Positions 1 through 64,000 of a stretch of DNA of 64,000 nucleotides are shown one piece after another; positions within the stretch are counted from its first letter, which is position 1; the number at the start of each line of letters is the position of its first letter. Source of the stretch: Acidimicrobiales bacterium (GTDB lineage: Bacteria; Actinomycetota; Acidimicrobiia; Acidimicrobiales; SHLQ01); NCBI GenBank assembly GCA_020629635.1, contig JAHDCX010000002.1:283726-347725 (forward strand), in the 5' to 3' direction. The translations under genes were made by a program, and so were the position numbers. The notes under the pieces were generated by a model. The model was not told the origin of the DNA. It ran no database searches and was given only the letters and a program-made list of their open reading frames with translations.

Positions 1-436
1 CGAACTCCTCTGCGGCATCGTCGCCGAAGGCCAGAACGGCGAGCACCCACGCACGACGTTCCTCCGGGGTCGCGTCTTCGTGGCCGTGCGCGGCACCGAT
101 CGCCATCACCATGTCGGTGGTCTGCAACGCAACGACGCCGAGCTCGGCGGCGAGCGTCCCGACCGCAACACTCGTTCCGACGCCCGGGGCGGCTGCGGTG
201 GCCCCGGCAGCGGCGCCGAGGGCCGTCATGCGCTTGCGGATCGGCGACGCGATCGCCCGGCTCTTGGCCGCGGCGTCGAGCCCCGGTGCCCCTCGGGCCG
301 TCTGCACGGCACGGTCCCATCGACTCACGACCGCTCGATCGACGCCCTCGATCAATGCCTTGCCCGCCGCATCGAGCACGGGTGTCGGGAGGCGCTCGGC
401 CGCCTTCTTCTCCACGTACTTTCGTGCGATACCCAC
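1..436 (-). CDS. EcsC-like protein, partial (C-terminal part lies beyond the window)
   Basis: A minus-strand frame opens at a GTG (complement 436-434) and runs off the left edge, so about 145 residues are visible. The N-terminus is Lys/Arg rich ([15 protein letters not shown]). It is followed by an Ala/Gly-rich membrane-like stretch ([20 protein letters not shown]) and a segment ending in [12 protein letters not shown]. This layout resembles the EcsC family, whose members are membrane-associated proteins of unclear function. The two forward frames over the same bases look like shadows, because they lack any recognisable domain. It is divergent from the sigma factor that follows. The family call is a pattern-level impression; that the frame is coding is more secure. 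Confidence 0.55.
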
Positions 437-495
437 GGGCCCAGTGTCGCAGCTCGACCGATCTTCGCCACCCGCGCGCCGGTATGCTCGCCCGA

Positions 496-1080
496 ATGGC
501 AGACCAGGCCACGTTCGCCGAATCCGCAATGCCCCTCATGGACCAGCTGTATTCGGCGGCGATGCGGATGACCCGCAATGCGGCTGACGCCGAGGATCTC
601 GTCCAAGAGACGTACATGAAGGCGTACCGCGCCTACGACCGCTTCGAAGAGGGCACGAATCTCAAGGCCTGGATGTACCGCATCCTCACCAACAGCTACA
701 TCAATCGCTATCGCTCCAAGCAACGTCGGCCCGACGAGTCCGACATCGCGGACGTCGAAGACATGTACCTGTACCGCCGGCTCGGCGGCGAACAATCGTC
801 CTCGCTCGGTACGAGCGCCGAAGAGGCGTTTCTGTCGTCGGTCACCGATGAGACGGTGAAGGCGGCCATCGAGGCGATCCCGGAGAACTTCCGTATTGCC
901 GTATTGCTCGCCGATGTCGAGGGGTTTGCCTACAAAGAAATCGCCGAGATTCTCGAAATCCCGATCGGAACCGTGATGAGTCGGATCCATCGGGGAAGAA
1001 AAGCCCTCGAGAAGCAGTTGCACGATTTGGCCGAGGAACGGAACCTGCTTCCGGACCCGGAACCAACCGTGACTTCGTGA
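496..1080 (+). CDS. ECF-type RNA polymerase sigma factor (SigH/SigR-like)
   Basis: Predicted 194-residue extracytoplasmic-function sigma factor. Region 2 spans about residues 10-75, with the [20 protein letters not shown] core (region 2.2) and [16 protein letters not shown] (2.3/2.4). Region 4 spans about 120-175, with [20 protein letters not shown] and the helix-turn-helix [20 protein letters not shown]. The ATG at 496 is chosen because homology starts at once; an in-frame ATG at 484 is the alternative. The next gene, 25 bp downstream, encodes a zinc anti-sigma protein, as in the SigR-RsrA and SigH-RshA thiol-stress pairs. A role in the disulfide or oxidative stress response is therefore likely, but inferred. 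Confidence 0.93.
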
Positions 1081-1105
1081 TGTCCGACGGGGAGGTCGTA
1101 TCACC

Positions 1106-1504
1106 ATGAGCAATGAAGAGCGTCCCGACGCGCTGCCGCCAGTTGACCAGTCGGCGGTCTTCGCCGCCTCCGAGCCCTTCGTCGATGCCCGGACGCAGCC
1201 GTGGCTCGGCATCGACGTCCTCGCCGACGCCGAGCCGACGCCTCGCTTCGGGGCACCGGCGGCGCTGCCGCGTGCCGTGTCGTGCATGGACATCCACACG
1301 AATCTCTCGATCTACCTCGACGGTGAGCTGACCCCGACCCAGCAGGCAGCGTTCGGCGAACATCTGGCCGCCTGCCCCGTGTGTCAGACCGCCCAGGCGT
1401 TCCAGATGCAGCTCCGGACGACGATCGCCACGAAGGCGATCGACCCGATGCCCGACGACGTCCGCGACCGGATCACCCGAGCACTCGGTTTCGACCTCGA
1501 CTGA
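1106..1504 (+). CDS. Zinc-binding anti-sigma factor (ZAS family) with long N-terminal extension
   Basis: 132 residues. The C-terminal half carries the ZAS signature: an upstream Cys-Met-Asp-Ile-His around residue 58, then HLAACPVC, which fits H-x3-C-x2-C. In RsrA/RshA this cluster binds zinc, holds the ECF sigma factor in the reduced state, and releases it when the cysteines are oxidised. About 55 residues precede the domain, rich in Pro/Ala with no evident fold; RsrA proteins are usually near 100 residues and lack this. An internal start closer to the domain cannot be excluded. It lies 25 bp after the sigma gene and is probably co-transcribed, giving an autoregulated pair. Confidence 0.88.
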   Translation: MSNEERPDALPPVDQSAVFAASEPFVDARTQPWLGIDVLADAEPTPRFGAPAALPRAVSCMDIHTNLSIYLDGELTPTQQAAFGEHLAACPVCQTAQAFQMQLRTTIATKAIDPMPDDVRDRITRALGFDLD

Positions 1505-1519
1505 CCTACACTCGTCGTC

Positions 1520-1660
1520 ATGTTCGCCGTCGTTTGGACGTTCTGGATCGCGCCGTTCCTCGTAGCGGGCGCCATTCTCACCATCGTGGCCGTCGTTGGC
1601 GGCTATCTCTACAGCGTCACCTCCAAGCAATATCCGCCTCGAGGTCAGCGCAAGCAGTGA
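1520..1660 (+). CDS. Small single-span membrane protein (46 aa)
   Basis: A 46-residue frame from ATG 1520 to TGA 1658-1660. Residues 3-33 form one hydrophobic segment (VVWTFWIAPFLVAGAILTIV onward), followed by a short basic tail ending KQYPPRGQRKQ. Its stop overlaps the GTG start of the next gene in a GTGA arrangement, which supports real translation and coupling. It lies 15 bp after the anti-sigma gene. No family is recognised; a small membrane anchor or regulator is only a guess. Confidence 0.6.
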   Translation: MFAVVWTFWIAPFLVAGAILTIVAVVGGYLYSVTSKQYPPRGQRKQ

Positions 1661-2721
1661 CGTCGGCCGTCGACTGGGACGTCGCTCGGTCGATTGCCGC
1701 CAAGGTCAATCGCGACGAGCCACAACTCGACGACGAAGCACGCGCTCGGATGAACGCGGACTTCGATGAGTTCACTGCGCTCGCCGAAGGCCTGGTCGCT
1801 GCGGAAACCGGATTGAGCTCCGCCGCCGGGGCCGCCCGAGGTCGCGTTGCCGATCGGTCGATGTGGGTCGACGCAAACATCAAGGCCTTTCAACGCCTCC
1901 TGAAGCCGATGCTCGACCAGATGGCGCAGGAGACGGGTCGGTTCTCGGTCGGGCCGAAGGTCGCTGGTGCCGAGGTTGGCATGATGCTCGGTTGGATGTC
2001 GGGCAAGGTGCTCGGCCAGTACGACCTGCTCGTGATCGAGGACGAAGAACCCGACCAGCAGGACATCGTCTATTACGTGGGCCCGAACGTCGCGGCCATC
2101 GAAGACCGGTTTGCGTTCCCCGAACGCGACTTCCGACTCTGGCTCGCCCTTCACGAAGTCACCCACCGCGCGCAGTTCACCGGCGTTCCGTGGATGCGAG
2201 ATCACTTTCTCGGTCTCGTGCACGAAACGATGGACGACGTCGACCCGGATCCCGGAAGATTTGTCGAGGGAATCAAGTCGGCCATCGAAACCAAGCGCGG
2301 CGGGGGCGACCCGCTCGCCGACGGTGGGCTCACCGGGGTGTTCGCCAACGACAAGCAAAAGGCGCTGCTCGATCAGATCGGCGGGCTCATGAGCCTGCTC
2401 GAAGGACACGGCGACGTCACGATGGACCGGGCCGGCATCGGCCATGTGCAAGGCGCCGAGCGCTTCGGCCGCGTGCTCCACGCACGCCGACAGAACGCAT
2501 CGAAGTTCGTCCTGCTCATCCAGCGACTCGCCGGCCTCGAAGCAAAGATGAAGCAGTACGCCCAGGGTGAAGCCTTCATCGAGGCCGTCGAAACACATGG
2601 CGGTGATGCGCTCATGACCCGAGTCTGGGATGCCCCCGAGTTCTTGCCCTCGCTTGCGGAGATCCGTGAGCCTGAGCGGTGGATCGAGCGCATGGAGACG
2701 CCCGAACCCGTCGTCGCCTGA
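1657..2721 (+). CDS. DUF2342 zincin-like metallopeptidase (F420-biosynthesis-associated family)
   Basis: 354 residues from the GTG at 1657, which overlaps the previous stop. It belongs to the actinobacterial DUF2342 family, often annotated as a zinc-dependent metalloprotease or coenzyme F420 biosynthesis-associated protein. The zinc motif HEVTH appears near residue 168 (LALHEVTHRAQFTGVPW). It is preceded by helices with DANIKAFQRLLKPMLDQMA and a glycine/methionine-rich stretch (GAEVGMMLGWMSGKVLGQYD). No signal peptide is visible, so it is likely cytoplasmic. In mycobacteria the same family lies next to tilS and hpt, as here. The substrate is unknown. Confidence 0.85.
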   Translation: MTSAVDWDVARSIAAKVNRDEPQLDDEARARMNADFDEFTALAEGLVAAETGLSSAAGAARGRVADRSMWVDANIKAFQRLLKPMLDQMAQETGRFSVGPKVAGAEVGMMLGWMSGKVLGQYDLLVIEDEEPDQQDIVYYVGPNVAAIEDRFAFPERDFRLWLALHEVTHRAQFTGVPWMRDHFLGLVHETMDDVDPDPGRFVEGIKSAIETKRGGGDPLADGGLTGVFANDKQKALLDQIGGLMSLLEGHGDVTMDRAGIGHVQGAERFGRVLHARRQNASKFVLLIQRLAGLEAKMKQYAQGEAFIEAVETHGGDALMTRVWDAPEFLPSLAEIREPERWIERMETPEPVVA

Positions 2722-2724
2722 ACG

Positions 2725-3612
2725 ATGTCGGGCGACGATCCGCTCGATCGCTGGCTTGGGCAGTGCACGTTTCCCGCCCCTGGCGAACGATTCCGATGTG
2801 GTGTTTCCGGAGGCGCGGATTCTCTTGCGATGCTCGTGTTGGCCTGCCGGGCGGGCTGCGACGTCGAGGTCGTTCATGTCGACCACGGTCAGCGCCCGAA
2901 TAGCGCGCACGATGCGCTCGTCGTTGAGGCGGCATCCGACCGTTTCGGCGCCCGCTTCAGCGCCGAGTCCGTCGTGGTGGTGCCGGGAGCCAACCTGGAG
3001 GCGCGGCTTCGGGCCGCCCGATACGGAGTGCTCGGCTCCGATGCCGCAACCGCGCACACCCTCGACGATCAGGCCGAGACGGTGCTCATCAATCTCATGC
3101 GCGGAGCGGGTCTCGCCGGCCTGGGGGCCATGCGTCCCGGCGTTCGCCGTCCGTTGCTCGGACTTCGGCGACGCGACACCGAGGAGATCTGCGCGAACCT
3201 CGACCTGCAGCCGCTGCACGATCCGGCCAACGACGATCCGCGGTTCGTGCGCAATCGCGTCCGGCACGAGCTGATTCCGACGATGAATGCGATCGCCGGC
3301 CGCGACGTCGTGCCGCTGCTCTGTCGGACGGCGGAGATCTCTCGGAGCGCGGCGCAACTGGTTGAGGAGATGGCGTCCTCACTCGACGCCACCGACACGG
3401 CCCAACTGCGTGCGGCGCCTCGCCCGGTTGCGGCCGCAGCGGTCCAGCGATGGATCAGCGACCAAACCGGTACCGAGCATGCGGTCGGGCACGCGGCGAT
3501 CGAACGGGTCCTGCGCGTCGTCGCCGGAGAGGTCGTGGCGGCGGAGGTCCCCGGCGGTCATCGGATCGCACGGTCGAATCACCGCTTAGAGCTTCAACGT
3601 TCGCCGAAGTAG
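2725..3612 (+). CDS. tilS: tRNA(Ile)-lysidine synthase
   Basis: 295 residues. TilS uses ATP and lysine to convert the wobble C34 of tRNA-Ile(CAU) to lysidine, so that it reads AUA. The PP-loop ATP-binding motif SGGADS is at about residues 29-34. HVDHGQRPNSAHD, TAHTLDDQAETVLINLMRG and DPANDDPRFVRNRVRHELIP are the usual family landmarks. The length suits a short actinobacterial form without the full C-terminal domain of E. coli TilS. It starts 3 bp after the DUF2342 gene and is followed by hpt, a coupling conserved from Bacillus to Mycobacterium. Confidence 0.93.
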   Translation: MSGDDPLDRWLGQCTFPAPGERFRCGVSGGADSLAMLVLACRAGCDVEVVHVDHGQRPNSAHDALVVEAASDRFGARFSAESVVVVPGANLEARLRAARYGVLGSDAATAHTLDDQAETVLINLMRGAGLAGLGAMRPGVRRPLLGLRRRDTEEICANLDLQPLHDPANDDPRFVRNRVRHELIPTMNAIAGRDVVPLLCRTAEISRSAAQLVEEMASSLDATDTAQLRAAPRPVAAAAVQRWISDQTGTEHAVGHAAIERVLRVVAGEVVAAEVPGGHRIARSNHRLELQRSPK

Positions 3613-3622
3613 GGTGCGAGCC

Positions 3623-4195
3623 ATGTCCGAGGAGCGCCCCGTCCACGGAGGCCGGGTGGTCGACGACGAAGTCGGTCGAGTGCTCGTTTCCGAGTCTGCG
3701 ATCCAGGCTCGGATCGCCGAGCTCGGTGCCGAGATTGCGGCGGATTACGCGGGCGAGCGACCGCTGCTCGTTGCCGTGCTCCGTGGCGCCTACATCTTCT
3801 TGGCGGACCTGTCGAGGGCGATCGATCTCCCCGTGGAGATCGACTTCATGGCGGTGTCCTCGTATGGCAACGCCACGACATCGTCGGGCGTGGTGCGCAT
3901 CCTCAAGGATCTCGACGAAGACCTCGCCGGCCGCCACGTGATCGTGGTGGAGGACATCATCGATTCCGGTCTCACGCTGTCGTATCTCCGTCGCAACCTG
4001 GCGAATCGAGGGGCCGCTTCGGTCGAAGTCTGCGCGTTGTTGGTGCGCGAGGGCCGCCAGAAGGTGGATGAGAGTCTGCGCTACATCGGGTTTGAGATTC
4101 CGCCGGATTTCGTCGTGGGCTACGGACTCGATGTTTCCGGCCGATATCGAAACCTCCCGTACATCGCGGAATTCGACGGCGGTGGCGGCCACTGA
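3623..4195 (+). CDS. hpt: Hypoxanthine phosphoribosyltransferase
   Basis: 190 residues from ATG 3623; a GTG at 3614 is an in-frame alternative. The enzyme transfers the phosphoribosyl group of PRPP to hypoxanthine or guanine in purine salvage. The PRPP-binding motif VVEDIIDSGLTL lies near residues 109-120. The family blocks LLVAVLRGAYIFLADL and EIDFMAVSSYG are present, and VGYGLDVSGRYRNLPYI is the typical C-terminal segment. It follows tilS by 10 bp and precedes ftsH, the classical tilS-hpt-ftsH order. Confidence 0.95.
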   Translation: MSEERPVHGGRVVDDEVGRVLVSESAIQARIAELGAEIAADYAGERPLLVAVLRGAYIFLADLSRAIDLPVEIDFMAVSSYGNATTSSGVVRILKDLDEDLAGRHVIVVEDIIDSGLTLSYLRRNLANRGAASVEVCALLVREGRQKVDESLRYIGFEIPPDFVVGYGLDVSGRYRNLPYIAEFDGGGGH

Positions 4196-4238
4196 CCGCT
4201 GCCGGCGTCTCCCTCCAACTCGATAGGTTGTCCACAAC

Positions 4239-6185
4239 GTGAAGAAGCTCTCACGCTCCACGATGGTCCTGGTCGGCAGCGTCATCGCTGTTGCCGTTCT
4301 GATCGCGCTCGTGCTCACGAGAGACCCGAAGCCAACGGAGCTCACGTTTTCGGAGCTCGCCGCGGCCATCGACGAGGGACGAATCGCCGAGGCGACCGTG
4401 CTCGACCGGTCTCATCAGATCTCGGGCACGTTTCGCGCCGACGACGCTGGCGTCGAGGAGTCGTTCATCGCGTCGTTCCCGGGAGAATCGACGGACGAGC
4501 TGTTCACGGAGCTGCGGGCGGCCGAGCCCGAGATCGACCTCGACATCGATCGCCAGGATGAGAGTCTGTGGGTTGGCATCCTCATCTCGATGCTTCCCAT
4601 CCTGCTGCTGATCGGCGTCTTCGTCTTCTTGTTCAGCAGCATGCAGGGTGGCCGCGGCATCATGAGTTTCGGTCGGGCCAAGACGCGCAAGATGTCGAAG
4701 GATCAGCCGACGGTCACGTTCGCCGATGTCGCCGGAGTCGACGAGGCGATCGAAGAGCTCTCCGAGATTCGGGATTTCCTCGCCGACCCCGCCAAGTTCA
4801 CCGCGATCGGCGCCAAGATCCCCAAGGGTGTGCTGCTGTACGGTCCACCGGGGACCGGCAAGACACTGTTGGCTCGGGCGGTTGCCGGAGAAGCGGGCGT
4901 GCCCTTCTTCAGCATCTCCGGGTCCGATTTCGTCGAGATGTTTGTCGGCGTCGGCGCGAGCCGGGTCCGTGACTTGTTCGAACAGGCGAAGGCCGACTCT
5001 CCGGCGATCATCTTCGTGGACGAGATCGACGCGGTCGGCCGTCATCGCGGCGCTGGTCTCGGCGGTGGCCATGACGAACGCGAGCAGACACTCAATCAGC
5101 TGCTCGTAGAGATGGACGGTTTCGATGTGACGACGGGGGTCATCCTCATCGCTGCCACGAATCGTCCGGACATCCTCGATCCGGCCTTGCTCCGGCCGGG
5201 GCGATTCGACCGACAAATCGTCATCGATCGGCCGGATCTGGCGGGCCGGCGACAAATCGCCGAGGTCCACGCGGCGGGGAAGCCGCTTTCTGACGACGTG
5301 TCAACCGACGTCATTGCACGTCGCACGCCGGGGTTCACCGGTGCCGACATCGCCAACCTGTTGAACGAGGCGGCGCTGCTCGCCGCTCGTCGGGACCAGC
5401 GTCTCATCACTCAAGCCGAGATCGAGGACGCAATCGACCGGGTGATTGCCGGACCCGAGCGCAAGACCCGGGCGATGTCGGACAAGGAGAAATCGATCAT
5501 CGCGTACCACGAGGCCGGTCACGCCGTGGTGGGCCACGTACTCCCCAACACGAACCCGATCCACAAAGTGTCGATCATCGCTCGCGGTCGAGCGCTCGGC
5601 TGGACCCTGGCCCTCCCCGAAGAGGACCGCTACCTGCAGAACCGATCGGAGCTCACCGACGAGATGGCGATGCTGCTCGGCGGAAGAACGGCCGAGGAGA
5701 TCATCTTCGGGGATCCGACGACCGGCGCGGCAAACGACATCGAGCGGGTCGCCGACATCGCCCGCGCCATGATCACCGAGTACGGAATGAGCGAGCGGCT
5801 CGGCCCGCAGAAGCTCGGGACGCAACGTGGCGGCGAGGTCTTCCTCGGCAAAGACATGTCCCACGAGGCCAACTATTCCGACGAGATCGCCTCGGTGATC
5901 GACGAGGAAGTACAGGTGCTCGTCGATGCGGCGCACGACGAAGCCCGCGAGCTGCTGACCCTGCATCGCAAGGTTCTCGACCGCCTTGCAGAGGCACTGA
6001 TCGAACACGAAACTCTCGAGGGTGACGCACTCGAGGAAATTCTGGCTGGCGTCGGTGGTTCAGTAGACCGAACCGCCGGTGATCTCGAGGCGACCACACC
6101 GCCGAGCACCGGACCGACGATCACATCCCCACAACCCGCAGAACAGATGCGGGCGGAAGGAAGCCACGGAGATGCCAGACCATGA
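4239..6185 (+). CDS. ftsH: ATP-dependent zinc metalloprotease FtsH
   Basis: 648 residues from GTG 4239. FtsH is a membrane-anchored AAA+ protease that extracts and degrades membrane and short-lived cytosolic proteins. TM1 spans about residues 8-26, a periplasmic-side domain follows, and TM2 is near 111-132. The AAA domain has Walker A GPPGTGKT (about 201-208), Walker [12 protein letters not shown], the pore loop region [15 protein letters not shown] and the SRH region [19 protein letters not shown]. The zinc protease motif HEAGH is at about 423-427. The C-terminus is Pro/Thr rich. Its last 14 bp overlap folE, so the folate genes are probably translated from the same message. Confidence 0.97.
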
Positions 6186-6801
6186 CGGCCACGACCATGC
6201 CGGCTCGAGCGACGACACGCTCGACGCGGAGGGCGAGACGGTCGACCACGCTCGAATCGAAGCCGCTGTTCGGGAGATCCTGACGGCGATCGGGGAGGAC
6301 CCCGATCGCGACGGGCTGCTCGACACCCCAGCCCGGGTCGCACGAATGTACGCCGAGATCACCAGCGGTCTGCGGGAGAACCCTGAGGAGCATCTCTACA
6401 AGGTGTTCGACGTGCATCACGACGAGATGATCATGGTGCGCGACATCCCGATCTATTCGATGTGTGAGCATCACCTGCTGCCGTTCTACGGCCATGCACA
6501 TGTCTCCTACATCCCCCGAACCGGTGGTCGGATCACCGGCTTGTCCAAGCTCGCCCGCCTCGTCGACGGCTATGCGCGGCGTCCACAGGTGCAGGAGCGG
6601 CTGACTCGCCAGGTGGCCGACGCCGTGCAGACCGCGCTCGAACCCGCGGGCGTCCTGGTTGTCGTCGAAGCCGAACACATGTGCATGTCGATGCGCGGAG
6701 TGCGCAAGCCCGGTTCATCGACCGTGACGAGCGCCGTACACGGGATCTTCCGGGAGAACGTCTCGACGCGGCTCGAGGCCATGCGTTTTCTCGAACGATG
6801 A
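6172..6801 (+). CDS. folE: GTP cyclohydrolase I
   Basis: 209 residues from ATG 6172, inside the end of ftsH. It converts GTP to 7,8-dihydroneopterin triphosphate, the first step of folate synthesis. The zinc site is seen in [18 protein letters not shown] and in [35 protein letters not shown] is the conserved middle helix. The first 25 residues ([15 protein letters not shown]) are His/Asp rich and not conserved. Its TGA overlaps the folP start (ATGA). Confidence 0.95.
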
Positions 6802-7646
6802 CCGTGCCCCCGGACCGACTGGCGGGTCTTGCCGAGGCCCGACCGCTCGTGATGGGCATCTTGAACACGACTCCGGACTCGTTCAGCGACGGCGGGAGCT
6901 GGGGAACCGTCGACCGTGCCGTAGCCCACGCCGAAACGATGCTCGCCGATGGCGCCGACATCATCGACGTGGGGGGCGAATCGTCCCGACCAGGGGCCGA
7001 GCCCGTCGACCCTGCCGAGGAGATGCGTCGGGTCCTCCCCGTCATCGAGCGACTCGCCGACCGCTGCGTGATCTCGATCGACACGGCCAAGCCCGAGGTC
7101 GCGGATGCCGCACTCGCACGGGGGGCGCACATCCTCAACGACATCACCGGATCGCTCGAGAGCGTCGCCGGCCACCATGCTGCGGGGTGGATCGCCATGC
7201 ACATGCAAGGCGAGCCACGGAGCATGCAGACCAACCCGACCTACGACGACGTCGTTGCCGAGGTCGCCTCCTTCCTGCTCGACGCACGACGCCGTGGTGA
7301 CGCTGCAGGGGTGGGTCGCCTGTGGATCGATCCGGGGATCGGGTTCGGCAAGACGACCGAGCACAATCTTCGGCTGTTGCGAGAGCTGCGTTCGATCGTC
7401 GGTCTCGGCACCGACGTGCTCGTTGGCGTGAGCCGGAAGCGGTTCATCGGTCTGATCCATGCATACGCCGATGTTGCCGATACCGACGAGGGAGCACGCC
7501 AAGACGAGCTGGCTCCGACGCCCCCGAACGACCGTCTCGAAGCCTCGGTGTTCCTGGCCGCCTGGTCGTGGATGTGCGGTGCTCGGGTGGTCCGATGCCA
7601 CGATGTCGCACCCACGGTGGCGGTTGCTCGGCGACTCGCCACATGA
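6798..7646 (+). CDS. folP: Dihydropteroate synthase
   Basis: 282 residues from ATG 6798, overlapping the folE stop by 4 bp. It condenses 6-hydroxymethyl-dihydropterin diphosphate with p-aminobenzoate and is the sulfonamide target. Family motifs are visible: [15 protein letters not shown] near the N-terminus, [42 protein letters not shown] and the phosphate-binding [10 protein letters not shown]. The TIM-barrel length is normal. It is followed by a phosphatase-like gene rather than directly by folB. Confidence 0.95.
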
Positions 7647-7764
7647 CAACCGTCCAATCGAGCGAAGCCCGATTCTGCGCGGCATGATGGAATGCGCAAC
7701 GATGCAACAGGCTCGCCGTCGGCGAGACGCTGCGCGCACAGTCGCCGCACCCGGAAGGACGAAC

Positions 7765-8301
7765 ATGGCCGGAAGCCAACGCTTGAAAGGCAAGTGGGCG
7801 CTCGGGATCGAGCCGCGCCACTTCACTTGGGTGTTGCGTGACCGCCTTGCCGTCTGCGAACGACTCGGCGGCTACGGCGATGCGCACCGGCGAGTCCGTC
7901 GCCAGGAAGAGATCATCTGGACCCGGGTCAATGGGTTCGACCGGATTCTCTCGCTGATCCCGAACAACGCGAATCTGCACAACTACGACGAAGAAGACGT
8001 GTCGTGGATCCATCGGCCCTTCCGAGGTCCCGAGGACGGAAGCCGATTTCTGGGTGCGTTGTACAGCGACATCCAAACGCTCACGACGCAAGGATTCAAG
8101 ATCCTCATGCACCGTGAAGAGCTCGGAGACCATCTCACCGGGGCGATCGCTGGGTATCTCGTCTGGACCGGCATGGTCCCCGAGGAGCCGAAGGCGATCG
8201 TCACGGTCGAGCAGTTGCTCTCCCGCCCCATCGGCCCGCTCGGTCGGGAGATCGTCACCCTTGCCGCCTCGATCGATCCGGACGACGTCAACCTTCCATG
8301 A
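7765..8301 (+). CDS. Dual-specificity phosphatase-like protein with a degenerate P-loop
   Basis: 178 residues from ATG 7765, preceded by a good ribosome site (GGAAGGA, 7 nt upstream). Longer in-frame starts exist from 7684. The central part reads like a cysteine phosphatase fold: GFDRILSLIPNNANLHNYDE, SWIHRPFRGPEDG, then a P-loop-like ILMHREELGDHLTGAIAGYL with a following helix. In active enzymes this would be HCxxGxxR[ST]; here the Cys is Arg and the loop is one residue longer with no Arg in place, so it should be catalytically dead by the usual mechanism. It overlaps folB by 4 bp, inside the folate operon. The fold assignment is by eye; the role is unknown. Confidence 0.55.
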   Translation: MAGSQRLKGKWALGIEPRHFTWVLRDRLAVCERLGGYGDAHRRVRRQEEIIWTRVNGFDRILSLIPNNANLHNYDEEDVSWIHRPFRGPEDGSRFLGALYSDIQTLTTQGFKILMHREELGDHLTGAIAGYLVWTGMVPEEPKAIVTVEQLLSRPIGPLGREIVTLAASIDPDDVNLP

Positions 8302-8666
8302 CCGACACCATCGAGTTGCGCGGACATCGCGTGATGGCGTTCTGCGGCATCCTGCCCGAAGAAGAGGCGCGGCGACAGCCCTTCGAGATCGACCTCGACA
8401 TCGATCTCGATGTGTCGGCCGCGGCGGCGACCGAGGACCTTTCGCTCTCGATCGACTACGGCGGTGTGGTCGCGGCGGTCCAAGCACTCGCGGACGATCG
8501 GCGATACGCCCTGCTCGAACGGTTTGCGTCCGATGTCGCCGCGCTGGTCTTGGAGGACGAGCGAGCGACGGCCACTCGGGTCACGATCAGGAAGCTTCGG
8601 CCACCAGTGCCTCAAGACCTGGCGAGTTCGGGAGTGACCGTCCGTCGGGAGCGTGACGAGTCGTGA
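8298..8666 (+). CDS. folB: Dihydroneopterin aldolase
   Basis: 122 residues. It converts 7,8-dihydroneopterin to 6-hydroxymethyl-dihydropterin and glycolaldehyde. The start (TIELRGHRVMAFCGILPEEE) corresponds to the substrate-binding N-terminal strand, in which a Tyr is often found where this one has Phe-Cys. FEIDLDIDLDV, LSIDYGGVV and the C-terminal VTIRKLRPPVPQDL are the family landmarks. It overlaps the upstream phosphatase-like gene and the downstream folK by 4 bp each. Confidence 0.93.
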   Translation: MTDTIELRGHRVMAFCGILPEEEARRQPFEIDLDIDLDVSAAAATEDLSLSIDYGGVVAAVQALADDRRYALLERFASDVAALVLEDERATATRVTIRKLRPPVPQDLASSGVTVRRERDES

Positions 8667-9121
8667 CTCGACGGGCCTTTCTCGGGCTCGGCTCCAACCT
8701 CGGAGATCGCTGGGCTCACCTCAATCACGCCATCGGGAGACTGCCCGACGTCGTCAAAGTCTCCTCGATCTGGGAGACCGCGCCGGTCGGCGGCCCCGAC
8801 CAGGACAACTATCTCAACGTGGTTGTTCAGCTGGCGACCGATCGAACCGCGCGGCAGCTCCTCGCCGTTTGTCGAGAGCGCGAAGAAGAGGCGGAACGGA
8901 TCCGCGCGGAACGTTGGGGTCCTCGAACGCTCGACGTCGACGTCCTGTGGATCGACGGCGAACGAGTCGACGAGCACGACCTCGTCGTCCCACATCCGAG
9001 GATGTTCGAGCGAGCGTTCGTTCTCATTCCCCTCCGGGAGCTGGCGCCCGACCTGATTCCCGATCACTTCGTGGACCCCGGTCCTGAGGTCGTGTGGCCG
9101 TGGACGCCGCCGGTCGAGTGA
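8663..9121 (+). CDS. folK: 6-hydroxymethyl-7,8-dihydropterin pyrophosphokinase
   Basis: 152 residues from GTG 8663. It transfers diphosphate from ATP to 6-hydroxymethyl-dihydropterin. Visible motifs are FLGLGSNLGDRWAHLNHAI at the N-terminus, TAPVGGPDQDNYLNVV, and RWGPRTLDVDVLWIDG with the metal-binding Asp pair, then VVPHPRMFERAFVLIPL. It is of normal length for HPPK. GTGA overlaps on both sides support these starts. Confidence 0.95.
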   Translation: MTRRAFLGLGSNLGDRWAHLNHAIGRLPDVVKVSSIWETAPVGGPDQDNYLNVVVQLATDRTARQLLAVCREREEEAERIRAERWGPRTLDVDVLWIDGERVDEHDLVVPHPRMFERAFVLIPLRELAPDLIPDHFVDPGPEVVWPWTPPVE

Positions 9122-9843
9122 GTCGCCGGTTCTCGCTCGTTGGATCGGGCCGCGCCGGTGGTTCGATGTCGAGTGCGCTCGCCGAACTCGGATGGGTCGA
9201 AGCGCAGCGGTATGGCCGAGGGGATGATCCAGCCGATGCCGCGCTCGACGTCGATCTGTGCGTGATCGCCACACCGGATCGTGCCATCGCCGACGTGGCT
9301 GCCCGGATCGAACCCGCCATGGCGACCGTGATCCATCTGTCCGGAGCGACGCCAGTCGAGGTGCTCGGGCGACACGACCGCCGTGGGGGGCTGCACCCGC
9401 TCGTCTCCTTGCCGAATCCCGAACTCGGTGCGCTCGCGCTTCGTGACTGCTGGTTCGGGGTTGGTGGCGACCCGCTGTGTGCCGAACTGGCCGAAGCCTT
9501 GTCGGGTCGGTGGTTCGAGATCGCCGACGAGGATCGTGACGCGTACCACGCGGCAGGTGCGATCGCCGCAAACCATCTGACCGCCGTCCTCGCGCAAGCC
9601 AAGCGGATCGCGGAGTCGATCGGGGTGCCGTTCGAGCCGTACCTGGATCTTGCGGCGAGCGCGCTGGAAGGTGTCCGCCGCCTCGGTCCGGCGGAGGCGT
9701 TGACGGGCCCGGCATCGCGAGGCGACGAGGAGACGATCGAACGGCATCGTCTCGCCCTCGAGCGGACGGCCAGCGATGAGCTCAGCGGATACGACGCCGG
9801 CGCCGAATTGGCCCGACGGCTCGCTGCAGAACGCGGTCGCTGA
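9118..9843 (+). CDS. Rossmann-like and DUF2520 domain protein
   Basis: 241 residues from GTG 9118 (GTGA overlap with folK). The N-terminal half is a nucleotide-binding Rossmann fold (SLVGSGRAGGSMSSALAE, then DLCVIATPDRAIADVA). The C-terminal half matches DUF2520, with a long helical region DAYHAAGAIAANHLTAVLAQAK. Such proteins resemble ketopantoate reductase or pyrroline-carboxylate reductase in layout, and they sit directly before panC in many bacteria, as here. A pantothenate-linked dehydrogenase role is an inference from context; the activity is unproven. Confidence 0.8.
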   Translation: MSRRFSLVGSGRAGGSMSSALAELGWVEAQRYGRGDDPADAALDVDLCVIATPDRAIADVAARIEPAMATVIHLSGATPVEVLGRHDRRGGLHPLVSLPNPELGALALRDCWFGVGGDPLCAELAEALSGRWFEIADEDRDAYHAAGAIAANHLTAVLAQAKRIAESIGVPFEPYLDLAASALEGVRRLGPAEALTGPASRGDEETIERHRLALERTASDELSGYDAGAELARRLAAERGR

Positions 9844-9880
9844 CGAACGAGCGAGGAGTCGCCCGAATAGCCTCCACCAG

Positions 9881-10735
9881 ATGGAGATCGTCCACGACCC
9901 ACGCGAAACCCGTCGTCACCTCGACTCGCTCCGCTCGGCCGGTCGGACCGTCGGCTTCGCCCCCACGATGGGCGCACTCCACGATGGCCATCGCTCGCTC
10001 ATGGAGACGGCCTCGGCTCGCTGTGACGTCGGAGTGGCGTCGATCTTCGTCAATCCGTTGCAGTTCGCGCCCGACGAGGACCTCGACTCCTATCCGAGAA
10101 CCCTCGATGCCGATGCACGCCTCGCGGAGGAAGCGGGCATCGATGTGCTGTTCGTGCCCTCTGCTCGGGACATGTACCCCGAACCGATCTGGACCACGGT
10201 TTCGCTCCGCGTCGTGACCGAACCGTGGGAGGGCGCCGACCGCCCAACACACTTCGCCGGCGTCGCCACGGTGGTGACCAAGTTGTTCAACATCGTCGGA
10301 CCCTGCGCGGCCTTCTTCGGCGAGAAGGACTTTCAGCAGCTCGCCATGATCCGTCGGATGGTCTTCGATCTCAATCAGCCGGTCGACGTCGTGGGGATGC
10401 CAACGATCCGCGAGCCCGATGGACTCGCGATGTCGAGTCGAAATCGTCGGCTCGTTCCGGCCCATCGACGCGAGGCCTCGGTGCTCCATCGGGCACTGAC
10501 GAAGGGTGCCGGCACGATCGAGTCGGGTGAGCGCGACCCCGCAGCGGTCGAGGCTGTCATCCGCGCCGAGCTCGGCACGACGAAGCACGCCGAAGATCCC
10601 GACTACGTGGCGGTCGTCGATGCGAATTCGCTCGCCGTCCCCGAATCGCTTCGCGGGGAGATACGTCTCCTCACCGCCGTTCGCTTCGGCAATGTGCGGC
10701 TGATCGACAACATCGGCGTGTCGGTGCCCGCATGA
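9881..10735 (+). CDS. panC: Pantothenate synthetase (pantoate-beta-alanine ligase)
   Basis: 284 residues from ATG 9881. It joins pantoate and beta-alanine using ATP. The ATP site TMGALHDGHRSL (HIGH-like), SIFVNPLQFAPDEDLDSYPR, FFGEKDFQQL and REPDGLAMSSRNRRL are the family motifs. Its stop overlaps the next gene (ATGA). In mycobacteria panD (beta-alanine synthesis) follows panC; here a G3E GTPase does, and no panD is seen in the window. Confidence 0.95.
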   Translation: MEIVHDPRETRRHLDSLRSAGRTVGFAPTMGALHDGHRSLMETASARCDVGVASIFVNPLQFAPDEDLDSYPRTLDADARLAEEAGIDVLFVPSARDMYPEPIWTTVSLRVVTEPWEGADRPTHFAGVATVVTKLFNIVGPCAAFFGEKDFQQLAMIRRMVFDLNQPVDVVGMPTIREPDGLAMSSRNRRLVPAHRREASVLHRALTKGAGTIESGERDPAAVEAVIRAELGTTKHAEDPDYVAVVDANSLAVPESLRGEIRLLTAVRFGNVRLIDNIGVSVPA

Positions 10736-11643
10736 ATCTCGACGAGGACGAGATCACCTTCGTCGAGCCGGTGTATGCGCCGTGGGACGGTCGCCGGGTT
10801 CCGGTCACGCTGCTCGGTGGGTATCTCGGCGCTGGCAAGACCACGATCATCAACGAGATGCTCGCCCGGACCGATGTCCCAATCGCCGTGATGGTGAACG
10901 ATGTCGGTGACATCAACGTCGACGCCCGGCTCATCGAGCGCCAGGGCGCCGACACGCTCGATCTCACGGGAGGTTGCGTCTGCTGCAGCCTGAAGAACGG
11001 CTTCCTCGAGGCGTTCGGACAGCTACGTCAGCGTGCCGAACCGCCCGAGCACGTCGTCGTCGAGTTGAGCGGTATCGCAGATCCTCGTCCCGCCAGAAGT
11101 CTGGTGGAGACTCCCGGTTTTGTGCACGACTCGACCGTCGTGCTCGTCGACGCCGACGGGTTTGACGATCTCGTCGCGGAGACCTCCGTCGTGGCCGACG
11201 CCGTGTGGGCGCAGATTCGGGCTGCAGACGTGATCGTGCTGTCGAAGCAGGACCTCGTGCCGGCCGAGACCAGCCGAAGGGTCACGAACCGGGTTGCCGA
11301 GGCCGTTCCCGGCGTGCCGATCGTCGCGGCAGAGAGCGCGCATGCGGCGGCGGGATTCGTCGGCCTCGGTGCTCGCCGGCCGATCGAAGACATCGGTCGG
11401 GGCGCCTCGTTGTTCGACCAACACCGAACTCGAGTGATCCCGATTCCGGGGACGACGACTCGGGCCCAGCTCGATCGGTTGCTCGACGAGCTGCCGACGT
11501 CGGTCATGCGGGCGAAAGGCATCGTGCAGATCGAGACCGGAGAGCTGCTGCTCGTGCACGTCGTTGGTCGGCGGCGATCGATCGAGCCGTTGCCGATGGC
11601 CGAATCCACCGAACCGACCGACCTGATCGTGATCGAGCTCTGA
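10732..11643 (+). CDS. G3E-family GTPase (CobW/COG0523-like metallochaperone)
   Basis: 303 residues. The P-loop GGYLGAGKTT is at about residues 29-38, the metal-binding GGCVCCSL (CxCC) near 80, VELSGIADP forms the Walker B/switch region and LSKQDLV is the NKxD-like base-recognition motif. COG0523 proteins deliver or handle zinc, cobalt or other metals for client enzymes. The C-terminal CobW domain is short. It is translationally coupled to panC. The client is unknown; zinc-dependent FolE, encoded upstream, would be one candidate, by inference only. Confidence 0.87.
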   Translation: MNLDEDEITFVEPVYAPWDGRRVPVTLLGGYLGAGKTTIINEMLARTDVPIAVMVNDVGDINVDARLIERQGADTLDLTGGCVCCSLKNGFLEAFGQLRQRAEPPEHVVVELSGIADPRPARSLVETPGFVHDSTVVLVDADGFDDLVAETSVVADAVWAQIRAADVIVLSKQDLVPAETSRRVTNRVAEAVPGVPIVAAESAHAAAGFVGLGARRPIEDIGRGASLFDQHRTRVIPIPGTTTRAQLDRLLDELPTSVMRAKGIVQIETGELLLVHVVGRRRSIEPLPMAESTEPTDLIVIEL

Positions 11644-11687
11644 TCCGCTTTGCGGATCAGCAAAGCTCGTGATCCGCTTCGAGGATC
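11641..11687. terminator. Paired inverted repeats between convergent genes, likely bidirectional terminator
   Basis: TGATCCGC-TTT-GCGGATCA at 11641-11659 is a perfect 8-bp stem with a 3-nt loop. A second stem GATCC/GGATC spans 11671-11687. The two units are imperfect direct copies of one another, each followed by CAAAGCTC or CAAAAGCTC. They overlap the stop codons of the G3E GTPase (+) and the epimerase (-), the position expected for a shared terminator. Confidence 0.65.
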
Positions 11688-12453
11688 AGCAAAAGCTCAG
11701 CGTCATGGAGGCCTCGAATGAGGAGTTCGCGTCGACGACGCGGGGGTTCGAGTTGATCTCGTTCGGTGGACCTGACTGTGGTTCGACGCAGAGGGCGTGC
11801 TCGGGCATGTCGTAGACAACCCAGTGATCGAGCGTCGACGTCACTTCGACGGTCAGTGCCCCCCAGTGCAGGCGCGGTGCGGAGCGAACCCCGGTGAAAC
11901 AGTTGTCCCAGGGGCCGTCAGGCATGGGGACTCGGCGCCCTGTTGGGATTTCGTCGTCGATTTCGTACATCCACTCGGCGTCGAACTCGAGCTCGAGCGC
12001 GGACCCGTTGCCGATGTTGCGCAGAAACCAGGGATGCCAGCCGATGCAGACGGGTTGGCGGTCGATGGCCTCGATCGTCATGGTCACGGTGAGGGCGTCG
12101 TCGGTGAGCTCGTACGACTGTCGGGCGAGCCCCCGATACGGCCATGGTTCGGCGAAGTGATGTTCGATCACGGTGGCGTCGACGCGACTCCACGGGGAGA
12201 CGAATCCGTACCCGTGGATGGCATGGTGGCCCATCGTCTGAGGCAGCTGATGTGCCCGGCCATCGAAGTCCAGGAGACCCTCGCGGACTCGTCCGGCAAA
12301 GGGAACCATCGGGTATGCCCCCCACGCGAGCGGATCGGGCTCCGCCTGGACAAGCAGCTCATGGCCACCCACGTTGATCGAGGACAGCCGACCACCGTTT
12401 GTCGAGTCGACGGCCACGTGCGTGTCGGAAGTCGTCATGACGAGCAGGTCCAT
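11686..12453 (-). CDS. Aldose 1-epimerase family protein
   Basis: 255 residues from ATG 12453; ATG 12438 is also possible. It resembles galactose mutarotase, which interconverts alpha and beta anomers of sugars. Landmarks are GAYPMVPFAGRVREG (substrate-binding Arg region), GHHAIHGYGFVSPW with the catalytic-type His, CIGWHPWFLR with the second His, and the C-terminal CVEPQSGPPN with the catalytic Glu. The sugar specificity cannot be read from sequence. It is divergent from nadC, with only 25 bp between the starts. Confidence 0.82.
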   Translation of the reverse strand: MDLLVMTTSDTHVAVDSTNGGRLSSINVGGHELLVQAEPDPLAWGAYPMVPFAGRVREGLLDFDGRAHQLPQTMGHHAIHGYGFVSPWSRVDATVIEHHFAEPWPYRGLARQSYELTDDALTVTMTIEAIDRQPVCIGWHPWFLRNIGNGSALELEFDAEWMYEIDDEIPTGRRVPMPDGPWDNCFTGVRSAPRLHWGALTVEVTSTLDHWVVYDMPEHALCVEPQSGPPNEINSNPRVVDANSSFEASMTLSFC

Positions 12454-12478
12454 CAAGCGACCACGCTATCTTTGCGCC

Positions 12479-13351
12479 GTGTCCCGATACCTCGATCCTC
12501 CCCGCCACGACGTGCGTGAGGTCGTCGCCCGTGCGCTGGCCGAAGACCTCACCCCACTCGGCGATCTCAGCGCAACGTTGCTGCCGTCGGGAGCAACGGC
12601 GACCGCAACGTTCGTGGTTCGTGACGCTGGCGTGGTCGCCGGGACGGCGTGCGCTCGTGAGGTGCTTCGCCAGGTCGACCCCGATCTCGAGATCGACTGG
12701 GGAGCCAGCGACGGCGAGCGAGTCGGGGAGCTGGCGTCGATCGGGTCCGTGACCGGGTCGCTCGAGTCGATCTTGATCGCCGAACGCCCCGCGTTGAACT
12801 TCTTGATGTATCTCTCTGGCATCGCGACCAACACCGCCCGCTATGTCGATGCAGCAAGTGGGTCGGCGAAGGTCTGGGACACTCGCAAGACCACGCCCGG
12901 TCTTCGTTCGCTCGAGAAGGCTGCAGTGCGAGCCGGCGGTGCACGGAACCACCGGGGCAACCTGTCGGACTGGATCATGCTCAAGGACAACCATCTCATG
13001 GGCATGTCGATCGATGCGGGCGTCGCGTTGGCTCGAGATCGTTGGCCCGGCCGGACGATTCACGTCGAGGCGGATCGTCTCGACCAGGTCGATGCAGCCA
13101 CCCGCGCCGGTGCCGATGCGATCCTCCTCGACAACATGAGCCCGGATGAACTCCGAACAGCTGTTGGGCTCGTCGCCGAGCTCTGCGGTGAGGGTCGCCG
13201 GCCGCTGCTCGAAGCGAGCGGGGGCATCGACCTCACCACGATCGACGCAGTCAGCCACACGGGCGTCGACATGATCTCGACCTCGAAGCTCTGCTTCGGT
13301 GCACCCACGCTCGACATTGGCCTCGACATCGACGCGCGGGCGACGACGTGA
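12479..13351 (+). CDS. nadC: Nicotinate-nucleotide pyrophosphorylase (carboxylating)
   Basis: 290 residues from GTG 12479. It makes nicotinic acid mononucleotide from quinolinate and PRPP in NAD synthesis. Seen are the N-terminal ALAEDLTPLGDLSA, ERPALNFLMYLSGIATNTAR, VWDTRKTTPGLRSLEKAAVR, GGARNHRGNLSDWIMLKDNH and the C-terminal barrel VEADRLDQVDAA and LEASGGIDL. It ends in a 4-bp overlap with coaX. nadA and nadB are not in the window. Confidence 0.95.
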   Translation: MSRYLDPPRHDVREVVARALAEDLTPLGDLSATLLPSGATATATFVVRDAGVVAGTACAREVLRQVDPDLEIDWGASDGERVGELASIGSVTGSLESILIAERPALNFLMYLSGIATNTARYVDAASGSAKVWDTRKTTPGLRSLEKAAVRAGGARNHRGNLSDWIMLKDNHLMGMSIDAGVALARDRWPGRTIHVEADRLDQVDAATRAGADAILLDNMSPDELRTAVGLVAELCGEGRRPLLEASGGIDLTTIDAVSHTGVDMISTSKLCFGAPTLDIGLDIDARATT

Positions 13352-14148
13352 CGGCACCGTTGCTACTCGCCATCGACGTCGGCAACACCCAGACGGTGAT
13401 CGGCGTCTACGACCTCGACGCGGCCGGCGTGGACGCCAGTGACGGGCTCGTCGAGAACTGGCGAGTCAGTACCGCACACGAGCGCACGGCCGACGAGTTC
13501 GCGTCGCTTCTCGGGGGGTTCTTCCGGTTGTCGGGCATCGATATCGCCCGCATCGAAGGCATGGCGGTCTGTTCGGGGGTGCCGCGCGTCCAGACCATGC
13601 TCCGGGGCTTCGCCGAGCGCTACGTCGACGTCGACCCCGTGGTCATCGGTCCCGGGGTGAAGACCGGCATGCCGATTCTCTACGACAACGCCCGTGAGGT
13701 CGGTGCCGACCGGATCGCCAACGCCATTGCGACGTACGAACTGTTCGGCGGGCCCGCCGTCATCGTCGACTTCGGGACCGGCAACAACTTCGACATCGTC
13801 TCTGCAGACGGTGAGTTCATGGGAGGGGCCATCTCCCCCGGGATCGAGATCTCGATGGATGCGCTGACGGGGCGCGCCGCTGCGCTCGGGTCGATCGAGT
13901 TGGTCGAGCCCCGCAACGTGATCGGCAAGTCCACCATCGAGTCGCTGCAGTCGGGGGCGTTGTACGGATTCGCCGCTTCGGTCGATGGGATGGTTGGCCG
14001 CTTCCAGGATGAGCTCGGTGGTGAGGCGGTAGTCGTTGCGACCGGGGGTCTGGCACCGGTGATTGCGCCGGTAGCGTCGACGATCGACCACCTCGAACCC
14101 CACCTCACGCTGCACGGTCTGCGGATCGTCCACGGACGGAACACCTGA
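13348..14148 (+). CDS. coaX: Type III pantothenate kinase
   Basis: 266 residues from GTG 13348. It phosphorylates pantothenate, the committed step of CoA synthesis, and continues the pathway begun by PanC. The ASKHA-fold ATP motif IDVGNTQTVIGVY is at the N-terminus. VIGPGVKTGMPILYDNAREVGADR is the pantothenate-side block, VDFGTGNNFDIVS replaces the common DFGTATTFD form, and ISPGIEISMDAL follows. The length is normal for CoaX. It overlaps nadC and lies 2 bp before lysS. Confidence 0.94.
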   Translation: MTAPLLLAIDVGNTQTVIGVYDLDAAGVDASDGLVENWRVSTAHERTADEFASLLGGFFRLSGIDIARIEGMAVCSGVPRVQTMLRGFAERYVDVDPVVIGPGVKTGMPILYDNAREVGADRIANAIATYELFGGPAVIVDFGTGNNFDIVSADGEFMGGAISPGIEISMDALTGRAAALGSIELVEPRNVIGKSTIESLQSGALYGFAASVDGMVGRFQDELGGEAVVVATGGLAPVIAPVASTIDHLEPHLTLHGLRIVHGRNT

Positions 14149-14150
14149 TC

Positions 14151-15653
14151 ATGAGCGACAGTCCCGAAAACGAGCCGACGACCGAGGTTCCGTATCGATT
14201 CGACGTCGATGCCACCACCGCCTCGCTCCTCGCTGAGCACGGCGGGATCGCCGATGGCGAGGAGACCGGCGTGACCGCAACGGTCGCTGGCCGCCTGATG
14301 CTGAAGCGAGATCAAGGCAAGATCGTGTTCGGGGTTCTGCAGGACTCGACGGGGCGGATTCAGATCTTCGCACCCGCCAAGACGACACCCGATTTCGAGG
14401 GATTCAGCAGCTTGAATCTCGGCGACTGGATCGGCGTCACGGGCGAGGTCATCAAGACCAGACGTGGTGAGCTGTCGATCCGGCCCAGCGCCTGGACGCT
14501 CCTCGCACCGACACGGCGTCCATTCCCCGACAAGTGGCATGGCATCACCGACCCCGACACCCGCTACCGGCAGCGCTACGTCGACCTCTGGGTTTCGGAG
14601 GAGTCGAGTCGGACGCTGCGTGACCGGAGCCGAATCCTGTCGCTCACTCGTCGCTGGCTCGAAGACCGCGAGTTCATCGAGGTGGAGACGCCGATGTTCC
14701 ACCACGTCGCAAGCGGCGCGATGGCTCGTCCGTTCGCGACCCATCACAACGCCCTCGATCTCGATCTCTTCTTGCGGATTGCGCCGGAGCTGTACCTGAA
14801 GCGTCTCACCGTCGGCGGTTTCGAGCGGGTCTTCGAGATCGGCCGGGTCTTCCGCAACGAAGGCATCTCGACCCGGCACAACCCCGAGTTCACGATGCTC
14901 GAGCTCTATTGGGCCTATGCGGACTACACCGACATCATGGAGCTCGTCGAGAACCTCGTGAGCCACCTCGCCGTCGAGATCTGTGGATCGACCACGATTT
15001 CGTACGGTGACCGGGAGCTCGACCTCTCCACGCCGTGGCGCCGCGCAACAATGATCGAACTCATCGCGGAGCACACCGGTCGGGAGCTGAGCATCGACAT
15101 GGATCGCGATGCGCTCGCCGCGATCGCCACCGAATTCGGCGTTGAGGTCAAGGAGTGGTACGGACCCGGAAAGCTGATTCTGGAGATCTACGAAAAGACG
15201 ACCGAGGCAAAGCTCTGGGGCCCGATCTATGTGACGGACTATCCCAAGGAAGTTTCGCCGCTGTCGCGCGATCACCGCGAACATCCCGGACTCACCGAAC
15301 GATTCGAAGCAATCGTTGCCGGCCGCGAGCTGTGCAACGCCTTCTCCGAGCTCGTCGACCCCGATGAGCAACTCGCCCGTTTCGAAGACCAAGAGGCCGA
15401 ACGCGCCGCCGGCGAAGCCGAGGCGATGGGGATGGATCGCGACTACATCCGTGCGCTGCAGTACGGACTGCCGCCAACGGGTGGCCTGGGGATCGGAATC
15501 GACCGCCTGGTGATGTTGCTGACCGACTCGAAGACGATCCGTGACGTCGTGTTGTTCCCGACCCTTCGCCCAGAGCAAGGCGAGGTCGACTCGGTGGCGA
15601 GTACTGACTCGGACGCAATCGCCGCTGAGCCGGACTCGTCCGAGACGGAGTGA
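14151..15653 (+). CDS. lysS: Lysyl-tRNA synthetase (class II)
   Basis: 500 residues. The N-terminal OB-fold anticodon-binding domain (about 40-140) contains GRLMLKRDQGKIVFGVLQD. The class II catalytic core has motif 2 in FEIGRVFRNEGISTRHNPEFT and motif 3 in GLGIGIDRLVMLL. YPKEVSPLSRDH and ELCNAFSELVDP are lysine-specific landmarks. The C-terminus adds a short acidic tail. Its stop overlaps the next start (GTGA). The coaX-lysS neighbourhood is shared with mycobacteria. Confidence 0.96.
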   Translation: MSDSPENEPTTEVPYRFDVDATTASLLAEHGGIADGEETGVTATVAGRLMLKRDQGKIVFGVLQDSTGRIQIFAPAKTTPDFEGFSSLNLGDWIGVTGEVIKTRRGELSIRPSAWTLLAPTRRPFPDKWHGITDPDTRYRQRYVDLWVSEESSRTLRDRSRILSLTRRWLEDREFIEVETPMFHHVASGAMARPFATHHNALDLDLFLRIAPELYLKRLTVGGFERVFEIGRVFRNEGISTRHNPEFTMLELYWAYADYTDIMELVENLVSHLAVEICGSTTISYGDRELDLSTPWRRATMIELIAEHTGRELSIDMDRDALAAIATEFGVEVKEWYGPGKLILEIYEKTTEAKLWGPIYVTDYPKEVSPLSRDHREHPGLTERFEAIVAGRELCNAFSELVDPDEQLARFEDQEAERAAGEAEAMGMDRDYIRALQYGLPPTGGLGIGIDRLVMLLTDSKTIRDVVLFPTLRPEQGEVDSVASTDSDAIAAEPDSSETE

Positions 15654-16399
15654 GCGAGAGCGACCATCAGCTCGCCCATCGATTGGCCGCGGAGGCCGCC
15701 GAGCGGCTCGCGACGATGCAGACGGCCGCTCGTCGTGCTCGCCGAATCGGCTGGGACCTCGAAGACGCAGGAGATCGCGACGGTCACGAGTTTCTCGTCG
15801 AGGCACTTCGGGCCGCTCGACCAGACGACGCGATCTTGTCCGAAGAGGGCCACGACGACGGCGCACGCCTCGGCAAGAGTCGGGTGTGGATCGTCGATCC
15901 TCTCGATGGGTCGTCGTCGTTCGGGTCGGCGAGCCCAGAGTGGGCGGTGCACGTTGCCCTCACGATCGACGGTCGGGTCGACGCTGCGGCCGTCGCCGTT
16001 CCCGGTTTGGGGACGACTCTCGGCAGCGGCAGTTTGGCCCTTGGGCGTCCATCTCCTGCTCGTGATCGTCCGGTGATCGTCACCGGGCGATCACGTTCGT
16101 GGAACGACGGTCGTCTCCTCGCCGAGGCATTGGACGCCGACCTGATCGCCTGTTCCTCGGCCGGGGTCAAGGCCGCGCTGGTGGCACTCGGCGAGGCGGA
16201 CCTGTATGTGCACGACGCACCGCTGTACGAATGGGACGTCTGCGCGCCGGTCGGCGTGGCGAAGGCCGCCGATCTGGTCGCGGTGGACTCCTCGGGGCGT
16301 GCGTTCGTGTTCAACCAGTCTCGCCCGGTCGTACCGGGACTCGTCATCGGCACCGAGTCGTTCGCCGAACGGGCGCTGGACGTCCTCCGGTATCGCTGA
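15650..16399 (+). CDS. Inositol monophosphatase-family phosphatase (CysQ/SuhB-like)
   Basis: 249 residues from GTG 15650. The metal and phosphate motif VWIVDPLDGSSSF is near residues 82-94, preceded by DAILSEEGHDDG (metal Glu). YEWDVCAPVGVAKAA is the second family motif containing the metal Asp. Such enzymes hydrolyse inositol-1-phosphate, 3'-phosphoadenosine phosphates or fructose-1,6-bisphosphate; the substrate cannot be settled from sequence. GSSSF replaces the commoner GTxNF. It is coupled to lysS by a 4-bp overlap. Confidence 0.85.
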   Translation: MSESDHQLAHRLAAEAAERLATMQTAARRARRIGWDLEDAGDRDGHEFLVEALRAARPDDAILSEEGHDDGARLGKSRVWIVDPLDGSSSFGSASPEWAVHVALTIDGRVDAAAVAVPGLGTTLGSGSLALGRPSPARDRPVIVTGRSRSWNDGRLLAEALDADLIACSSAGVKAALVALGEADLYVHDAPLYEWDVCAPVGVAKAADLVAVDSSGRAFVFNQSRPVVPGLVIGTESFAERALDVLRYR

Positions 16400-16541
16400 C
16401 GGTGGTCCACCGTCGAGGTGCATCGTCGACTGGCCACCCATCGACAAGATGTGAGGTGTCGTCGCCTACGATTTCGAACCTGGCGATGGGAGCGACGACC
16501 GCGCGGTCGCTCGAGCGGGCCTGTTTCTCGATGAGGATTCG

Positions 16542-18020
16542 ATGGCGCCTCCTGACGCATCCAAGCAGACAACACGAAACGTGAGAACCACCGATTCTCA
16601 GCTCACGCAACGCGAGGCGTACACTCGGGGATCGATGGTCGGTGCGAGTGTCCCCCGGGCGACCCGCACGCCGTTGGCGGTCGGCGATGTGTGTCTCTCG
16701 GTCCTGGTTGTGCTTCTGGCGACGTGGTTCGCCGAGGGTTCGGCCGCGCTCGGCGAGCCGCACCCGCTCGGCATCGGCCTGATCGGGGCGATCGTGTTGC
16801 CGCTCAGCCTGTGGTGGCGGCGGGCCTATGCGGTCAATCGATCCGTCCGCTGGGACGGAAACGCCGAACTGCTCCTCCAGTCGATCATCGGCGTTTCGCT
16901 CGCCATGGTCGTCGGCAACTGGCTCCTCGACGCAGCACCTGCTCGGCTCTGGCAGGTGCTCGTCACGGGCGGCTGGATCCTTGCGCTCGGGGTCTTCCGC
17001 CTGATCCTGCGACGCAGAACCGCGCTCAACACCGAACCGGTTCGGGTGATCGTTGCGGGCAGCACACGTGAAGCGCTCGCCGTTCGCCTCGCGCTTCGCG
17101 CGGATGGACGAACCGCATATGACGTTCAGGGTTTCGTGGTGGACCGTCTCGACGATGACGTCCCGGAGATCGTCTCGCGGATGGCGCTCGGGTCGATCGA
17201 CCAGCTGCCACACGTCGCCGAGAAGCTGAAGACCGAGCTGGTCGTGATGTGCATGGGCGCCGTTGGAGCCGAAGAACGATTCGCGACCCTGGTCCGTGCC
17301 ATGAACTTCCGGGGGATCGAGGTTGCGCTCTCGACCGGACTATCGAACGTCGCGCTTCGGCGCGTCAATCTCGGAAACGTCTCTGGCCGACCCCTGCTAC
17401 GAATCACCCCACCACCGCTCGGCGGCTGGCACCTCGCCGTCAAGCGTGCGGTGGACGTGATCGGCGCCACCGTTGGACTGCTGTTGACGGCACCGGTCAT
17501 GGCGATCGCCGCAGTGGCGATCCTGATCGAAGACGGGAGCAATCCGTTCTTCACGCAGCGACGGGTCGGCAAAGGCGGCAAGCCGTTCACCATCTACAAG
17601 TTCCGAACCATGGTGATGAACGCAGAGCAACTGCAGATCGATCTCACCAACGACCACGAAGGTCCCGTCTTCAAGATGACGGGAGACCCGAGAATTACGC
17701 GGGTCGGCGGAATCCTCCGGACGACGTCGATCGACGAACTCCCGCAGCTGGTCAACATCCTCCGAGGCGACATGAGTCTGGTGGGTCCCCGTCCGCTCCC
17801 GATTCACGAGGTCGAGGCTGCGCCTGCGAGCTTCCTCGATCGCCACGCCGTCAAGCCCGGTCTCACGGGGCGTTGGCAGGTGTCGGGCCGTTCGGACACC
17901 GACTTCGATCAGCTCGACGAACTGGACCGCTGGTACGTCGACAACTGGTCGCTTGGTCAGGATCTCGAGATCCTCGCCCGCACCGTCCCGGCGGTCCTGC
18001 TCGCCCGAGGCGCCAAGTGA
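16542..18020 (+). CDS. Polyprenyl-phosphate sugar-phosphate transferase, copy 1 (WbaP-type)
   Basis: 492 residues; ATG 16635 is an alternative start. Several N-terminal TM segments (about 45-150) are followed by a CoA-binding-like Rossmann region (VRVIVAGSTREALAVRLALR). A TM hairpin (AVDVIGATVGLLLTAPVMAI) leads into the bacterial sugar transferase domain with RVGKGGKPFTIYKFRTM, GDPRITRVGGILR, SIDELPQLVNIL and GDMSLVGPRPLP. The family attaches a hexose-1-phosphate to undecaprenyl phosphate to start exopolysaccharide or glycan synthesis. No glycosyltransferases or polymerase are adjacent. A close paralogue follows with a 4-bp overlap. Confidence 0.92.
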   Translation: MAPPDASKQTTRNVRTTDSQLTQREAYTRGSMVGASVPRATRTPLAVGDVCLSVLVVLLATWFAEGSAALGEPHPLGIGLIGAIVLPLSLWWRRAYAVNRSVRWDGNAELLLQSIIGVSLAMVVGNWLLDAAPARLWQVLVTGGWILALGVFRLILRRRTALNTEPVRVIVAGSTREALAVRLALRADGRTAYDVQGFVVDRLDDDVPEIVSRMALGSIDQLPHVAEKLKTELVVMCMGAVGAEERFATLVRAMNFRGIEVALSTGLSNVALRRVNLGNVSGRPLLRITPPPLGGWHLAVKRAVDVIGATVGLLLTAPVMAIAAVAILIEDGSNPFFTQRRVGKGGKPFTIYKFRTMVMNAEQLQIDLTNDHEGPVFKMTGDPRITRVGGILRTTSIDELPQLVNILRGDMSLVGPRPLPIHEVEAAPASFLDRHAVKPGLTGRWQVSGRSDTDFDQLDELDRWYVDNWSLGQDLEILARTVPAVLLARGAK

Positions 18021-19456
18021 GCAGCGAAGTCCACGGCGTTGCCGAGACGTTCTCGGTTCGAGACGAGCGTCGTCCCGCCGAGAGCCCGAGGCGCACCCGT
18101 ACGCGTGCGCGCAGCATCGGGCACGCCGTCCTCGACCTCGTCGCCCTGCTCGGAATCATCGTCTTCGTCACGACCGTGCTCTGGGGGGCCGATCACCTGA
18201 CCACGTCGGACTCGGTGCGTCAGGGGGTGCCGATCGCCATCGCCATCGTCGGCTGGCTCGGCTGGGAGGGTCTCTACGACCGTGCGCACAATCGACGTTG
18301 GCCGGCGACCACGGCTCTTGTCACCCAGGCCGTCTTCGTGTCGGCAACCGCCTTCGCCCTGGCCGGTTTCGTCGTGGCGATCGGGGAGGGCGCACGCCGG
18401 TGGGTCGTTGTGGTCTGTGCGCTCTGGTGGGCGTTCCTCGTCCTCCATCACGGCTTGCGCGCAATGCGTCGGGTGTATCCGAATCGGGTGATCGTGGCGG
18501 GCCAGGCGCGCGAGGCCGTCGCCATGCGAACGGCGCTCCGCCAGGATCGGTCCCACAAGCACGAGGTCGTCGGCTTCGTTCTCGATCGACTCGACGCCGA
18601 CGTCCCTCCGATCGTTGCGGACATGGCGCTTGGTTCGCTCGATGACCTCCCTCACCTGTCGGACCGCTATGAGATCGATCAGGTGCTGTTCTGCATGTCC
18701 GGTCTTCGGGGCGACAAGTTCGCTCCCCTCAGTCGGGATCTGAATCGTCGAGGCCTCGACGTCATCCTCACCGATCTCGGCGAGATCGCCCCGCGCCGGG
18801 TGCGGGTGGGCCATGTCGAGGGACGGCCAACCATCACGATTCGCCCGGCGGTCCGATCCGGCTGGCGGATTCTGATCAAGCGTGCGGTCGACGTCGTCGT
18901 GGCGTCAGCGATCCTGCTCGTGCTGTCGCCCCTCCTCGGCGCAGTCGCGCTCGCGATCCGAGTCAGTGACGGTGAATCGCCGATCTTCGCGCAACAGCGG
19001 GTCGGCAAGGGCGGCCGGTTGTTCACGATCTACAAGTTCCGGACCATGATCACCGACGCCGAGGCGCTCAAGATCGATCTGACGAACGATCATGAGGGAC
19101 CCGTGTTCAAGATGACGGGGGATCCGCGGATCACCAGGATCGGCGGGTTCTTGCGCAAGACGTCGATCGACGAGTTCCCTCAGCTCTGGAACGTGATCAA
19201 GGGCGACATGAGCCTCGTCGGGCCGCGTCCGTTGCTCGAGTCCGAGGTGCTGGCGGCACCGCCGAGCTTCCGTGATCGTGAGCTCGTCACGCCGGGCATG
19301 ACAGGCCATTGGCAGGTCTCTGGACGTTCGGACACGGATTTCGATCAGCTCGACGAACTCGATCGCTGGTACGTGGACAACTGGTCACTCGGCAAGGATC
19401 TCGAGATACTCGCGAAGACCGTGCCCGCGGTGCTGCTGCAGCGCGGCGCCCGCTGA
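18017..19456 (+). CDS. Polyprenyl-phosphate sugar-phosphate transferase, copy 2 (WbaP-type)
   Basis: 479 residues from GTG 18017, overlapping copy 1 (GTGA). It has the same layout: N-terminal TM segments, a Rossmann-like middle (NRVIVAGQAREAVAMRTALR), then the catalytic domain with RVGKGGRLFTIYKFRTM, GDPRITRIGGFLRK, SIDEFPQLWNVIKGDMSLVG and the near-identical C-terminus DTDFDQLDELDRWYVDNWSL. The catalytic halves are much more alike than the N-terminal halves, suggesting tandem duplication followed by divergence of the membrane and regulatory region. It may differ from copy 1 in the sugar used. Confidence 0.92.
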   Translation: MSSEVHGVAETFSVRDERRPAESPRRTRTRARSIGHAVLDLVALLGIIVFVTTVLWGADHLTTSDSVRQGVPIAIAIVGWLGWEGLYDRAHNRRWPATTALVTQAVFVSATAFALAGFVVAIGEGARRWVVVVCALWWAFLVLHHGLRAMRRVYPNRVIVAGQAREAVAMRTALRQDRSHKHEVVGFVLDRLDADVPPIVADMALGSLDDLPHLSDRYEIDQVLFCMSGLRGDKFAPLSRDLNRRGLDVILTDLGEIAPRRVRVGHVEGRPTITIRPAVRSGWRILIKRAVDVVVASAILLVLSPLLGAVALAIRVSDGESPIFAQQRVGKGGRLFTIYKFRTMITDAEALKIDLTNDHEGPVFKMTGDPRITRIGGFLRKTSIDEFPQLWNVIKGDMSLVGPRPLLESEVLAAPPSFRDRELVTPGMTGHWQVSGRSDTDFDQLDELDRWYVDNWSLGKDLEILAKTVPAVLLQRGAR

Positions 19457-19463
19457 CGAGTCC

Positions 19464-20771
19464 CTAACGTCGGGCAAACACGAAGGCGGCGCCCGCGCCA
19501 AGGATGAAGGCGATGATCACGGCGGCCATGACCGAGGTCGAGATGCCGCCGCCACTGATTTGGTCTTCGGCGCTCGGAGCAGCGGTCAGCTCATCGGCCG
19601 GGGCGTCGGCAAGCGAGGTCTCTGGCGTGAAGGCGACGACTTGTCCGGTCTCGTCGAAGGGGTCGATCGCATCGCCGGAGCCGCTGAAGAGCCCGCTCAA
19701 GAATCCGCCTCCCTCGCCGTTTCGTTCGCAGGTGTAGAGGCCGTCGAGTCCGCTTGCATCGCGGACGTTGGACACGTCGGGGAGCGTGGCGTCGGTGGCG
19801 AAGACGGGGTCGAGCGTCATTTCCTCGGGGTCGATCCAGGTCGCCATCCGCGTGAAGTACGGGTGGGCCTCGGCCTTGGCTCGCAGCCACGGGTGATCGA
19901 AGCCGACTTCGGCGCTCGGTCCGGCGTATTCGGTGATGAAGGCTTGACCGCCAAGGGCATTGGCCCGCTGCTGGACGAGGAACGTGTAGTCGTTGCCGCC
20001 GAAGGAGTTGAATCCAATTTCTTCGGTGGCGATCGTCATCTCGGCGTAGTTGGTCGGAATGGTGCGGGCGTCGGCGAAGAACCACACCCAGATCGGCATG
20101 TTCGGTTGGGCGGCGACGGCGGTGAGCTTGATCGGGATCATCGGGTTGGTGCCCGGGTAGGTGATCTCGATCGGTTCGATCGAGTCGGCATCTTCGCCGT
20201 CGAGCAACCGCATGGCGACGAAGGCAAACCGGTCATCGACATAGGCGTTGATGAGGGGCTCCATGTCGGGCGTGACGCGGTAGTTGTTGTCGAGCAGCCA
20301 GGTGACGAGCGCGTCCGGATCTTCGGCGCCGATGATGTCGAAACCGAACGGCCCGACTTCGCCGCTTCCGAAGATCTCGACACCGGACTCCGCGGTTGCG
20401 TCGTCCGCCGTCGCCATCATCTCGAGATCTTCTTGTGCACAGTCTGGGAGGTCGGGGTTGATGAATTGGACGTCTGTGAGCTGGTGGAGCTCGGTGAAGA
20501 CGTCTTGACCGCCGTCGGGGACGTCGAGCGCGTCTGCGCCGATGGCCTCGGGGATCGGCAGGATCCAGGAGAAGTCATCGGCTTCGCCGAAGTACTGGAT
20601 CTCGATCAGGGACGTGATCGTGCCATCGCCGTTCGTCGTGAACACGATGCGTTCGCCGACCTGGTCGACGGGGGAGTTCTGACAGAAGAATCCGCCGCAC
20701 GCCGAAGCTGCTGTGGTCCAGCCAGCGACGCCGGCAGCGAGGATCAAGAAGAAGAGTGTGAGCCGCCGCAT
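19464..20771 (-). CDS. DUF2330 secreted, membrane-anchored protein
   Basis: 435 residues. A signal peptide (LTLFFLILAAGVAGWTTAASA) is followed by the Cys-rich family start ACGGFFCQNSPVDQVGERIVF. The body carries the DUF2330 landmarks FSWILPIPEA, DDRFAFVAMRLLDGE and PMIPIKLTAVAAQPNMPIWVWF. A C-terminal TM segment (SVMAAVIIAFILGAGAAFVF) ends in two Arg, so it is probably anchored with the domain outside. The function of DUF2330 is unknown. A 6-bp palindrome (TGCCGA/TCGGCA, 20771-20786) touches the start codon. It is convergent with the sugar transferases. Confidence 0.87.
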   Translation of the reverse strand: MRRLTLFFLILAAGVAGWTTAASACGGFFCQNSPVDQVGERIVFTTNGDGTITSLIEIQYFGEADDFSWILPIPEAIGADALDVPDGGQDVFTELHQLTDVQFINPDLPDCAQEDLEMMATADDATAESGVEIFGSGEVGPFGFDIIGAEDPDALVTWLLDNNYRVTPDMEPLINAYVDDRFAFVAMRLLDGEDADSIEPIEITYPGTNPMIPIKLTAVAAQPNMPIWVWFFADARTIPTNYAEMTIATEEIGFNSFGGNDYTFLVQQRANALGGQAFITEYAGPSAEVGFDHPWLRAKAEAHPYFTRMATWIDPEEMTLDPVFATDATLPDVSNVRDASGLDGLYTCERNGEGGGFLSGLFSGSGDAIDPFDETGQVVAFTPETSLADAPADELTAAPSAEDQISGGGISTSVMAAVIIAFILGAGAAFVFARR

Positions 20772-20840
20772 GCCGACCCATCGGCAACGGCGCGACGTTC
20801 ATGAGCCAAATGGCCCAGGCCGACTGCGCGAGAGCCCGAC

Positions 20841-22148
20841 CTACAGAGCGGCAAAGCCTCGTTCGAGGTCGGCGAGAATGTCGTCGATCGTCTCGAGTCC
20901 CACGGACAGCCGGACGAGGCCGGGACGGACCCCAGAGGCCTCTTGCTCTTCGGGCGTGAGCTGGCTGTGGGTGGTGGAGGCGGGGTGGATCACGAGCGAT
21001 CGGACGTCGCCGATGTTGGCGACGTGGCTGTGCAACTCGAGTGCACCCACGAACGCCTGGCCGGCCTCGGTGCCGCCTGCGAGGTCGAACGCCACGATCG
21101 ACCCGTGACCCTTGCCGCCCCCGAGAGACTTCGCACGGTCGTACCACCGCGAGGTGGGGAGCCCAGCGAAGGCCACATTGGTGACCTCGGGCCGGGCGTC
21201 GAGGAACTCGGCCACTGCCTGGGCGTTCTGGGAGTGGCGCTCCATGCGGAGGCTGAGCGTCTCGAGCCCTTGCAGAAACAGAAAGGCGTTGAACGGCGCC
21301 ACGGCGGGCCCGAGATCTCGAAGCAGCTGCACTCGGGCCTTGATGATGTACGCGCCTGGACCGAGCGCCGACCAGTACGGGAGGCCGTGGTAGCTGGGGT
21401 CGGGTTCGGTGAGGGCAGGGTGTCGTCCGCTTGCGCCGAAGTCGAATGTGCCGCCGTCGATGATCACGCCACCGATGGAGTTGCCGTGTCCGCCGATGAA
21501 CTTCGTGGCGGAGTGCACGACGATGTCGGCGCCGTGCTCGATCGGACGGATGAGCCACGGGGTGGCGACGGTGTTGTCGACGATCAGCGGGACGTTATTG
21601 TCGTGGGCGACCGCAGAGATGCCCGTAATATCGAGCACGTTGGCCCGTGGGTTGCCGATGGTTTCGCCGTAGAACGCCTTCGTGTTGTCCTGGACCGCAT
21701 CGGCCCAAGCGCCGAGGTCGTCGGGGTCGTCGATGAACGTGGCAGTGATGCCCATCTTCGGCAGCGTGTGATGGAACAGGTTGTAGGTACCGCCGTACAG
21801 CGAGCTGGACACGACGATGTGATCGCCAGCCTCCGCGAGATTCAGGATGGCGAGCATCTCCGCGGCCTGGCCGGATGCGACGACGAGGGCGCCCGGTAGG
21901 CCAACGGCGGTGGTGATCCCACCCTCGAGGGCGGCCAGGCGACCCTCGAGCACACCCTGCGTGGGATTCATGATGCGGGTGTAGATGTTGCCGATCTCGG
22001 CCAGGGCAAAGAGGTTCTGCGCGTGTTCGGCGTCGTTGAACACGAACGACGTCGTTTGGTAGATCGGCACGGCGCGGCTGCCGGTTGCCGAGTCGGGCTC
22101 CTGCCCGGCGTGGATCTGCGTGGTCTCGAATCCCCAGTTGTCGCTCAT
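20841..22148 (-). CDS. metY: O-acetylhomoserine aminocarboxypropyltransferase / cysteine synthase
   Basis: 435 residues from ATG 22148. A PLP enzyme of the Cys/Met metabolism family, it makes homocysteine directly from O-acetylhomoserine and sulfide. The start FETTQIHAGQEPDSATGSRA is typical of MetY. YTRIMNPTQGVLEGRLAALE, ALVVASGQAAEM, PLIVDNTVATPWLIRPIEHG and the PLP-lysine segment VHSATKFIGGHG are visible, and HPASTTHSQLTPEEQ and RLSVGLE close the fold. metX is not adjacent. No SAM riboswitch was recognised in the 127 bp upstream. Confidence 0.94.
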   Translation of the reverse strand: MSDNWGFETTQIHAGQEPDSATGSRAVPIYQTTSFVFNDAEHAQNLFALAEIGNIYTRIMNPTQGVLEGRLAALEGGITTAVGLPGALVVASGQAAEMLAILNLAEAGDHIVVSSSLYGGTYNLFHHTLPKMGITATFIDDPDDLGAWADAVQDNTKAFYGETIGNPRANVLDITGISAVAHDNNVPLIVDNTVATPWLIRPIEHGADIVVHSATKFIGGHGNSIGGVIIDGGTFDFGASGRHPALTEPDPSYHGLPYWSALGPGAYIIKARVQLLRDLGPAVAPFNAFLFLQGLETLSLRMERHSQNAQAVAEFLDARPEVTNVAFAGLPTSRWYDRAKSLGGGKGHGSIVAFDLAGGTEAGQAFVGALELHSHVANIGDVRSLVIHPASTTHSQLTPEEQEASGVRPGLVRLSVGLETIDDILADLERGFAAL

Positions 22149-22275
22149 GGCGCTTGTCTCCCGTGGGTGGTGTCCGTCGGACGCTAGGAAGCGGACGACG
22201 TGGCGCCGACGCCGAAGTCCGATTGGCGAAGAAACATTGGTCCGGTCAAACGGACAGCCGTGACAGACTCTCGAC

Positions 22276-23679
22276 ATGGCTGGCTCAAGACAATTGATCG
22301 TCGTGGCGAACCGGCTCCCCGTCCGTCGGGTGACCGTGGACGGGGAGAAGGGTTGGGCGACCAGCCCCGGAGGTCTCGTGTCAGCCCTCGCTCCCGTCAT
22401 GGCGGAGCGCCCCGAGTCGCTGTGGGTTGGCTGGAGTGGGGCAGCCGGCTCCGCACCCGAACCGTTCACCCATGACGGCATCAACCTGCATCCGGTCGAG
22501 CTGACGGGCGCCGACGTCCAGCTCTACTACGAAGGGTTCTCCAACGGAACCCTCTGGCCGCTCTATCACGACGCAATCAGCCAACCCGAATACCACCGGA
22601 CCTGGTGGGACGCGTACGTGAAGGTCAACCGACGCTTCGCCGACGCGGTCCTGAGTGTTGCCGAACCCGATGCGGTCGTGTGGGTGCACGACTACCAGTT
22701 GCAGCTCGTCCCCGGGATGTTGCGCGAGGCGAGTCCGGATCTTCGGATCGGATTCTTCTTTCACACGCCGTTCCCGGCACGCGAGCTGTTCTTGCGGTTG
22801 CCGTGGCGGAGTCGGGTCATTCGGGCGTTGCTCGGCGCCGACCTGCTCGGGTTCCAGAGCGAAGTGGGGGCGCACAACTTCCGGCACGTCGTCCCGCGGG
22901 TCATCGATTCCGACGATCTTGAGACCGAGGTCGGCGACGAGGACATCACCTTCGGCGGTCGAACGGTCAGGACCAGGAACCTGCCGATCGGGATCGACTT
23001 CGATCGCTTCGAGGCGGGCGCCTCGACCGCGGACGCTGCCGACCAGGTCGCCGAGTTGCGGGCGCAGCTCAACCAACCGCGCCGGGTCCTGCTCGGTGTC
23101 GACCGACTGGACTACACCAAAGGCATCGAGCGGCGCCTTCGGGCCTACAACGAGCTGTTGTCGGAGGATCGGGTCAGCGCCGACGACACGGTGCTCATCC
23201 AGATCGCCGAGCCGAGCCGAAGCAACGTCAACGGGTACGCCGAGATTCGCGGTGCGGTCGAGCAGATGGTGGGCGAGATCAACGGTCGGCACGGGACGAT
23301 GGCCCGGCCCGCCGTGCACTATCTGCATCGCAGCCACTCATTCGACGAGCTGATGGGCTTCTACCGCCTCGCCGACGTCATGTTGGTGACGCCGTTCCGA
23401 GACGGCATGAACCTCGTCGCCAAGGAGTACGTGGCGACGCGTTTCGATCAGACCGGCGTGCTCGTGCTGAGCGAGTTCGCCGGAGCTGCGCACGAGCTCG
23501 GCGATGCCGTGCTCGTCAATCCGTACGACATCGATGGGCTGAAGGAAGCGATCGAATACGCGGTCTTCATGCCGATGGAAGAACAATCCGCCCGGATGAC
23601 GGCGCTTCGTACGGCGATCGAGACCAACTCGTCGGCGGCCTGGGCCCGTCACTTCCTCGAGATCCTCGAGGCTTCCTGA
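22276..23679 (+). CDS. otsA: Alpha,alpha-trehalose-6-phosphate synthase
   Basis: 467 residues. It joins UDP-glucose (or ADP/GDP-glucose) and glucose-6-phosphate to trehalose-6-phosphate. GT20 landmarks are IVVANRLPVRR, ATSPGGLVSALAP, LWVGWSGA, WVHDYQLQLVPGMLR, FFHTPFPARELF, LGVDRLDYTKGIERRL and the nucleotide-sugar site TPFRDGMNLVAKEYVA. A separate trehalose-6-phosphatase (otsB) is not in the window. It is followed 38 bp later by phosphoglucomutase, so the pair may balance glucose phosphates for compatible-solute synthesis. Confidence 0.95.
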   Translation: MAGSRQLIVVANRLPVRRVTVDGEKGWATSPGGLVSALAPVMAERPESLWVGWSGAAGSAPEPFTHDGINLHPVELTGADVQLYYEGFSNGTLWPLYHDAISQPEYHRTWWDAYVKVNRRFADAVLSVAEPDAVVWVHDYQLQLVPGMLREASPDLRIGFFFHTPFPARELFLRLPWRSRVIRALLGADLLGFQSEVGAHNFRHVVPRVIDSDDLETEVGDEDITFGGRTVRTRNLPIGIDFDRFEAGASTADAADQVAELRAQLNQPRRVLLGVDRLDYTKGIERRLRAYNELLSEDRVSADDTVLIQIAEPSRSNVNGYAEIRGAVEQMVGEINGRHGTMARPAVHYLHRSHSFDELMGFYRLADVMLVTPFRDGMNLVAKEYVATRFDQTGVLVLSEFAGAAHELGDAVLVNPYDIDGLKEAIEYAVFMPMEEQSARMTALRTAIETNSSAAWARHFLEILEAS

Positions 23680-23717
23680 TCCCCTGTCGTCTCTCCTGAA
23701 CCTTTTGAGGACCCACC

Positions 23718-25352
23718 ATGCATGAGCGCGCCGGCCAAACCGCCCTGCCCGAGGATCTCGTCGACGTCGACGCGTTGCTTGCGGCGTATCACGACCGGAC
23801 GCCGGATCTCGACGATCCGGGCCAGCAGGTCAGCTTCGGAACGTCGGGCCACCGTGGTTCGGCGCTGGACACGAGCTTCAACGACGCCCACATCGCCGCC
23901 ACGACCCAGGCGATCTGTGAGTACCGAAGCGGCCAGGGCATCGATGGACCGCTGTTCATCGGCAAGGACACCCACGCCCTGTCCGAACCGGCGCACGCCA
24001 CGGCGCTCGAAGTGTTGGCGGCGAACGACGTGACGGTGATGGTCGATGCCGCTGATCGCTTCGTGCCAACGCCAGCGATCTCGCTTGCGATCCTGGCGCA
24101 CAACCGGGGAGACGGCGCTGGTCAGGCAGACGGCATCGTTGTCACGCCGTCGCACAACCCGCCTCGCGATGGCGGCTTCAAATACAACCCGCCCCACGGC
24201 GGCCCTGCGGACACCGATGCGACGAGTTGGGTCGCCGACCGCGCCAACGAACTTCTCCGCGGCGGCAACGCAGACGTGAAGCGGCTGTCCGAAGCTGCGG
24301 CTCGCTCGGCGGACACGACGCACACCCACGACTACCTCGGGGCCTATGTCGGGTCGCTGCCCGCGGTCGTCGACCTCGACGTGATCCGGTCGTCGGGGGT
24401 CCGCATCGGTGCCGATCCAATGGGCGGCGCGGCGGTCGACTATTGGGGGGCGATTGCCGAGACGCACAACATCGACCTCACCGTCGTGAACCCCGAGGTC
24501 GACCCGACGTGGCGGTTCATGACCCTCGATTGGGACGGCAAGATCCGCATGGACTGCTCGTCGCCCAACGCCATGGCCTCGCTGGTCGCGGCCCGTGACA
24601 GCTACGACGTGTCGACGGGCAACGACGCCGACGCCGATCGCCACGGCATCGTGACCCCCGATGGCGGCTTGATGAACCCGAATCACTTCCTTGCGGTGGC
24701 GATTGAGTACCTGTTCGCGAACCGGCCGGGTTGGGGCGCCAGCACGGCGATCGGCAAGACGCTGGTGTCGAGTTCGATGATCGATCGGGTGGCCGCGTCG
24801 CTCGGCCGTGACCTCATCGAGGTGCCCGTGGGCTTCAAGTGGTTCGTGCCGGGGCTGATCGATGGCTCGGTCGGTTTCGGTGGCGAGGAGTCGGCCGGTG
24901 CGTCGTTCCTCCGTCATGACGGCACCGTGTGGTCCACCGACAAAGACGGCCTGATCCTGTGTCTGCTCGCAGCCGAGATCATCGCCAAGACGGGCTCGTC
25001 GCCGAGCGAGCACTATGCGCGGCTCACTGCCGAGCATGGTGCCCCCGCCTACGCCCGGATCGATGCGCCGGCGAGCCGCGAGCAGAAGGCCACGCTCAAG
25101 GGCCTCTCGCCCGATCAGGTCGCCGCCACCGAGGTCGCGGGCGAAGCGATCACGGCGACGTTGACCGAGGCTCCGGGCAACGGTGCGTCGATCGGCGGGC
25201 TCAAGGTGCAGACGGAGAACGCCTGGTTCGCCGCCCGTCCCTCCGGCACCGAGGACGTGTACAAGATCTATGCCGAGTCGTTCCTCGGCGCCGACCACCT
25301 CGCCCACGTCCAGACCGAAGCGAAGGCGCTCGTCGATTCGGTCCTCGGCTGA
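23718..25352 (+). CDS. pgm: Phosphoglucomutase (alpha-D-glucose-phosphate specific)
   Basis: 544 residues. It interconverts glucose-1- and glucose-6-phosphate. The phosphoserine loop VVTPSHNPPRDGGFKYNPPH identifies the long-form family. QVSFGTSGHRGSAL is the N-terminal substrate loop, STGNDADADRHGIV binds the metal, and VGFKWFVPGLIDGSVGFGGE is the sugar-binding loop. ARPSGTEDVYKIYAES is the C-terminal phosphate-binding loop. It follows otsA, which uses glucose-6-phosphate and a nucleotide sugar made from glucose-1-phosphate. Confidence 0.95.
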   Translation: MHERAGQTALPEDLVDVDALLAAYHDRTPDLDDPGQQVSFGTSGHRGSALDTSFNDAHIAATTQAICEYRSGQGIDGPLFIGKDTHALSEPAHATALEVLAANDVTVMVDAADRFVPTPAISLAILAHNRGDGAGQADGIVVTPSHNPPRDGGFKYNPPHGGPADTDATSWVADRANELLRGGNADVKRLSEAAARSADTTHTHDYLGAYVGSLPAVVDLDVIRSSGVRIGADPMGGAAVDYWGAIAETHNIDLTVVNPEVDPTWRFMTLDWDGKIRMDCSSPNAMASLVAARDSYDVSTGNDADADRHGIVTPDGGLMNPNHFLAVAIEYLFANRPGWGASTAIGKTLVSSSMIDRVAASLGRDLIEVPVGFKWFVPGLIDGSVGFGGEESAGASFLRHDGTVWSTDKDGLILCLLAAEIIAKTGSSPSEHYARLTAEHGAPAYARIDAPASREQKATLKGLSPDQVAATEVAGEAITATLTEAPGNGASIGGLKVQTENAWFAARPSGTEDVYKIYAESFLGADHLAHVQTEAKALVDSVLG

Positions 25353-25369
25353 CCCACCGGTCCTCGAGG

Positions 25370-25480
25370 TGGGGTCAGGTCCCAACAAGTAGCAACACGA
25401 TGTCCGATCGAAGTCGCGCGCGCCTGTTACCTGTTGGGGTCTGATCCCGCTCGGGTATTCCTTGTTGGGACCTGACCCCA
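25370..25480. repeat. 20-bp perfect inverted repeat with GGGGTC core
   Basis: TGGGGTCAGGTCCCAACAAG at 25370-25389 is repeated exactly inverted at 25461-25480. Between the arms is a second, degenerate copy (TGTTGGGGTCTGATCCC near 25432-25450), and a GCGGGTATTC/CTCGGGTATTC pair gives an imperfect tandem repeat of about 30 bp. The right arm ends 9 bp before the stop of the HNH endonuclease gene. The core matches the repeats at 54.7 and 63.4 kb. Confidence 0.85.
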
Positions 25481-25489
25481 TGCGGGTAT

Positions 25490-26761
25490 TCAGGCGGCGG
25501 TTCGGTGGAGTGCGATCTCGTGGGGAAGGGCGGGTCGCGTGCGCCAGGTGCGGGTTGGGTGTCCGCGGCTCGTGGGCGGTCCGGTCGCCCATTCGAGGGT
25601 CAGATTGTTGTCGTGGAGGTGGTGGTGACAGTCGGCGCAGACAAGCGCGAGCTCGTCGACGTTGGTTTCGCCACGTGCGGGCGATTCCCAGGGGGTCAGG
25701 TGGTGCGCTTCGCACCGGTTGGGGTGCGCCGAGCAGAGAACGCAACCTCGGTCGCGGGCGATGAGCGCCCGGATTTGGGCGGGAGTGGCGAATCGCTTGG
25801 TGCGGCCGTGAAAGAGGATCTCGCCGGTCGTGTCGAACACCGTCCCGACGACGTCGGCGTCGCAGAGCATGCGGTCGAGAACGGCTCGGGGGAGTCGACG
25901 ACCACTGAGGTCGAACCCCTCCAGCGGGCCGTCGGGCGTCCAGTCGGCGAGGTGCGTGATGATGTGCACGGTCGCCTTGGGGCTGGCTGAGCCGGCTGAC
26001 GAACCGGTTTCCGAAACCGAATCGGGGCCTGCTGAGCGGAGGACGCGGTTGGCGAAGGCGTCGAAGCGGCGTTGGTCTCGGGTGCGAGGGTGCTTGTGCG
26101 TCGGGACGTCGCGTCCGCCGTCTGCTCGGTACAGCGCGTTGGCGTCGGCGCTGATGGCATCCCAGACCTGGTCGATCGTTTCGTCGTCGCCTTCGAAGAG
26201 GATCGCGGCCGTTCGGCGACGCGTCGTGAACCGGCTGACGGTGCGCCGGCGGCGTTGCTCGGCGTATCGGGTGTCGGTGTCGTTCTGGGTTCGTTGTTCG
26301 TCGACCCATTCCTTGGCCACGGCTTTGGCGCGGTCGGGGCCTGCGGCGCGGACCCGTTTGGTGAGCTCGGCCGAGTTGGCGGCTTTGCCGTTGGTCTCGT
26401 CGTTGGCGTGGGCGATGGCGTCGAGCTCGGGTTCGTTCAGTTCGCCTTGGGCGAGTTGGGTGGCGAGTGCGGGGTTGGTGTTGACGGCGTTGGCGCGTGA
26501 TGCGGCCCGCTTCGCCTCCGTCTTGGTGACGCCTGTCGAGCGAACGGCGGATTCGTTCTTTCGGTCGCTGCCACCAGCCCGTTTCATGGCGGCGAGCGTC
26601 TCGGCTTCGAGCGCCGTCACGTGCCGACGGATGTCGCCCAAGGCGTCGAGCACGGGTTGGTCGGCGCGCACGTTGGCGAGGTGGTTGCAGGCGGCATTGA
26701 CGTGGGTGCGGACGAGGTCGAGGTCGAACTCGACGGGTCCTCCAAACGTCAACGTGGCCAT
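25490..26761 (-). CDS. DUF222 / HNH endonuclease (13E12 repeat family)
   Basis: 423 residues from ATG 26761. The N-terminal and central part is the helical, Ala/Arg-rich DUF222 domain common in actinobacteria. The C-terminus has the HNH nuclease: RDRGCVLCSAHPNRCEAHHL with zinc cysteines and the HH pair, then LALVCADCHHHLHDNNLTLE. Genes of this family are multicopy in many actinobacterial genomes and are related to the mycobacterial 13E12 REP proteins. The family's role, often assumed to be mobile or nuclease-like, is not established. The 3' end abuts an inverted repeat, which fits a past insertion. Confidence 0.88.
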   Translation of the reverse strand: MATLTFGGPVEFDLDLVRTHVNAACNHLANVRADQPVLDALGDIRRHVTALEAETLAAMKRAGGSDRKNESAVRSTGVTKTEAKRAASRANAVNTNPALATQLAQGELNEPELDAIAHANDETNGKAANSAELTKRVRAAGPDRAKAVAKEWVDEQRTQNDTDTRYAEQRRRRTVSRFTTRRRTAAILFEGDDETIDQVWDAISADANALYRADGGRDVPTHKHPRTRDQRRFDAFANRVLRSAGPDSVSETGSSAGSASPKATVHIITHLADWTPDGPLEGFDLSGRRLPRAVLDRMLCDADVVGTVFDTTGEILFHGRTKRFATPAQIRALIARDRGCVLCSAHPNRCEAHHLTPWESPARGETNVDELALVCADCHHHLHDNNLTLEWATGPPTSRGHPTRTWRTRPALPHEIALHRTAA

Positions 26762-26851
26762 GAACGAAACACTACGGAGGGGGTGTGACACTTTGGTCAG
26801 CCCCCGGAACTCGGCTTGTTGGTGTGGCTGCAACACGTGCAACCTCAAGGC

Positions 26852-27768
26852 ATGCCAACCGGTCGGGAATCGCCGCGAACGCAACGAGGATTCTCCGCCC
26901 CAGTCTCGCCGCTCGACGAGATCCTCTCGGCTCGTGATGAGCTGGTCGAGGCCGACCTCTCCAGACTCGAGGAACTACACGCCGAGATCGCCCGATGTAT
27001 GTCGAAAAAGGGATTCGACTACGAGCCGGTCAACGTCCGAGCCCAATACGACGCCGCCCAAACCGCTGCTGCAGAGGACGCAGACCGAAGCTCCGTCGAT
27101 TGGGTTCGCCAGTTCGGATTCGGCATCACGACCCGCGTGACAACGGCGGATCTCCAGTTCGAACAGGTTTCGCGCCTCGGATCCGGCGAGGACACCGAAC
27201 CGCTCCCGACAAGAGTGGGGGAGGACGGCGTCATCGAAGTCCTCGACAGCGTCGACGCGGTTGCGTACCAAGAAGCGCTGTACGGCTCGGGTGTGGATGG
27301 CTCTGGCGGTTGCCTTGCGACGGCTTCAGCATCCATCTTCGGCGAGCGTGCGGCGGTGGTCGAACAGGACGAGCTTGGGCGGCTTCTGAGCGGCCTCGCC
27401 GATCGGATCGAATCCGATCCTCGGGTGGTTCAAGACCGACAACATGGCCGCTCGTGCCTGACCGGGTGGAGGAGGAATTCTGGGGCACTGATGAGGACGT
27501 CGTGGTGTTCGACGTCTCCGCCTCTGATGACGCGGTCGTCCCGCAGGGAGAACGCCCTCTTCTGAGTCAGGACTTCCTTGTGCGTGTCAATGAAGAGCTC
27601 GAACAACTCCAGGCCCACGAGCTCGAGATGGCGGCTTTGGTCCTCGAGTGCGACGCACATACTCCGCCGTTTCACCTGAGCTCGGTCTTCGTGGAGGTGC
27701 GAGATCGATTGGAAGTCGACTTCATTGCAGCGAATCAACGAATCATCGATCAACTCGCCGGCGATTGA
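26852..27768 (+). pseudogene. Frameshifted protein of an actinobacterial secreted-type family
   Basis: One frame from ATG 26852 codes DEILSARDELVEADLSRLEE, EIARCMSKKGFDYEPVNV and RVTTADLQFEQVSRLG onward, up to ADRIESDPRVV near 27430. The coherent sequence then changes frame: DNMAAR can be read in a second frame (about 27437-27454), CLTGW back in the first, and from about 27465 a third frame gives VEEEFWGTDEDVVVFDVSAS to AANQRIIDQLAGD, ending at 27768. At least two to three indels are implied. No signal peptide is seen upstream, although related proteins are usually secreted. Decay or sequencing error are both possible. Confidence 0.6.
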
Positions 27769-27829
27769 CCGCATGACGGTGTCCTTGACGCTGCCGAGCG
27801 AAGTCGTTGACGATTGACTTCCGCCTGCT

Positions 27830-28825
27830 TCAGACGATGAGGCTTTCGACCTTGTCGACGAGGTGGTCGGCGGCGGCCTTGAGTGCTGCGCCGCCGGCGG
27901 TCTCGGCGAAGGGATCGATCGCCGTCGTCGCCTGATCGGCGTAGCGGCGAGCGTCGGCGTGGGCTGAACGCAGCGCTCCGCTGGCCTTGACCAGCTCACG
28001 GGCTTCGTCCCGTGCGGTCGTGTCGATCGGGCGTCCGAGCAGCTGGCGGAGATCGGCGCCGACCTCGCCATGGGCCATCGCCCGAATGACCGGCAGCGTG
28101 TAGACGCCTTCGATCATGTCGTTGCCGGCGGGCTTGCCGAGCTCCTCATCGGTCGCCGTGAGGTCGAGGATGTCATCGACGATCTGAAACGCCAGGCCAT
28201 AGGCGCTACCGAACGTCGTCAGCAGATCGATGCGGTCCCGCTCGAGCCCCGCCACGATGCCGCCGATCCGACACGCTGCTGCGAGCAGCGACGCCGTCTT
28301 GCCGTCGATCGATTTGAGATAGGACTCCTCGGTCCGGTCGACCCGGTACAGGTACTCGAGCTCGCGAACCTGACCGTCGCACAGCTGGCTGATCGTGTTG
28401 GCCAGCAGCCCCGCCACCTCCGTACCGAGGGACGCAGCGATCTCCGACGCTCGGCCGAGGAGGAAGTCCCCGGCGAGGATGGCGTGCTGGTTGCCCCACT
28501 TCGAGTTGACGCTCTCGACTGCGCGGCGCGTTGTCGCAGCGTCCATCACGTCGTCGTGGTACAGCGAGCCTTGATGGACGAGCTCGACGGCGACGGCGCC
28601 GAGGATGACGTCGTGTTCGGCCGGAGCGAACTCGACCGATGACGCGGCGGCGGACGTGATGCAGAACCCCGGCCGGACGCGCTTGCCACCGGCAGAGATG
28701 AGGTGGGACGCGATGTCCTTGAGGAGCTCGTTGTCGGTCTGCACCGATTCGTGAAGCTCTGCTTCGACCCGCGTGAGGTCGGCAGCGAGCGTCGGCACCT
28801 GCTCCAGCGGGCTCGTTGTCGACAT
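27830..28825 (-). CDS. Polyprenyl diphosphate synthase (trans-isoprenyl, long chain)
   Basis: 331 residues from ATG 28825. It condenses isopentenyl diphosphate units to make a polyprenyl diphosphate, probably the menaquinone side chain. The first Asp-rich motif is in [15 protein letters not shown] (DDxxD) and the second in [24 protein letters not shown] is the IPP/phosphate-binding block and [18 protein letters not shown] is the conserved helix. The chain length cannot be read with confidence; a small residue cluster before the first DDxxD suggests a long product. It is divergent from clpC. Confidence 0.92.
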
Positions 28826-29067
28826 GGCCCAAGCGTACGGAACCTTGTGAAACGACGCGCAACCAAGTGAGCACCAAGTCGGACGCAGGCGCAGAACGTC
28901 CGGCGGGAATGAATTGCCCATGCACAGCGCTAACCCCTGAACAGGTCCTGCCGACTGGCAGGAATGGCCCGGGTCTTCTGGCTCAGATGGACGCACCTCC
29001 ACTCGAACGTGCGGCGTCGGAGCGCCTCGGTAGACTCGGCCACACACCAGGTCGCAAGGAGAAATCG

Positions 29068-31617
29068 TTGTTCGAAAGATTCACCGATCGTGCTCGACGG
29101 GTCGTGGTGCTTGCGCAGGAAGAAGCCCGCCTGCTCAACCACAACTACATCGGCACCGAGCACATCCTGCTCGGCCTCATCCACGAGGGTGAGGGCGTCG
29201 CCGCCAAAGCACTCGAATCGCTCGGCATCTCGCTCGAAGCCGTCCGCAGCCAGGTCGAAGAGATCATCGGCCAGGGTGGCTCGTCGCCCAGCGGACACAT
29301 CCCATTCACGCCACGCGCCAAGAAGGTGCTCGAGCTGTCGCTTCGAGAAGCGTTGCAGCTCGGTCACAACTACATCGGCACCGAGCACATCCTGCTCGGC
29401 CTCATCCGTGAGGGTGAGGGCGTTGCCGCACAGGTGCTGGTCAAGCTCGGCGCCGATCTCTCCCGGGTGCGCCAGCAGGTCATCCAGTTGCTGTCCGGCT
29501 ACTCCGGCCCTGCAGGTGGCGGCTCGGGTTCGTCCTCCTCGGCCGGCGGCGAGAAGGCCGGTGCGACTGCTGGCGGCAGCGGCGGCGGCGACGCCAACGG
29601 TTCGCTCGTGCTCGATCAGTTCGGCCGCAACCTCACGCAGGTTGCCCGCGAGAAGGGCCTCGACCCGGTAGTCGGACGTGCCCGCGAGACCGAACGGGTC
29701 ATGCAGGTCCTTTCCCGACGGTCCAAGAACAACCCCGTGCTCATCGGTGAGCCCGGCGTCGGCAAGACCGCGATCGTCGAAGGTCTCGCCCAGGCGATTG
29801 CCAACGACGACGTTCCGGACACGATCCGCAACAAGCAGCTGTACACGCTCGATCTCGGTGCCCTCGTCGCTGGGTCCCGCTACCGCGGCGACTTCGAGGA
29901 GCGCCTCAAGAAGGTTCTGAAGGAGATCAAGACCCGCGGCGACATCATTCTCTTCATCGACGAGATCCACACCCTCGTCGGTGCGGGCGCTGCCGAAGGT
30001 GCCATCGACGCGGCGAGCATCCTCAAGCCGATGCTGGCTCGCGGCGAACTCCAAACCATTGGTGCCACCACGCTCGACGAATACCGCAAGCACCTCGAAA
30101 AGGACGCCGCGCTCGAGCGTCGCTTCCAGCCGGTCAAGGTCGAGGAGCCCTCGGTGGCGCACACGATCGAGATCCTCAAGGGTCTCCGTGAGCGGTACGA
30201 GGAGCACCACCGCGTCACGATCACCGATCAGGCGCTTGTTGCCGCGGCCAACCTCGCCGACCGCTACATCTCCGACCGTTTCCTTCCGGACAAGGCGATC
30301 GACCTGATCGATGAGGCTGGGTCGCGTCTGCGCATCAAGCGCATGAACACGCCACCGGAATACAAGGAGATCGAGTCCGAGATCGCCGACGTCGTCCGCC
30401 AGAAGAAGGTCGCCGTCGAGGAGCAGCAGTTCGAAGAAGCCGGTCGTCTCCGCGACCGCGAGAAGGAACTGCTGGCCAAGCGCGAAGAGGTCGAGGCCGA
30501 GATCAAGGCCGCTGGCACGGATCTGTTCGACGAGGTCGATGAAGAGGCCGTCGCCGACGTGCTCAGCCTCTGGACTGGCATTCCCGTCCAACAGCTCACC
30601 GAAGAAGAGACCCAGAAGCTCCTCCGCATGGAAGACGAGCTCCACAAGCGGGTCATCGGCCAGGAGGATGCCATCCAGGCGGTCTCGCGGGCCATCCGCC
30701 GCACCCGTGCCGGGCTCAAGGACCCCAAGCGTCCGTCGGGTTCGTTCATCTTCCTGGGCCCGTCTGGCGTGGGCAAGACCGAACTCGCCAAGACCCTCGC
30801 CGAGTTCCTCTTCGGCGACGAGCAGGCGCTGATCAGCCTCGACATGTCGGAGTACATGGAGAAGCACACGGTGAGCCGCCTCGTCGGTTCGCCTCCCGGC
30901 TACGTCGGCTACGACGAAGGCGGCCAGCTGACCGAGGCCGTGCGCCGCAAGCCGTTCTCGGTCGTCCTCTTCGACGAGATCGAAAAGGGCCACCCGGACG
31001 TCTTCAACACGCTCCTGCAGATCCTCGAAGAGGGTCGCCTCACCGACAGCCAGGGTCGCTCGGTCGACTTCCGCAACACCGTGCTGATCATGACCTCGAA
31101 CCTCGGTACCCGCGATCTCCGCAAGGCGAATCTCGGATTCACCAAAGCCGATCAGGCGGTCAGCTACGAGCGCATGAAGGAAAAGGTCAACGATGCGCTC
31201 AAGGATCACTTCCGTCCGGAGTTCCTGAACCGGATCGACGACACCATCGTCTTCCACGAGCTGAGCCAAGAAGAGGTCCGTCAGATCGTCGACATGATGA
31301 TCTCCCGGGTCGCCACGCAGATGGCTGGCCAGGGCATGGGCCTCGAGCTCACCGATGCGGCGAAGGACTTTGTGTCCGTCAAGGGCTACGACCCGACGCT
31401 CGGCGCTCGTCCACTTCGTCGTGCGCTGCAGCGCCTCGTCGAGGACCCGCTCTCCGAGAAGCTCCTGTACAAGGAGTTCCGGGCCGGTGAGATCATCATC
31501 GTGGACGTCGAGGACGATCCGGAGCACGAGGGCGAGCAGATGATCGTCTTCCGAGCGATCGAAGGCTTCGAGCCTCCGCCGATCGAAGAGCTCGAGGATT
31601 CCGAGCAGACCGTCTGA
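29068..31617 (+). CDS. clpC: ATP-dependent Clp protease ATP-binding subunit ClpC
   Basis: 849 residues from the TTG at 29068, chosen because an AAGGAG site lies 6 nt upstream and ClpC proteins begin [M][19 protein letters not shown]. ClpC unfolds substrates for ClpP. Two N-terminal Clp_N repeats each contain [15 protein letters not shown] Gly/Ser linker leads to AAA-1 with [16 protein letters not shown]. The M domain/UVR helix is [20 protein letters not shown], and AAA-2 has [16 protein letters not shown]. The upstream 240 bp include a CCTGCC-GACT-GGCAGG palindrome (28947-28962), but I recognise no HspR, CtsR or ClgR operator. Confidence 0.96.
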
Positions 31618-31625
31618 TTTCACGA

Positions 31626-31685
31626 CGCTCCACCACGGAGCGCGACAAATCGGGTGTTTCAGCTCCGTGTCCATCGACACGGAGC
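31626..31685 (+). terminator. Two stem-loops after clpC
   Basis: CGCTCC-ACCAC-GGAGCG (31626-31642) is a perfect 6-bp stem. GCTCCGTGTC-CATC-GACACGGAGC (31662-31685) is a perfect 10-bp stem with a 4-nt loop. Both use the same GCTCC/GGAGC core, so they could also fold alternatively. They begin 9 bp after the clpC stop. There is no T-tract, as is common for actinobacterial terminators. Confidence 0.7.
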
Positions 31686-31738
31686 CGGAACCGATCCGAA
31701 ATGGCTGTTGACGGGGGTACCGCCTACCGTGGTCGGCC

Positions 31739-33223
31739 GTGGTGCTCCTCCGTCGGTTGCTTGTGGTCGCGTTCGTCGCGCTCGTGGCGTCCGCCTGTCA
31801 GGTCGACGCAGTCGTCGACATCGATGTGGCGGACGACGGATCCGGATCGGTGCGGCTCACGACAGCCTTCGACGAGGAGATCGTGGAGGCTGCCCCTGAG
31901 CTGCGGGACGGCCTTCGGGTCGAAGATCTCGCTGCCGCGGGCTGGGTGGTCGAAGGGCCGCGTGAGGCCGAGACCGGCGGGGCGGTCGTAGTCACGGCCA
32001 CGAAGGAGTATGGCTCGCCAGATCTGCTTCAGCGGGTCCTCGACGAGATCGCCGGGCCCAATGGTCTCTTCACGGACTTTCGCGTCGAGCAGACCCGAAC
32101 ATTTGCTCGGACCACCTACAACTTCTCCGGAACGGTGGATCCGAGTATCAGTCTCGAGACCTTCGGCGACGACACCCTGACCGGGCTTGGTCTCAATGGT
32201 CCGCTCGGTCTGACGCTTGCGGAGCTCGAGGCGGCGGCCGGTCGCCCGTTGGACGAGACGGTCAACCTCACCGTCAACGTGACCCTGCCGAACAACGTCG
32301 AGGCGAACACGTCGCTCATCGAGGGGCAGACGGCGACGTGGGAAGTCCGGCCGACCGATCCACTTCCGACGACGCTCGATGCCACGTCGAGCGTCGAGGA
32401 TCGGCTCCCGCGGATCTGGGCGGCGGTTGCCCTCGTCGCCCTCGCCCTGCTCGCGACGCTTCTGGTGTTTCGTGTGCTGGCGAGGCTCGGGGGGAGACGC
32501 AGCTCGGGACGCGACGACGACAAGGTCGAGATGCGTCGACCCGATCGACCGACCTCCGAACCCAAGACCGCCACGGCACCGCGCGAACGTCCGCCGCGGC
32601 TCGAGCTGGTCGTGCTCGATGCTCGGGGGGTTCTCTATGACGAGGCCAACGACATCGGCGCCCGACTCGTGCCGTTCGTCCGGTCACGGGGTTCGAAGGC
32701 ATCGCTGCAGGAGATCAACGACGCGTTCCGAGCGGCCAGCCTCGGTCGACTGTCGACATCAGAACTCTGGGAGGCGCTCGGACTCGACACCGATTCGGGG
32801 GCGCTCGACCTCGCCTACACCGAAGAGTTCCGCCTGCGGTCTGGCGTGCTCGATTTCATCGACCGGCTGCACGAACGGGGCCTGCGGGTGGCCGTCATCA
32901 CCAACAACGCCGTGTCGTGGTCCAAGGCGATCCGGGCGCGATTCGATCTCGACACCCACGTCGACACCTGGGTCGTGTCCGGAGAGATCGGGACCCGGAA
33001 GCCTGATGCGGCGTTCTTCGAGGCGCTTCGCCGCATGACGGGCGTGGAGTTCGCCGACAGCTTGCTCATCGACGATCAGATCGACGATCTCGACATGGCT
33101 CGGTCGCTGGGAATGTCGACGGCGATGTTCGTGCCATCGGGTGCGCAGCTGCCATCGTCGTCACCGCACCCGATCGTGCACGGCTTCGAGAGCTTCTTCG
33201 GCCGTCGGCGTACCGACGCCTGA
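31739..33223 (+). CDS. LppM-like lipoprotein domain, TM segment and HAD-like domain fusion
   Basis: 494 residues from GTG 31739. A lipoprotein signal (RRLLVVAFVALVASAC, lipobox Cys20) starts an LppM/DUF3153-like extracytoplasmic domain (VDAVVDIDVADDGSGSVRLT). One TM helix follows (IWAAVALVALALLATLLVF, about 229-250), then a basic linker and a HAD-like domain from about residue 288. HAD motif I reads LDARGVLYDE, so the usual acid-base Asp is Arg. Motif II is VAVITNN, the motif III Lys is in TRKPDAAFFEAL and motif IV is LLIDDQIDDLDMA. The HAD part would face the cytoplasm and is probably weak or inactive as a phosphatase. The function is unknown. Confidence 0.8.
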   Translation: MVLLRRLLVVAFVALVASACQVDAVVDIDVADDGSGSVRLTTAFDEEIVEAAPELRDGLRVEDLAAAGWVVEGPREAETGGAVVVTATKEYGSPDLLQRVLDEIAGPNGLFTDFRVEQTRTFARTTYNFSGTVDPSISLETFGDDTLTGLGLNGPLGLTLAELEAAAGRPLDETVNLTVNVTLPNNVEANTSLIEGQTATWEVRPTDPLPTTLDATSSVEDRLPRIWAAVALVALALLATLLVFRVLARLGGRRSSGRDDDKVEMRRPDRPTSEPKTATAPRERPPRLELVVLDARGVLYDEANDIGARLVPFVRSRGSKASLQEINDAFRAASLGRLSTSELWEALGLDTDSGALDLAYTEEFRLRSGVLDFIDRLHERGLRVAVITNNAVSWSKAIRARFDLDTHVDTWVVSGEIGTRKPDAAFFEALRRMTGVEFADSLLIDDQIDDLDMARSLGMSTAMFVPSGAQLPSSSPHPIVHGFESFFGRRRTDA

Positions 33224-33236
33224 CCGGTCTGGCGCC

Positions 33237-34691
33237 TCAGGCGTCGACGGTGACCGAATCGGGTAGGCGCCCCTTGCGGAAGACTCGCCACAGGTCTGGG
33301 CCGACCTTGGGTGCGATGTCGAACCACAGCGCCGACGCCGTTCGACCGCCTTGATCGGCGTCGATCGAGGTCAGGACGCCGACATAGGTCGCGTATCCGG
33401 GCTGGCGGTCAGATTCGACGAAGAGATGCAGGGTCCGGGGTCCGGCCTCGAGCTCGGACTGCAGCGCGTCAGAGAGATCGGCTTCGGCATCCCACCGGTA
33501 CCGTCCGGGATTCTCGAACGGCGAGGGGCGACGCCTCCGCTCCGGCAGCTTGTCGACGAGAACCACCTCCTCGTCGACGGTGAAGATCTCGTCGCTGATG
33601 GACCGCAGTGCGGTGCCTGTCTGGTCGAAGAGGCCAGGGAGCTGGTCGATGGTGAAGGTGGCACCGGGATCGAGATCATGGTCGACGGGTTCTGGTGTGG
33701 TCGTTTGCTCGTCCCGGAGGTCGATGACCTCGTTGGATGATTCGGGTTCCGAGGTGTGAAGGTCCGGCGTCAGGCGAACCGTGTCGCCGGTCGGGGCCGG
33801 AGGATCGTCCGCCGCCTGCTCGTCGTGGACCGACTCGTCGCCACCTTCGGCGCCTTCGTGGACCGCGTCGTCGTGGCCGTCCACTGCGGGGTCGTCGTCG
33901 GCGCCGTCATCACCGAGGAGCGCTTCGTCCTGATGCTCAGCCTCGTCCGGCTCCTCGACGGTCTCGTTCCCCGCGGTGTCGTGCGCCTCGGCAACCTCGT
34001 GGACTTCGGCTTCGTCGTGTGCTCCAGACTCGGCGTCGCTCTCGACCGTGGAAGGTTCGCCCTCGACGAGGTCGGGGACGGGCGGAGCCGGGGGCTCGAC
34101 GGAGTCGACCGCCTCAGGCTCGGGCGACTCCCCGACGACGGTCACGTTGGGCTCCGCTCCGTTGTCTCGGCGGCGGACGACGAGGGGTCCGGCCTCGCCG
34201 CCGTCGAACAGGTCGATCTCATAGAGCTCGACGTCGACGCCGGGAAGTGTCGCTTCGAGGATCGCCAGTCGCTGCGCATGTGCCGTGATCACGACAAAGA
34301 AATGAGACCCCGACAGCGAGATCGTGGCATTCGGGGAGAGGTCGAGGAGTGCCTCGTAGAAGGTCGCTGTATCCCCGTACAGGCCAGCCAGGTCTCGGAG
34401 TTGGAGCGAATCGAGCCAGCTGTCGATGTCGGTCATGCGTTGGGTGAGCTCGAGCTCGTCCCCGGCGAGGTCATCGATCACCGTGCACCGGAGCGTGCCG
34501 TCCGGTATCAGTTCGAGGCGAGCGGGTCGATCGTGGTGATCGAGCTGATCCCAGGCGCCGATCCGAAGCGAACCGGCGGTGTTGGCGACGAGATCGCACA
34601 GCGCCGGTGTCAGATCGTTGCGGATGTCGGTCCGCAGCTCGAGCGGGCTGATGCCGTCTTTGGTGAGCGTGTAGAGCGTCTTGGGGTCCAT
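33237..34691 (-). CDS. Uncharacterised protein with long acidic low-complexity linker
   Basis: 484 residues from ATG 34691. An N-terminal domain (about 1-165) contains ELRTDIRNDLTPALCDLVAN and ISLSGSHFFVVITAHAQRLA. The middle (about 185-330) is dominated by Glu, Asp, His and Ala, apparently disordered. The C-terminal 120 residues form another domain (LPGLFDQTGTALRSISDEIF, then RTLHLFVESDRQPGYATYVG). No signal peptide, TM segment or catalytic motif is visible and I recognise no family. The forward frames over the linker are composition shadows. Confidence 0.7.
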   Translation of the reverse strand: MDPKTLYTLTKDGISPLELRTDIRNDLTPALCDLVANTAGSLRIGAWDQLDHHDRPARLELIPDGTLRCTVIDDLAGDELELTQRMTDIDSWLDSLQLRDLAGLYGDTATFYEALLDLSPNATISLSGSHFFVVITAHAQRLAILEATLPGVDVELYEIDLFDGGEAGPLVVRRRDNGAEPNVTVVGESPEPEAVDSVEPPAPPVPDLVEGEPSTVESDAESGAHDEAEVHEVAEAHDTAGNETVEEPDEAEHQDEALLGDDGADDDPAVDGHDDAVHEGAEGGDESVHDEQAADDPPAPTGDTVRLTPDLHTSEPESSNEVIDLRDEQTTTPEPVDHDLDPGATFTIDQLPGLFDQTGTALRSISDEIFTVDEEVVLVDKLPERRRRPSPFENPGRYRWDAEADLSDALQSELEAGPRTLHLFVESDRQPGYATYVGVLTSIDADQGGRTASALWFDIAPKVGPDLWRVFRKGRLPDSVTVDA

Positions 34692-34770
34692 GAACTTCGC
34701 CTGGTGAGGAGACAAACGGATGTCGCGACGGTACCGCGAGCTTCGAGTGCGGCAAAAAACGAGCGGGCGG

Positions 34771-35418
34771 TCACCCTTCGGGTTCGAGGTGGCGCGGAAT
34801 GGCACGATCCGCGAACTCTTTGTTCGTGAGGGTCGTGAAGACCGCATGGGCGCGGGCGACGATGCGGCCCTCAAAGGTGGCCTCACTCGTCAGCTCGAAG
34901 GTCGTGTCGTCCTGATCCACGAGCCGTGCTCGAACCTCTGCGGCATTTTCGAGCGGGAACGGCCGGAGGTACTCGACGGTGAGGGTTCGGGTGAATCCAT
35001 TGATCGGCAGGAAGCGCTGGACAGCGCCGATCACGTCGTCGAAGACCGCAGCCACGAAGCCGCCGTGCGCCCGTCCGGGCGCACCTTCATAGGCTGGACC
35101 GGCGACGACATCGGCGACGACGTCGTCGCCGTCCCGGCGGAGCTGAATGTCGATTGGGGCGAGCGCATTCTGCGAGCCGCTGAACGGCGATTCCGGAAAG
35201 GACTCGAACATCGCCTGATCCGTCACATCGTCGCCCGACGTGGCCATGCGCGAGACGAAGCGGGCCTTTCGCTCCTCGAGCGACTGGGGATCGATCGCCT
35301 CGACCTGCTCGATGAGTTTTTCGAGTTCGCGGCGAAGAGTCTGGGCCTCGTCGTCATCGAGCGACCGTCGGACCAACAGGTCGGCGAGGTGATGAACGAG
35401 GTGAGGAAGCGACTCCAT
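34771..35418 (-). CDS. PaaI-type hotdog thioesterase family protein
   Basis: 215 residues from ATG 35418. The C-terminal 120 residues form a hotdog domain: ADVVAGPAYEGAPGRAHGGF includes the HGG element at the active-site helix, followed by VAAVFDDVIGAV, RTLTVEYLRPFPLENAAEV and AHAVFTTL. Such enzymes hydrolyse acyl-CoA thioesters. The N-terminal 70 residues are helical and may be a separate regulatory piece (HHLADLLVRRSLDDDEAQTL). It is divergent from the next gene; the substrate is unknown. Confidence 0.82.
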   Translation of the reverse strand: MESLPHLVHHLADLLVRRSLDDDEAQTLRRELEKLIEQVEAIDPQSLEERKARFVSRMATSGDDVTDQAMFESFPESPFSGSQNALAPIDIQLRRDGDDVVADVVAGPAYEGAPGRAHGGFVAAVFDDVIGAVQRFLPINGFTRTLTVEYLRPFPLENAAEVRARLVDQDDTTFELTSEATFEGRIVARAHAVFTTLTNKEFADRAIPRHLEPEG

Positions 35419-35531
35419 GGTCCGATCGTTGCCGTCACAACGATGCGCCGCCGAATCGGGTCGCCGCCGGGAAGATTTCACCGACGCCCACCACGGCGAC
35501 TGTCACTGGGTGGTGTAACAATGTCGTCATC

Positions 35532-36398
35532 ATGTCGTCACCCCGCTACACCGAGACGGTCGAAGCCGTCGACGAGCTGCGTGATCGCTGTCGCCGGGCC
35601 GAGCTGACGGCGGAGCAGTTCACCAACGAGGTCACCGACGTGTTCTACGAATACCTCGCTGACGAGGACCCTCGAGACGATGTGATCGGTCTCGTCGACT
35701 ACTGCGTGTCGGTCGCCGAGACGGTGTGCGACCTCGATCTGTTCGCCGATCGGGTCCTGCCACAGCGGCTCGACCATCAGCTCCGGTGGATCCTCGATCA
35801 ACAATCCGACGGTCAGAGCCTCACCCACCTCGTTCGGCGGCTTCGGGCCCAGCTGGAGGAGGGAGACCTCGACGCTCGGACCGAACTCGTCGAGTTGTGC
35901 CAGCGAGGCTACGAGACCCACCAAGAACTGTTCTCGGCGGTCGACTCCGAACGAGACGTGCTCGAGCTCGCACACGAGTTCGCGATCGTGCCCGCACTCG
36001 ACGCGGCGGTCCGGCCAACGGCGGCTGGGCGCCTCGCGGGGGAGGAGAAGAGCCGCGGTCTGGCCCTGCCTCGCGCGCTCGACCTGCTCGCACACCTCGC
36101 GAGCGACCCGATGCACGAGTGGGGCATGTCGGCACGCGACAGCCTCATCGATCTGTGCGAGTACGCAGAGACCGCCGGACAGGCGGCGCTGCGCATCCCG
36201 GTTCATCTGCTCACGGATCGCCAGCGCCAGCGCCTCTTCGAGGTCTACGCGCGACACGAGGAGTCGATCGGCCCCGATCTCGTTCGGATCTTCATTTCCG
36301 AACAGCAGCTCCGCGACCGCGAGATCCTGCGATCGGCCCTCTGGCAGGCAAACGACGCGGCACGGATGCCACGTTCGAACACCGCATCGACGCCGTAG
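35532..36398 (+). CDS. Uncharacterised mostly helical cytoplasmic protein
   Basis: 288 residues from ATG 35532. It is rich in Glu, Asp, Arg and Leu, with repeated helical segments (TVEAVDELRDRCRRAELTAE, QSLTHLVRRLRAQLEEGDLD) and no signal peptide, TM segment or catalytic motif that I recognise. ELAHEFAIVPALDAAVRPTA and DLCEYAETAGQAALRIPVHL are its most distinctive parts. It precedes a small membrane protein by 6 bp, so the two are probably one transcript. No function is assigned. Confidence 0.7.
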   Translation: MSSPRYTETVEAVDELRDRCRRAELTAEQFTNEVTDVFYEYLADEDPRDDVIGLVDYCVSVAETVCDLDLFADRVLPQRLDHQLRWILDQQSDGQSLTHLVRRLRAQLEEGDLDARTELVELCQRGYETHQELFSAVDSERDVLELAHEFAIVPALDAAVRPTAAGRLAGEEKSRGLALPRALDLLAHLASDPMHEWGMSARDSLIDLCEYAETAGQAALRIPVHLLTDRQRQRLFEVYARHEESIGPDLVRIFISEQQLRDREILRSALWQANDAARMPRSNTASTP

Positions 36399-36404
36399 AC
36401 CAAC

Positions 36405-36728
36405 ATGTCGCCAACCCAGGTGATCGTCGCCGTGATGGCGCTGGGATTCGTCGTGTTGTTGGTGGCTCCGTCGGTGCACCGTCGCAACACCCTTCGCTCA
36501 CGCGAAGCCGCGGTCGCCGCTCGGAGCCAGAGCGCCCGGCGCCTCCGGGATGCCGGCGGACTGGAGCGCCGTCTCGACCCGGTTGTCGACGCGGTTCGGG
36601 TTCGCGATGCACTCATCCTGCGAGGCGTCCGTGCCGAGATCCTGCGAGATCGCTCCGGGGTCTCGATCGTCTTCGACGCTGCCGATGCCGAGACGGTGGA
36701 TTCGGTGCTGGCCGAGCTCAGTCGGTGA
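36405..36728 (+). CDS. Small membrane-anchored protein (107 aa)
   Basis: One N-terminal TM segment (QVIVAVMALGFVVLLVAPSV) is followed by a basic helical stretch (HRRNTLRSREAAVAARSQSA) and a short C-terminal domain ending ETVDSVLAELSR. It lies 6 bp after the preceding helical protein. Its last 11 bp overlap the 3' end of the convergent SWIM-like gene. No family is recognised. Confidence 0.62.
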   Translation: MSPTQVIVAVMALGFVVLLVAPSVHRRNTLRSREAAVAARSQSARRLRDAGGLERRLDPVVDAVRVRDALILRGVRAEILRDRSGVSIVFDAADAETVDSVLAELSR

Positions 36729-37281
36729 CGGCGGTGCGGACTCGCTCCTGAGCGTCGAGGAGCACGGGCCACACGTCGAGCCCCTCGATCGTCAACGATT
36801 CAGGGGCGGCCAAGGGGAGCGGCGGGAGCTCGTCTTCGTCGAGCAGGCGGTGATCGCCCGTGAAGTACGGGTGGTGTCGATGCGGCGGTGGCGGCGCAGC
36901 TTCCTCCGCCCCGGGAGGACCCGACACCCAGACCCCCAAAACGTCTGGGGTGGCCTCGATCTCCTCGGCGAACCCGAGCACGGCCGCGAGGCGGTGCACG
37001 CACATGTCCACGTCGGGATCGAGACTGCAGGTGGTTTCGAGATCCATGGGATCGGGCACGGCGCCTGCGGGATCTGTGCCGTGATGGCATAGTTCGACAA
37101 TGGCCTGGCTGGCGTCGTCCACGGCGACGACGCAGCGAACCCGACCGACGTCGACGCCCACTTCAATTACGGCTCCCGTGCGGTGCAGACGCCGTGCCTG
37201 CGCCATCTTCCCCGGATCGCCGAGCTCGATTGCGAGCGCCGCGACCGCGCGGGCCGCTTCGGAACGAAGCGGCCGTCTCAT
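36718..37281 (-). CDS. SWIM-like zinc finger protein
   Basis: 187 residues from ATG 37281, coupled to the SNF2 helicase by an ATGA overlap. A core around residues 40-105 (VIEVGVDVGRVRCVVAVDD, then TTCSLDPDVDMCVHRLAAVL) resembles the SWIM domain C-x-C-xn-C-x-H. The first Cys of CxC appears to be Thr, leaving C...CxH. SWIM proteins are frequent partners of SNF2-type helicases in bacteria, which supports the call. The Pro/His-rich tail (PPPPHRHHPYF) is unusual. It probably acts as the DNA- or protein-binding partner of the helicase. Confidence 0.65.
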   Translation of the reverse strand: MRRPLRSEAARAVAALAIELGDPGKMAQARRLHRTGAVIEVGVDVGRVRCVVAVDDASQAIVELCHHGTDPAGAVPDPMDLETTCSLDPDVDMCVHRLAAVLGFAEEIEATPDVLGVWVSGPPGAEEAAPPPPHRHHPYFTGDHRLLDEDELPPLPLAAPESLTIEGLDVWPVLLDAQERVRTAVTD

Positions 37282-40268
37282 GTCGGTGCCTCCGTACGGT
37301 CCGAGCTGTCGAGGACACCGGTTCGGGCTTCGTCGAGGCGGACGAGCTCGCGGAGCTCGTCGGTCGACAATTCGGTGAGCCACGCGTCGTCGCTCCCGAC
37401 GACGACCGACGCCAGCGCCCGCTTCTCGTCGAGCATGCGGTCGATTCGTTCTTCGAGCGTCCCGGCGCACACCATGCGATGGACGAAGACCGTCTGCGTC
37501 TGCCCGATACGCCAGGTCCGGTCGGTCGCTTGATCCTCGACGGCGGGGTTCCACCACCGGTCGTAGTGGATCACGCGACTGGCGGCCGTCAGGTTGAGCC
37601 CGGTACCCCCGGCGCGCAGCGAGACGAGTTGGAGTGGAGGGCCCGAGCCATCTTGGAATCGCTCCACCATCTCGGTTCGTCCACGCCGCGTCGTTCCGCC
37701 GTGCAGGAATGGAACGTCGAGGCCGAGTCGTTCGCCGAGGTGGCGGACGAGCAGGTCACCCATCTCCCGGTACTGCGTGAACACGATGGCCCGTTCTTCG
37801 GCCTCGAGGAGAGTGTCGACCAACTCGTCGAATCGTTCGAGCTTTCCCGAGCGACCGGCGAGCTCACCGTCGTCGCCTTCGCCGAGGAGGTGCGCCGGAT
37901 GATTGCAGACCTGTTTGAGTCGAGTGAGCGTCGCCAGAACGAGGCCTCGCCGTTCCATGCCCGTCGCGGTCGCCGCCCGTTCGTTGAAGTCGGTCACGAC
38001 GGCCTGATAGAGCCCCGCCTGTTCGGCGGTGAGCGTCGCCCACGCCGTCGACTCGATCTTGTCCGGGAGGTCCGGCACAAGGCTGCGATCCGCCTTGGTG
38101 CGACGCAACACGAACGGTCCGGTCAGTCGGCGAAGCCGATCGAGCGGTTCGACGTCGCCCGAATCGATCGGCGAGGCGAACGTTCGACGGAACCAGCTGA
38201 TCCCGCCGAGCATGCCCGGGTTGCACGCATCGAGGATGGCCCACAGCTCGGTGAGTCGGTTCTCGACCGGGGTGCCGGTCAGACCGATTCGCTGCTCCGA
38301 TCGGAGCAATCGCACCGCACGTGCGGCGTTCGTGGTGTGGTTCTTGATCATCTGGGCCTCGTCACACACGACGACGTCGAACTCGATCGGCTCGAGTTCG
38401 TCCACGATCCTCGCCGCGGTGCCATACGTCGTAATGACGAGGTCGTGACTCATCGCCGCATCGATCAGGGCCTGGCCCTTCGGTCGTTCGGGGCCGTGGA
38501 CGATGAGCGGGGACAGCTGCGGGGTGAACCGCTCTGCTTCCGCCTGCCAGTTCGAGACGACCGACAGTGGGCAGATCACGAGGTGCGGTCGATGGTCGAG
38601 GTCGTCGTGGAGCCGACCGAGCGAGCGCGCATGGAGATGTGCGAGCGCAGTCGGCGTCTTTCCGAGACCCATGTCGTCCGCGAGCACCCCGCCGAGCCCC
38701 AAGCGTCCCAAGAACTGGAGCCAGCTGAGGGCTCGTCGCTGGTACGGGCGCAACTCGCCGGTGAAACCGGGAGGTTCTTCGGCTTCGGTGAGACGCTCGT
38801 CGGGCAGGCCCCGCAACAGCTCGGCAAACCACCCGTCGGCGGACAGGTCCTGCTCAGCATCTTCGAGATCGGCGATTCGGGCGCGGAGCAGGCCTGCTGG
38901 GGTGAGGGTGTGATCCTCCAGCCGATGTCGTTCGAGACGGTCGAGGGTCTTGCGGAGCTGCGCATGATCGACACGCACCCAGTTGCCGCGCAGGTTGACC
39001 AGTTCGGCGGACCCCGCAGCGAGTATTTCGATCTCCGCGGCGGTCAGATCGAGGTCACCGAGTGCCAATCCCCAATCAACGTCGAGCATCGCGTCGCTGA
39101 CCCGGGTTCGTGGTCGATCCAGAACTGCGTCCGGTGCAGCTGGGGCGGCGCGCGCCGTGACCCGGGGTGCGGCGATCTGCATCCCGTCGGGGACGACGAT
39201 CGTTAGGGCACTCGGATCGACGGGGTCCGCCTGGTCCAGCAGCTCGGCCACGTCAGAAGGGTGCAGCTCGACGACGCCCGGCGGACGGTCCGGGGGTATG
39301 GACGCAAAAACGCTGCGTCGATCGCCGAGCCGCTCGAGAAGGAGACGGATTCTTCCGCGCAAGGGGCGGAGATCCGCGCCACCCCCGAAGTCATCGTCGG
39401 ATTCGATCGCCCACAGCTCGGAGAAGTCCCGACGCTGTCCTCGATCGTCGGTCGCCATGAGTTCGAGGCGCCATCGGTCCCCGCCCGGCTCCGGCGCAAC
39501 GAGCTCGGCGGAGAGGTGCGCCGCAGGGCCCCCTTCGAGTCTCGAGTGCAGCTCGGCGAGCCGGTCGGCCATCGTGGTGACGAAGCGCTCCTGGGCGATG
39601 CTGTCCGCGACGAACACGGCGTCCGGACCGGACAACGTGGCGGCGGCTCGACGAAACGTCACCACGTCGGCGGCGCGGCTTCGGGGAAGGGGCGGGCGCC
39701 AGTCCGCTTCGTCGAGACGGTTGCGGCAGAGGGCGTCGAGCAATGTGGACACGATTGCCTCGACCAGGACGTCTCTGGATCGGGCGGACGAGTCGACCGC
39801 GCCGATGACCGGAGGCATCGTGTCGGTGAGTCGAGTCAGCTGGGCGTCGCCGATCGGATCCGCGACCCGCCGCCACGTGCTGCGCCACCGCAGGCCCAGG
39901 CTCCGAAACCCCGGGAGTACGCGACCCGACTCCATGAGGGCGGCAGCCAGTCGACTTGCATCGATCAGCCAGGCGACCGAAGCGGATTGTGCCGCCGACG
40001 GCCGCCGTGTTCGGCACAACTCGGCGAGTTCGGTGGTCGGTAGCCGGACGGCACTGATCTGATCCCGTCCGAGTGTCTCGGCCGCCTCGGACGTCAGGTC
40101 GTGGCTTTCCGGCCGATCGGATGCGCTCGACACGAGGCTCTTGCCAAGGACCCGTCCGACGAGGTGCGAGACGTCTCGGCTGCTCGTGGACATCGCCGTC
40201 CAGGCGACGAAACCTTCGCTGGTCCAGCTGACGAGCAGGTCGTCGGGGGCCAACACGCGTCCGGACAT
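37278..40268 (-). CDS. SNF2/RapA-type ATP-dependent DNA helicase (DEAD/DEAH box)
   Basis: 996 residues from ATG 40268. About 520 residues of N-terminal region precede the motor. The ATPase has GELRPYQRRALSWLQFLGRL, Walker A ADDMGLGKTPTALA, VICPLSVVSNW, Walker B VVVCDEAQMIKN (DEAQ), GLTGTPVENRLTELW and PFVLRRTKADR. The C-terminal lobe has SLRAGGTGLNLTAA, VIHYDRWWNPAVEDQATDR and RIGQTQTVFVHRM. SNF2 enzymes translocate on duplex DNA and remodel protein-DNA complexes. It is part of a minus-strand block with HerA, SbcCD and NurA-like genes, separated by 61 bp from the Fe-S gene upstream, which suggests a role in DNA end processing. Confidence 0.94.
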   Translation of the reverse strand: MSGRVLAPDDLLVSWTSEGFVAWTAMSTSSRDVSHLVGRVLGKSLVSSASDRPESHDLTSEAAETLGRDQISAVRLPTTELAELCRTRRPSAAQSASVAWLIDASRLAAALMESGRVLPGFRSLGLRWRSTWRRVADPIGDAQLTRLTDTMPPVIGAVDSSARSRDVLVEAIVSTLLDALCRNRLDEADWRPPLPRSRAADVVTFRRAAATLSGPDAVFVADSIAQERFVTTMADRLAELHSRLEGGPAAHLSAELVAPEPGGDRWRLELMATDDRGQRRDFSELWAIESDDDFGGGADLRPLRGRIRLLLERLGDRRSVFASIPPDRPPGVVELHPSDVAELLDQADPVDPSALTIVVPDGMQIAAPRVTARAAPAAPDAVLDRPRTRVSDAMLDVDWGLALGDLDLTAAEIEILAAGSAELVNLRGNWVRVDHAQLRKTLDRLERHRLEDHTLTPAGLLRARIADLEDAEQDLSADGWFAELLRGLPDERLTEAEEPPGFTGELRPYQRRALSWLQFLGRLGLGGVLADDMGLGKTPTALAHLHARSLGRLHDDLDHRPHLVICPLSVVSNWQAEAERFTPQLSPLIVHGPERPKGQALIDAAMSHDLVITTYGTAARIVDELEPIEFDVVVCDEAQMIKNHTTNAARAVRLLRSEQRIGLTGTPVENRLTELWAILDACNPGMLGGISWFRRTFASPIDSGDVEPLDRLRRLTGPFVLRRTKADRSLVPDLPDKIESTAWATLTAEQAGLYQAVVTDFNERAATATGMERRGLVLATLTRLKQVCNHPAHLLGEGDDGELAGRSGKLERFDELVDTLLEAEERAIVFTQYREMGDLLVRHLGERLGLDVPFLHGGTTRRGRTEMVERFQDGSGPPLQLVSLRAGGTGLNLTAASRVIHYDRWWNPAVEDQATDRTWRIGQTQTVFVHRMVCAGTLEERIDRMLDEKRALASVVVGSDDAWLTELSTDELRELVRLDEARTGVLDSSDRTEAPT

Positions 40269-40329
40269 CCAGACCACGCTATAGACCAATCCCGGATCCG
40301 AACCCTCCGTCGCCGGGTTGTCGAAGGGT

Positions 40330-41049
40330 TTATCCCGGTTCCAGCCAGCGCCGGATCGATTCGAGGCCGGCTCCGTAGTGGTGTTGCATCTGTTCGGGCC
40401 CGTACCGATCCTCTGCTCCGGTCGGACAGGCGTTTCGGGCGAGACACTGGTGGGCGCACGCAGATGCCGGTGCGAGCCGATGCCGGCCGCACGCTTCGAG
40501 GTCGAGCATGGCGTCGAGCCGGACCGCCCCAACGGGACATGCGGACACGCACGGGGTGCCCGCGCAGGTGTCGCACGCGTGGTCTGGCGGCTCGGTCGCG
40601 TTTGTCTGCAGCGGCAACGACGTCACGATCGCGATCCGGTGGGCGATCCATGGACCGTGAACCGGGTGCATGGTCAGCCCGAGCGGTGACGTCGATCCCC
40701 AACCGACGCGGCGAGCGAGCTGGCCGAGCGGAAGCAGCGCTTCACCCGGGTAGACGGTGTGCCACCGATGGGTCGGGTGCTCCCGTGCCATCCAGTCGGC
40801 AACGAGCTGCTCGGCGGTCTCGTCGAAGGGATTGTCAAGATCCGTCGCAGCCACGACGTGACGGTCCCACAGGCGGGACCCGGCTTGGGCGAACAGGACG
40901 AGCGTCGCCCACTGGCGTCGGTCGATCCCGGCGTCTCGAAGTGCGTCCCGACTGGTCGGGTCGAGATCGTCGAGCGCGATGGCCGCCTGGAGGGAGAGGC
41001 CCGCATCGGCGAGCTCTGGTGAGATCGGAGGGGTCGAGACCGGCGTCAT
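40330..41049 (-). CDS. QueG-like 4Fe-4S cluster protein
   Basis: 239 residues from ATG 41049 (ATGA overlap with the NurA-like gene). The C-terminal half has ferredoxin-type cysteines, CDTCAGTPCVSACPVGAV, and a second set, CAHQCLARNACP, in the arrangement of epoxyqueuosine reductase (QueG). LARRVGWGSTSPLGLTMHPV and GPWIAHRIAI also resemble QueG. It is much shorter than QueG (about 350-390 residues), so the cobalamin-binding part may be incomplete. Its place in a DNA repair block suggests an electron-transfer or Fe-S partner there, but tRNA modification remains possible. Confidence 0.72.
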   Translation of the reverse strand: MTPVSTPPISPELADAGLSLQAAIALDDLDPTSRDALRDAGIDRRQWATLVLFAQAGSRLWDRHVVAATDLDNPFDETAEQLVADWMAREHPTHRWHTVYPGEALLPLGQLARRVGWGSTSPLGLTMHPVHGPWIAHRIAIVTSLPLQTNATEPPDHACDTCAGTPCVSACPVGAVRLDAMLDLEACGRHRLAPASACAHQCLARNACPTGAEDRYGPEQMQHHYGAGLESIRRWLEPG

Positions 41050-41978
41050 CGTGCCGCCTGCCGCAACGCCCGTTGCAGAAGTCGTTGGTCACCGAGACGG
41101 CGTCGCAAAGCATGCTCGAGACCGGTGATCGGGTACAGGTTCTGCGGAGCGCGAGGCTCCTTGTGGGGCTCGCTGGCGAAGCGGGGGAGCGTTGCGGCAA
41201 CCGTGTCGGCGAATTCGATCGCCTCGGCGACGTCGGGACACCAGGCGGTCGAGGCTTCGGCGCGGATGACCCCCGCCCAGCCGTGCGTCCGTGGTCCGGG
41301 GAGCCGGACATACCAGCTCCAGCGGGCAAAGCTCGACGATCCGATCCGGAAGAGCGGCGTTCGTTCGCCCGGCTCCAGGCGGGGCACAACGGACTGGTCT
41401 GCGGTCTCGAGATATTGGACGTGCTGGGTCTTGATGTAGCCGATGGCGCGTGGCGTGCTTCGTCCCCGCAGCGGACCGTCGAACACGATCAGGTCGTCTG
41501 CCGCCGGATCTGTGGGGATCATCGCGGTCTCGAGTCTCGTCATCTCCTCATGGATCCCGAGGTACAGGTCCTCCGGTGACGCCGAACGGACCGTCACGTG
41601 TTCGTAGCGCCCCGCGTCGGTCTCGATCGCTGTGGCATCACCGAGCGGTGGGGTGAAGACGCCACGCATCACCCGCACTTCGTCGACCGTTGCGTTGCGG
41701 TCGGTGCAGACGACGGTGCCTGCGGCAACGGTTGCGCACGAGCCGGCGATCACCCCGCCAGCGGAATCATCGGACACCCAGATCCGGGCGTCGATCCGCC
41801 GGACTCCGTCGACAAACCACACGGTGTCCGGGACGGACGGCGCCAGCGGCCGGATCGGATGCCAGCGGCTCGTCGCGACCTCGAGCGACGCGTCCACCAC
41901 ATCGGTCGATGGATCGAGTCCTTCGGCGTCGACTCCGGTGCCGTAGTCGGGGTCCCACGCCTCGACGGCGAACCTCAT
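41046..41978 (-). CDS. nurA: NurA-like nuclease
   Basis: 310 residues from ATG 41978, overlapping the sbcC stop (ATGA). DTVWFVDGVRRIDARIWVSD carries the Asp-Gly of NurA motif I, LIVFDGPLRG the second acidic DGPL motif, and AIGYIKTQHVQYL the GxxK segment. NurA is a 5' exonuclease of the RNase H-like fold that works with the HerA translocase in DNA end resection. A HerA-like gene three places upstream and SbcCD between them give strong context. The family call rests on motifs plus this context. Confidence 0.78.
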   Translation of the reverse strand: MRFAVEAWDPDYGTGVDAEGLDPSTDVVDASLEVATSRWHPIRPLAPSVPDTVWFVDGVRRIDARIWVSDDSAGGVIAGSCATVAAGTVVCTDRNATVDEVRVMRGVFTPPLGDATAIETDAGRYEHVTVRSASPEDLYLGIHEEMTRLETAMIPTDPAADDLIVFDGPLRGRSTPRAIGYIKTQHVQYLETADQSVVPRLEPGERTPLFRIGSSSFARWSWYVRLPGPRTHGWAGVIRAEASTAWCPDVAEAIEFADTVAATLPRFASEPHKEPRAPQNLYPITGLEHALRRRLGDQRLLQRALRQAAR

Positions 41979-44449
41979 CGATCCCCCTCGATGCGGGCGA
42001 CGGACGCTGCGCCGGATTCGTTGGTCACCTCGAAACGGACCGGCATGCGTTCGGCGAGTTCGGTGATGTGGGTCACGATGCCGATCATGCGTCCGTCTGC
42101 GCCGAGTTCTTCGATCGCGCTGGCGACGATGTCGAGTGCTTCCGGATCCAGCGTCCCGAAGCCTTCGTCGAGAAACATCGATTCGAGCGCCGGCGCACCT
42201 TCGACCGACAGCTCGGCGATCGAGTCCGCCAGCGCGAGTGCGAGCGAGAGCGACGTGAGGAAGGTCTCGCCACCGGAGAGCGTTCTGGCCGACCGGATCT
42301 CGTCGGCATTGCGATGGTCGATGACGACGAACTCGCCGTCGACCACGTCGATCGTCCATCTGCCTCGGGCGAGTCGCACCAGATGCGTCGAGGCTCGCGC
42401 GGCGAGATCTGCGACGACGTCGTTGAGCAGCCACTGCTCGAATCCCCGTGCGCCGAGCAGCCGCCCCAGCTCGGTGGCGACGGCGGTTGCCTCGTCGAGC
42501 TCGGCGATCTCTGCGGCGAGGGTCGCGGCGCGGGCAACATTCTCGTTTCGAGCACGATGTTCGGTCAGGATCGTGGCGTGCGCCGCTCCGACGGCGGCGC
42601 GGAGCTCGTCGACATCGTTGGGGAGCGAATCCGTCGTCACTCCGAGGCTCGCCGCCCGTCGTTCGAACGATCGTGCCTCGTCGGTGAGCTCGAGATCGTC
42701 TGCGGCGAGCTGCTCACCGATCTCGGCCTCGTCGGTGTGTCGTTGTTGCGCCGTCGTCTCCGCCCACCGGACGAGCTCGGCGAGTTCGACTCGGTGTTGC
42801 GTCGACTCGGCTGGAGGAGGGGCAAGCGATCCGAAACGGGAGCGAATCGTCGACACCATCTCGGCGATCGTTGCCTCCGCTGATGCGTGGGCGGCGCGGC
42901 GGGCGTCGATCGCATCTCTGCGGGACAACGCGGCAGCGAGCTGGTCTGCCGCCAGTCGTTCGCGGTCTCGTTGGACTGTGGCGTCCTCGAGCCGAGCGGC
43001 GATCCGTTCGGCCAGGCCGGGATCCATCGAGACATCGAGACGCTCTTGCTCGTCTCGGTTCTGGAGATCGTCGAGCTTGGCGGCGAGCGTGTGTCGCTGT
43101 GCGTCAACGGAAGCAGCCAGGTCGTCTCGTTCATTGACGAGGGCGAGCACCGTCGCGTCCGCGGTCGAGGCGGTCTTCACCGCGTCGTCGCGACGATTCC
43201 GAGCCGCGTCGACGGCGATCCGGGCGTCGTCGAGGACCAGCCCGTCGCCGTCGTCGTCGGGGACATGCTCGACGGCCAGGTTGCACACGGGGCAGCGTTC
43301 GCCGACGACGAGGGCTTCGCGGAGCGACACGGCGGCAACATGTTGCCGAACGTGTTCGAGATGATGCGTCGCCGTGTCGAGGGTCGAGGCGGCGACCTGT
43401 GCCGTCTCTGCTGCAGCGGCCGCGGCTTCGGTCGCTTCGGCGATCTGGGCGGTTCGATCTTCGACGCGTTGTTGTGCGTCGAGGATCGACGTCCAGGAAG
43501 CGAGAGCATCTCTCCACTCGTCAATGAGCGCCTCGTCGACCCGTCCCTTTTCCCGCGCGGCGAGTTCGGCCCGGGCATCGACGAGACATCGTTCGGCCTC
43601 GTCGTGTTCGAGGTCGAGCGCATCGAGTTGTTCGGCCAACGTTTCGAAGCCGTCGGGAAGCCGCAGCGCTGCCAGCGCAGCCGTCACCTCGACCGACTCC
43701 TCGTGTTGGCGACGGCGGCGTGCAAGTTCGTGCGAGGCGTCCCGAAGGCGAGGCACGGCGGTCGACAGTTCGGCGTCGAGCTCGGCGAGCTGCTCGAGTC
43801 GTTGTTCTGCGGCCCGCAGCTCGTCCTCACTCGGGACGTCGAGGCGGTGGAGTTGGGCAGCGATGGTGTCCGAGCGGGTCGAAGTGGAGGTGGCTCGGGC
43901 CCGTGCTGCACTGGCCATGGCGCTGAACCGCTCCATGCCGAGCAATCGACGGAGGAGTGTCTGGCGCTCTGCCGGGGGGTCGGAGAGGAATCGAGCGAAC
44001 GCTCCTTGGGGAAGGATCGCCGTCTTCGTGAACTGGTCGACCGTGAGCCCGAGGAGCTCGACGATTGCGGCGTCGAGCTCGGTGGTGTTTCCGGCAACCG
44101 TTTCTTCATCGTCGGTGCCGAAACCTCGGATGAGGCGAGCCTCTTTGGTCGAGGCACCGCTTGCCGTCCGTCGGACGACTCGGACCGCCGTCCACGGGGT
44201 GGACCCGATCGAGAAATCCAGGCGAACCCGTGCTTCGGTTGCGAGTTGGTTGATGGCCGGTGCGACGACGTTGTTCTTGCCGTACCGGGGGACGGCACCG
44301 TAGAGGGCGAAGACGATGCCGTCGATGACCGACGACTTCCCTGCGCCCGTCGGACCGACGAACACGTGGAGATCTGCGTCGGTGAAGTTGATGACCGTCG
44401 TGGCCCGGTACGCGCTGAAGCCCGTCAGCTCGAGTCGGACCGGCCTCAC
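41975..44449 (-). CDS. sbcC: Exonuclease SbcC / Rad50-type SMC-like ATPase
   Basis: 824 residues from GTG 44449 (GTGA overlap with sbcD). The N-terminal Walker A is in VFVGPTGAGKSSVIDGIVFA and the Q-loop region in AILPQGAFARFLSDPPAERQ. A long coiled coil (about 190-680) is broken by the zinc hook GERCPVCNLAVEH near residue 390. The C-terminal part has the ABC signature ARTLSGGETFLTSLSLALAL and Walker B ESMFLDEGFGTLD. With SbcD it forms the complex that opens blocked or hairpin DNA ends. It is shorter than E. coli SbcC (1048 residues) but normal for actinobacteria. Confidence 0.95.
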   Translation of the reverse strand: MRPVRLELTGFSAYRATTVINFTDADLHVFVGPTGAGKSSVIDGIVFALYGAVPRYGKNNVVAPAINQLATEARVRLDFSIGSTPWTAVRVVRRTASGASTKEARLIRGFGTDDEETVAGNTTELDAAIVELLGLTVDQFTKTAILPQGAFARFLSDPPAERQTLLRRLLGMERFSAMASAARARATSTSTRSDTIAAQLHRLDVPSEDELRAAEQRLEQLAELDAELSTAVPRLRDASHELARRRRQHEESVEVTAALAALRLPDGFETLAEQLDALDLEHDEAERCLVDARAELAAREKGRVDEALIDEWRDALASWTSILDAQQRVEDRTAQIAEATEAAAAAAETAQVAASTLDTATHHLEHVRQHVAAVSLREALVVGERCPVCNLAVEHVPDDDGDGLVLDDARIAVDAARNRRDDAVKTASTADATVLALVNERDDLAASVDAQRHTLAAKLDDLQNRDEQERLDVSMDPGLAERIAARLEDATVQRDRERLAADQLAAALSRRDAIDARRAAHASAEATIAEMVSTIRSRFGSLAPPPAESTQHRVELAELVRWAETTAQQRHTDEAEIGEQLAADDLELTDEARSFERRAASLGVTTDSLPNDVDELRAAVGAAHATILTEHRARNENVARAATLAAEIAELDEATAVATELGRLLGARGFEQWLLNDVVADLAARASTHLVRLARGRWTIDVVDGEFVVIDHRNADEIRSARTLSGGETFLTSLSLALALADSIAELSVEGAPALESMFLDEGFGTLDPEALDIVASAIEELGADGRMIGIVTHITELAERMPVRFEVTNESGAASVARIEGDR

Positions 44450-45591
44450 GCGTGGTCCTCGAGGAGTTCGGCGAACAGCGCGTGCAGACGCTCGTCCTCG
44501 ATGTTCTGGTCGGAGCAGAACGCATCGAAGAGCTCAAGCGGAGATCGCCCGGCGCGCGGTGTCCGGAGTCGTTCCGTCGGCGAGGTCGACGGAGCGTCGA
44601 CGAGGACCTCCACGAGGTCGTCCCCGAAGAGTTCGCGGACGCGGTCGTGGAGGTCGACACGGCGAGGCTCGGTCACGACCGCTCGGACCCACGACGCCGG
44701 CCGGTCGGCGGTCGCGTGTGCGGCAAGTTCCTCGACACTTCCGCGCAGCGTCCGAAGGGGTCGGCCGGATTCGATCGGGATGGCGGTGACCGCAGCTGGC
44801 AGCCCCGGTTCGACATCGATCAGATTGACCTGGCGTCGAGACTCGTCCTCGCCGAAGTCGAGCGCGAGCGGCGCTCCGCAGTAGTGGATCGCCGTGGCCC
44901 CGGGGATCTTCTGTGCCCGGTGGAGATGTCCGAGTGCCACGTAGCTCGCCGCCGCCGGGAACACCGTCGCCGGTATGGCGTATTCGTCGCGAACGTGGGC
45001 AGCTCGTTCGCCGCCACCGGCTGCGCCGCCCACCACGTGGGCGTGGCCAACGAGGAGATTCACCGCGTCGGCGTCGAAGTCCTCGGTGAGCACGTCCACG
45101 AGCGCCTTGTAGCGCTCCGTGTAGTGCTGCCGATGCTCGTAGCTCGCCGCCGCCATGAGCTCATCCGCACGGACGATTGAACGCTGGGAGACGAACGGAA
45201 GGGCGGCGATTCGGAGTGGAGTACCGGCGACGTCCACGGTCCTCGTGCCGCCATCAGCTGGCCGCACCGGTTCGCTGACGACGGTCACTCCTCCGAGCTC
45301 GAGCAATGGTGCCAAAGCGGCGAAGCGCTTCGCGTTGTCGTGATTCCCGGTGATGACGATCAGGTGATGCGCACGTGCGGCGATCCGAAGGAACGTCTGC
45401 CAGACGAGCGCGTCTGCTTCAGGGGTTGGGGCCGAGGACTCGAAGCAGTCGCCGGCGACGACGACCACGTCGACGTCGTGGCGGTCGACGATCGACACGA
45501 TCTCGTCGAGAACCGCCGTGTGTTCGTCGAGCCTGCTCCGACCCCGCATACGGACACCGACGTGCCAATCGGAGGTGTGCAGGATTCGCAT
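44446..45591 (-). CDS. sbcD: Exonuclease SbcD / Mre11-type nuclease
   Basis: 381 residues. Calcineurin-like phosphoesterase motifs bind two metal ions: LHTSDWHVG (D, H), VVVVAGDCFESSAP (GDxFE), VITGNHDNAKR (GNHD), NLLVGHAHVVGG and YVALGHLHRAQ (GHxH). The normal GDxFD is GDCFE here. The C-terminal capping region contacts SbcC. It starts 3 bp after the HerA-like gene and overlaps sbcC by 4 bp, so all are likely made together. Confidence 0.95.
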   Translation of the reverse strand: MRILHTSDWHVGVRMRGRSRLDEHTAVLDEIVSIVDRHDVDVVVVAGDCFESSAPTPEADALVWQTFLRIAARAHHLIVITGNHDNAKRFAALAPLLELGGVTVVSEPVRPADGGTRTVDVAGTPLRIAALPFVSQRSIVRADELMAAASYEHRQHYTERYKALVDVLTEDFDADAVNLLVGHAHVVGGAAGGGERAAHVRDEYAIPATVFPAAASYVALGHLHRAQKIPGATAIHYCGAPLALDFGEDESRRQVNLIDVEPGLPAAVTAIPIESGRPLRTLRGSVEELAAHATADRPASWVRAVVTEPRRVDLHDRVRELFGDDLVEVLVDAPSTSPTERLRTPRAGRSPLELFDAFCSDQNIEDERLHALFAELLEDHA

Positions 45592-45594
45592 CGA

Positions 45595-47316
45595 TCAGAG
45601 ACGCTCGAAGGGGTCGGTCGGGTCATCGAAGTTGCCTTGCGCGGCTCCGGCTTCGGCGCTGCGGGTCGCCCATGCCGGAAACGGGAACTCGAGCAGCAGC
45701 GGTATCGGGAGTCGGGGTTGGCTGAGATACATCGTCCCCGGCTTGAGGATGGTCGCCCGTTGGCGTTGGACACCGGGGAGGAAGCCATACTGATCTCGTC
45801 CGGCCTCGGCCGTGTCGAGTCGGCCGACGACCCGAATGGCCGAGTTCGCGACGATTCGGCGTTCGACCTCGCTCGCGGTCTGCTGGGCGCCGATCAAGAT
45901 GATCCCCAAGGAGCGTCCGCGCTCGGCGACGTCGAGGAGGATCTCCTTGATCGGACTCGACGAATCGCGGGGCGCGTACTTGTTGAGCTCGTCGAGGACG
46001 ATGAACTGGAGGGGGTGGGCGACACCTGAGGCCTCCTTGGCTTCGAAGGCCTGTCGCAGCACGACGCCGACCACGAAACGCTTCGCCCGGTCGTGAAGCT
46101 GATGGATGTCGACGACGGTGAGCTGGTTGGCGTCGAGGTTGAGGCGATAGTCGGGTGCTCCCTCGACGTCGGCGCGGATCAGATGGGCGAGGTGGCGAGT
46201 GGCCGAGGCGAGGCGGCGGACGAACGCGTTGATGCTGCCGCCGCTGACCGCGCGTCCGGTCCATCGAGGATCGGGGGTTTCGTCGGGGTGGTCAGGAATG
46301 AGTTTTCGTTCGATGACGTCGACGAGCTGGCCGAACGTCCGAACCGTCGCCCCATCGATGCGGACTGCACCGTCGGCCGACGGCACGCCTTTGACGACCG
46401 ATGCGAGTTGGGCGGTCACCGACTGCACGACGATCGTGTACTGCTGGCGTTCGTCTTCGGCGTCAGCGAACAAGAACGGGAGTAGCCCTTCGCGGCAGAA
46501 CGTGTCGATTGTCCAGAAGAAGGGTCGGACCCCCGAGGTGCGAGCTCCCGTTGCGGGCGTCGCATGAGGGTCGTTCCGACGCGGTGGCGCAACGATGCCA
46601 ACGCTCGGGAACGGAGCCGGGGCCAGACCGAGATGTTGGTAGCGGTCCGCCTGATCGGCAGTGAGTTGCGTGTTGGGCTCGTCGAGGAAGAGGAGGTCCT
46701 CGCCCTTCACATTGAAGATGAGTCCCTTCGTGTTCGTCGCGTCGGCGCCGAGCACACCGCACGAGAACAGTGAGTAGAGAAGGAAGGTGGCGTAGCTCGT
46801 CTTCGTGGCCACGCCGGAGATCCCGGAGATGTTGACGTGGGCGCCCTTCGTCCCGTCGAGGAAGTCGAGATCGAGGTGGATGGGTTCGTTCTCTCGGCTG
46901 AGTCCGGCGGGAAGGAGACGCTCGACGCCGTCGAAGTCGAGTGCCGCGTCACGTTCTGCGTCGCTCGCTTTGCGAACCTCGGTCCCGGGAAGAGGCGGAA
47001 CGAACGTCTCCGGGACGATGCGCGTCACCTGCACTTGCGCGGCCTCGGCAACCTCGGCAGGGAGGACGCCGTCGGCGATCAGGAACACGTCGGAGTCGAA
47101 CGTGGCGCCTTCGTGTCGAGCCCGGACCTGACCGACGATCCCGTAGATGGCGACCTGCTCACCTGTGGGGAGGATGCGATCGAGCGCAACGACATCGTCC
47201 AGCTGGAGGTGCGCACCCGCTGCGACCGCCACCCAGAACTCGAGCGGCGTCGCGTCGTCGGTTCCGAGTACTCGGCCGACGATCGATGGTCCGGCGTTCT
47301 CCTCCTGCTCCAACAT
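45595..47316 (-). CDS. herA: HerA-like FtsK/HerA-family ATPase
   Basis: 573 residues from ATG 47316. An N-terminal HAS-barrel-like domain (SIVGRVLGTDDATPLEFWV, then VVALDRILPTGEQVAIYGIV) precedes the motor. The P-loop is NISGISGVATKTSYATFLL, where Thr stands in place of the last Gly of GxGK[ST]. Walker B is QFIVLDELNKYAPR, followed by the sensor segment GIILIGAQQTASEVERRIVA. HerA is a hexameric DNA translocase that works with NurA and Mre11-Rad50. It is the first gene of the minus-strand block, so its promoter should lie upstream of 47316, facing away from the DUF3097 gene. Confidence 0.85.
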   Translation of the reverse strand: MLEQEENAGPSIVGRVLGTDDATPLEFWVAVAAGAHLQLDDVVALDRILPTGEQVAIYGIVGQVRARHEGATFDSDVFLIADGVLPAEVAEAAQVQVTRIVPETFVPPLPGTEVRKASDAERDAALDFDGVERLLPAGLSRENEPIHLDLDFLDGTKGAHVNISGISGVATKTSYATFLLYSLFSCGVLGADATNTKGLIFNVKGEDLLFLDEPNTQLTADQADRYQHLGLAPAPFPSVGIVAPPRRNDPHATPATGARTSGVRPFFWTIDTFCREGLLPFLFADAEDERQQYTIVVQSVTAQLASVVKGVPSADGAVRIDGATVRTFGQLVDVIERKLIPDHPDETPDPRWTGRAVSGGSINAFVRRLASATRHLAHLIRADVEGAPDYRLNLDANQLTVVDIHQLHDRAKRFVVGVVLRQAFEAKEASGVAHPLQFIVLDELNKYAPRDSSSPIKEILLDVAERGRSLGIILIGAQQTASEVERRIVANSAIRVVGRLDTAEAGRDQYGFLPGVQRQRATILKPGTMYLSQPRLPIPLLLEFPFPAWATRSAEAGAAQGNFDDPTDPFERL

Positions 47317-47381
47317 CGCGCGTGACCCTACCGGCGCTCGTGTGGCACCGAAGCCTTGGAGCGATGTGGGAGCATCGAGCA

Positions 47382-48200
47382 ATGACCGACGGAATCCTCT
47401 CGGAGCCGATCGACGTCGATGCTCCCCGTCACTCCCGTCCGAACCATCGCACGGTGGCCGCCGCAATGGGGGTCGTCGTCGAGCATCGGGCAACGGGAAT
47501 CGTGGGTGCGATCCTGCGATTCAAACCGCAGCAGATCGTCATCCGCGATCGTCACGGACGGGACCACACCTTCGAGCCGCGGGATGGATCGTTTCTGATC
47601 GCGGGCGAACCCGTGGCGCTTCGCCAGCCGCCGCCTCCCACGGACAGCGGCGAGGTGAGCCTCACCGCGTCGGGATCGGTCGCTGCCGGGCCCACCCCGG
47701 CCAGAATCGCCCGGCCGAGTCGGTTGTGGGTGGAGGGGATTCACGACGCAGAGCTGATCGAGAAGGTCTGGGGTGACGATCTCCGGATCGAGGGCGTCGT
47801 GGTCGAGCAGATGGATGGTGCAGACGATCTAGCGGATCGAGTGGCCGGCTTCGGTCCCCGGCCCGGTCGTCGCCTCGCCGTGTTGCTCGACCACCTGGTC
47901 GATGGATCGAAGGAGTCGCGACTCGCGTCGCAGATCCACCATCCCGATGTCCTGGTGATCGGCCATCCGTATGTGGACGTCTGGGAGGCGATCGCGCCTG
48001 CCACGCTCGGCATCGACGCCTGGCCGACGATTCCCAAAGGCGTCGACTGGAAGTCCGGTGTGATGGCCGCGCTCGGCCATCCGGGTCCCGCTGGTCTGTT
48101 CTGGAAGCAGTTGCTCGCCACCGTCTCGACCTACACCGACCTGCAACAACCGTTGGTTTATGCGGTCGAGTCGATGATCGACTTCGTGACCGCCGAATGA
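47382..48200 (+). CDS. DUF3097 domain protein
   Basis: 272 residues from ATG 47382. The N-terminal part (MGVVVEHRATGIVGAILRFK) looks like a small barrel. The conserved core is RLWVEGIHDAELIEKVWGDD, EGVVVEQMDGADDLADRVAG and LDHLVDGSKESRLASQI. The VEGIHD...HLVDGSKE pattern resembles a Toprim-like acidic arrangement (Glu early, paired Asp later), but I cannot confirm that. The family is widespread in actinobacteria with unknown function. It is divergent from the HerA block with 65 bp between the starts. Confidence 0.82.
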   Translation: MTDGILSEPIDVDAPRHSRPNHRTVAAAMGVVVEHRATGIVGAILRFKPQQIVIRDRHGRDHTFEPRDGSFLIAGEPVALRQPPPPTDSGEVSLTASGSVAAGPTPARIARPSRLWVEGIHDAELIEKVWGDDLRIEGVVVEQMDGADDLADRVAGFGPRPGRRLAVLLDHLVDGSKESRLASQIHHPDVLVIGHPYVDVWEAIAPATLGIDAWPTIPKGVDWKSGVMAALGHPGPAGLFWKQLLATVSTYTDLQQPLVYAVESMIDFVTAE

Positions 48201-48252
48201 AAAACCTCGTCAGACCGCGAATACGGCAGACACTCCGGGGGTTGTGACCACC

Positions 48253-48849
48253 ATGCAGACGACGTGGACGCGCGCCCGGTTGCTTCTTGCTGGTGCCAGT
48301 GCGGTTTTGGCGGTCGCGTGCGGGGGAGACTCCGTCGCCACCTCCGGTGCAGATGCCGGGGCTTCGGGAGCGGACGCAGACGCGATTGCCCAGGCCGAGG
48401 CGAACCTCGGAGACCTGGAGTCGGCGGCGAGCGATGTTCGAGACATCGAGGTGCTCGACGTCGCGGACGGATCGATCGCCACGTTGCGAGAGGCGGTCGA
48501 CGGTGATCGACCGGTTCTGCTCTGGTTCTTCTCCCCGCATTGACCGACCTGCCGGCGCGAAGGGCCGGCCGTCGAGCAGTTCGCTCGAGAACACGGTGAC
48601 TCCATCCAGGTGGTCGGTCTCGGCACCCAGGACGACTTTGCGTACGCCCGCGACTTCATCGATCACACGGGTGTCGAGTCCTTCACGATGCTGTGGGACC
48701 CCTCGTTTGCGACGTGGCAGGTGTTCGGCGTCCAGGCGAACTCCCAGATGATGGTGCTGTCGCCGGATCTGAGCCAGGGGAGCAACCTGATCTACGGGTT
48801 CAACGACGATCAGCAGCAGGCGATTCTCGACCTCATCCCGAACATCTGA
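48253..48849 (+). CDS. Thioredoxin-like (TlpA/DsbE-type) lipoprotein, candidate UxxC selenoprotein
   Basis: The frame from ATG 48253 (GTG 48244 also possible) has a lipoprotein signal (RARLLLAGASAVLAVAC, Cys23), an Ala/Asp-rich spacer and a thioredoxin-fold strand DRPVLLWFFSPH. It then meets TGA at 48541-48543 and continues in the same frame as PTCRREGPAVEQFAREHGDS to TIQ-like redoxin sequence (VVGLGTQDDFAYARDFIDHT, WQVFGVQANSQMMVLSPD), stopping at TGA 48847-48849. The TGA falls exactly where the first Cys of the CxxC active site belongs, so read-through gives UPTC and a 198-residue protein with Sec at position 97. It would sit on the outer face of the membrane as a thiol-disulfide oxidoreductase. 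A TGC-to-TGA nonsense mutation is the alternative. Confidence 0.72.
48541..48573 (+). promoter_or_regulatory. Possible bacterial SECIS hairpin directly after the in-frame TGA
   Basis: After TGA 48541-48543 the RNA can fold as GAC (48546-48548) with GTC (48571-48573), an internal loop CT/C with a bulged U, then GCCGGC (48551-48556) with GCCGGC (48564-48569), and a 7-nt loop GCGAAGG containing GG. A helix with a bulged U and a guanine in the apical loop, within the coding region just downstream of UGA, is the bacterial SECIS layout. The loop is rather close to the UGA, and GC-rich hairpins are frequent in this genome, so this is suggestive only. Confidence 0.4.
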
Positions 48850-48988
48850 GCCTCGCCCGACAGGTGGGTCACCTCACCCACGCGAAGGGGGTGATTGTTT
48901 CACTTTGGTGACGAACTGTTACCGTCGATGGGTCTTGTGACGAGAACTCCCCCTGTTCTCGAACGCCATCCCCCGAGGTGAATCCGCC

Positions 48989-50203
48989 ATGCCCACTCCG
49001 CGACTCCGGCACGCCGCCGTCGCTGCCTGCCTGCTTATCCCGACGGTCCTCGCCGCTCCCGCGACGGCCCAGAACGCCACGGACGCAATTGTGTGCATGG
49101 GTCTGACCCCGGAGGCCGCCGAGGCCGAGGGGTATCGAGTGCAGATCGGAACCGACCGCACCGACGTGCTCGTGGGCGGCAACACGACCAAGGACTACAT
49201 CGTCGGACTCGGTGGCGATGACGTGCTCACCGGTGCGGGCGCCAGCGACATCATCTGCGGTGGCGATGGAAACGACATCATCAACACGGGTACCGGTACC
49301 GACCAGGCCCACGGTGGCCCCGGCGTCGACGACCTCAACGGCGGCAGCGGCAACGATCTGCTCGACGGCGGCGACGACGACGATCGAGTCGTCGGCGGCG
49401 AGGGTGACGACACCCTGTACGGCGGCAACGGCAACGACCGCGTCTCGGGCGAGGACGGCAACGATCGCATTCACGCAGGCGGCGGCGCTGACGTCGTCTT
49501 CGGCGGCCGTGGCGACGATCGCATCAACGGATCGAAGGGCAACGACCGCATTGCGGGCGGACCCGGCTGGGATCGCCTCTTCGGCAAGGGCGGCGCGGAC
49601 ATCATCAGCGGCGACGCTGGCCGTGACCAGATCTTTGGGGGCATCGGCGCGGACATCTTGGACGGCGACCTGAAGAAGGACCGGGTGACCGGCGGTCGGG
49701 GCGTCGACCGGTGCGACGACGACGACGGCGACAACCTGCGGAGCTGTGAGCTCGACCTCGGCGGCGACCCGCTGGTGGTCGAGGACGCTGAAGCCGAGGC
49801 GACCAGCACCGCGACCACCGAGGTGTTCACCGAAACGGAGCCGCCGCCACCGGCCGGTGACCCCGTCCCCGCCGGCGAGGCGCCTCAAGGAACCAATTCG
49901 TTCGGCTGGCCGCTGCTGACCGATGTCGGTCTGGCTGCCATGCTGCATTGCGAGTCGACCACCAACCACGCAATCAACACCGGCAACGGGTTCTACGGCG
50001 GGGTGCAGTGGCTTCCCGCAACGTGGAATGCGGCCGCTCGTGGAGCTGGCTTCGATGAGTACGTCGGCGTGCTGCCGCACCTGGTGCCCGCCGAGGTGCA
50101 GGACACCGTCACGAAGTGGTGGTGGTCCCAGACTCGTCCGAACACCCAATGGCCGGTCTGCCACAAGCGGGCGCTCGAGGCAATGAACGTGCTCGCTCCC
50201 TGA
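48989..50203 (+). CDS. RTX calcium-binding repeats fused to an Rpf/transglycosylase-like domain
   Basis: 404 residues from ATG 48989 with a GAGGTG site 8 nt upstream. A signal peptide (AAVAACLLIPTVLAAPATAQ) is followed by RTX-type nonapeptide repeats, GGxGxDxxx, from about residue 60 to 250 (GGDGNDIINTG, GGSGNDLLDGG, GGNGNDRVSGE and others). A Pro/Thr/Glu linker follows. The C-terminus (about 305-404) resembles the resuscitation-promoting factor lysozyme fold: MLHCESTTNHAINTGNGFYG with the catalytic-type Glu, then GVQWLPATWNAAARGAG. Two Cys (HCES and PVCH) may pair. It is probably a secreted, calcium-folded peptidoglycan hydrolase. Confidence 0.87.
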   Translation: MPTPRLRHAAVAACLLIPTVLAAPATAQNATDAIVCMGLTPEAAEAEGYRVQIGTDRTDVLVGGNTTKDYIVGLGGDDVLTGAGASDIICGGDGNDIINTGTGTDQAHGGPGVDDLNGGSGNDLLDGGDDDDRVVGGEGDDTLYGGNGNDRVSGEDGNDRIHAGGGADVVFGGRGDDRINGSKGNDRIAGGPGWDRLFGKGGADIISGDAGRDQIFGGIGADILDGDLKKDRVTGGRGVDRCDDDDGDNLRSCELDLGGDPLVVEDAEAEATSTATTEVFTETEPPPPAGDPVPAGEAPQGTNSFGWPLLTDVGLAAMLHCESTTNHAINTGNGFYGGVQWLPATWNAAARGAGFDEYVGVLPHLVPAEVQDTVTKWWWSQTRPNTQWPVCHKRALEAMNVLAP

Positions 50204-50274
50204 CCTGAGGGCGCGATCGATCGACCGCAATCGATCGACCAGCAACGAATCGGCTGCAACGAATCGTTAAAGGA

Positions 50275-50772
50275 ATGTCAGAATTGTGTCGTTTGTGTGA
50301 CATGGTCACGGAGACGTCGCAGTTCGACAACAGCAACCGCCGGAACCGGATTGAGGTTCTGAGCGACCGATTGGTGCCGGGCACCGACGGTCGTATGGAT
50401 CACGTGATCATCGCCAACGATGCGATCACCGTCGTTCGGAGCGCCGAGATGCGCGGCCGAGTTCGGATCAGTGGGAGCGACGTCTACGTCGGGGGCGCAA
50501 ACGCCAACCTGTTGCTCACCGGTCTCCATGCTCGGATTGATCACGTTCGCCACCTCGTGGGAGATTCGATCCCGGTCCAGGGCGCGCTGTTTCTGTCCAG
50601 AGGTCGCACAACCCCGACAACGGCTGGCTCGATCATCATCGGCGAGGATCGCCAAGTGATCGAGATGCTGAAGAGCAACCATTGCGCCGTGCCCGACCAT
50701 CTCGATCTGCCCCGGATCGCCGCCGAGCTCGACGGCATTCTTCTCCCGCAGGAGACCTTCAGCCTCCGCTGA
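50275..50772 (+). CDS. NERD-like (nuclease-related) domain protein, active site apparently degenerate
   Basis: 165 residues from ATG 50275. DHVIIANDAITVVRSAEMRG, ARIDHVRHLVGDSIPVQGAL and the following LFLSRG align by eye with the NERD core, in which IDHVVVGPxGVFVIDxKxYxGKV is usual. Here the catalytic D-x-K element reads RSAEM, so nuclease activity is doubtful. An N-terminal CRLCD pair of cysteines might bind metal. The fold assignment is tentative. It stands alone 71 bp after the RTX-Rpf gene. Confidence 0.55.
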   Translation: MSELCRLCDMVTETSQFDNSNRRNRIEVLSDRLVPGTDGRMDHVIIANDAITVVRSAEMRGRVRISGSDVYVGGANANLLLTGLHARIDHVRHLVGDSIPVQGALFLSRGRTTPTTAGSIIIGEDRQVIEMLKSNHCAVPDHLDLPRIAAELDGILLPQETFSLR

Positions 50773-50793
50773 GCAACCCTGCGTGAGTGTCGC

Positions 50794-51831
50794 CTACAGG
50801 CTGGCGACGTGCACGAGTGCGTCGCCCTTGTTGCTGAGTGGGTACAGCGACCGTCCAATGACGATGCCTGAGCGGGTCGAGCGGATCGTCGAGAGCCGCT
50901 TGCCGAAGGCGTCGATGATCGTGCCGAGCTGCTGCTTCTTCTCGACCGTGTCGCCGATCTCGACCTCGAGCCGCACGATGCCCGACTTGCCGGCCCGAAC
51001 CCATCCGGTGCTGCGGGACACGATCGGTTCCGGGGCGGGATTGCCCTTCCACTTCGCCATGCCGAGAGCGTGCAGGACGCGGCGGATCCCGCAGACCCCA
51101 ACGCCGATCGCCTCCGCGTTGAACCGGAGCGGCTCGCCCGCCTCGTAGAGCAGGGTTGTTCTGCCTTGTTTGGTCGCCGCTCCCCGGAGGGATCCGGGGC
51201 GATTCTTCGAGTGGATCATCAGTCGGGCACCAAAGGCCTCGGCCAGCTCGCGAGTGCGATCATCGTCGAGATTGCATCGGATCTGGGGAAGGTTCGTCCG
51301 ATTGTCGCTCGCCGTGTGGAGATCGATACCCACCTCACAGCGACTCACGATCTCCTCCATGAAGAGGTGGGCGACCTGGCTCGCCAACGAGCCCTTGGCG
51401 CTCCCGGGGAACGACCGGTTGAGGTCTCGGCGATCGGGCAGGTAGCGGTCGCCGGTGATGAAGCCGTGGATGTTCACGACCGGCACGGCGAGGAGCGTGC
51501 CCGACAGCTTCTTTGGATCGAGATCGGCAATCACCCGATTCACGATCTCGACCCCGTTCACCTCGTCGCCGTGGATCGCCGCATTGATCCAGACCGACGT
51601 GCCGTCCTTCGCCCCGTGGAGCGCGACGACCGGAATCGACAACGACTCGCCGGTGATGAGCTGACTGACCGGAAGTTCGACCTGGGCGCGGGTGCCCGCT
51701 GCGACGACGGTTCCACCGATCTCGAGCGCGGTCCGTTTCGGGGCGCTCTTGGCCGTGGTCTTCGTCGCTTTCGGGCTGGACTTCTTGGGCTTCTTCGTCT
51801 TGGTCGCAGGGTTCTTGTCTGCGGTGGCCAC
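50794..51831 (-). CDS. Succinylglutamate desuccinylase/aspartoacylase-type (M14) zinc hydrolase
   Basis: 345 residues if started at GTG 51831; upstream starts to 51948 would run into the divergent rimK-like start. A Lys-rich N-terminus (KTKKPKKSSPKATKTTAKSA) precedes the domain. The zinc site is INAAIHGDEVNGVEIV (HxxE) with the later His in VGIDLHTASDNRTNLPQIR. NRSFPG and RYLPDRRDLNR are the substrate loop landmarks. The catalytic-type Glu is in LLYEAGEPLRF. Such enzymes deacylate N-acyl amino acids or peptides; pairing with a divergent RimK-type ligase is frequent and suggests a shared peptide-like substrate. Confidence 0.86.
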   Translation of the reverse strand: MATADKNPATKTKKPKKSSPKATKTTAKSAPKRTALEIGGTVVAAGTRAQVELPVSQLITGESLSIPVVALHGAKDGTSVWINAAIHGDEVNGVEIVNRVIADLDPKKLSGTLLAVPVVNIHGFITGDRYLPDRRDLNRSFPGSAKGSLASQVAHLFMEEIVSRCEVGIDLHTASDNRTNLPQIRCNLDDDRTRELAEAFGARLMIHSKNRPGSLRGAATKQGRTTLLYEAGEPLRFNAEAIGVGVCGIRRVLHALGMAKWKGNPAPEPIVSRSTGWVRAGKSGIVRLEVEIGDTVEKKQQLGTIIDAFGKRLSTIRSTRSGIVIGRSLYPLSNKGDALVHVASL

Positions 51832-51926
51832 GGTTCCGTCGTTTCCGAGTGTGCGCTCGTCTTGTGCTGACTGGGCGACCTCGCGACACTCTTGCGTACG
51901 AGTCGCGCCAACGGGGCAGGAGTGTA

Positions 51927-53105
51927 GTGAGGCTTGCGATCCTTTCACGAGAGCCGAGGAGCTACTCGTCCCAACGCCTGAAGCTCGCCGCGATCGAGGC
52001 CGGACATCAGGTCCGCATCCTCGACACCCTTCGATTCGCGATCGATCTCTCCGGTGACGAACCCGACCTTCACTACTCGGGCAATCAGCTCTCGGACTAC
52101 GACGCGGTCCTGCCTCGTGTGGGTGCGTCGGTCACGTACTTCGGCACGGCCGTCGTCCGACAGTTCGAGCAAATGGACGTCTACACGACGAATTCCTCCG
52201 CGGGCATCCGCAACAGCCGAGACAAGCTCCACGCCCACCAGATCCTGGCCCGCCACCACGTCGGAATGCCCGCAACGACGTTTGTCCGCGACCGACTCGA
52301 CATCCTTCCGGCGATCGAGCGGGTGGGAGGGGCTCCGGTCGTCATCAAGTTGCTCGAGGGCTCCCAGGGGATCGGCGTCATGCTCGCACCCGACCTCAGC
52401 GTCGCGAAGGCGATGATCGAAACCCTGCAGGTGACGAAGCAGAACGTGCTCGTTCAGGAGTTCGTGGCCGAAAGCGCCGGGACCGACATCCGCGCCTTCG
52501 TCGTCGGCGACCGAGTCATCGGGGCGATGCGGCGGACGTCGCACGGCGACGACTTTCGATCGAACCTCCACCGCGGTGGAACCGCCGACGCGATCACACT
52601 CGACCCGGCGTACGCCGCCACTGCGGTCCGTTCGGCGCAGATCATGGGCTTGCGCGTCGCCGGTGTGGACATGCTCGAGAGTGACCGTGGGCCGCTCGTC
52701 ATGGAAGTCAACTCCTCGCCGGGGCTGAAAGGGATCGAGCGAGCGACCGGGATCGACATCGCCCGAACGATCATCGACTACGTCGACAACCAGGTCGCCT
52801 TTCCCGAGCTCGACGTTCGGCAGAAGTTGTCGGTGTCGACGGGGTACGGAGTCGCCGAGCTGTTGGTCCGTGAGGATGGCAGCTTCGTCGGGCGCACCCT
52901 GGGGGACAGCGGGCTCGACGAACGCGACATTCAGGTGCTCACGGTGCAGCGCGGCACGAAGGTGATTCCCAATCCCCGGTCGACGTTTGGTCTCGAGGCA
53001 AACGACCGGCTCTTGTGTTTTGGCAATCTCGAAGAGATGCGAGACATGATCCCGAAGCGGCGGAGCCGTCGGCTTCCGCGTCTCGAGCCGGGTTCGCATC
53101 GCTGA
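51927..53105 (+). CDS. RimK-type ATP-grasp ligase fused to a TrkA-C (RCK_C) domain
   Basis: 392 residues from GTG 51927. The N-terminal part (RLAILSREPRSYSSQRLKLA) and ATP-grasp core match RimK-type glutamate ligases: NSSAGIRNSRDKLHAHQIL, PVVIKLLEGSQGIGVML, NVLVQEFVAESAGTDIRAFV, RSNLHRGGTA and the metal-binding VMEVNSSPGLKGIE. After about residue 305 a TrkA-C-like domain follows (GVAELLVREDGSFVGRTLGD, then GTKVIPNPRSTFGLEANDRL), usually a small-ligand sensor in K+ transport proteins. E. coli RimK is about 300 residues and lacks it. It probably adds amino acids to a peptide or protein under ligand control. Confidence 0.87.
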   Translation: MRLAILSREPRSYSSQRLKLAAIEAGHQVRILDTLRFAIDLSGDEPDLHYSGNQLSDYDAVLPRVGASVTYFGTAVVRQFEQMDVYTTNSSAGIRNSRDKLHAHQILARHHVGMPATTFVRDRLDILPAIERVGGAPVVIKLLEGSQGIGVMLAPDLSVAKAMIETLQVTKQNVLVQEFVAESAGTDIRAFVVGDRVIGAMRRTSHGDDFRSNLHRGGTADAITLDPAYAATAVRSAQIMGLRVAGVDMLESDRGPLVMEVNSSPGLKGIERATGIDIARTIIDYVDNQVAFPELDVRQKLSVSTGYGVAELLVREDGSFVGRTLGDSGLDERDIQVLTVQRGTKVIPNPRSTFGLEANDRLLCFGNLEEMRDMIPKRRSRRLPRLEPGSHR

Positions 53106-53109
53106 GTCC

Positions 53110-53583
53110 TCAGAGGGGCGCTCCGTCGCGGAAGGCCAGCGCGGCACGTTCGAGTGCTGCTGCGGCGGCGGGAAGCTCAGTCGGGGCGATGTGGTCGAGC
53201 AGATCGCGTCGCACCTGGTGGACGTGCGTGGGAGCGGCCGCCCGGATCGTTGACCAGCCGAGATCGGTGAGCGACGCGAGGGTGCCGCGGCGATCGTCGG
53301 GGCACTTGCGTCGTTCGACGAGGCCGCGCTCGGTCATTCGGTCGACGCGCTGGCTGAGCCTGCTCTTCGATTGCAGAACTCGTTCGGCAAGGTCGCTCAT
53401 CCGGAGGTGGCCGTCTGGTGCCTCGCTCAGGTGCACGAGGACTTCGTAGTCGTCGAAGTCGAGTCCGTGTTCGGCGTGGAGTTCGCTCGAGAATCGATCC
53501 TGCAGCCCGAGTGCGAGGACCACGAAGGATCGCCAGAGCCGCATCTCGTCGTCGTCGAGCCATGGCGTGTCGTCTGTGCTCAT
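53110..53583 (-). CDS. MarR-family transcriptional regulator
   Basis: 157 residues from ATG 53583. The winged helix is clear: LDFDDYEVLVHLSEAPDGHL, then MSDLAERVLQSKSRLSQRVD as recognition region and LVERRKCPDDRRGTLASLTD as the wing with the DRR motif. It is divergent from yceI, and a matched pair of palindromic sites lies between them, so it most likely represses yceI and itself. The ligand is unknown; only one Cys (in RRKCPDD) is visible, so an OhrR-like oxidation switch is possible but unsupported. Confidence 0.9.
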   Translation of the reverse strand: MSTDDTPWLDDDEMRLWRSFVVLALGLQDRFSSELHAEHGLDFDDYEVLVHLSEAPDGHLRMSDLAERVLQSKSRLSQRVDRMTERGLVERRKCPDDRRGTLASLTDLGWSTIRAAAPTHVHQVRRDLLDHIAPTELPAAAAALERAALAFRDGAPL

Positions 53584-53606
53584 CCCGGCTTCACCGTAGC
53601 AGGGGG

Positions 53607-53658
53607 TTGACATAGTTCAAGATTGAAGTATCGTCCCAGGTAGTAATTCAATCTTGAA
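53607..53658 (+). promoter_or_regulatory. Promoter with twin MarR-type operators upstream of yceI
   Basis: TTCAAGATTGAA (53616-53627) and its exact inverted copy TTCAATCTTGAA (53647-53658) are each near-palindromic 12-mers 31 bp apart. TTGACA (53607-53612) and TATCGT (53629-53634), 16 bp apart, look like -35 and -10 boxes, so the first operator fills the spacer and the second would lie just after the transcription start. This is the layout of simple repression by the divergent MarR protein. Confidence 0.72.
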
Positions 53659-53683
53659 TCAAAATCCCTCAGGAGAACCCTTC

Positions 53684-54220
53684 ATGACCACCATCGAAAC
53701 CCCCACCCTCACGAGCGGCACGTGGAACGTCGAGCCCGCGCACAGCTCGATCGGCTTCACCGTGCGACATCTCGGACTCACAAAGGTCCGGGGGCAGTTC
53801 AACGTCTTCAGCGGTTCGCTGGAGATCGCCGACGATCTCCACGCCAGCTCGGTGTCGGCCGTCGTCGAGCTCTCCTCGGTCGACACGAACAACGCGGACC
53901 GCGATGGCCATCTTCAGAGCACCGACTTCTTCGGAGCCGAGGCGAACCCGCAGATGACGTTCGTGTCCACGTCCGTCTCCGACGACGCGCTCGTCGGCGA
54001 ATTGACGATCAACGGCAAGACAAAAGCCGTTTCGTTCGACCTCGAGTTTCATGGCGTGACGGTGGACGGTTACGGCGTGACCCGAGCCGGGTTCTCGGCC
54101 GCAGGCTCGATCGCCCGAAGCGATTTCGGCATCGAGTTCAACATGCCCGTCGGGCTCGACGGCATGCTCATCTCCGACAAGGTCGCGATCGAGCTCGAGA
54201 TCCAGGCTGTCCCGGCCTGA
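53684..54220 (+). CDS. YceI-family lipocalin-like protein
   Basis: 178 residues from ATG 53684, with AGGAGA 8 nt upstream. YceI proteins form a small beta-barrel that binds isoprenoid or polyprenoid lipids. Family landmarks are WNVEPAHSSIGFTVRHLGLT, VRGQFNVFSGSLEI, DRDGHLQSTDFFGAEANPQM, LTINGKTKAVSFDLEF and RAGFSAAGSIARSDFGI. There is no signal peptide, so it is likely cytosolic, as is common in actinobacteria. It is regulated by the MarR-type sites described separately. Confidence 0.93.
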   Translation: MTTIETPTLTSGTWNVEPAHSSIGFTVRHLGLTKVRGQFNVFSGSLEIADDLHASSVSAVVELSSVDTNNADRDGHLQSTDFFGAEANPQMTFVSTSVSDDALVGELTINGKTKAVSFDLEFHGVTVDGYGVTRAGFSAAGSIARSDFGIEFNMPVGLDGMLISDKVAIELEIQAVPA

Positions 54221-54251
54221 CGATGGCGTGGCCGATTCGTAGGATCGAAAC

Positions 54252-54728
54252 ATGAGCAGACACCGCGAGTGGGAGGCCCTTCGGGCAAGGAACCTGACCG
54301 ACCGGTCGGATCGGCCGGAGTCCTCCGCTCGTGGTGTCCACCACCTCGCCCTGCTGTCGTCGGACGTCCAAGCGACGATCGACTTCTACCAGGGCATCCT
54401 CGGGTTCCCGTTGACCGAGCTGTTCGAGAACCGTGACTACGAGGGGTCGACCCACTTCTTCTTCGACATCGGCAACGGCAACCAGCTCGCCTTCTTCGAC
54501 TTCCCCAATCTCGATCTCGGTCCGTACGCCGAAGTCCTCGGGTCGATGCATCACCTCGCCATCTCGGTGACGCCCGAACAGCAGGCGAGACTGCGCAGCC
54601 GGCTGGAGGGCGCCGGCATCGAGATCGTGTTCGAGCACAAGACGTCGATCTACTTCAACGGCCCCGACGGCGAACGCCTCGAGCTCCTCGCCGACCCGCT
54701 CGGCCACATGTACGGCACCGACCTCTAG
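54252..54728 (+). CDS. VOC (glyoxalase/dioxygenase) superfamily protein
   Basis: 158 residues. One vicinal-oxygen-chelate module: GVHHLALLSSDVQATIDFYQ with the first metal His, then STHFFFDIGNGNQLAFFDFP, a second module start SMHHLAISVTPEQQARLRSR with His, and IYFNGPDGERLELLADPLGH with the metal Glu. It could be a glyoxalase, dioxygenase or resistance protein; the substrate is unknown. Its stop is immediately followed by a GGGGTC repeat. Confidence 0.88.
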   Translation: MSRHREWEALRARNLTDRSDRPESSARGVHHLALLSSDVQATIDFYQGILGFPLTELFENRDYEGSTHFFFDIGNGNQLAFFDFPNLDLGPYAEVLGSMHHLAISVTPEQQARLRSRLEGAGIEIVFEHKTSIYFNGPDGERLELLADPLGHMYGTDL

Positions 54729-54758
54729 ATGGGGTCAAGTCTGACATAGCAACAGGTT
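54729..54758 (+). repeat. Single copy of the GGGGTC-core dispersed repeat
   Basis: ATGGGGTCAAGTCTGACATA followed by GCAACAGGTT begins directly after the VOC gene stop. It differs by about one base over 28 bp from the right arm (read on the minus strand) at 63493-63522. There is no inverted partner nearby; it sits between convergent genes. Confidence 0.85.
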
Positions 54759-54768
54759 CTGGCGGTCT

Positions 54769-55929
54769 TCACGGCGCCTGACGTTCGAGGGCTGCGAGGT
54801 TGAGCGTGTTGAAGTGGTGGACGAATTGTTCGCCCCATCCCGCTCGTTGCTCGGCGTCGACCATCAGCCGCCCGGGTCGGTAGCCCGCGCTCGCCACGCC
54901 ACGCTGGACCGCTTCGACCAAGGCGATGTCCTCGGCATTGAGCTGTTCGCTGACGAAATCTTCGGCGGTGGCGCTCGGTTCGGAGAGGTCGGGGTCGAGG
55001 CTGAAGTACGTGATCTCCTCGGCGCACCGGTCGACGCCATTCGGCGCCATGTTGAACACGAACAACATGTTCGTCCCGGGGAAGACGGAGAACGTCATGT
55101 GCGGGAAGAGGAAGACCTGGTGGAACGGCGGACCGGGCGCGTCGACGAAGGCGTCGTCGGGATTGCTGTCGTACGGCAGGGTGCCCGGCTCGCCTCCACG
55201 CGCTCGGTACTCGATCGTTCTTCCGTCGATGTCGAACTCGTAGGTGGCGGTGTCGATGATTCGGACGAGCCCCCGGTGCGCAGGGCCGGAGAACTCGACG
55301 TGGTACGCCTCGAGGAAGTTCTCCGTCACGATCTTCCAGTTGGCGGCGATGTCGAAGGCCTTCGTCTTGACCGGTTGCAGCTGCTCCGGCTCGGCGACCA
55401 TCGAGCGCAGGATCGGTTCGAATCGTGGGGCCATCTCCGCGAGCGGCGGCGCGGCGTCGTCGAGATTGACGAACAAGAACCCCGCGACCACATCAAGTCG
55501 GACGGGCGCGAGCGCGACGTCGGAGCGGTCGAAGCCGGGGACCTCTCGCATCTTCGGCGCTCCCTTCAGTGCGCCGTCGAGTGCGTAGCTCCATGCGTGA
55601 TAGGGGCAGACGACGACGTTGGTGCAGCCTCTGCCATCGAGGAGTTGGTGGCCGCGGTGTTGGCAGACGTTGTAGAACGCCCGGATCTCGTCGTCGGAGT
55701 CTCGGATCACGAACACCGACTCGCGTCCGATCGTGCGCACGAGATAGGCGCCCGCTTCTGCGACCTCACTCGCATGGCCCACGTAGTTCCATTCGTGGCC
55801 GAACACGCAATCGAGCTCGAGCGCGTGGACTGCGGGATCGGTGTAGTACGACCCGATCGGTGCGTGTGAGGTGGACGCACTGTCGGTGAACGCTGCTCCC
55901 ACGATGTCGTCGCGGCTCCACCGCTTCAT
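54769..55929 (-). CDS. Rieske non-heme iron oxygenase, alpha subunit (glycine betaine monooxygenase-like)
   Basis: 386 residues from ATG 55929, chosen for the AAGGAG site 8 nt upstream; GTG 55959 overlaps the upstream gene and is the alternative. The Rieske 2Fe-2S ligands are NVCQHRGHQLL (CxH) and VVCPYHAWSY (CxxH). The mononuclear iron site is ENFLEAYHVEFSGPAH, with a later Asp. Such oxygenases remove an N-methyl group from glycine betaine, choline-type or carnitine-type compounds using a separate reductase, which is not seen here. Nearby DMGDH-type genes support N-demethylation of a quaternary amine. Confidence 0.88.
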   Translation of the reverse strand: MKRWSRDDIVGAAFTDSASTSHAPIGSYYTDPAVHALELDCVFGHEWNYVGHASEVAEAGAYLVRTIGRESVFVIRDSDDEIRAFYNVCQHRGHQLLDGRGCTNVVVCPYHAWSYALDGALKGAPKMREVPGFDRSDVALAPVRLDVVAGFLFVNLDDAAPPLAEMAPRFEPILRSMVAEPEQLQPVKTKAFDIAANWKIVTENFLEAYHVEFSGPAHRGLVRIIDTATYEFDIDGRTIEYRARGGEPGTLPYDSNPDDAFVDAPGPPFHQVFLFPHMTFSVFPGTNMLFVFNMAPNGVDRCAEEITYFSLDPDLSEPSATAEDFVSEQLNAEDIALVEAVQRGVASAGYRPGRLMVDAEQRAGWGEQFVHHFNTLNLAALERQAP

Positions 55930-55955
55930 GCCATCTGCTCCTTGGATCGGTTCGG

Positions 55956-56813
55956 TCACGTTGGTGTCTGACCCCGAAGTGACCGCGGCCGGGGTAGCAG
56001 ATCAAGGATGGCCTGGCGGTCGGGGGAATCGTCGGCGCAGGCGTGTGCCCAGCCCGCGGCATCGCCGCCGTGAGTGTCGTCCTGGATGGAGGTGTCGGCT
56101 CCGATCCTGACGAGGTGTCGGACCATTTCGACCTTGGCGAACTGGATGGCGAGATGGAGTCCAGTCGTGTTTCGATATGGGCGGCCGTCGATGTCTGCGC
56201 CCGCCGCGAGAAGAACCTCGAGGGCGTCGATGCGTCCGTTCGCGGCGGCAAAGGTCAGCGCCTCGTCGAGGATCTCCTGGGTGTCCGCGTTCGGCGCGAC
56301 GCCGGGGTCACGGCCGACGCTCGCCCAGTCGGGTCTGGTCTCCCCGAAGACGTGATCGGCTGGTCCGCTACCGGTGAGTCGCGATCGAACGCCGTCGTGG
56401 TCGCCGCTCGCAGCGGCAAGCCACAGCGACGGTCGGTGGAGTCCATGGGGCAACAGAACATCTGCTGCAGCGGTCGAGCCGTGGTACGCGGCCGACTCCA
56501 GCGGGGTGATGTTGGCATCGGCGCGAGCTGTTGGATCAGCGCCTGCCTCGAGCAGTTGCGCGACGAGCCCTGACTGATCGAAGCACGCCGCGAGATTGAG
56601 GGCGCGATCGAGTGGACTGCCTCGCTCGATGAGGAGGGCGATGACGTCCGGCGAGATGCCATGTGGGGGCTGGGTGCACCATTCGAGCACGGTGTTGTCG
56701 TTCCACCGAACGCGCACGAGGTCGGGGTCCGCATCGAGTGCCGCGGCCATGGCGCCAGCGTCGTTGCGGAGGAGCGCGTCGAGGGCTGGTTGAAAACGGG
56801 CGTCGTCGTTCAT
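55956..56813 (-). CDS. Ankyrin-repeat protein
   Basis: 285 residues from ATG 56813. Several ankyrin units are visible: LNLAACFDQSGLVAQLLEAG, ITPLESAAYHGSTAAADVLL, EALTFAAANGRIDALEVLLA and TTGLHLAIQFAKVEMVRHLV. There is no signal peptide or catalytic domain, so it is likely a cytosolic protein-binding scaffold. Its last codons (RGQTPT) are formed by a GGGGTCAGACACC copy of the dispersed repeat, and the stop overlaps the possible GTG start of the Rieske gene. Confidence 0.87.
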   Translation of the reverse strand: MNDDARFQPALDALLRNDAGAMAAALDADPDLVRVRWNDNTVLEWCTQPPHGISPDVIALLIERGSPLDRALNLAACFDQSGLVAQLLEAGADPTARADANITPLESAAYHGSTAAADVLLPHGLHRPSLWLAAASGDHDGVRSRLTGSGPADHVFGETRPDWASVGRDPGVAPNADTQEILDEALTFAAANGRIDALEVLLAAGADIDGRPYRNTTGLHLAIQFAKVEMVRHLVRIGADTSIQDDTHGGDAAGWAHACADDSPDRQAILDLLPRPRSLRGQTPT

Positions 56814-56937
56814 GTGAACAGCGTGCTACAGATCGGCCGCGTCTTGACCGAGGTCACACGAAAGTGAGAGTCTCTAACTAATCCGCTAGAGGTCAAAACC
56901 GCCCCGAGAGGGGTTCACAATCGGAAGGGGGACACCC

Positions 56938-58323
56938 ATGGCTGTCATCGACGATGCCCTGCAGGGCGCAATCGAGGCCGACAAGGCGCATGTGTGGCAT
57001 CACATGACGCAACACAAGAAGTTCGAGACGCAGGATCCGCTGATGATCGTGCGCGGCGAAGGCAACCGGGTGTGGAACCAGGACGGCCGTGAGCACCTCG
57101 ATGCTGTGTCCGGAGGCGTCTGGACGGTCAACGTCGGCTTCGGTCGCACCGAGATTGCCGATGTCGTGCGCGATCAGCTCGTCGAGATGAACTACTTCGC
57201 TGGCTCCGTCGGCACGCCGGTCGGCGCCGAGTTCGCTCGGCGGCTCATCGAGAAGATGCCGGGAATGAGCCGCGTCTACTACTCGAACTCTGGCTCCGAG
57301 GCGAACGAGAAGACCTTCAAGATCGTTCGCCAGATCAGCCACAACCACTACGACGGCAAGAAGTACAAGATCCTCTACCGCGAGCGGGACTACCACGGCA
57401 CGACCATCACGGCGCTCTCCGCCGGAGGTCAGGATCAGCGCAAGGGTCAGTTCGGCCCGTTCACGCCCGGCTTCGTCGAAGTGCCGCACTGCCTCGAGTA
57501 CCGCTCGCAGTTCGGCGAGTCGACCGAGTACGGCATCCACGCCGCCAACGCGATCGAAGAAGCCATCCTGCGCGAGGGTCCGGACACCGTTGGTGGACTG
57601 ATCCTCGAGCCGATCACCGCCGGAGGCGGGCTCATCGTTCCGCCCGCCGGGTACTGGGAGCGTGTCCAGGAAATCTGCAAGCAGTACAACGTGTTGCTCA
57701 TCATCGACGAGGTCGTCTGCGGGATGGGCCGTACCGGTACGTGGTTCGGCTATCAGCAGTACGGGGTCGAGCCCGACATGGTCACGATGGCGAAGGGCGT
57801 TGCGTCCGGCTATGCCGCGATCAGCTGCACCGTCACGACCGAAGCGGTCTTCGACATGTTCAAGAGCGACCCCGACGACCCGATGAGCCACTTCCGGGAC
57901 ATCTCCACCTTTGGCGGCTGTACCGCTGGCCCGGCCGCAGCGCTCAAGAACATGGAGATCCTCGAAGAGGAGCAACTGCTCGAGAACTCGACCCGGATGG
58001 GCGAGTACCTCCACGGCAAGCTCCACGAACTCGCCGAGAAGCATCCCTGCATCGGCGACGTGCGAGGCAAGGGTCTGTTCCAGGGCGCCGAGCTCGTCGT
58101 CGATCGGGAGACGCGCGAGCCGATGCCCGAGTCGGTGGTCCAGGCGGTCGTGGCCGACTGCATGAAGGAATCGGCCGTCGTGATCGGTGCGACGGCTCGT
58201 TCGCTCGAGGGATTCAACAACACGTTGTGTTTCGCCCCTGCGCTGATCAGCTCCACCTCCGACATGGACGAACTGGTCGCCGCTGTCGACGGCGCCCTCA
58301 CCCGCCAGATCACGAACAAGTAG
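56938..58323 (+). CDS. tpa: Class III aminotransferase, taurine-pyruvate aminotransferase-like
   Basis: 461 residues. PLP enzyme with ILYRERDYHGTTITALSAGG, LIIDEVVCGMGRTGTWFGYQ and the PLP-lysine segment MVTMAKGVASGYAAISCTV. VWHHMTQHK at the start, LDAVSGGVWTVNVGFGR, RVYYSNSGSEANEKTFKIVR and GQDQRKGQFGPF match what I recall of taurine-pyruvate aminotransferase (Bilophila-type) over most of the length. That enzyme converts taurine and pyruvate to sulfoacetaldehyde and alanine. Other omega-amino acid substrates remain possible. Sulfoacetaldehyde acetyltransferase (xsc) is not in the window. Confidence 0.82.
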   Translation: MAVIDDALQGAIEADKAHVWHHMTQHKKFETQDPLMIVRGEGNRVWNQDGREHLDAVSGGVWTVNVGFGRTEIADVVRDQLVEMNYFAGSVGTPVGAEFARRLIEKMPGMSRVYYSNSGSEANEKTFKIVRQISHNHYDGKKYKILYRERDYHGTTITALSAGGQDQRKGQFGPFTPGFVEVPHCLEYRSQFGESTEYGIHAANAIEEAILREGPDTVGGLILEPITAGGGLIVPPAGYWERVQEICKQYNVLLIIDEVVCGMGRTGTWFGYQQYGVEPDMVTMAKGVASGYAAISCTVTTEAVFDMFKSDPDDPMSHFRDISTFGGCTAGPAAALKNMEILEEEQLLENSTRMGEYLHGKLHELAEKHPCIGDVRGKGLFQGAELVVDRETREPMPESVVQAVVADCMKESAVVIGATARSLEGFNNTLCFAPALISSTSDMDELVAAVDGALTRQITNK

Positions 58324-58352
58324 AACGAACAAGCCCAAACAACGGACAGTCA

Positions 58353-58488
58353 TCTGCGGCGCGAGCCTCTTGCGAGCCCGCAGCAAGTAGCAGTCGTCTG
58401 CGGCGCGAGCCTTTTGCGAGCCCGCAGCTAGAACAACCCAAGCCACGGACAACCAGTCTGCGGCGCGAGCCTTTTGTGAGCCCGCAGC
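58353..58488 (+). repeat. Three hairpin-forming 32-bp repeats
   Basis: Near-identical units begin TCTGCGGCGCGAGCC and end GCGAGCCCGCAGC (GTGAGCCCGCAGC in the third), at 58353-58384, 58397-58428 and 58457-58488. Each can pair CTGCGG with CCGCAG and holds a GGC-GCGA-GCC mini-hairpin. Units 1 and 3 share flanks (ACGGACA before, AGCAAGTA after), so a longer segment of about 60 bp was duplicated. They fill the gap between the aminotransferase and the first demethylase. Confidence 0.88.
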
Positions 58489-58506
58489 AAGTAACAGGAG
58501 CCAACC

Positions 58507-60954
58507 ATGTTGGAACGTGCACGCGTCGTCGTCATCGGCGGCGGTGTTCATGGAGCGTCGATGCTCTACCACCTCACCAAAGAGGGGTGGAGCGACGTGT
58601 TGTTGATCGAGAAGGCCGAGCTCACGTCGGGTTCGACGTGGCATGCGGCCGGCCAGATCACCCGGTCGGTCGGCGACTACACCACTGCGGCCTTCGCCAA
58701 CTACGCACTCGAGTTGTACGAGACCTTGCCAATCGAGACCGGCCAAGAGCTCAGCCTGCACACGCCGGGTGGCATCCGCGTGGCGTACACCGACGAGGAA
58801 CTCGACCAGCTCAAGACCCATCTGGGCGTCGGTCGCTACATCGGGTACCCGATCGAACTCCTCCCGCCAGAGGAACTGCAGAAGATCAACCCCTTCTACA
58901 ACTTCGATGACGTGCTCGCCGGCATCTGGACCGAGGGCGAGGGTCACGTCGATCCGTCAGGCGTGACGATGGCTTTTGCCGCAGGCGCGCGGGCCAACGG
59001 CGCGACGATCAGCCGCCGCAACCGGGTGCTCGAGGTCAACCTGCTCCCCAACGGTGAATGGCAGGTGGTGACCGAGCAGGGCACGGTCGTGTGTGAGCAC
59101 GTCGTCGACGCGGCCGGTTGCTACGCCGACCAGGTGGCGCACTTCAGCGGCTTCGAAGTTCCGCAAGCCAACGTGCTGCACCACTACCTCGTCACCGAAG
59201 AGCTGCCCGAGTTCGCCGAGCGTCCCGACTGGGAAATGCCGGTCATGCGCGACAACCGTGCCGCGGGCTACATCCGCCAGGAACAGACCGCCGGTCTCAT
59301 CGGGATCTACGAGCACACGGGTGCCGAACAGATCTGGAAGGACGGCGTGCCATGGGAAGCGGAGAACCCGCTGTTCCCGGCCGACTACGACAAGATCGCC
59401 CCCTGGCTCGAAGAGGCCTTCAACCGGGCGCCGATCATGGGCGAGGTCGGCATCAAGCGGGTCGTGCACGGGGCGATCACGCACACGACCGACGGCCACA
59501 TGCTGCTCGGCCCCGCGCCTGGGCTGAAGAACTACTGGCTCAACACCGGTTCGTCGATCGGTCTCGCCTGGGGTCCAGGTGCGGGCCGTGAGCTGGCCCG
59601 GTGGATGGTCCATGGCGAGACCGAGCTGAGCCTGCGCCACTACGACCCGCGCCGGTTCGGGTGGGCCGACCACGACTACATCGACCCGAAGTCCGTCGAG
59701 GACTACGAGTGGATGTTCCGAGTGCACCCGCCAGGGGAGGAGCGCCTCGCCAACCGTCCCGTGCGGACATCGGGGCTCTACGACACGCTCAAGGACAAGC
59801 GGGCGATGTTCACCGAGTTCTACGGCTGGGAGCAGCCCAAGTGGTTCGTCCCCGAGGGCCAGCCCCTCGAAGACGCCCATGGCTGGCGTCGTCCGGCCTG
59901 GTACCCGGCCGTGGCCGACGAGTGCAAGGCCGTGCGCGAGCGCGTGGCGATGATGGACCTCACCGCGTTCTCGAAGTACGAGGTCAACGGGCCCGACGCC
60001 CACACGTTCCTCGATCGGGTCACGACAGGGCGCATCCCGAGCAAGGACGGGCGCATCGCGCTCAACTACGTGCTCAACGACAACGCCCGCATCGAGACCG
60101 AGATCACGGTCACTCGAGCGGCCGAGAACAGCTTCTATCTGATCTCTGGTGCGATGGGTGAGTGCCGTGACTTCGACTGGCTCACGCAGTCAGTCGCCGA
60201 AGGCGAGGACGTCACGATCACCGACCATTCGACCGAGCGTGGCGTGATCGTGCTCGTCGGCCCGAAGTCACGCGACGTGCTGTCGGCCGTGACCGATGCC
60301 GACGTCTCGAACGAGGCGTTCCCGTTCCTCTCGGCCAAGCCCATGAGCATCGCGGGCGTCGACGTCTACGGGCTACGGGTCGGGTTCACCGGTGCACGCG
60401 GATGGGAACTCCACATGGGCGTCGACCAGATGCAGCCGGTCTATGACGCGTTGTGGGCGGCAGGCGAGGCGCACGGCATTGCCGACTTCGGTGGCCACGC
60501 GCTCAACTCGCTCCGCATCGAGAAGATGTACCTGACCCGCAACGAGCTCACCCACGACATCGGCCCGGTCCAGGCCGGCGTCGAGTTCTTCGTCAAGCGC
60601 GACAAGGGTGAGTTCGTCGGGAAGGACGCTCTTGATCGTCCGTCGACGGGCAACCCGTGGAAGCTCGTCTACCTCGACGTTGACGCTGGCGGCCTCGACG
60701 TCGACGGTGCCGCAGATTGCGTCGGCGGCGAGGGCGTGTTTGCATCGACCGCGGGTGATGCCGAGGCGATCGGCCTCACGACGTCGGGCGGCTACGGCTT
60801 CACCGTCGACAAGAGCTTGGCGTTCGCGTACGTGACGGCCGACCATGCCGAACCCGGCACCGAGCTCGGCGTGCTGATCCTCGGCGAGATGAAGAAGGCC
60901 ACCGTCCTCGACGGCCCGGTGTTCGACCCATCCAACGCCGAACTGCGAGGTTGA
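58507..60954 (+). CDS. FAD-dependent demethylating dehydrogenase with GcvT domain, copy 1 (DMGDH-type)
   Basis: 815 residues from ATG 58507, with ACAGGAG 7 nt upstream. The N-terminal DAO/FAD domain has VVVIGGGVHGASMLYHLTKE and GSTWHAAGQIT, where the His of WHAAG is the covalent FAD site in dimethylglycine and sarcosine dehydrogenases. From about residue 430 a GcvT-type folate-binding half follows (MDLTAFSKYEVNGPDAHTFL, VGFTGARGWELHMGVDQMQP, LRIEKMYLTRNELTHDIGPV). These enzymes oxidise N-methyl groups and pass the one-carbon unit to tetrahydrofolate. The substrate may be dimethylglycine, sarcosine or a taurine analogue. It overlaps the start region of copy 2. Confidence 0.9.
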   Translation: MLERARVVVIGGGVHGASMLYHLTKEGWSDVLLIEKAELTSGSTWHAAGQITRSVGDYTTAAFANYALELYETLPIETGQELSLHTPGGIRVAYTDEELDQLKTHLGVGRYIGYPIELLPPEELQKINPFYNFDDVLAGIWTEGEGHVDPSGVTMAFAAGARANGATISRRNRVLEVNLLPNGEWQVVTEQGTVVCEHVVDAAGCYADQVAHFSGFEVPQANVLHHYLVTEELPEFAERPDWEMPVMRDNRAAGYIRQEQTAGLIGIYEHTGAEQIWKDGVPWEAENPLFPADYDKIAPWLEEAFNRAPIMGEVGIKRVVHGAITHTTDGHMLLGPAPGLKNYWLNTGSSIGLAWGPGAGRELARWMVHGETELSLRHYDPRRFGWADHDYIDPKSVEDYEWMFRVHPPGEERLANRPVRTSGLYDTLKDKRAMFTEFYGWEQPKWFVPEGQPLEDAHGWRRPAWYPAVADECKAVRERVAMMDLTAFSKYEVNGPDAHTFLDRVTTGRIPSKDGRIALNYVLNDNARIETEITVTRAAENSFYLISGAMGECRDFDWLTQSVAEGEDVTITDHSTERGVIVLVGPKSRDVLSAVTDADVSNEAFPFLSAKPMSIAGVDVYGLRVGFTGARGWELHMGVDQMQPVYDALWAAGEAHGIADFGGHALNSLRIEKMYLTRNELTHDIGPVQAGVEFFVKRDKGEFVGKDALDRPSTGNPWKLVYLDVDAGGLDVDGAADCVGGEGVFASTAGDAEAIGLTTSGGYGFTVDKSLAFAYVTADHAEPGTELGVLILGEMKKATVLDGPVFDPSNAELRG

Positions 60955-60956
60955 GT

Positions 60957-63431
60957 GTGGCCGCGAGCTCCACTCCGCCGGAACGGGCGGAGGTCGTCGT
61001 TGTCGGCGGCGGAATCATTGGTGCGTCGATTGCGTACCACCTGACCAAGGCCGGCGTGTCGGATGTGATCGTGCTCGAGCGGCACGAGATCACGGGTGGC
61101 ACGACCTGGCACGCAGCGGGCCTCGTGGCGCAGCTTCGGGCAACCGAGAACCTGACCCGCCTCGCGCAGTACAGCCTCGAGCTCTACAAGAACCTCGAGG
61201 AAGAAACCGGCCAGGCCACAGGGTTCCGTGCGCCGGGCGCAATCCAGTTGGCGACGACCGAGTCGCGCTGGGAAGAGGTGCGTCGTACCGCCGCGATGGC
61301 TCGGTATCTCGGAGTGATCGCGGAAGAGATCGGTCCGAACGAGGTCGCCGAGAAGTTCCCGATGTGCGAGGTCAGCGACGTCGTCGGCGCCATCTGGTTG
61401 CCCGAAGACGGCGCCGTCGGCCCGTCGGATGTGACCCAGGCGCTGATGCGCGGTGCCCGCAACGGTGGCGCTCGACTGTTCGAGGGGTGTGGCGTCGACG
61501 ATGTGATCGTGACCGACGGCCGAGCGACCGGCGTGATCACCGAAGACGGACAACGCATCGAAGCCGACTCAGTCGTGCTCGCCTGCGGTCTGTGGACCCG
61601 TCACCTCGCTGCCAAGCAGGGCGTGAACGTGCCGCTGATGGCGGCGCACCACTACTACGTCGTCACGGAGCCGATCGACGGATGCGACCAGGACTGGCCG
61701 ATCCTTCGTGACCCGGACCGTTTCGCGTATCTCAAGCCCGAAGCCGGCGGCTCGATGCTGGTCGGCCTTTTCGAGCCGGTCGCCATCCCGTGGCCGGCCG
61801 CTGGCCCGCCGCCGACGAACAAATCGTTCATCAGCCTCGACCCCGACGCGGACCATCTCGCCGAGTACCTGCCGCCGACGTTCGATCGGATCCCGATCGT
61901 TCACGAGACCGGTCTCCGGCTGATCTTCGACGGACCGGAGAGCTTCACCCCCGACGACAGCTACATCCTCGGCGAAGCCCCCAATCTGCCGGGCATGTAT
62001 GTCGCGGCAGGGTTCAATTCGATCGGCATCCAGTCGGCGGGCGGCGTCGGCCTGGCCATGGCGCAGTGGATCACCGAGGGGGGACCCGAGCTCGACCTCT
62101 CCGACGTCGACATTCGTCGCTTCGAGTCGTTCGCCTCGACCGAGGGATTTCTGCGGGATCGCACGGTGGAGGGACTTGGCCTGCTCTATGCGCCGCACTG
62201 GCCCCATCGCCAGTACGAGACCGGTCGCGACCTCCGGCGCTCGCCGCTGCATCAGCGCATGGAAGAGCACGGCGCCTGCTTCGGCTCGACGATGGGGTGG
62301 GAACGCCCGATGTTCTTCGCCCGTCCCGAGCTTGGCATCGAGCCGGTGTTCGAATACTCATGGGGTCGTCAGAACTGGCACGAGGCCAACAAGATCGAAC
62401 ACGACGCCGTGCGCAACACCGTCGGCATCTTCGACCTGACGTCGTTCGCGAAGTTCCACGTGCAAGGACGCGACGCCGCGGCGGTGCTCGACCGGATGTC
62501 GGCTGGCGCCGTTGCCGGCGAGGTCGGCGAGTCGGTGTACACGCAGTGGTGCAACGAGAAGGGCGGCATCGAAGCCGACCTGACCGTGAGCCGTCGTGGC
62601 GAGCGCGATTTCTGGGTGATCGGCGGTGCTGGTACCCGGGCCCGCGATCTGCACTCGATCCAACAAGCGATCCTGAACCATCCCGGCGGCGAGGCCAACG
62701 CAACCGTCACCGACGTGACCGGCGGCTATGCGGTCATCGCGGTGATGGGGCCGAACGCCCGCGACCTGCTCCAGCCGCTCACGACCGCCGATCTGTCCGA
62801 CGAGGCGTTCCCGTTCGCCACCAACCAGATGATCGACATCGGATCGTCGTGGGTGTGGGCCAACCGGATGAGCTACGTCGGCGAGCTGGGGTGGGAGCTC
62901 TACGTCGAGGCGAACTTCGCCGTGCACGTGTTCGACACCATCTGGGCTGCCGGTCGGGCGCATGGCGCGGAGTTGTGCGGCTATCACACGCTCAACTCGC
63001 TGCGTTTCGAGAAGGGCTATCGGCACTGGGGCCACGAGGTCACCCCAGATGACTCGCCCGTCCAAGCCGGGCTGTCGTTTGCCGTCGCGTGGGACAAAGA
63101 AGCCGACTTCATCGGTCGTGCTGCGCTCGAGAAGCAGAAGGCCGAAGGCGTCACGCGTCGGCTCGTGCAAGTCGCCGTCAGCGACGAGTCGGTGCTGTTG
63201 CATCACCACGAGCCGCTCTATCGCGACGGCGTCCGGGTCGGCTACGTCACCGACGGCATGTGGGGCCACACGGTCGACGCCGCAGTCGGCATGGCATGGG
63301 CGTACCTACCCCAAGACCAGGTCGACGCAGGCGAGACGGTGAAAGCCGCCTGGATCAACGAAGGCACCTGGCAGGTCGAACTCCCCGGCCGCATGGTCGA
63401 CGCCGACGTCCAGCTCCGCCCCTTCTGCTAA
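60957..63431 (+). CDS. FAD-dependent demethylating dehydrogenase with GcvT domain, copy 2 (DMGDH/sarcosine dehydrogenase-type)
   Basis: 824 residues from GTG 60957, with GAGG 6 nt upstream; TTG 60951 would overlap the previous stop. The FAD motif VVVVGGGIIGASIAYHLTKA and GGTTWHAAGLVAQLRATENL (covalent-flavin-type His) start the oxidase half. FGSTMGWERPMFFARP is the bridge typical of DMGDH/SarDH. The GcvT half includes FDLTSFAKFHVQGRDAAAVL and SYVGELGWELYVEANFAVHV. It differs clearly from copy 1, so a sequential role (second demethylation) is plausible. It is followed by an inverted repeat. Confidence 0.9.
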   Translation: MAASSTPPERAEVVVVGGGIIGASIAYHLTKAGVSDVIVLERHEITGGTTWHAAGLVAQLRATENLTRLAQYSLELYKNLEEETGQATGFRAPGAIQLATTESRWEEVRRTAAMARYLGVIAEEIGPNEVAEKFPMCEVSDVVGAIWLPEDGAVGPSDVTQALMRGARNGGARLFEGCGVDDVIVTDGRATGVITEDGQRIEADSVVLACGLWTRHLAAKQGVNVPLMAAHHYYVVTEPIDGCDQDWPILRDPDRFAYLKPEAGGSMLVGLFEPVAIPWPAAGPPPTNKSFISLDPDADHLAEYLPPTFDRIPIVHETGLRLIFDGPESFTPDDSYILGEAPNLPGMYVAAGFNSIGIQSAGGVGLAMAQWITEGGPELDLSDVDIRRFESFASTEGFLRDRTVEGLGLLYAPHWPHRQYETGRDLRRSPLHQRMEEHGACFGSTMGWERPMFFARPELGIEPVFEYSWGRQNWHEANKIEHDAVRNTVGIFDLTSFAKFHVQGRDAAAVLDRMSAGAVAGEVGESVYTQWCNEKGGIEADLTVSRRGERDFWVIGGAGTRARDLHSIQQAILNHPGGEANATVTDVTGGYAVIAVMGPNARDLLQPLTTADLSDEAFPFATNQMIDIGSSWVWANRMSYVGELGWELYVEANFAVHVFDTIWAAGRAHGAELCGYHTLNSLRFEKGYRHWGHEVTPDDSPVQAGLSFAVAWDKEADFIGRAALEKQKAEGVTRRLVQVAVSDESVLLHHHEPLYRDGVRVGYVTDGMWGHTVDAAVGMAWAYLPQDQVDAGETVKAAWINEGTWQVELPGRMVDADVQLRPFC

Positions 63432-63435
63432 CCAA

Positions 63436-63522
63436 AATGGGGTCAGGTCTGACATAGCAAGAGGTTGGTCAGACCAACGGCGCGAAGCGACGACCTCTTG
63501 CTATGTCAGACTTGACCCCATT
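63436..63522. repeat. 30-bp inverted repeat with GGGGTC core, cruciform-like
   Basis: The left arm 63436-63465 (AATGGGGTCAGGTCTGACAT then AGCAAGAGGT) and the right arm 63493-63522 are inverted copies with one mismatch (AGGTC against AAGTC). An inner palindrome GTTGGTC-A-GACCAAC lies just inside the left arm. The right arm reaches the TAA stop of the TauE/SafE gene. The position between convergent genes would also suit a terminator. Confidence 0.9.
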
Positions 63523-64000
63523 AGGCGAGGAAGATGCCGAGGCGGACGGTGTAGCCGGCCATGACGGTCCAGAAGAGCACGGCGAAGCTGCGTTCGCCGG
63601 CCTTTTCGTTGACGGTCGAGCCGGTCCACGTGCCGAGCGCCATGAGGGGCAACGCGGCGCCCGAGACGAGGAGGCTCGTGCCGCTCAACAGTTGAGCTTC
63701 GGCGAAGATCGCCGTCTTCGTGGCGTCGCCGGCGAATGACGCCAACGATGCGGCACCGACGAAGTGGCGTCGGTCGAGGTCAAGGTTGCGGATCGCGACG
63801 CCCTTGAGCGGCCCCGAGGTCCCGGAGAATCCGCTCGACGCTCCCGAGACGAACGCCAGCAGCGGTGCGAAACCCGCACGCAGCTTCGACAGATCGAATC
63901 GTTCGGCGATCACCGACGCGACAAACATCGAGATGACCCCGACGGTCACCACGACTTCGGGCGCGCGCACGAGGATCGTCGACCCCAACGCCGCTCCTGC
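63521..64000 (-). CDS. TauE/SafE-family permease, C-terminal part (5' end beyond the window)
   Basis: About 159 residues are visible, open at the right edge. Four hydrophobic segments are seen (VVVTVGVISMFVASVIAERF, LLAFVSGASSGFSGTSGPLK, LLVSGAALPLMALGTWTGST, SFAVLFWTVMAGYTVRLGIF). The GxSSGFSGTSGP turn is typical of TauE/SafE proteins, which export sulfite, sulfoacetate or related anions. Next to a taurine-transaminase-like gene, sulfite export is the likely job. It ends at TAA 63521-63523 within the inverted repeat and is convergent with the demethylase. Confidence 0.85.
   Translation of the reverse strand, partial: AGAALGSTILVRAPEVVVTVGVISMFVASVIAERFDLSKLRAGFAPLLAFVSGASSGFSGTSGPLKGVAIRNLDLDRRHFVGAASLASFAGDATKTAIFAEAQLLSGTSLLVSGAALPLMALGTWTGSTVNEKAGERSFAVLFWTVMAGYTVRLGIFLA

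Follow-up and report, generated by a model that had tools for sequence, protein, structure and literature searches.

Lipoproteins of the LppM type matter in mycobacteria. Binding of phosphatidylinositol mannosides has been reported for LppM of Mycobacterium tuberculosis (Rv2171), itself a lipoprotein (PMC6151718), and an lppM mutant shows altered phagosome traffic and clumped growth (PMC2936551); no HAD domain was seen in these accounts of LppM. The protein described here, from an Acidimicrobiales bacterium, is likewise a lipoprotein and its outer half is remotely related to LppM, although the sequence similarity is weak, and phosphatidylinositol mannoside binding is a reported property of LppM, with which the outer half is compared in sequence only. 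Its C-terminal half is a HAD domain, fused to the lipoprotein through a transmembrane helix.

HAD enzymes without the second aspartate of motif I exist (the L-2-haloacid dehalogenases), and the mitochondrial protein Tim50 has a membrane-anchored HAD-fold domain that is thought to act by binding; Tim50 is an analogy only, and differs from the fusion in belonging to another HAD branch and another membrane and in having no lipoprotein part. The hydrolases of HAD subfamily IA (3cnh, BT2542 and YihX) have their fold in common with the HAD half of the fusion, whose copy in the DNA studied here has all motif residues but one, whereas fused HADs in general lack the second motif-I Asp (65 of 65), often lack other catalytic residues, and are membrane-tethered. 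That Asp is the acid-base of HAD phosphatases (PMC8069645). The closest relatives found for the fused HAD half are freestanding HADs with a motif I of the form DxMG, which have the same Trp positions and also no second Asp, and which differ from the fusion in having no lipoprotein or transmembrane part and in keeping the other catalytic residues intact (four of four).

Both parts, an LppM-like domain and a HAD, are known, and their combination appears to be undescribed: neither an LppM-HAD fusion nor a comparable HAD pseudophosphatase was found in the open-licence papers searched, which leave out most of the subscription literature, and an earlier reading made from the letters of the DNA (here the sequence-only reading) had likewise known of no protein of this kind. 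The addition of a conserved cytoplasmic domain to an LppM-type lipoprotein suggests a role for the outer domain in transmitting information across the membrane, and offers a way to test this. The family is also a graded natural set, in which freestanding HADs retain almost every catalytic residue and some fused copies scarcely one, so that the shift from an enzyme to a binding module can be traced along it.

The fused gene and its parts

The window is the whole stretch of DNA analysed, 64,000 nt of contig JAHDCX010000002.1 in an assembly of 4.45 Mb; all coordinates are positions within it, and residue numbers are those of the fusion protein (Table 1). The start codon of the fusion could be either of two adjacent GTG codons, and no promoter-like or terminator-like site was found in window positions 31400-33600.

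Table 1. Features of the lppM-HAD locus in the window.
Feature	Position	Strand	Details or basis
clpC	28816..31617	+	Pfam; directly upstream of fusion, first codons uncertain, conserved neighbour
lppM-HAD fusion, whole gene	31739..33223	+	494 aa, stop included in coordinates; single open frame, 0 internal stops
Signal sequence and lipobox ASAC with Cys20	31739..31798	+	Cys20 conservation in aligned relatives
Outer LppM-like domain, residues 21-222	31799..32404	+	Weak Pfam LppM match; 2/10 scanned homologues above cut-off
Transmembrane helix, residues ~226-248	32414..32482	+	Hydropathy
Linker, residues 249-284, basic, variable	32483..32590	+	Alignment
HAD domain, residues 285-494	32591..33220	+	Pfam score; structure model and fold match
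Motif I, D294-A-R296-G297	32618..32629	+	Nucleophile present; Arg in place of second Asp

A lipobox at Cys20, one transmembrane helix, and lipoprotein, helix and HAD in a single protein had been proposed by the sequence-only reading, and all three hold up. Cys20 is unchanged in all 23 fusions that were aligned and in all 25 lipoprotein halves, the single hydrophobic helix has its hydropathy maximum at residue 226 (mean Kyte-Doolittle value 2.73 over 19 residues), and the frame is intact, with an architecture that is conserved in other genomes. Directly after the helix comes a stretch rich in Arg and Lys, which fits a cytoplasmic C-terminus; the predicted topology places the outer domain outside and the HAD inside.

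By sequence the outer half is only remotely related to LppM and falls outside the family by the Pfam cut-off, since the window's copy scores 17.1 bits against LppM (PF21946; cut-off 27) and just two of ten scanned homologues, both among the more distant ones, lie above the cut-off. Two others match below it, and six of the ten, mostly nearer relatives, have no LppM match at E up to 0.01. The earlier description of this half as LppM-like is thus borne out as a remote similarity and goes no further. Among 25 aligned lipoprotein halves, 13 match LppM at E up to 1 (best 2.3e-6), and a profile built from these halves finds proteins elsewhere in the phylum. The outer-domain profile matched nothing relevant among PDB sequences (the LppM structure 2NC8 was not among the matches), and a structure model of the whole fusion has a pLDDT of 46.4, too low for a reliable fold of the outer half. 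The beta-rich character that the sequence-only reading gave to this half was accordingly not confirmed.

The C-terminal half certainly belongs to the HAD superfamily, by family score and by fold. Its score for Pfam Hydrolase is 57.2 bits (cut-off 26.4); it also passes the broad NCBIfam subfamily model HAD-SF-IA-v3 (40.9 bits, cut-off 29.4), and it reaches no NCBIfam equivalog cut-off among the best 25 of 35 families. An AlphaFold2 model of this half, made from eight sequences (pLDDT 73.4, pTM 0.69), has its best structural match in 3cnh (Z 16.5, rmsd 3.0) and also matches BT2542 (4dfd; Z 14.7, rmsd 3.2) and E. coli YihX (8pno; Z 12.9, rmsd 3.8), each over 182 residues and so over nearly the whole length of the half. 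Domain search and structure prediction, which had been proposed as checks, both give a HAD domain; its motif I reads LDARG.

Catalytic residues, selection and function of the HAD half

Loci were fetched from 143 genomes, a sample biased to good matches and long frames, and 66 of these genomes, spanning 11 families of Acidimicrobiales, carry the fusion in one frame. For the comparison of active sites, 65 fused HADs were used (G004, which is cut, and duplicate loci of one genome were excluded). In the window's copy the sole catalytic change is that of the second motif-I Asp to R296: the two-Asp motif I of a competent HAD phosphatase is missing, and the residues of motifs II to IV are all present (T388; K421; D445 and D446), as is the nucleophile D294. 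Across the family erosion goes much further. The second motif-I Asp is found in none of the 65, the first, nucleophilic Asp in 35, the Ser/Thr of motif II in 39, the Lys of motif III in 34, and Asp at the two motif-IV positions in 49 and 26. Within families the replaced motif I can be fixed (GGIG or GGVG in 12 of 12 members of f43, DVHG in 12 of 12 of f34, NPLG in nine of nine of f35, and GGPG in four of four of f44), and another genome of the window's own genus, G003, has lost both Thr and Lys. Of 14 further HADs (13 fused, one split), five have the first Asp; at locus L227 an Asp stands at the second motif-I position and none at the first. The sequence-only reading had called the HAD probably inactive: the sequences support inactivity at the level of the family, and for the window's copy, with only the second Asp replaced, the claim was too strong.

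The HAD half is under purifying selection even where catalytic residues have been lost. In six of seven groups the HAD half has a lower median pN/pS (here a rough ratio of proportions because synonymous sites are near saturation in many pairs) than the LppM half: 0.18 against 0.40 in the window's genus (7 loci), 0.15 against 0.36 in genus g4 (4 loci), 0.27 against 0.49 in f43 (9 of 12), 0.24 against 0.49 in f34 (8 of 12), 0.25 against 0.28 in f35 (9), and 0.44 against 0.56 in f44 (4), with the opposite direction in the one pair from f40 (0.44 against 0.35). Four residues are invariant when lineages are weighted: G336, W344, W394 and L451. When 220 positions are ranked by conservation, the motif positions stand at 80 (D294), 183 (position 296), 81 (T388), 91 (K421), 35 (D445) and 130 (D446), and residues beside the motifs at 7 (G297), 21 (P422) and 22 (N389).

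Freestanding HADs of the fusion's subfamily are rare. Four were found (L226, L241, L243 and L244), one in the order and three elsewhere in the phylum, where the search for them covered 296 genomes. Each combines the first Asp with a Met at the second position (DAMG or DVMG) and retains Ser/Thr, Lys and both motif-IV Asp, and they share W344, W394 and R399 with the fused HADs. Since these relatives retain the other residues, we rejected LDARG by itself as proof of inactivity; judging from this sample of four, loss of the second Asp probably predates the fusion. The four form one group in the HAD tree (support 85, though long branches may mislead), and fall among the fused copies under midpoint rooting; because the tree is rooted at its midpoint, the direction of change is not read from it. 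A plasmid search for freestanding relatives gave no match, and matches in two additional classes (2 of 24 and 1 of 40 genomes) were all already known. The copy in the order (L226, G353:C1, HAD at 2153-2728 on the minus strand) reads DAMG and retains its other catalytic residues, unlike the fused copy in the same genome, which is eroded (DVHG, Lys gone).

We hypothesize, with a probability of roughly 0.55, that the fusion is a doubly anchored membrane protein whose inner HAD fold acts by binding or signalling rather than by turnover, because catalytic residues erode while selection persists. The protein would be held in the membrane twice, by a lipid at Cys20 outside and by its one transmembrane helix, and the outer LppM-like domain may sense or hold an envelope component (a lipid, by analogy with LppM). 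The inner HAD was probably recruited from the freestanding subfamily when this was already without the second motif-I Asp. After fusion it may have been retained for its shape and surface, in binding a ligand, metal or partner, and the catalytic residues would then have been lost lineage by lineage with the fold still under purifying selection. A retained fold with repeated catalytic loss suggests a sensor or docking part rather than an enzyme, and we infer envelope binding outside, partner binding inside, and signalling between them; a transmembrane sensor or anchor, as first proposed from the letters, seems the best reading.

Three observations speak against a binding module. In 18 of the 65 fused HADs, the window's included, every catalytic residue except the second motif-I Asp is in place; G297, N389 and P422 beside the motifs are conserved, as in an enzyme; and the f40 pair is reversed in pN/pS. 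The main rival reading, possible if doubtful, is that in the window's genus and some others the HAD still catalyses a reaction while held at the inner face of the membrane, as an unusual enzyme with a nucleophilic Asp and no acid-base Asp that acts perhaps on a membrane-associated phosphate ester, and that the eroded lineages lost this activity secondarily. The same residue set is kept by all four freestanding relatives, and L-2-haloacid dehalogenases work without a second Asp. In HAD phosphatases, on the other hand, this Asp is the acid-base (PMC8069645), position 296 varies freely, and the changes in G003 fall within the very genus concerned. Returning to binding or signalling by the HAD fold, a broader and more tentative proposal is that of a new signalling architecture, in which an outer lipid-anchored, lipid-sensing LppM-like domain would control an inner HAD pseudo-enzyme that binds a metabolite, a metal or a partner, possibly ClpC; the family might then capture a soluble enzyme at many stages of becoming a pseudo-enzyme after membrane tethering.

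Linkage to clpC and neighbouring genes

In the window, clpC and the fusion are on the same strand and 121 bases apart. Among the fetched loci, lppM is on the stretch in 128 genomes and clpC also in 108 of these, on the same strand in 107 (the exception is G037), with gaps of about 0 to about 2.5 kb (starts approximate). The 20 lppM genomes without clpC on the stretch comprise 10 of the order, which are uninformative (their stretches are 1.5-2 kb or cut by contig ends), two of the class and eight elsewhere in the phylum. The linkage is present with and without the HAD, also in eight genomes of other orders of the class, and so predates the fusion. A functional link to ClpC is hypothetical: the fusion might serve ClpC as an adaptor in the membrane or regulate it, its HAD delivering substrates or keeping ClpC at the membrane, as the shared strand and short distance would allow, but we consider this guess from gene linkage unlikely, given that the linkage is older than the fusion and that the gaps can be wide.

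In 36 fetched loci there is a polyprenyl synthetase gene close to clpC. In the window its frame (27830-29047, minus strand) overlaps that of clpC at their starts, and therefore the true start of one or both must be further in; the lppM gene of M. tuberculosis is presumably also near a prenyl synthase gene. In five loci where no lppM was found (L151, L153, L154, L156 and L161), the frame downstream of clpC begins with a Cys-rich stretch that resembles RadA. On the other side of the fusion are two proteins without a Pfam match (33237-34886, minus strand; 35532-36398, plus strand), which recur beside it in six and five, respectively, of six long loci from close relatives (L031-L036), and a row at 37278-47493 (minus strand) of a SNF2-family helicase, an SMC/SbcC-like ATPase, an SbcD-like phosphoesterase and a 632-residue protein without a Pfam match.

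Distribution of the fused and HAD-less forms

Besides the fused genomes, the 143 include 62 with a lipoprotein without HAD, 13 without a lipoprotein match on the stretch behind clpC, and two that are unassigned. No family among the fetched genomes has both fused and HAD-less forms. After the helix, 17 complete HAD-less proteins have a tail of 5-22 residues, against 227-309 in complete fused ones; some HAD-less proteins extend up to 87 residues past the LppM match, still without a HAD. A whole-protein search of 59 relatives gave a match in 52, some just to unrelated HADs. At E up to 1e-25 the HAD profile finds a match in 76 of the order's 248 genomes, and 74 of the 78 places listed are in frames of at least 459 residues (G004, cut by contig ends, accounts for two of the remaining four). 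Fifteen loci taken from this list comprise 13 fusions, one freestanding HAD (L226) and one locus split across frames (L230). The LppM profile matches 256 of 394 genomes of the class. No fused frame was seen outside the window's order among the tested loci with LppM-profile matches, which cover a minority of such matches outside the order, and all 12 additional loci taken from the class and phylum lacked the HAD. The architecture, which the sequence-only reading had considered rare, is therefore common in part of its order, and was not seen outside it in the loci tested.

That reading had also named what would overturn it, homologues that are always separate or a sequencing error that joins two genes. 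The first is contradicted by the fused genomes, and separate adjacent genes were rejected as well: no HAD-profile match was found in other frames on the fetched stretch at 22 HAD-less lppM loci, and the sole freestanding copy verified in the order (L226) is at a different site in G353, a genome with a fused copy as well. A join by sequencing or assembly error, or a missed stop, has practically no chance of being right, because independent genomes carry the fusion in one frame (66 of 143, and 13 of 15 further loci), with nothing in the window to favour it and halves in different frames only in G752.

In a ClpC tree of 79 rows, thinned from 115, all 29 fused rows fall within one part of 46 rows (SH-aLRT 99), which also holds 15 HAD-less rows and two in which the lipoprotein is absent. 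The labels fused, HAD-less and absent require six changes on this tree, of which well-supported branches force one; the fusion may have been gained once or several times. At the split locus, L230 (G752:C1), the frames of the lipoprotein and HAD halves overlap; in two other loci of its family, L229 and L231, both halves share a frame and are joined by some 270-300 linker residues.

Follow-up and report, generated by a model that had tools for sequence, protein, structure and literature searches.

The 64,000-nucleotide stretch of DNA analysed here (the window) comes from an Acidimicrobiales genome of 4.45 Mb in 37 contigs, about 97% complete, and contains a thioredoxin-like lipoprotein gene whose frame is interrupted by a TGA codon (Table 1). 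With this codon opened, positions 48253–48849 of the plus strand translate as MQTTWTRARLLLAGASAVLAVACGGD...LLWFFSPH-U-PTCRREGP...LIPNI, followed by a TGA stop. Codon 97 is the sole internal stop of the frame, aligns with the first cysteine of the CxxC motif and is followed by 101 intact codons. The Pfam families Redoxin (1.1e-8) and AhpC-TSA (5.4e-8) cover both sides of the TGA; an NCBIfam search returned no model above its cut-off. Translation and Pfam matches thus agree with the preliminary description of the locus, which had read a lipoprotein-type frame in which TGA takes the place of the first CxxC cysteine, with a redoxin half continuing in frame to position 48849. The motif is UPTC, with one Sec, and not UxxU, with two. 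At the place of the lipobox-like sequence, the orthologues read LLSAC, LLTAC, ALAAC or LLAAC, as judged by eye.

Table 1 Features of the candidate selenoprotein locus (positions in the window)
Feature	Position	Strand	Basis
Candidate selenoprotein gene, DsbF-like UxxC lipoprotein, 198 residues	48253..48849	+	Open frame, Redoxin/AhpC-TSA matches, orthologues in all congeners
Putative lipoprotein signal peptide, ending in lipobox-like LAVAC (Cys23)	48253..48321	+	By eye
Predicted Sec codon UGA, residue 97, first position of UxxC	48541..48543	+	TGA in 28/28 orthologues compared
Resolving Cys100 of UPTC	48550..48552	+	TGC or TGT in 28/28 orthologues
Hairpin 1, GCCGGC...GCCGGC	48551..48569	+	Mean z −1.8 against synonymous recodings; stable in most orthologues, register not fixed
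Hairpin 2, UCGAGC-AGUUC-GCUCGA, proposed SelB-binding bSECIS	48572..48588	+	Mean z −3.2, 94.8% paired
Ser164 at the thioredoxin cis-proline position, ANSQM against xQPxF	48742..48744	+	Alignment; directly precedes strand 165–169 of the AlphaFold2 model
True stop codon TGA	48847..48849	+	Translation, orthologues
RTX calcium-binding repeats, then transglycosylase-like domain (PF06737)	48989–50203		Adjoins the orthologue in several congeners

Conservation and selection across the TGA codon

A search for relatives covered 59 genomes, the source genome included, and returned matches in 39 of them; those relatives that carry names are MAGs of Acidimicrobiia and Ilumatobacter. An orthologue with 59–68% identity and one TGA at the same codon is present in all ten congeners, and the TGA is kept in roughly 30 loci of the order Acidimicrobiales, many other families included. 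Of 396 genomes drawn from the phylum, 18 gave a match at 1e-12, and in most of these 18 it has the TGA; the family therefore extends beyond the order, although it is sparsely distributed. In an alignment of homologues at codon 97, all 28 orthologues have TGA, and the three homologues without it (L022, L050 and L057) have an aligned Cys. The in-frame UGA therefore occupies a catalytic redox position at which homologues carry Cys, as is characteristic of bacterial selenoproteins.

Comparison of the window gene with seven relatives gave dN/dS values, where computable, of 0.09–0.27 (about 0.2) for codons +19 to +98 past the TGA, and the constraint downstream of the TGA is about equal to that of the upstream part. 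Substitution rates thus indicate that the codons past the TGA are under purifying selection, which, together with the TGA-bearing orthologues in every congener and the shared gene neighbours of several of them, shows that the frame is not a chance one. The His codon directly 5′ of the predicted Sec codon (48538–48540) is CAT in 24 of the 25 orthologues with His there, a preference that is possibly a context effect on recoding.

Selenocysteine machinery and paralogues

The preliminary description had proposed a search of the genome for selA, selB, selD and tRNA-Sec(UCA), and all four are present, as expected for an organism with bacterial selenoproteins. The tRNA-Sec, with anticodon TCA, lies at C28:34677–34768 (65.1 bits, exceeding the family cut-off, and also predicted by ARAGORN), selA (394.5 bits) is followed about 24 bp on by selB (280.8 bits) from C28:65725 onward, and selD (362.7 bits) itself has an in-frame TGA (FSHGAG-U-GCK). 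In addition, a formate dehydrogenase alpha subunit gene (L074, C3:172861–174750) has an in-frame TGA at the UHxP site (NRT-U-HAPS). At least seven predicted selenoprotein genes are thus visible in this genome, the window gene and four paralogues included. Selenocysteine, which had been called notable for an Acidimicrobiia-like genome, is ordinary in this lineage: a selA match was found in 44 of the 59 genomes of the relatives search, the source genome included. SelA/SelB were reported in most symbiont bins of a sponge-symbiont study (PMC5649159); our literature search found no paper on Acidimicrobiia selenoproteins. The TGA form of the gene is associated with selA, which was detected in 29 of 30 genomes with a TGA-bearing match, the exception being 73% complete, as against four of nine genomes with Cys-only matches (Fisher p = 0.0012, with kinship among the genomes ignored).

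Four paralogues in the source genome have TGA at the first Cys of CxxC, reading WFWAPW-U-PTC (two genes), WFWAPW-U-SRC and WFWGAH-U-GTC, and one further paralogue is a Cys form (FFASWCPSC). A search of the same genome for a UxxU/UPFU gene, by pattern and by protein, found none. Double-Sec UxxU lipoproteins, WFWAPW-U-P[FT]-U, are encoded in relatives (L064–L068 and L073, in G005, G006, G010, G013, G014 and G017). Two other relatives carry further Trx-like matches with two TGAs less than 3 kb from the orthologue (L062, G004:C253; L063, G003:C76), and a motif scan of these two loci did not identify them as UxxU.

In a midpoint-rooted tree of 43 rows, the window sequence falls among its congeners, the window-type and paralogue-type groups separate with support of 100/99, and a single clade (100/100) unites the six UPFU-type rows. 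Mapping the Sec, Cys and UxxU states on this tree takes four changes; those between Sec and Cys may run in either direction, given the midpoint rooting and the long branches of the Cys rows.

Two hairpins after the UGA codon

The mRNA directly past the TGA is more stable than its synonymous recodings (mean z −2.2 over the 28 orthologues), the mean z of other segments being mostly −0.7 to +0.5, and −1.0 in one that overlaps the element. Two hairpins lie past the TGA (Table 1). Hairpin 2 is fixed in position, with 94.8% of cells paired in the orthologue alignment; as a control, a shift by one to three columns lowers pairing to 15–52%. The hairpin shows compensatory changes. In five sequences a C–G pair is replaced by U–A, the Val GTC and Arg CGN codons changing together to GTT and Gln CAA, and in one sequence an A–U pair is replaced by C–G; the covariation rests on few events because the invariant part of the hairpin falls in conserved protein sequence. 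Moreover, the Ala codon at +14 is GCT in 27 of 28 orthologues, compared with 73 of 596 Ala codons (12%) elsewhere, a rare codon that hairpin 2 forces.

The published bSECIS model places the loop 16–37 nt from the UGA and gives it the sequence G[G/U] (PMC13188914). Hairpin 2 of the window conforms to this model, with its apical loop AGUUC (48578–48582) at a spacing of 34 nt past the UGA, 6 bp and −8.0 kcal/mol, as do 18 of the 28 orthologues, a count that includes the window, compared with 3.6% of synonymous recodings; none of the three Cys homologues does so, and the other ten orthologues miss the strict energy cut with gap-free stems. An Rfam search of 48400–48750 gave a chance match only and nothing relevant.

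Hairpin 1 corresponds to the structure in the preliminary description, a hairpin with a bulged U directly after the TGA. The hairpin exists, but its predicted fold has no bulged U and its register is not conserved. It could itself be the SECIS, with hairpin 2 secondary, an alternative that concerns the RNA element and not Sec; in its favour are its place as the structure nearest to the UGA and its stability relative to synonymous recodings. We nevertheless regard this assignment as unlikely, since no single pairing register holds across the orthologues (56–59% of cells paired in the two registers tested, with little or no excess covariation), its loop reads GAA and not G[G/U], and at about 15 nt this loop is closer to the UGA than the published range allows (PMC13188914), whereas hairpin 2 is almost fully paired. 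The SelB site is thus probably hairpin 2, which conforms to the bSECIS model, and not the hairpin directly after the TGA.

The UxxC paralogues, and the UPFU genes of relatives, carry a hairpin with the apical loop GGUC, as opposed to AGUUC in the window element. In five UxxC paralogue-type genes, the RNA after the TGA (14-codon windows) does not differ in stability from synonymous recodings, and, with stems kept free of gaps, four of five UxxC paralogues fall short of the strict bSECIS energy cut. Because RNA stability is not unusual there, the Sec assignment of the paralogues draws on two features only, the GGUC loop and the place of the TGA. The SECIS of E. coli fdhF has a GGUC-type apical loop, resembling those of the UxxC paralogues and UPFU genes; the window element differs from it in its AGUUC loop, in having no clear bulged U and in the additional hairpin between the UGA and the loop.

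Fold, relationships and predicted function

The nearest solved sequences are those of Mycobacterium tuberculosis DsbF (3ios, 2.5e-12) and MPT53/DsbE (1lu4, 8.2e-8). An AlphaFold2 model, computed from 37 aligned rows with Cys in place of Sec, has a mean pLDDT of 92.8 and adopts the thioredoxin fold, in which residue 97 lies just before helix 98–113, so that the [C/U]xxC motif stands at the start of helix 1. A fold search with this model returned DsbF and MPT53 first, followed by ResA and other TlpA-like proteins, among them Etrx1 and Etrx2, two pneumococcal thioredoxins that are surface lipoproteins. DsbF and MPT53 are likewise secreted thioredoxin-fold oxidoreductases, and LWFWAPWCPTC of DsbF aligns with LWFFSPHUPTC of the window protein; they differ in having Cys and not Sec, and share 25% and 19% identity, respectively, over the fold. 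Pro at the cis-proline position is retained in paralogues and more distant orthologues, whereas Ser occupies it in the window clade. A cis-proline before strand 3 is a general Trx/CMP feature that likely helps substrate binding and may prevent metal binding, according to a review (PMC2757866). Because Ser164 replaces it, the window protein is best said to resemble the DsbF/TlpA group on sequence and fold comparison, and membership in the canonical Dsb group is not claimed.

Among known UxxC selenoproteins, two entries of PMC13188914 (Prx-like thiol:disulfide oxidoreductase, PF00578; Redoxin family protein, PF08534) and the Trx-like and Prx-like groups of PMC2398784 share Pfam families, the UxxC motif and predicted thiol-disulfide chemistry with the window protein. 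The accessible descriptions in both sources name neither a lipoprotein subgroup nor Acidimicrobiia, and these groups may include the window family. The same texts describe UxxU Prx-like forms, which resemble the UPFU paralogues of the lipoprotein in relatives, and differ from the window protein, which is UxxC.

The gene very probably encodes a thiol-disulfide oxidoreductase of the DsbF/MPT53 (TlpA/ResA-like) type, putatively membrane-anchored and extracytoplasmic, in which UGA97 is decoded as Sec, with hairpin 2 as the proposed SelB site. SelB carrying Sec-tRNA(Sec) would bind the mRNA hairpin at 48572–48588 with its apical A-G-U-U-C loop, and Sec would be inserted at the UGA, 34 nt upstream of this loop; hairpin 1 would probably remain folded and so bring the UGA effectively closer to hairpin 2. 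By analogy with the family, the Sec97-xx-Cys100 pair would form a selenenylsulfide, and the protein would exchange disulfides in proteins outside the membrane. The replacement of the cis-proline by Ser weakens a plain Dsb-type role. It is conceivable, albeit rather improbable, that the Sec + Ser164 clade is not an ordinary disulfide exchanger, but uses an open selenolate site to bind a metal or a cluster, or to reduce peroxide at the cell surface, with a tandem-hairpin SECIS whose first hairpin fixes the spacing.

As far as sequence evidence can carry it, the selenocysteine assignment is very well supported: the machinery, the TGA conservation, the paralogues and the selA association all favour the candidate UxxC selenoprotein originally suggested. 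A change from Cys to TGA takes a single substitution, and the TGA alone is therefore compatible with a nonsense mutation, a pseudogene or a sequencing error that leaves the gene broken or misread. We assign this explanation a negligible probability and reject it, because the same TGA recurs in independent genomes of ten congeners and many other families, which disposes of a read error, and in four paralogues of the same genome, and because the downstream codons are selected; the decayed downstream sequence and TGC in close relatives that the preliminary description had named as refuting signs were not seen, as these relatives keep both the TGA and an intact half. Since the inserted residue is not visible from sequence alone, a suppressor or an altered code might instead place one of the standard residues, such as Cys or Trp, at UGA97, and the Sec machinery may insert some Cys under selenium scarcity. 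The gene, however, ends in TGA, homologues without the internal TGA carry Cys at this site, the complete Sec machinery is present and associated with the TGA form, and a SECIS-like element is under selection at the RNA level, all of which make this reading very unlikely. Release factor 2 competes with Sec insertion, which can be inefficient, so that UGA97 might mostly terminate, with a truncated main product and occasional read-through. This is less probable still: a 96-residue product would stop at the active site without most of the fold, and the downstream half is about as constrained as the upstream part.

The selenocysteine-containing lipoprotein is thus, on present sequence evidence, a conserved addition to the Trx-fold UxxC selenoproteins, a known kind of protein. 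Less usual are the putative surface-lipoprotein setting with several paralogues in a single genome, the occurrence of UPFU forms in relatives, the loss of the cis-proline and the proposed SECIS behind another hairpin. The lineage appears to carry Sec-containing surface lipoproteins, with five UxxC genes here and UxxU forms in relatives, a set that the accessible literature does not describe; such proteins are likely missed or annotated as truncated, since UGA is a stop to standard gene-calling programs. In these Actinomycetota, selenium-dependent redox chemistry beyond the membrane becomes open to direct test.

In several congeners the orthologue is flanked by DUF3097 upstream and by the RTX/transglycosylase-like gene downstream (Table 1). 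Further along the window, 51849–53105 encodes a RimK-like ATP-grasp ligase with a C-terminal TrkA_C domain, and an AstE/AspA-like hydrolase gene (50794–51948) lies beside it on the opposite strand.
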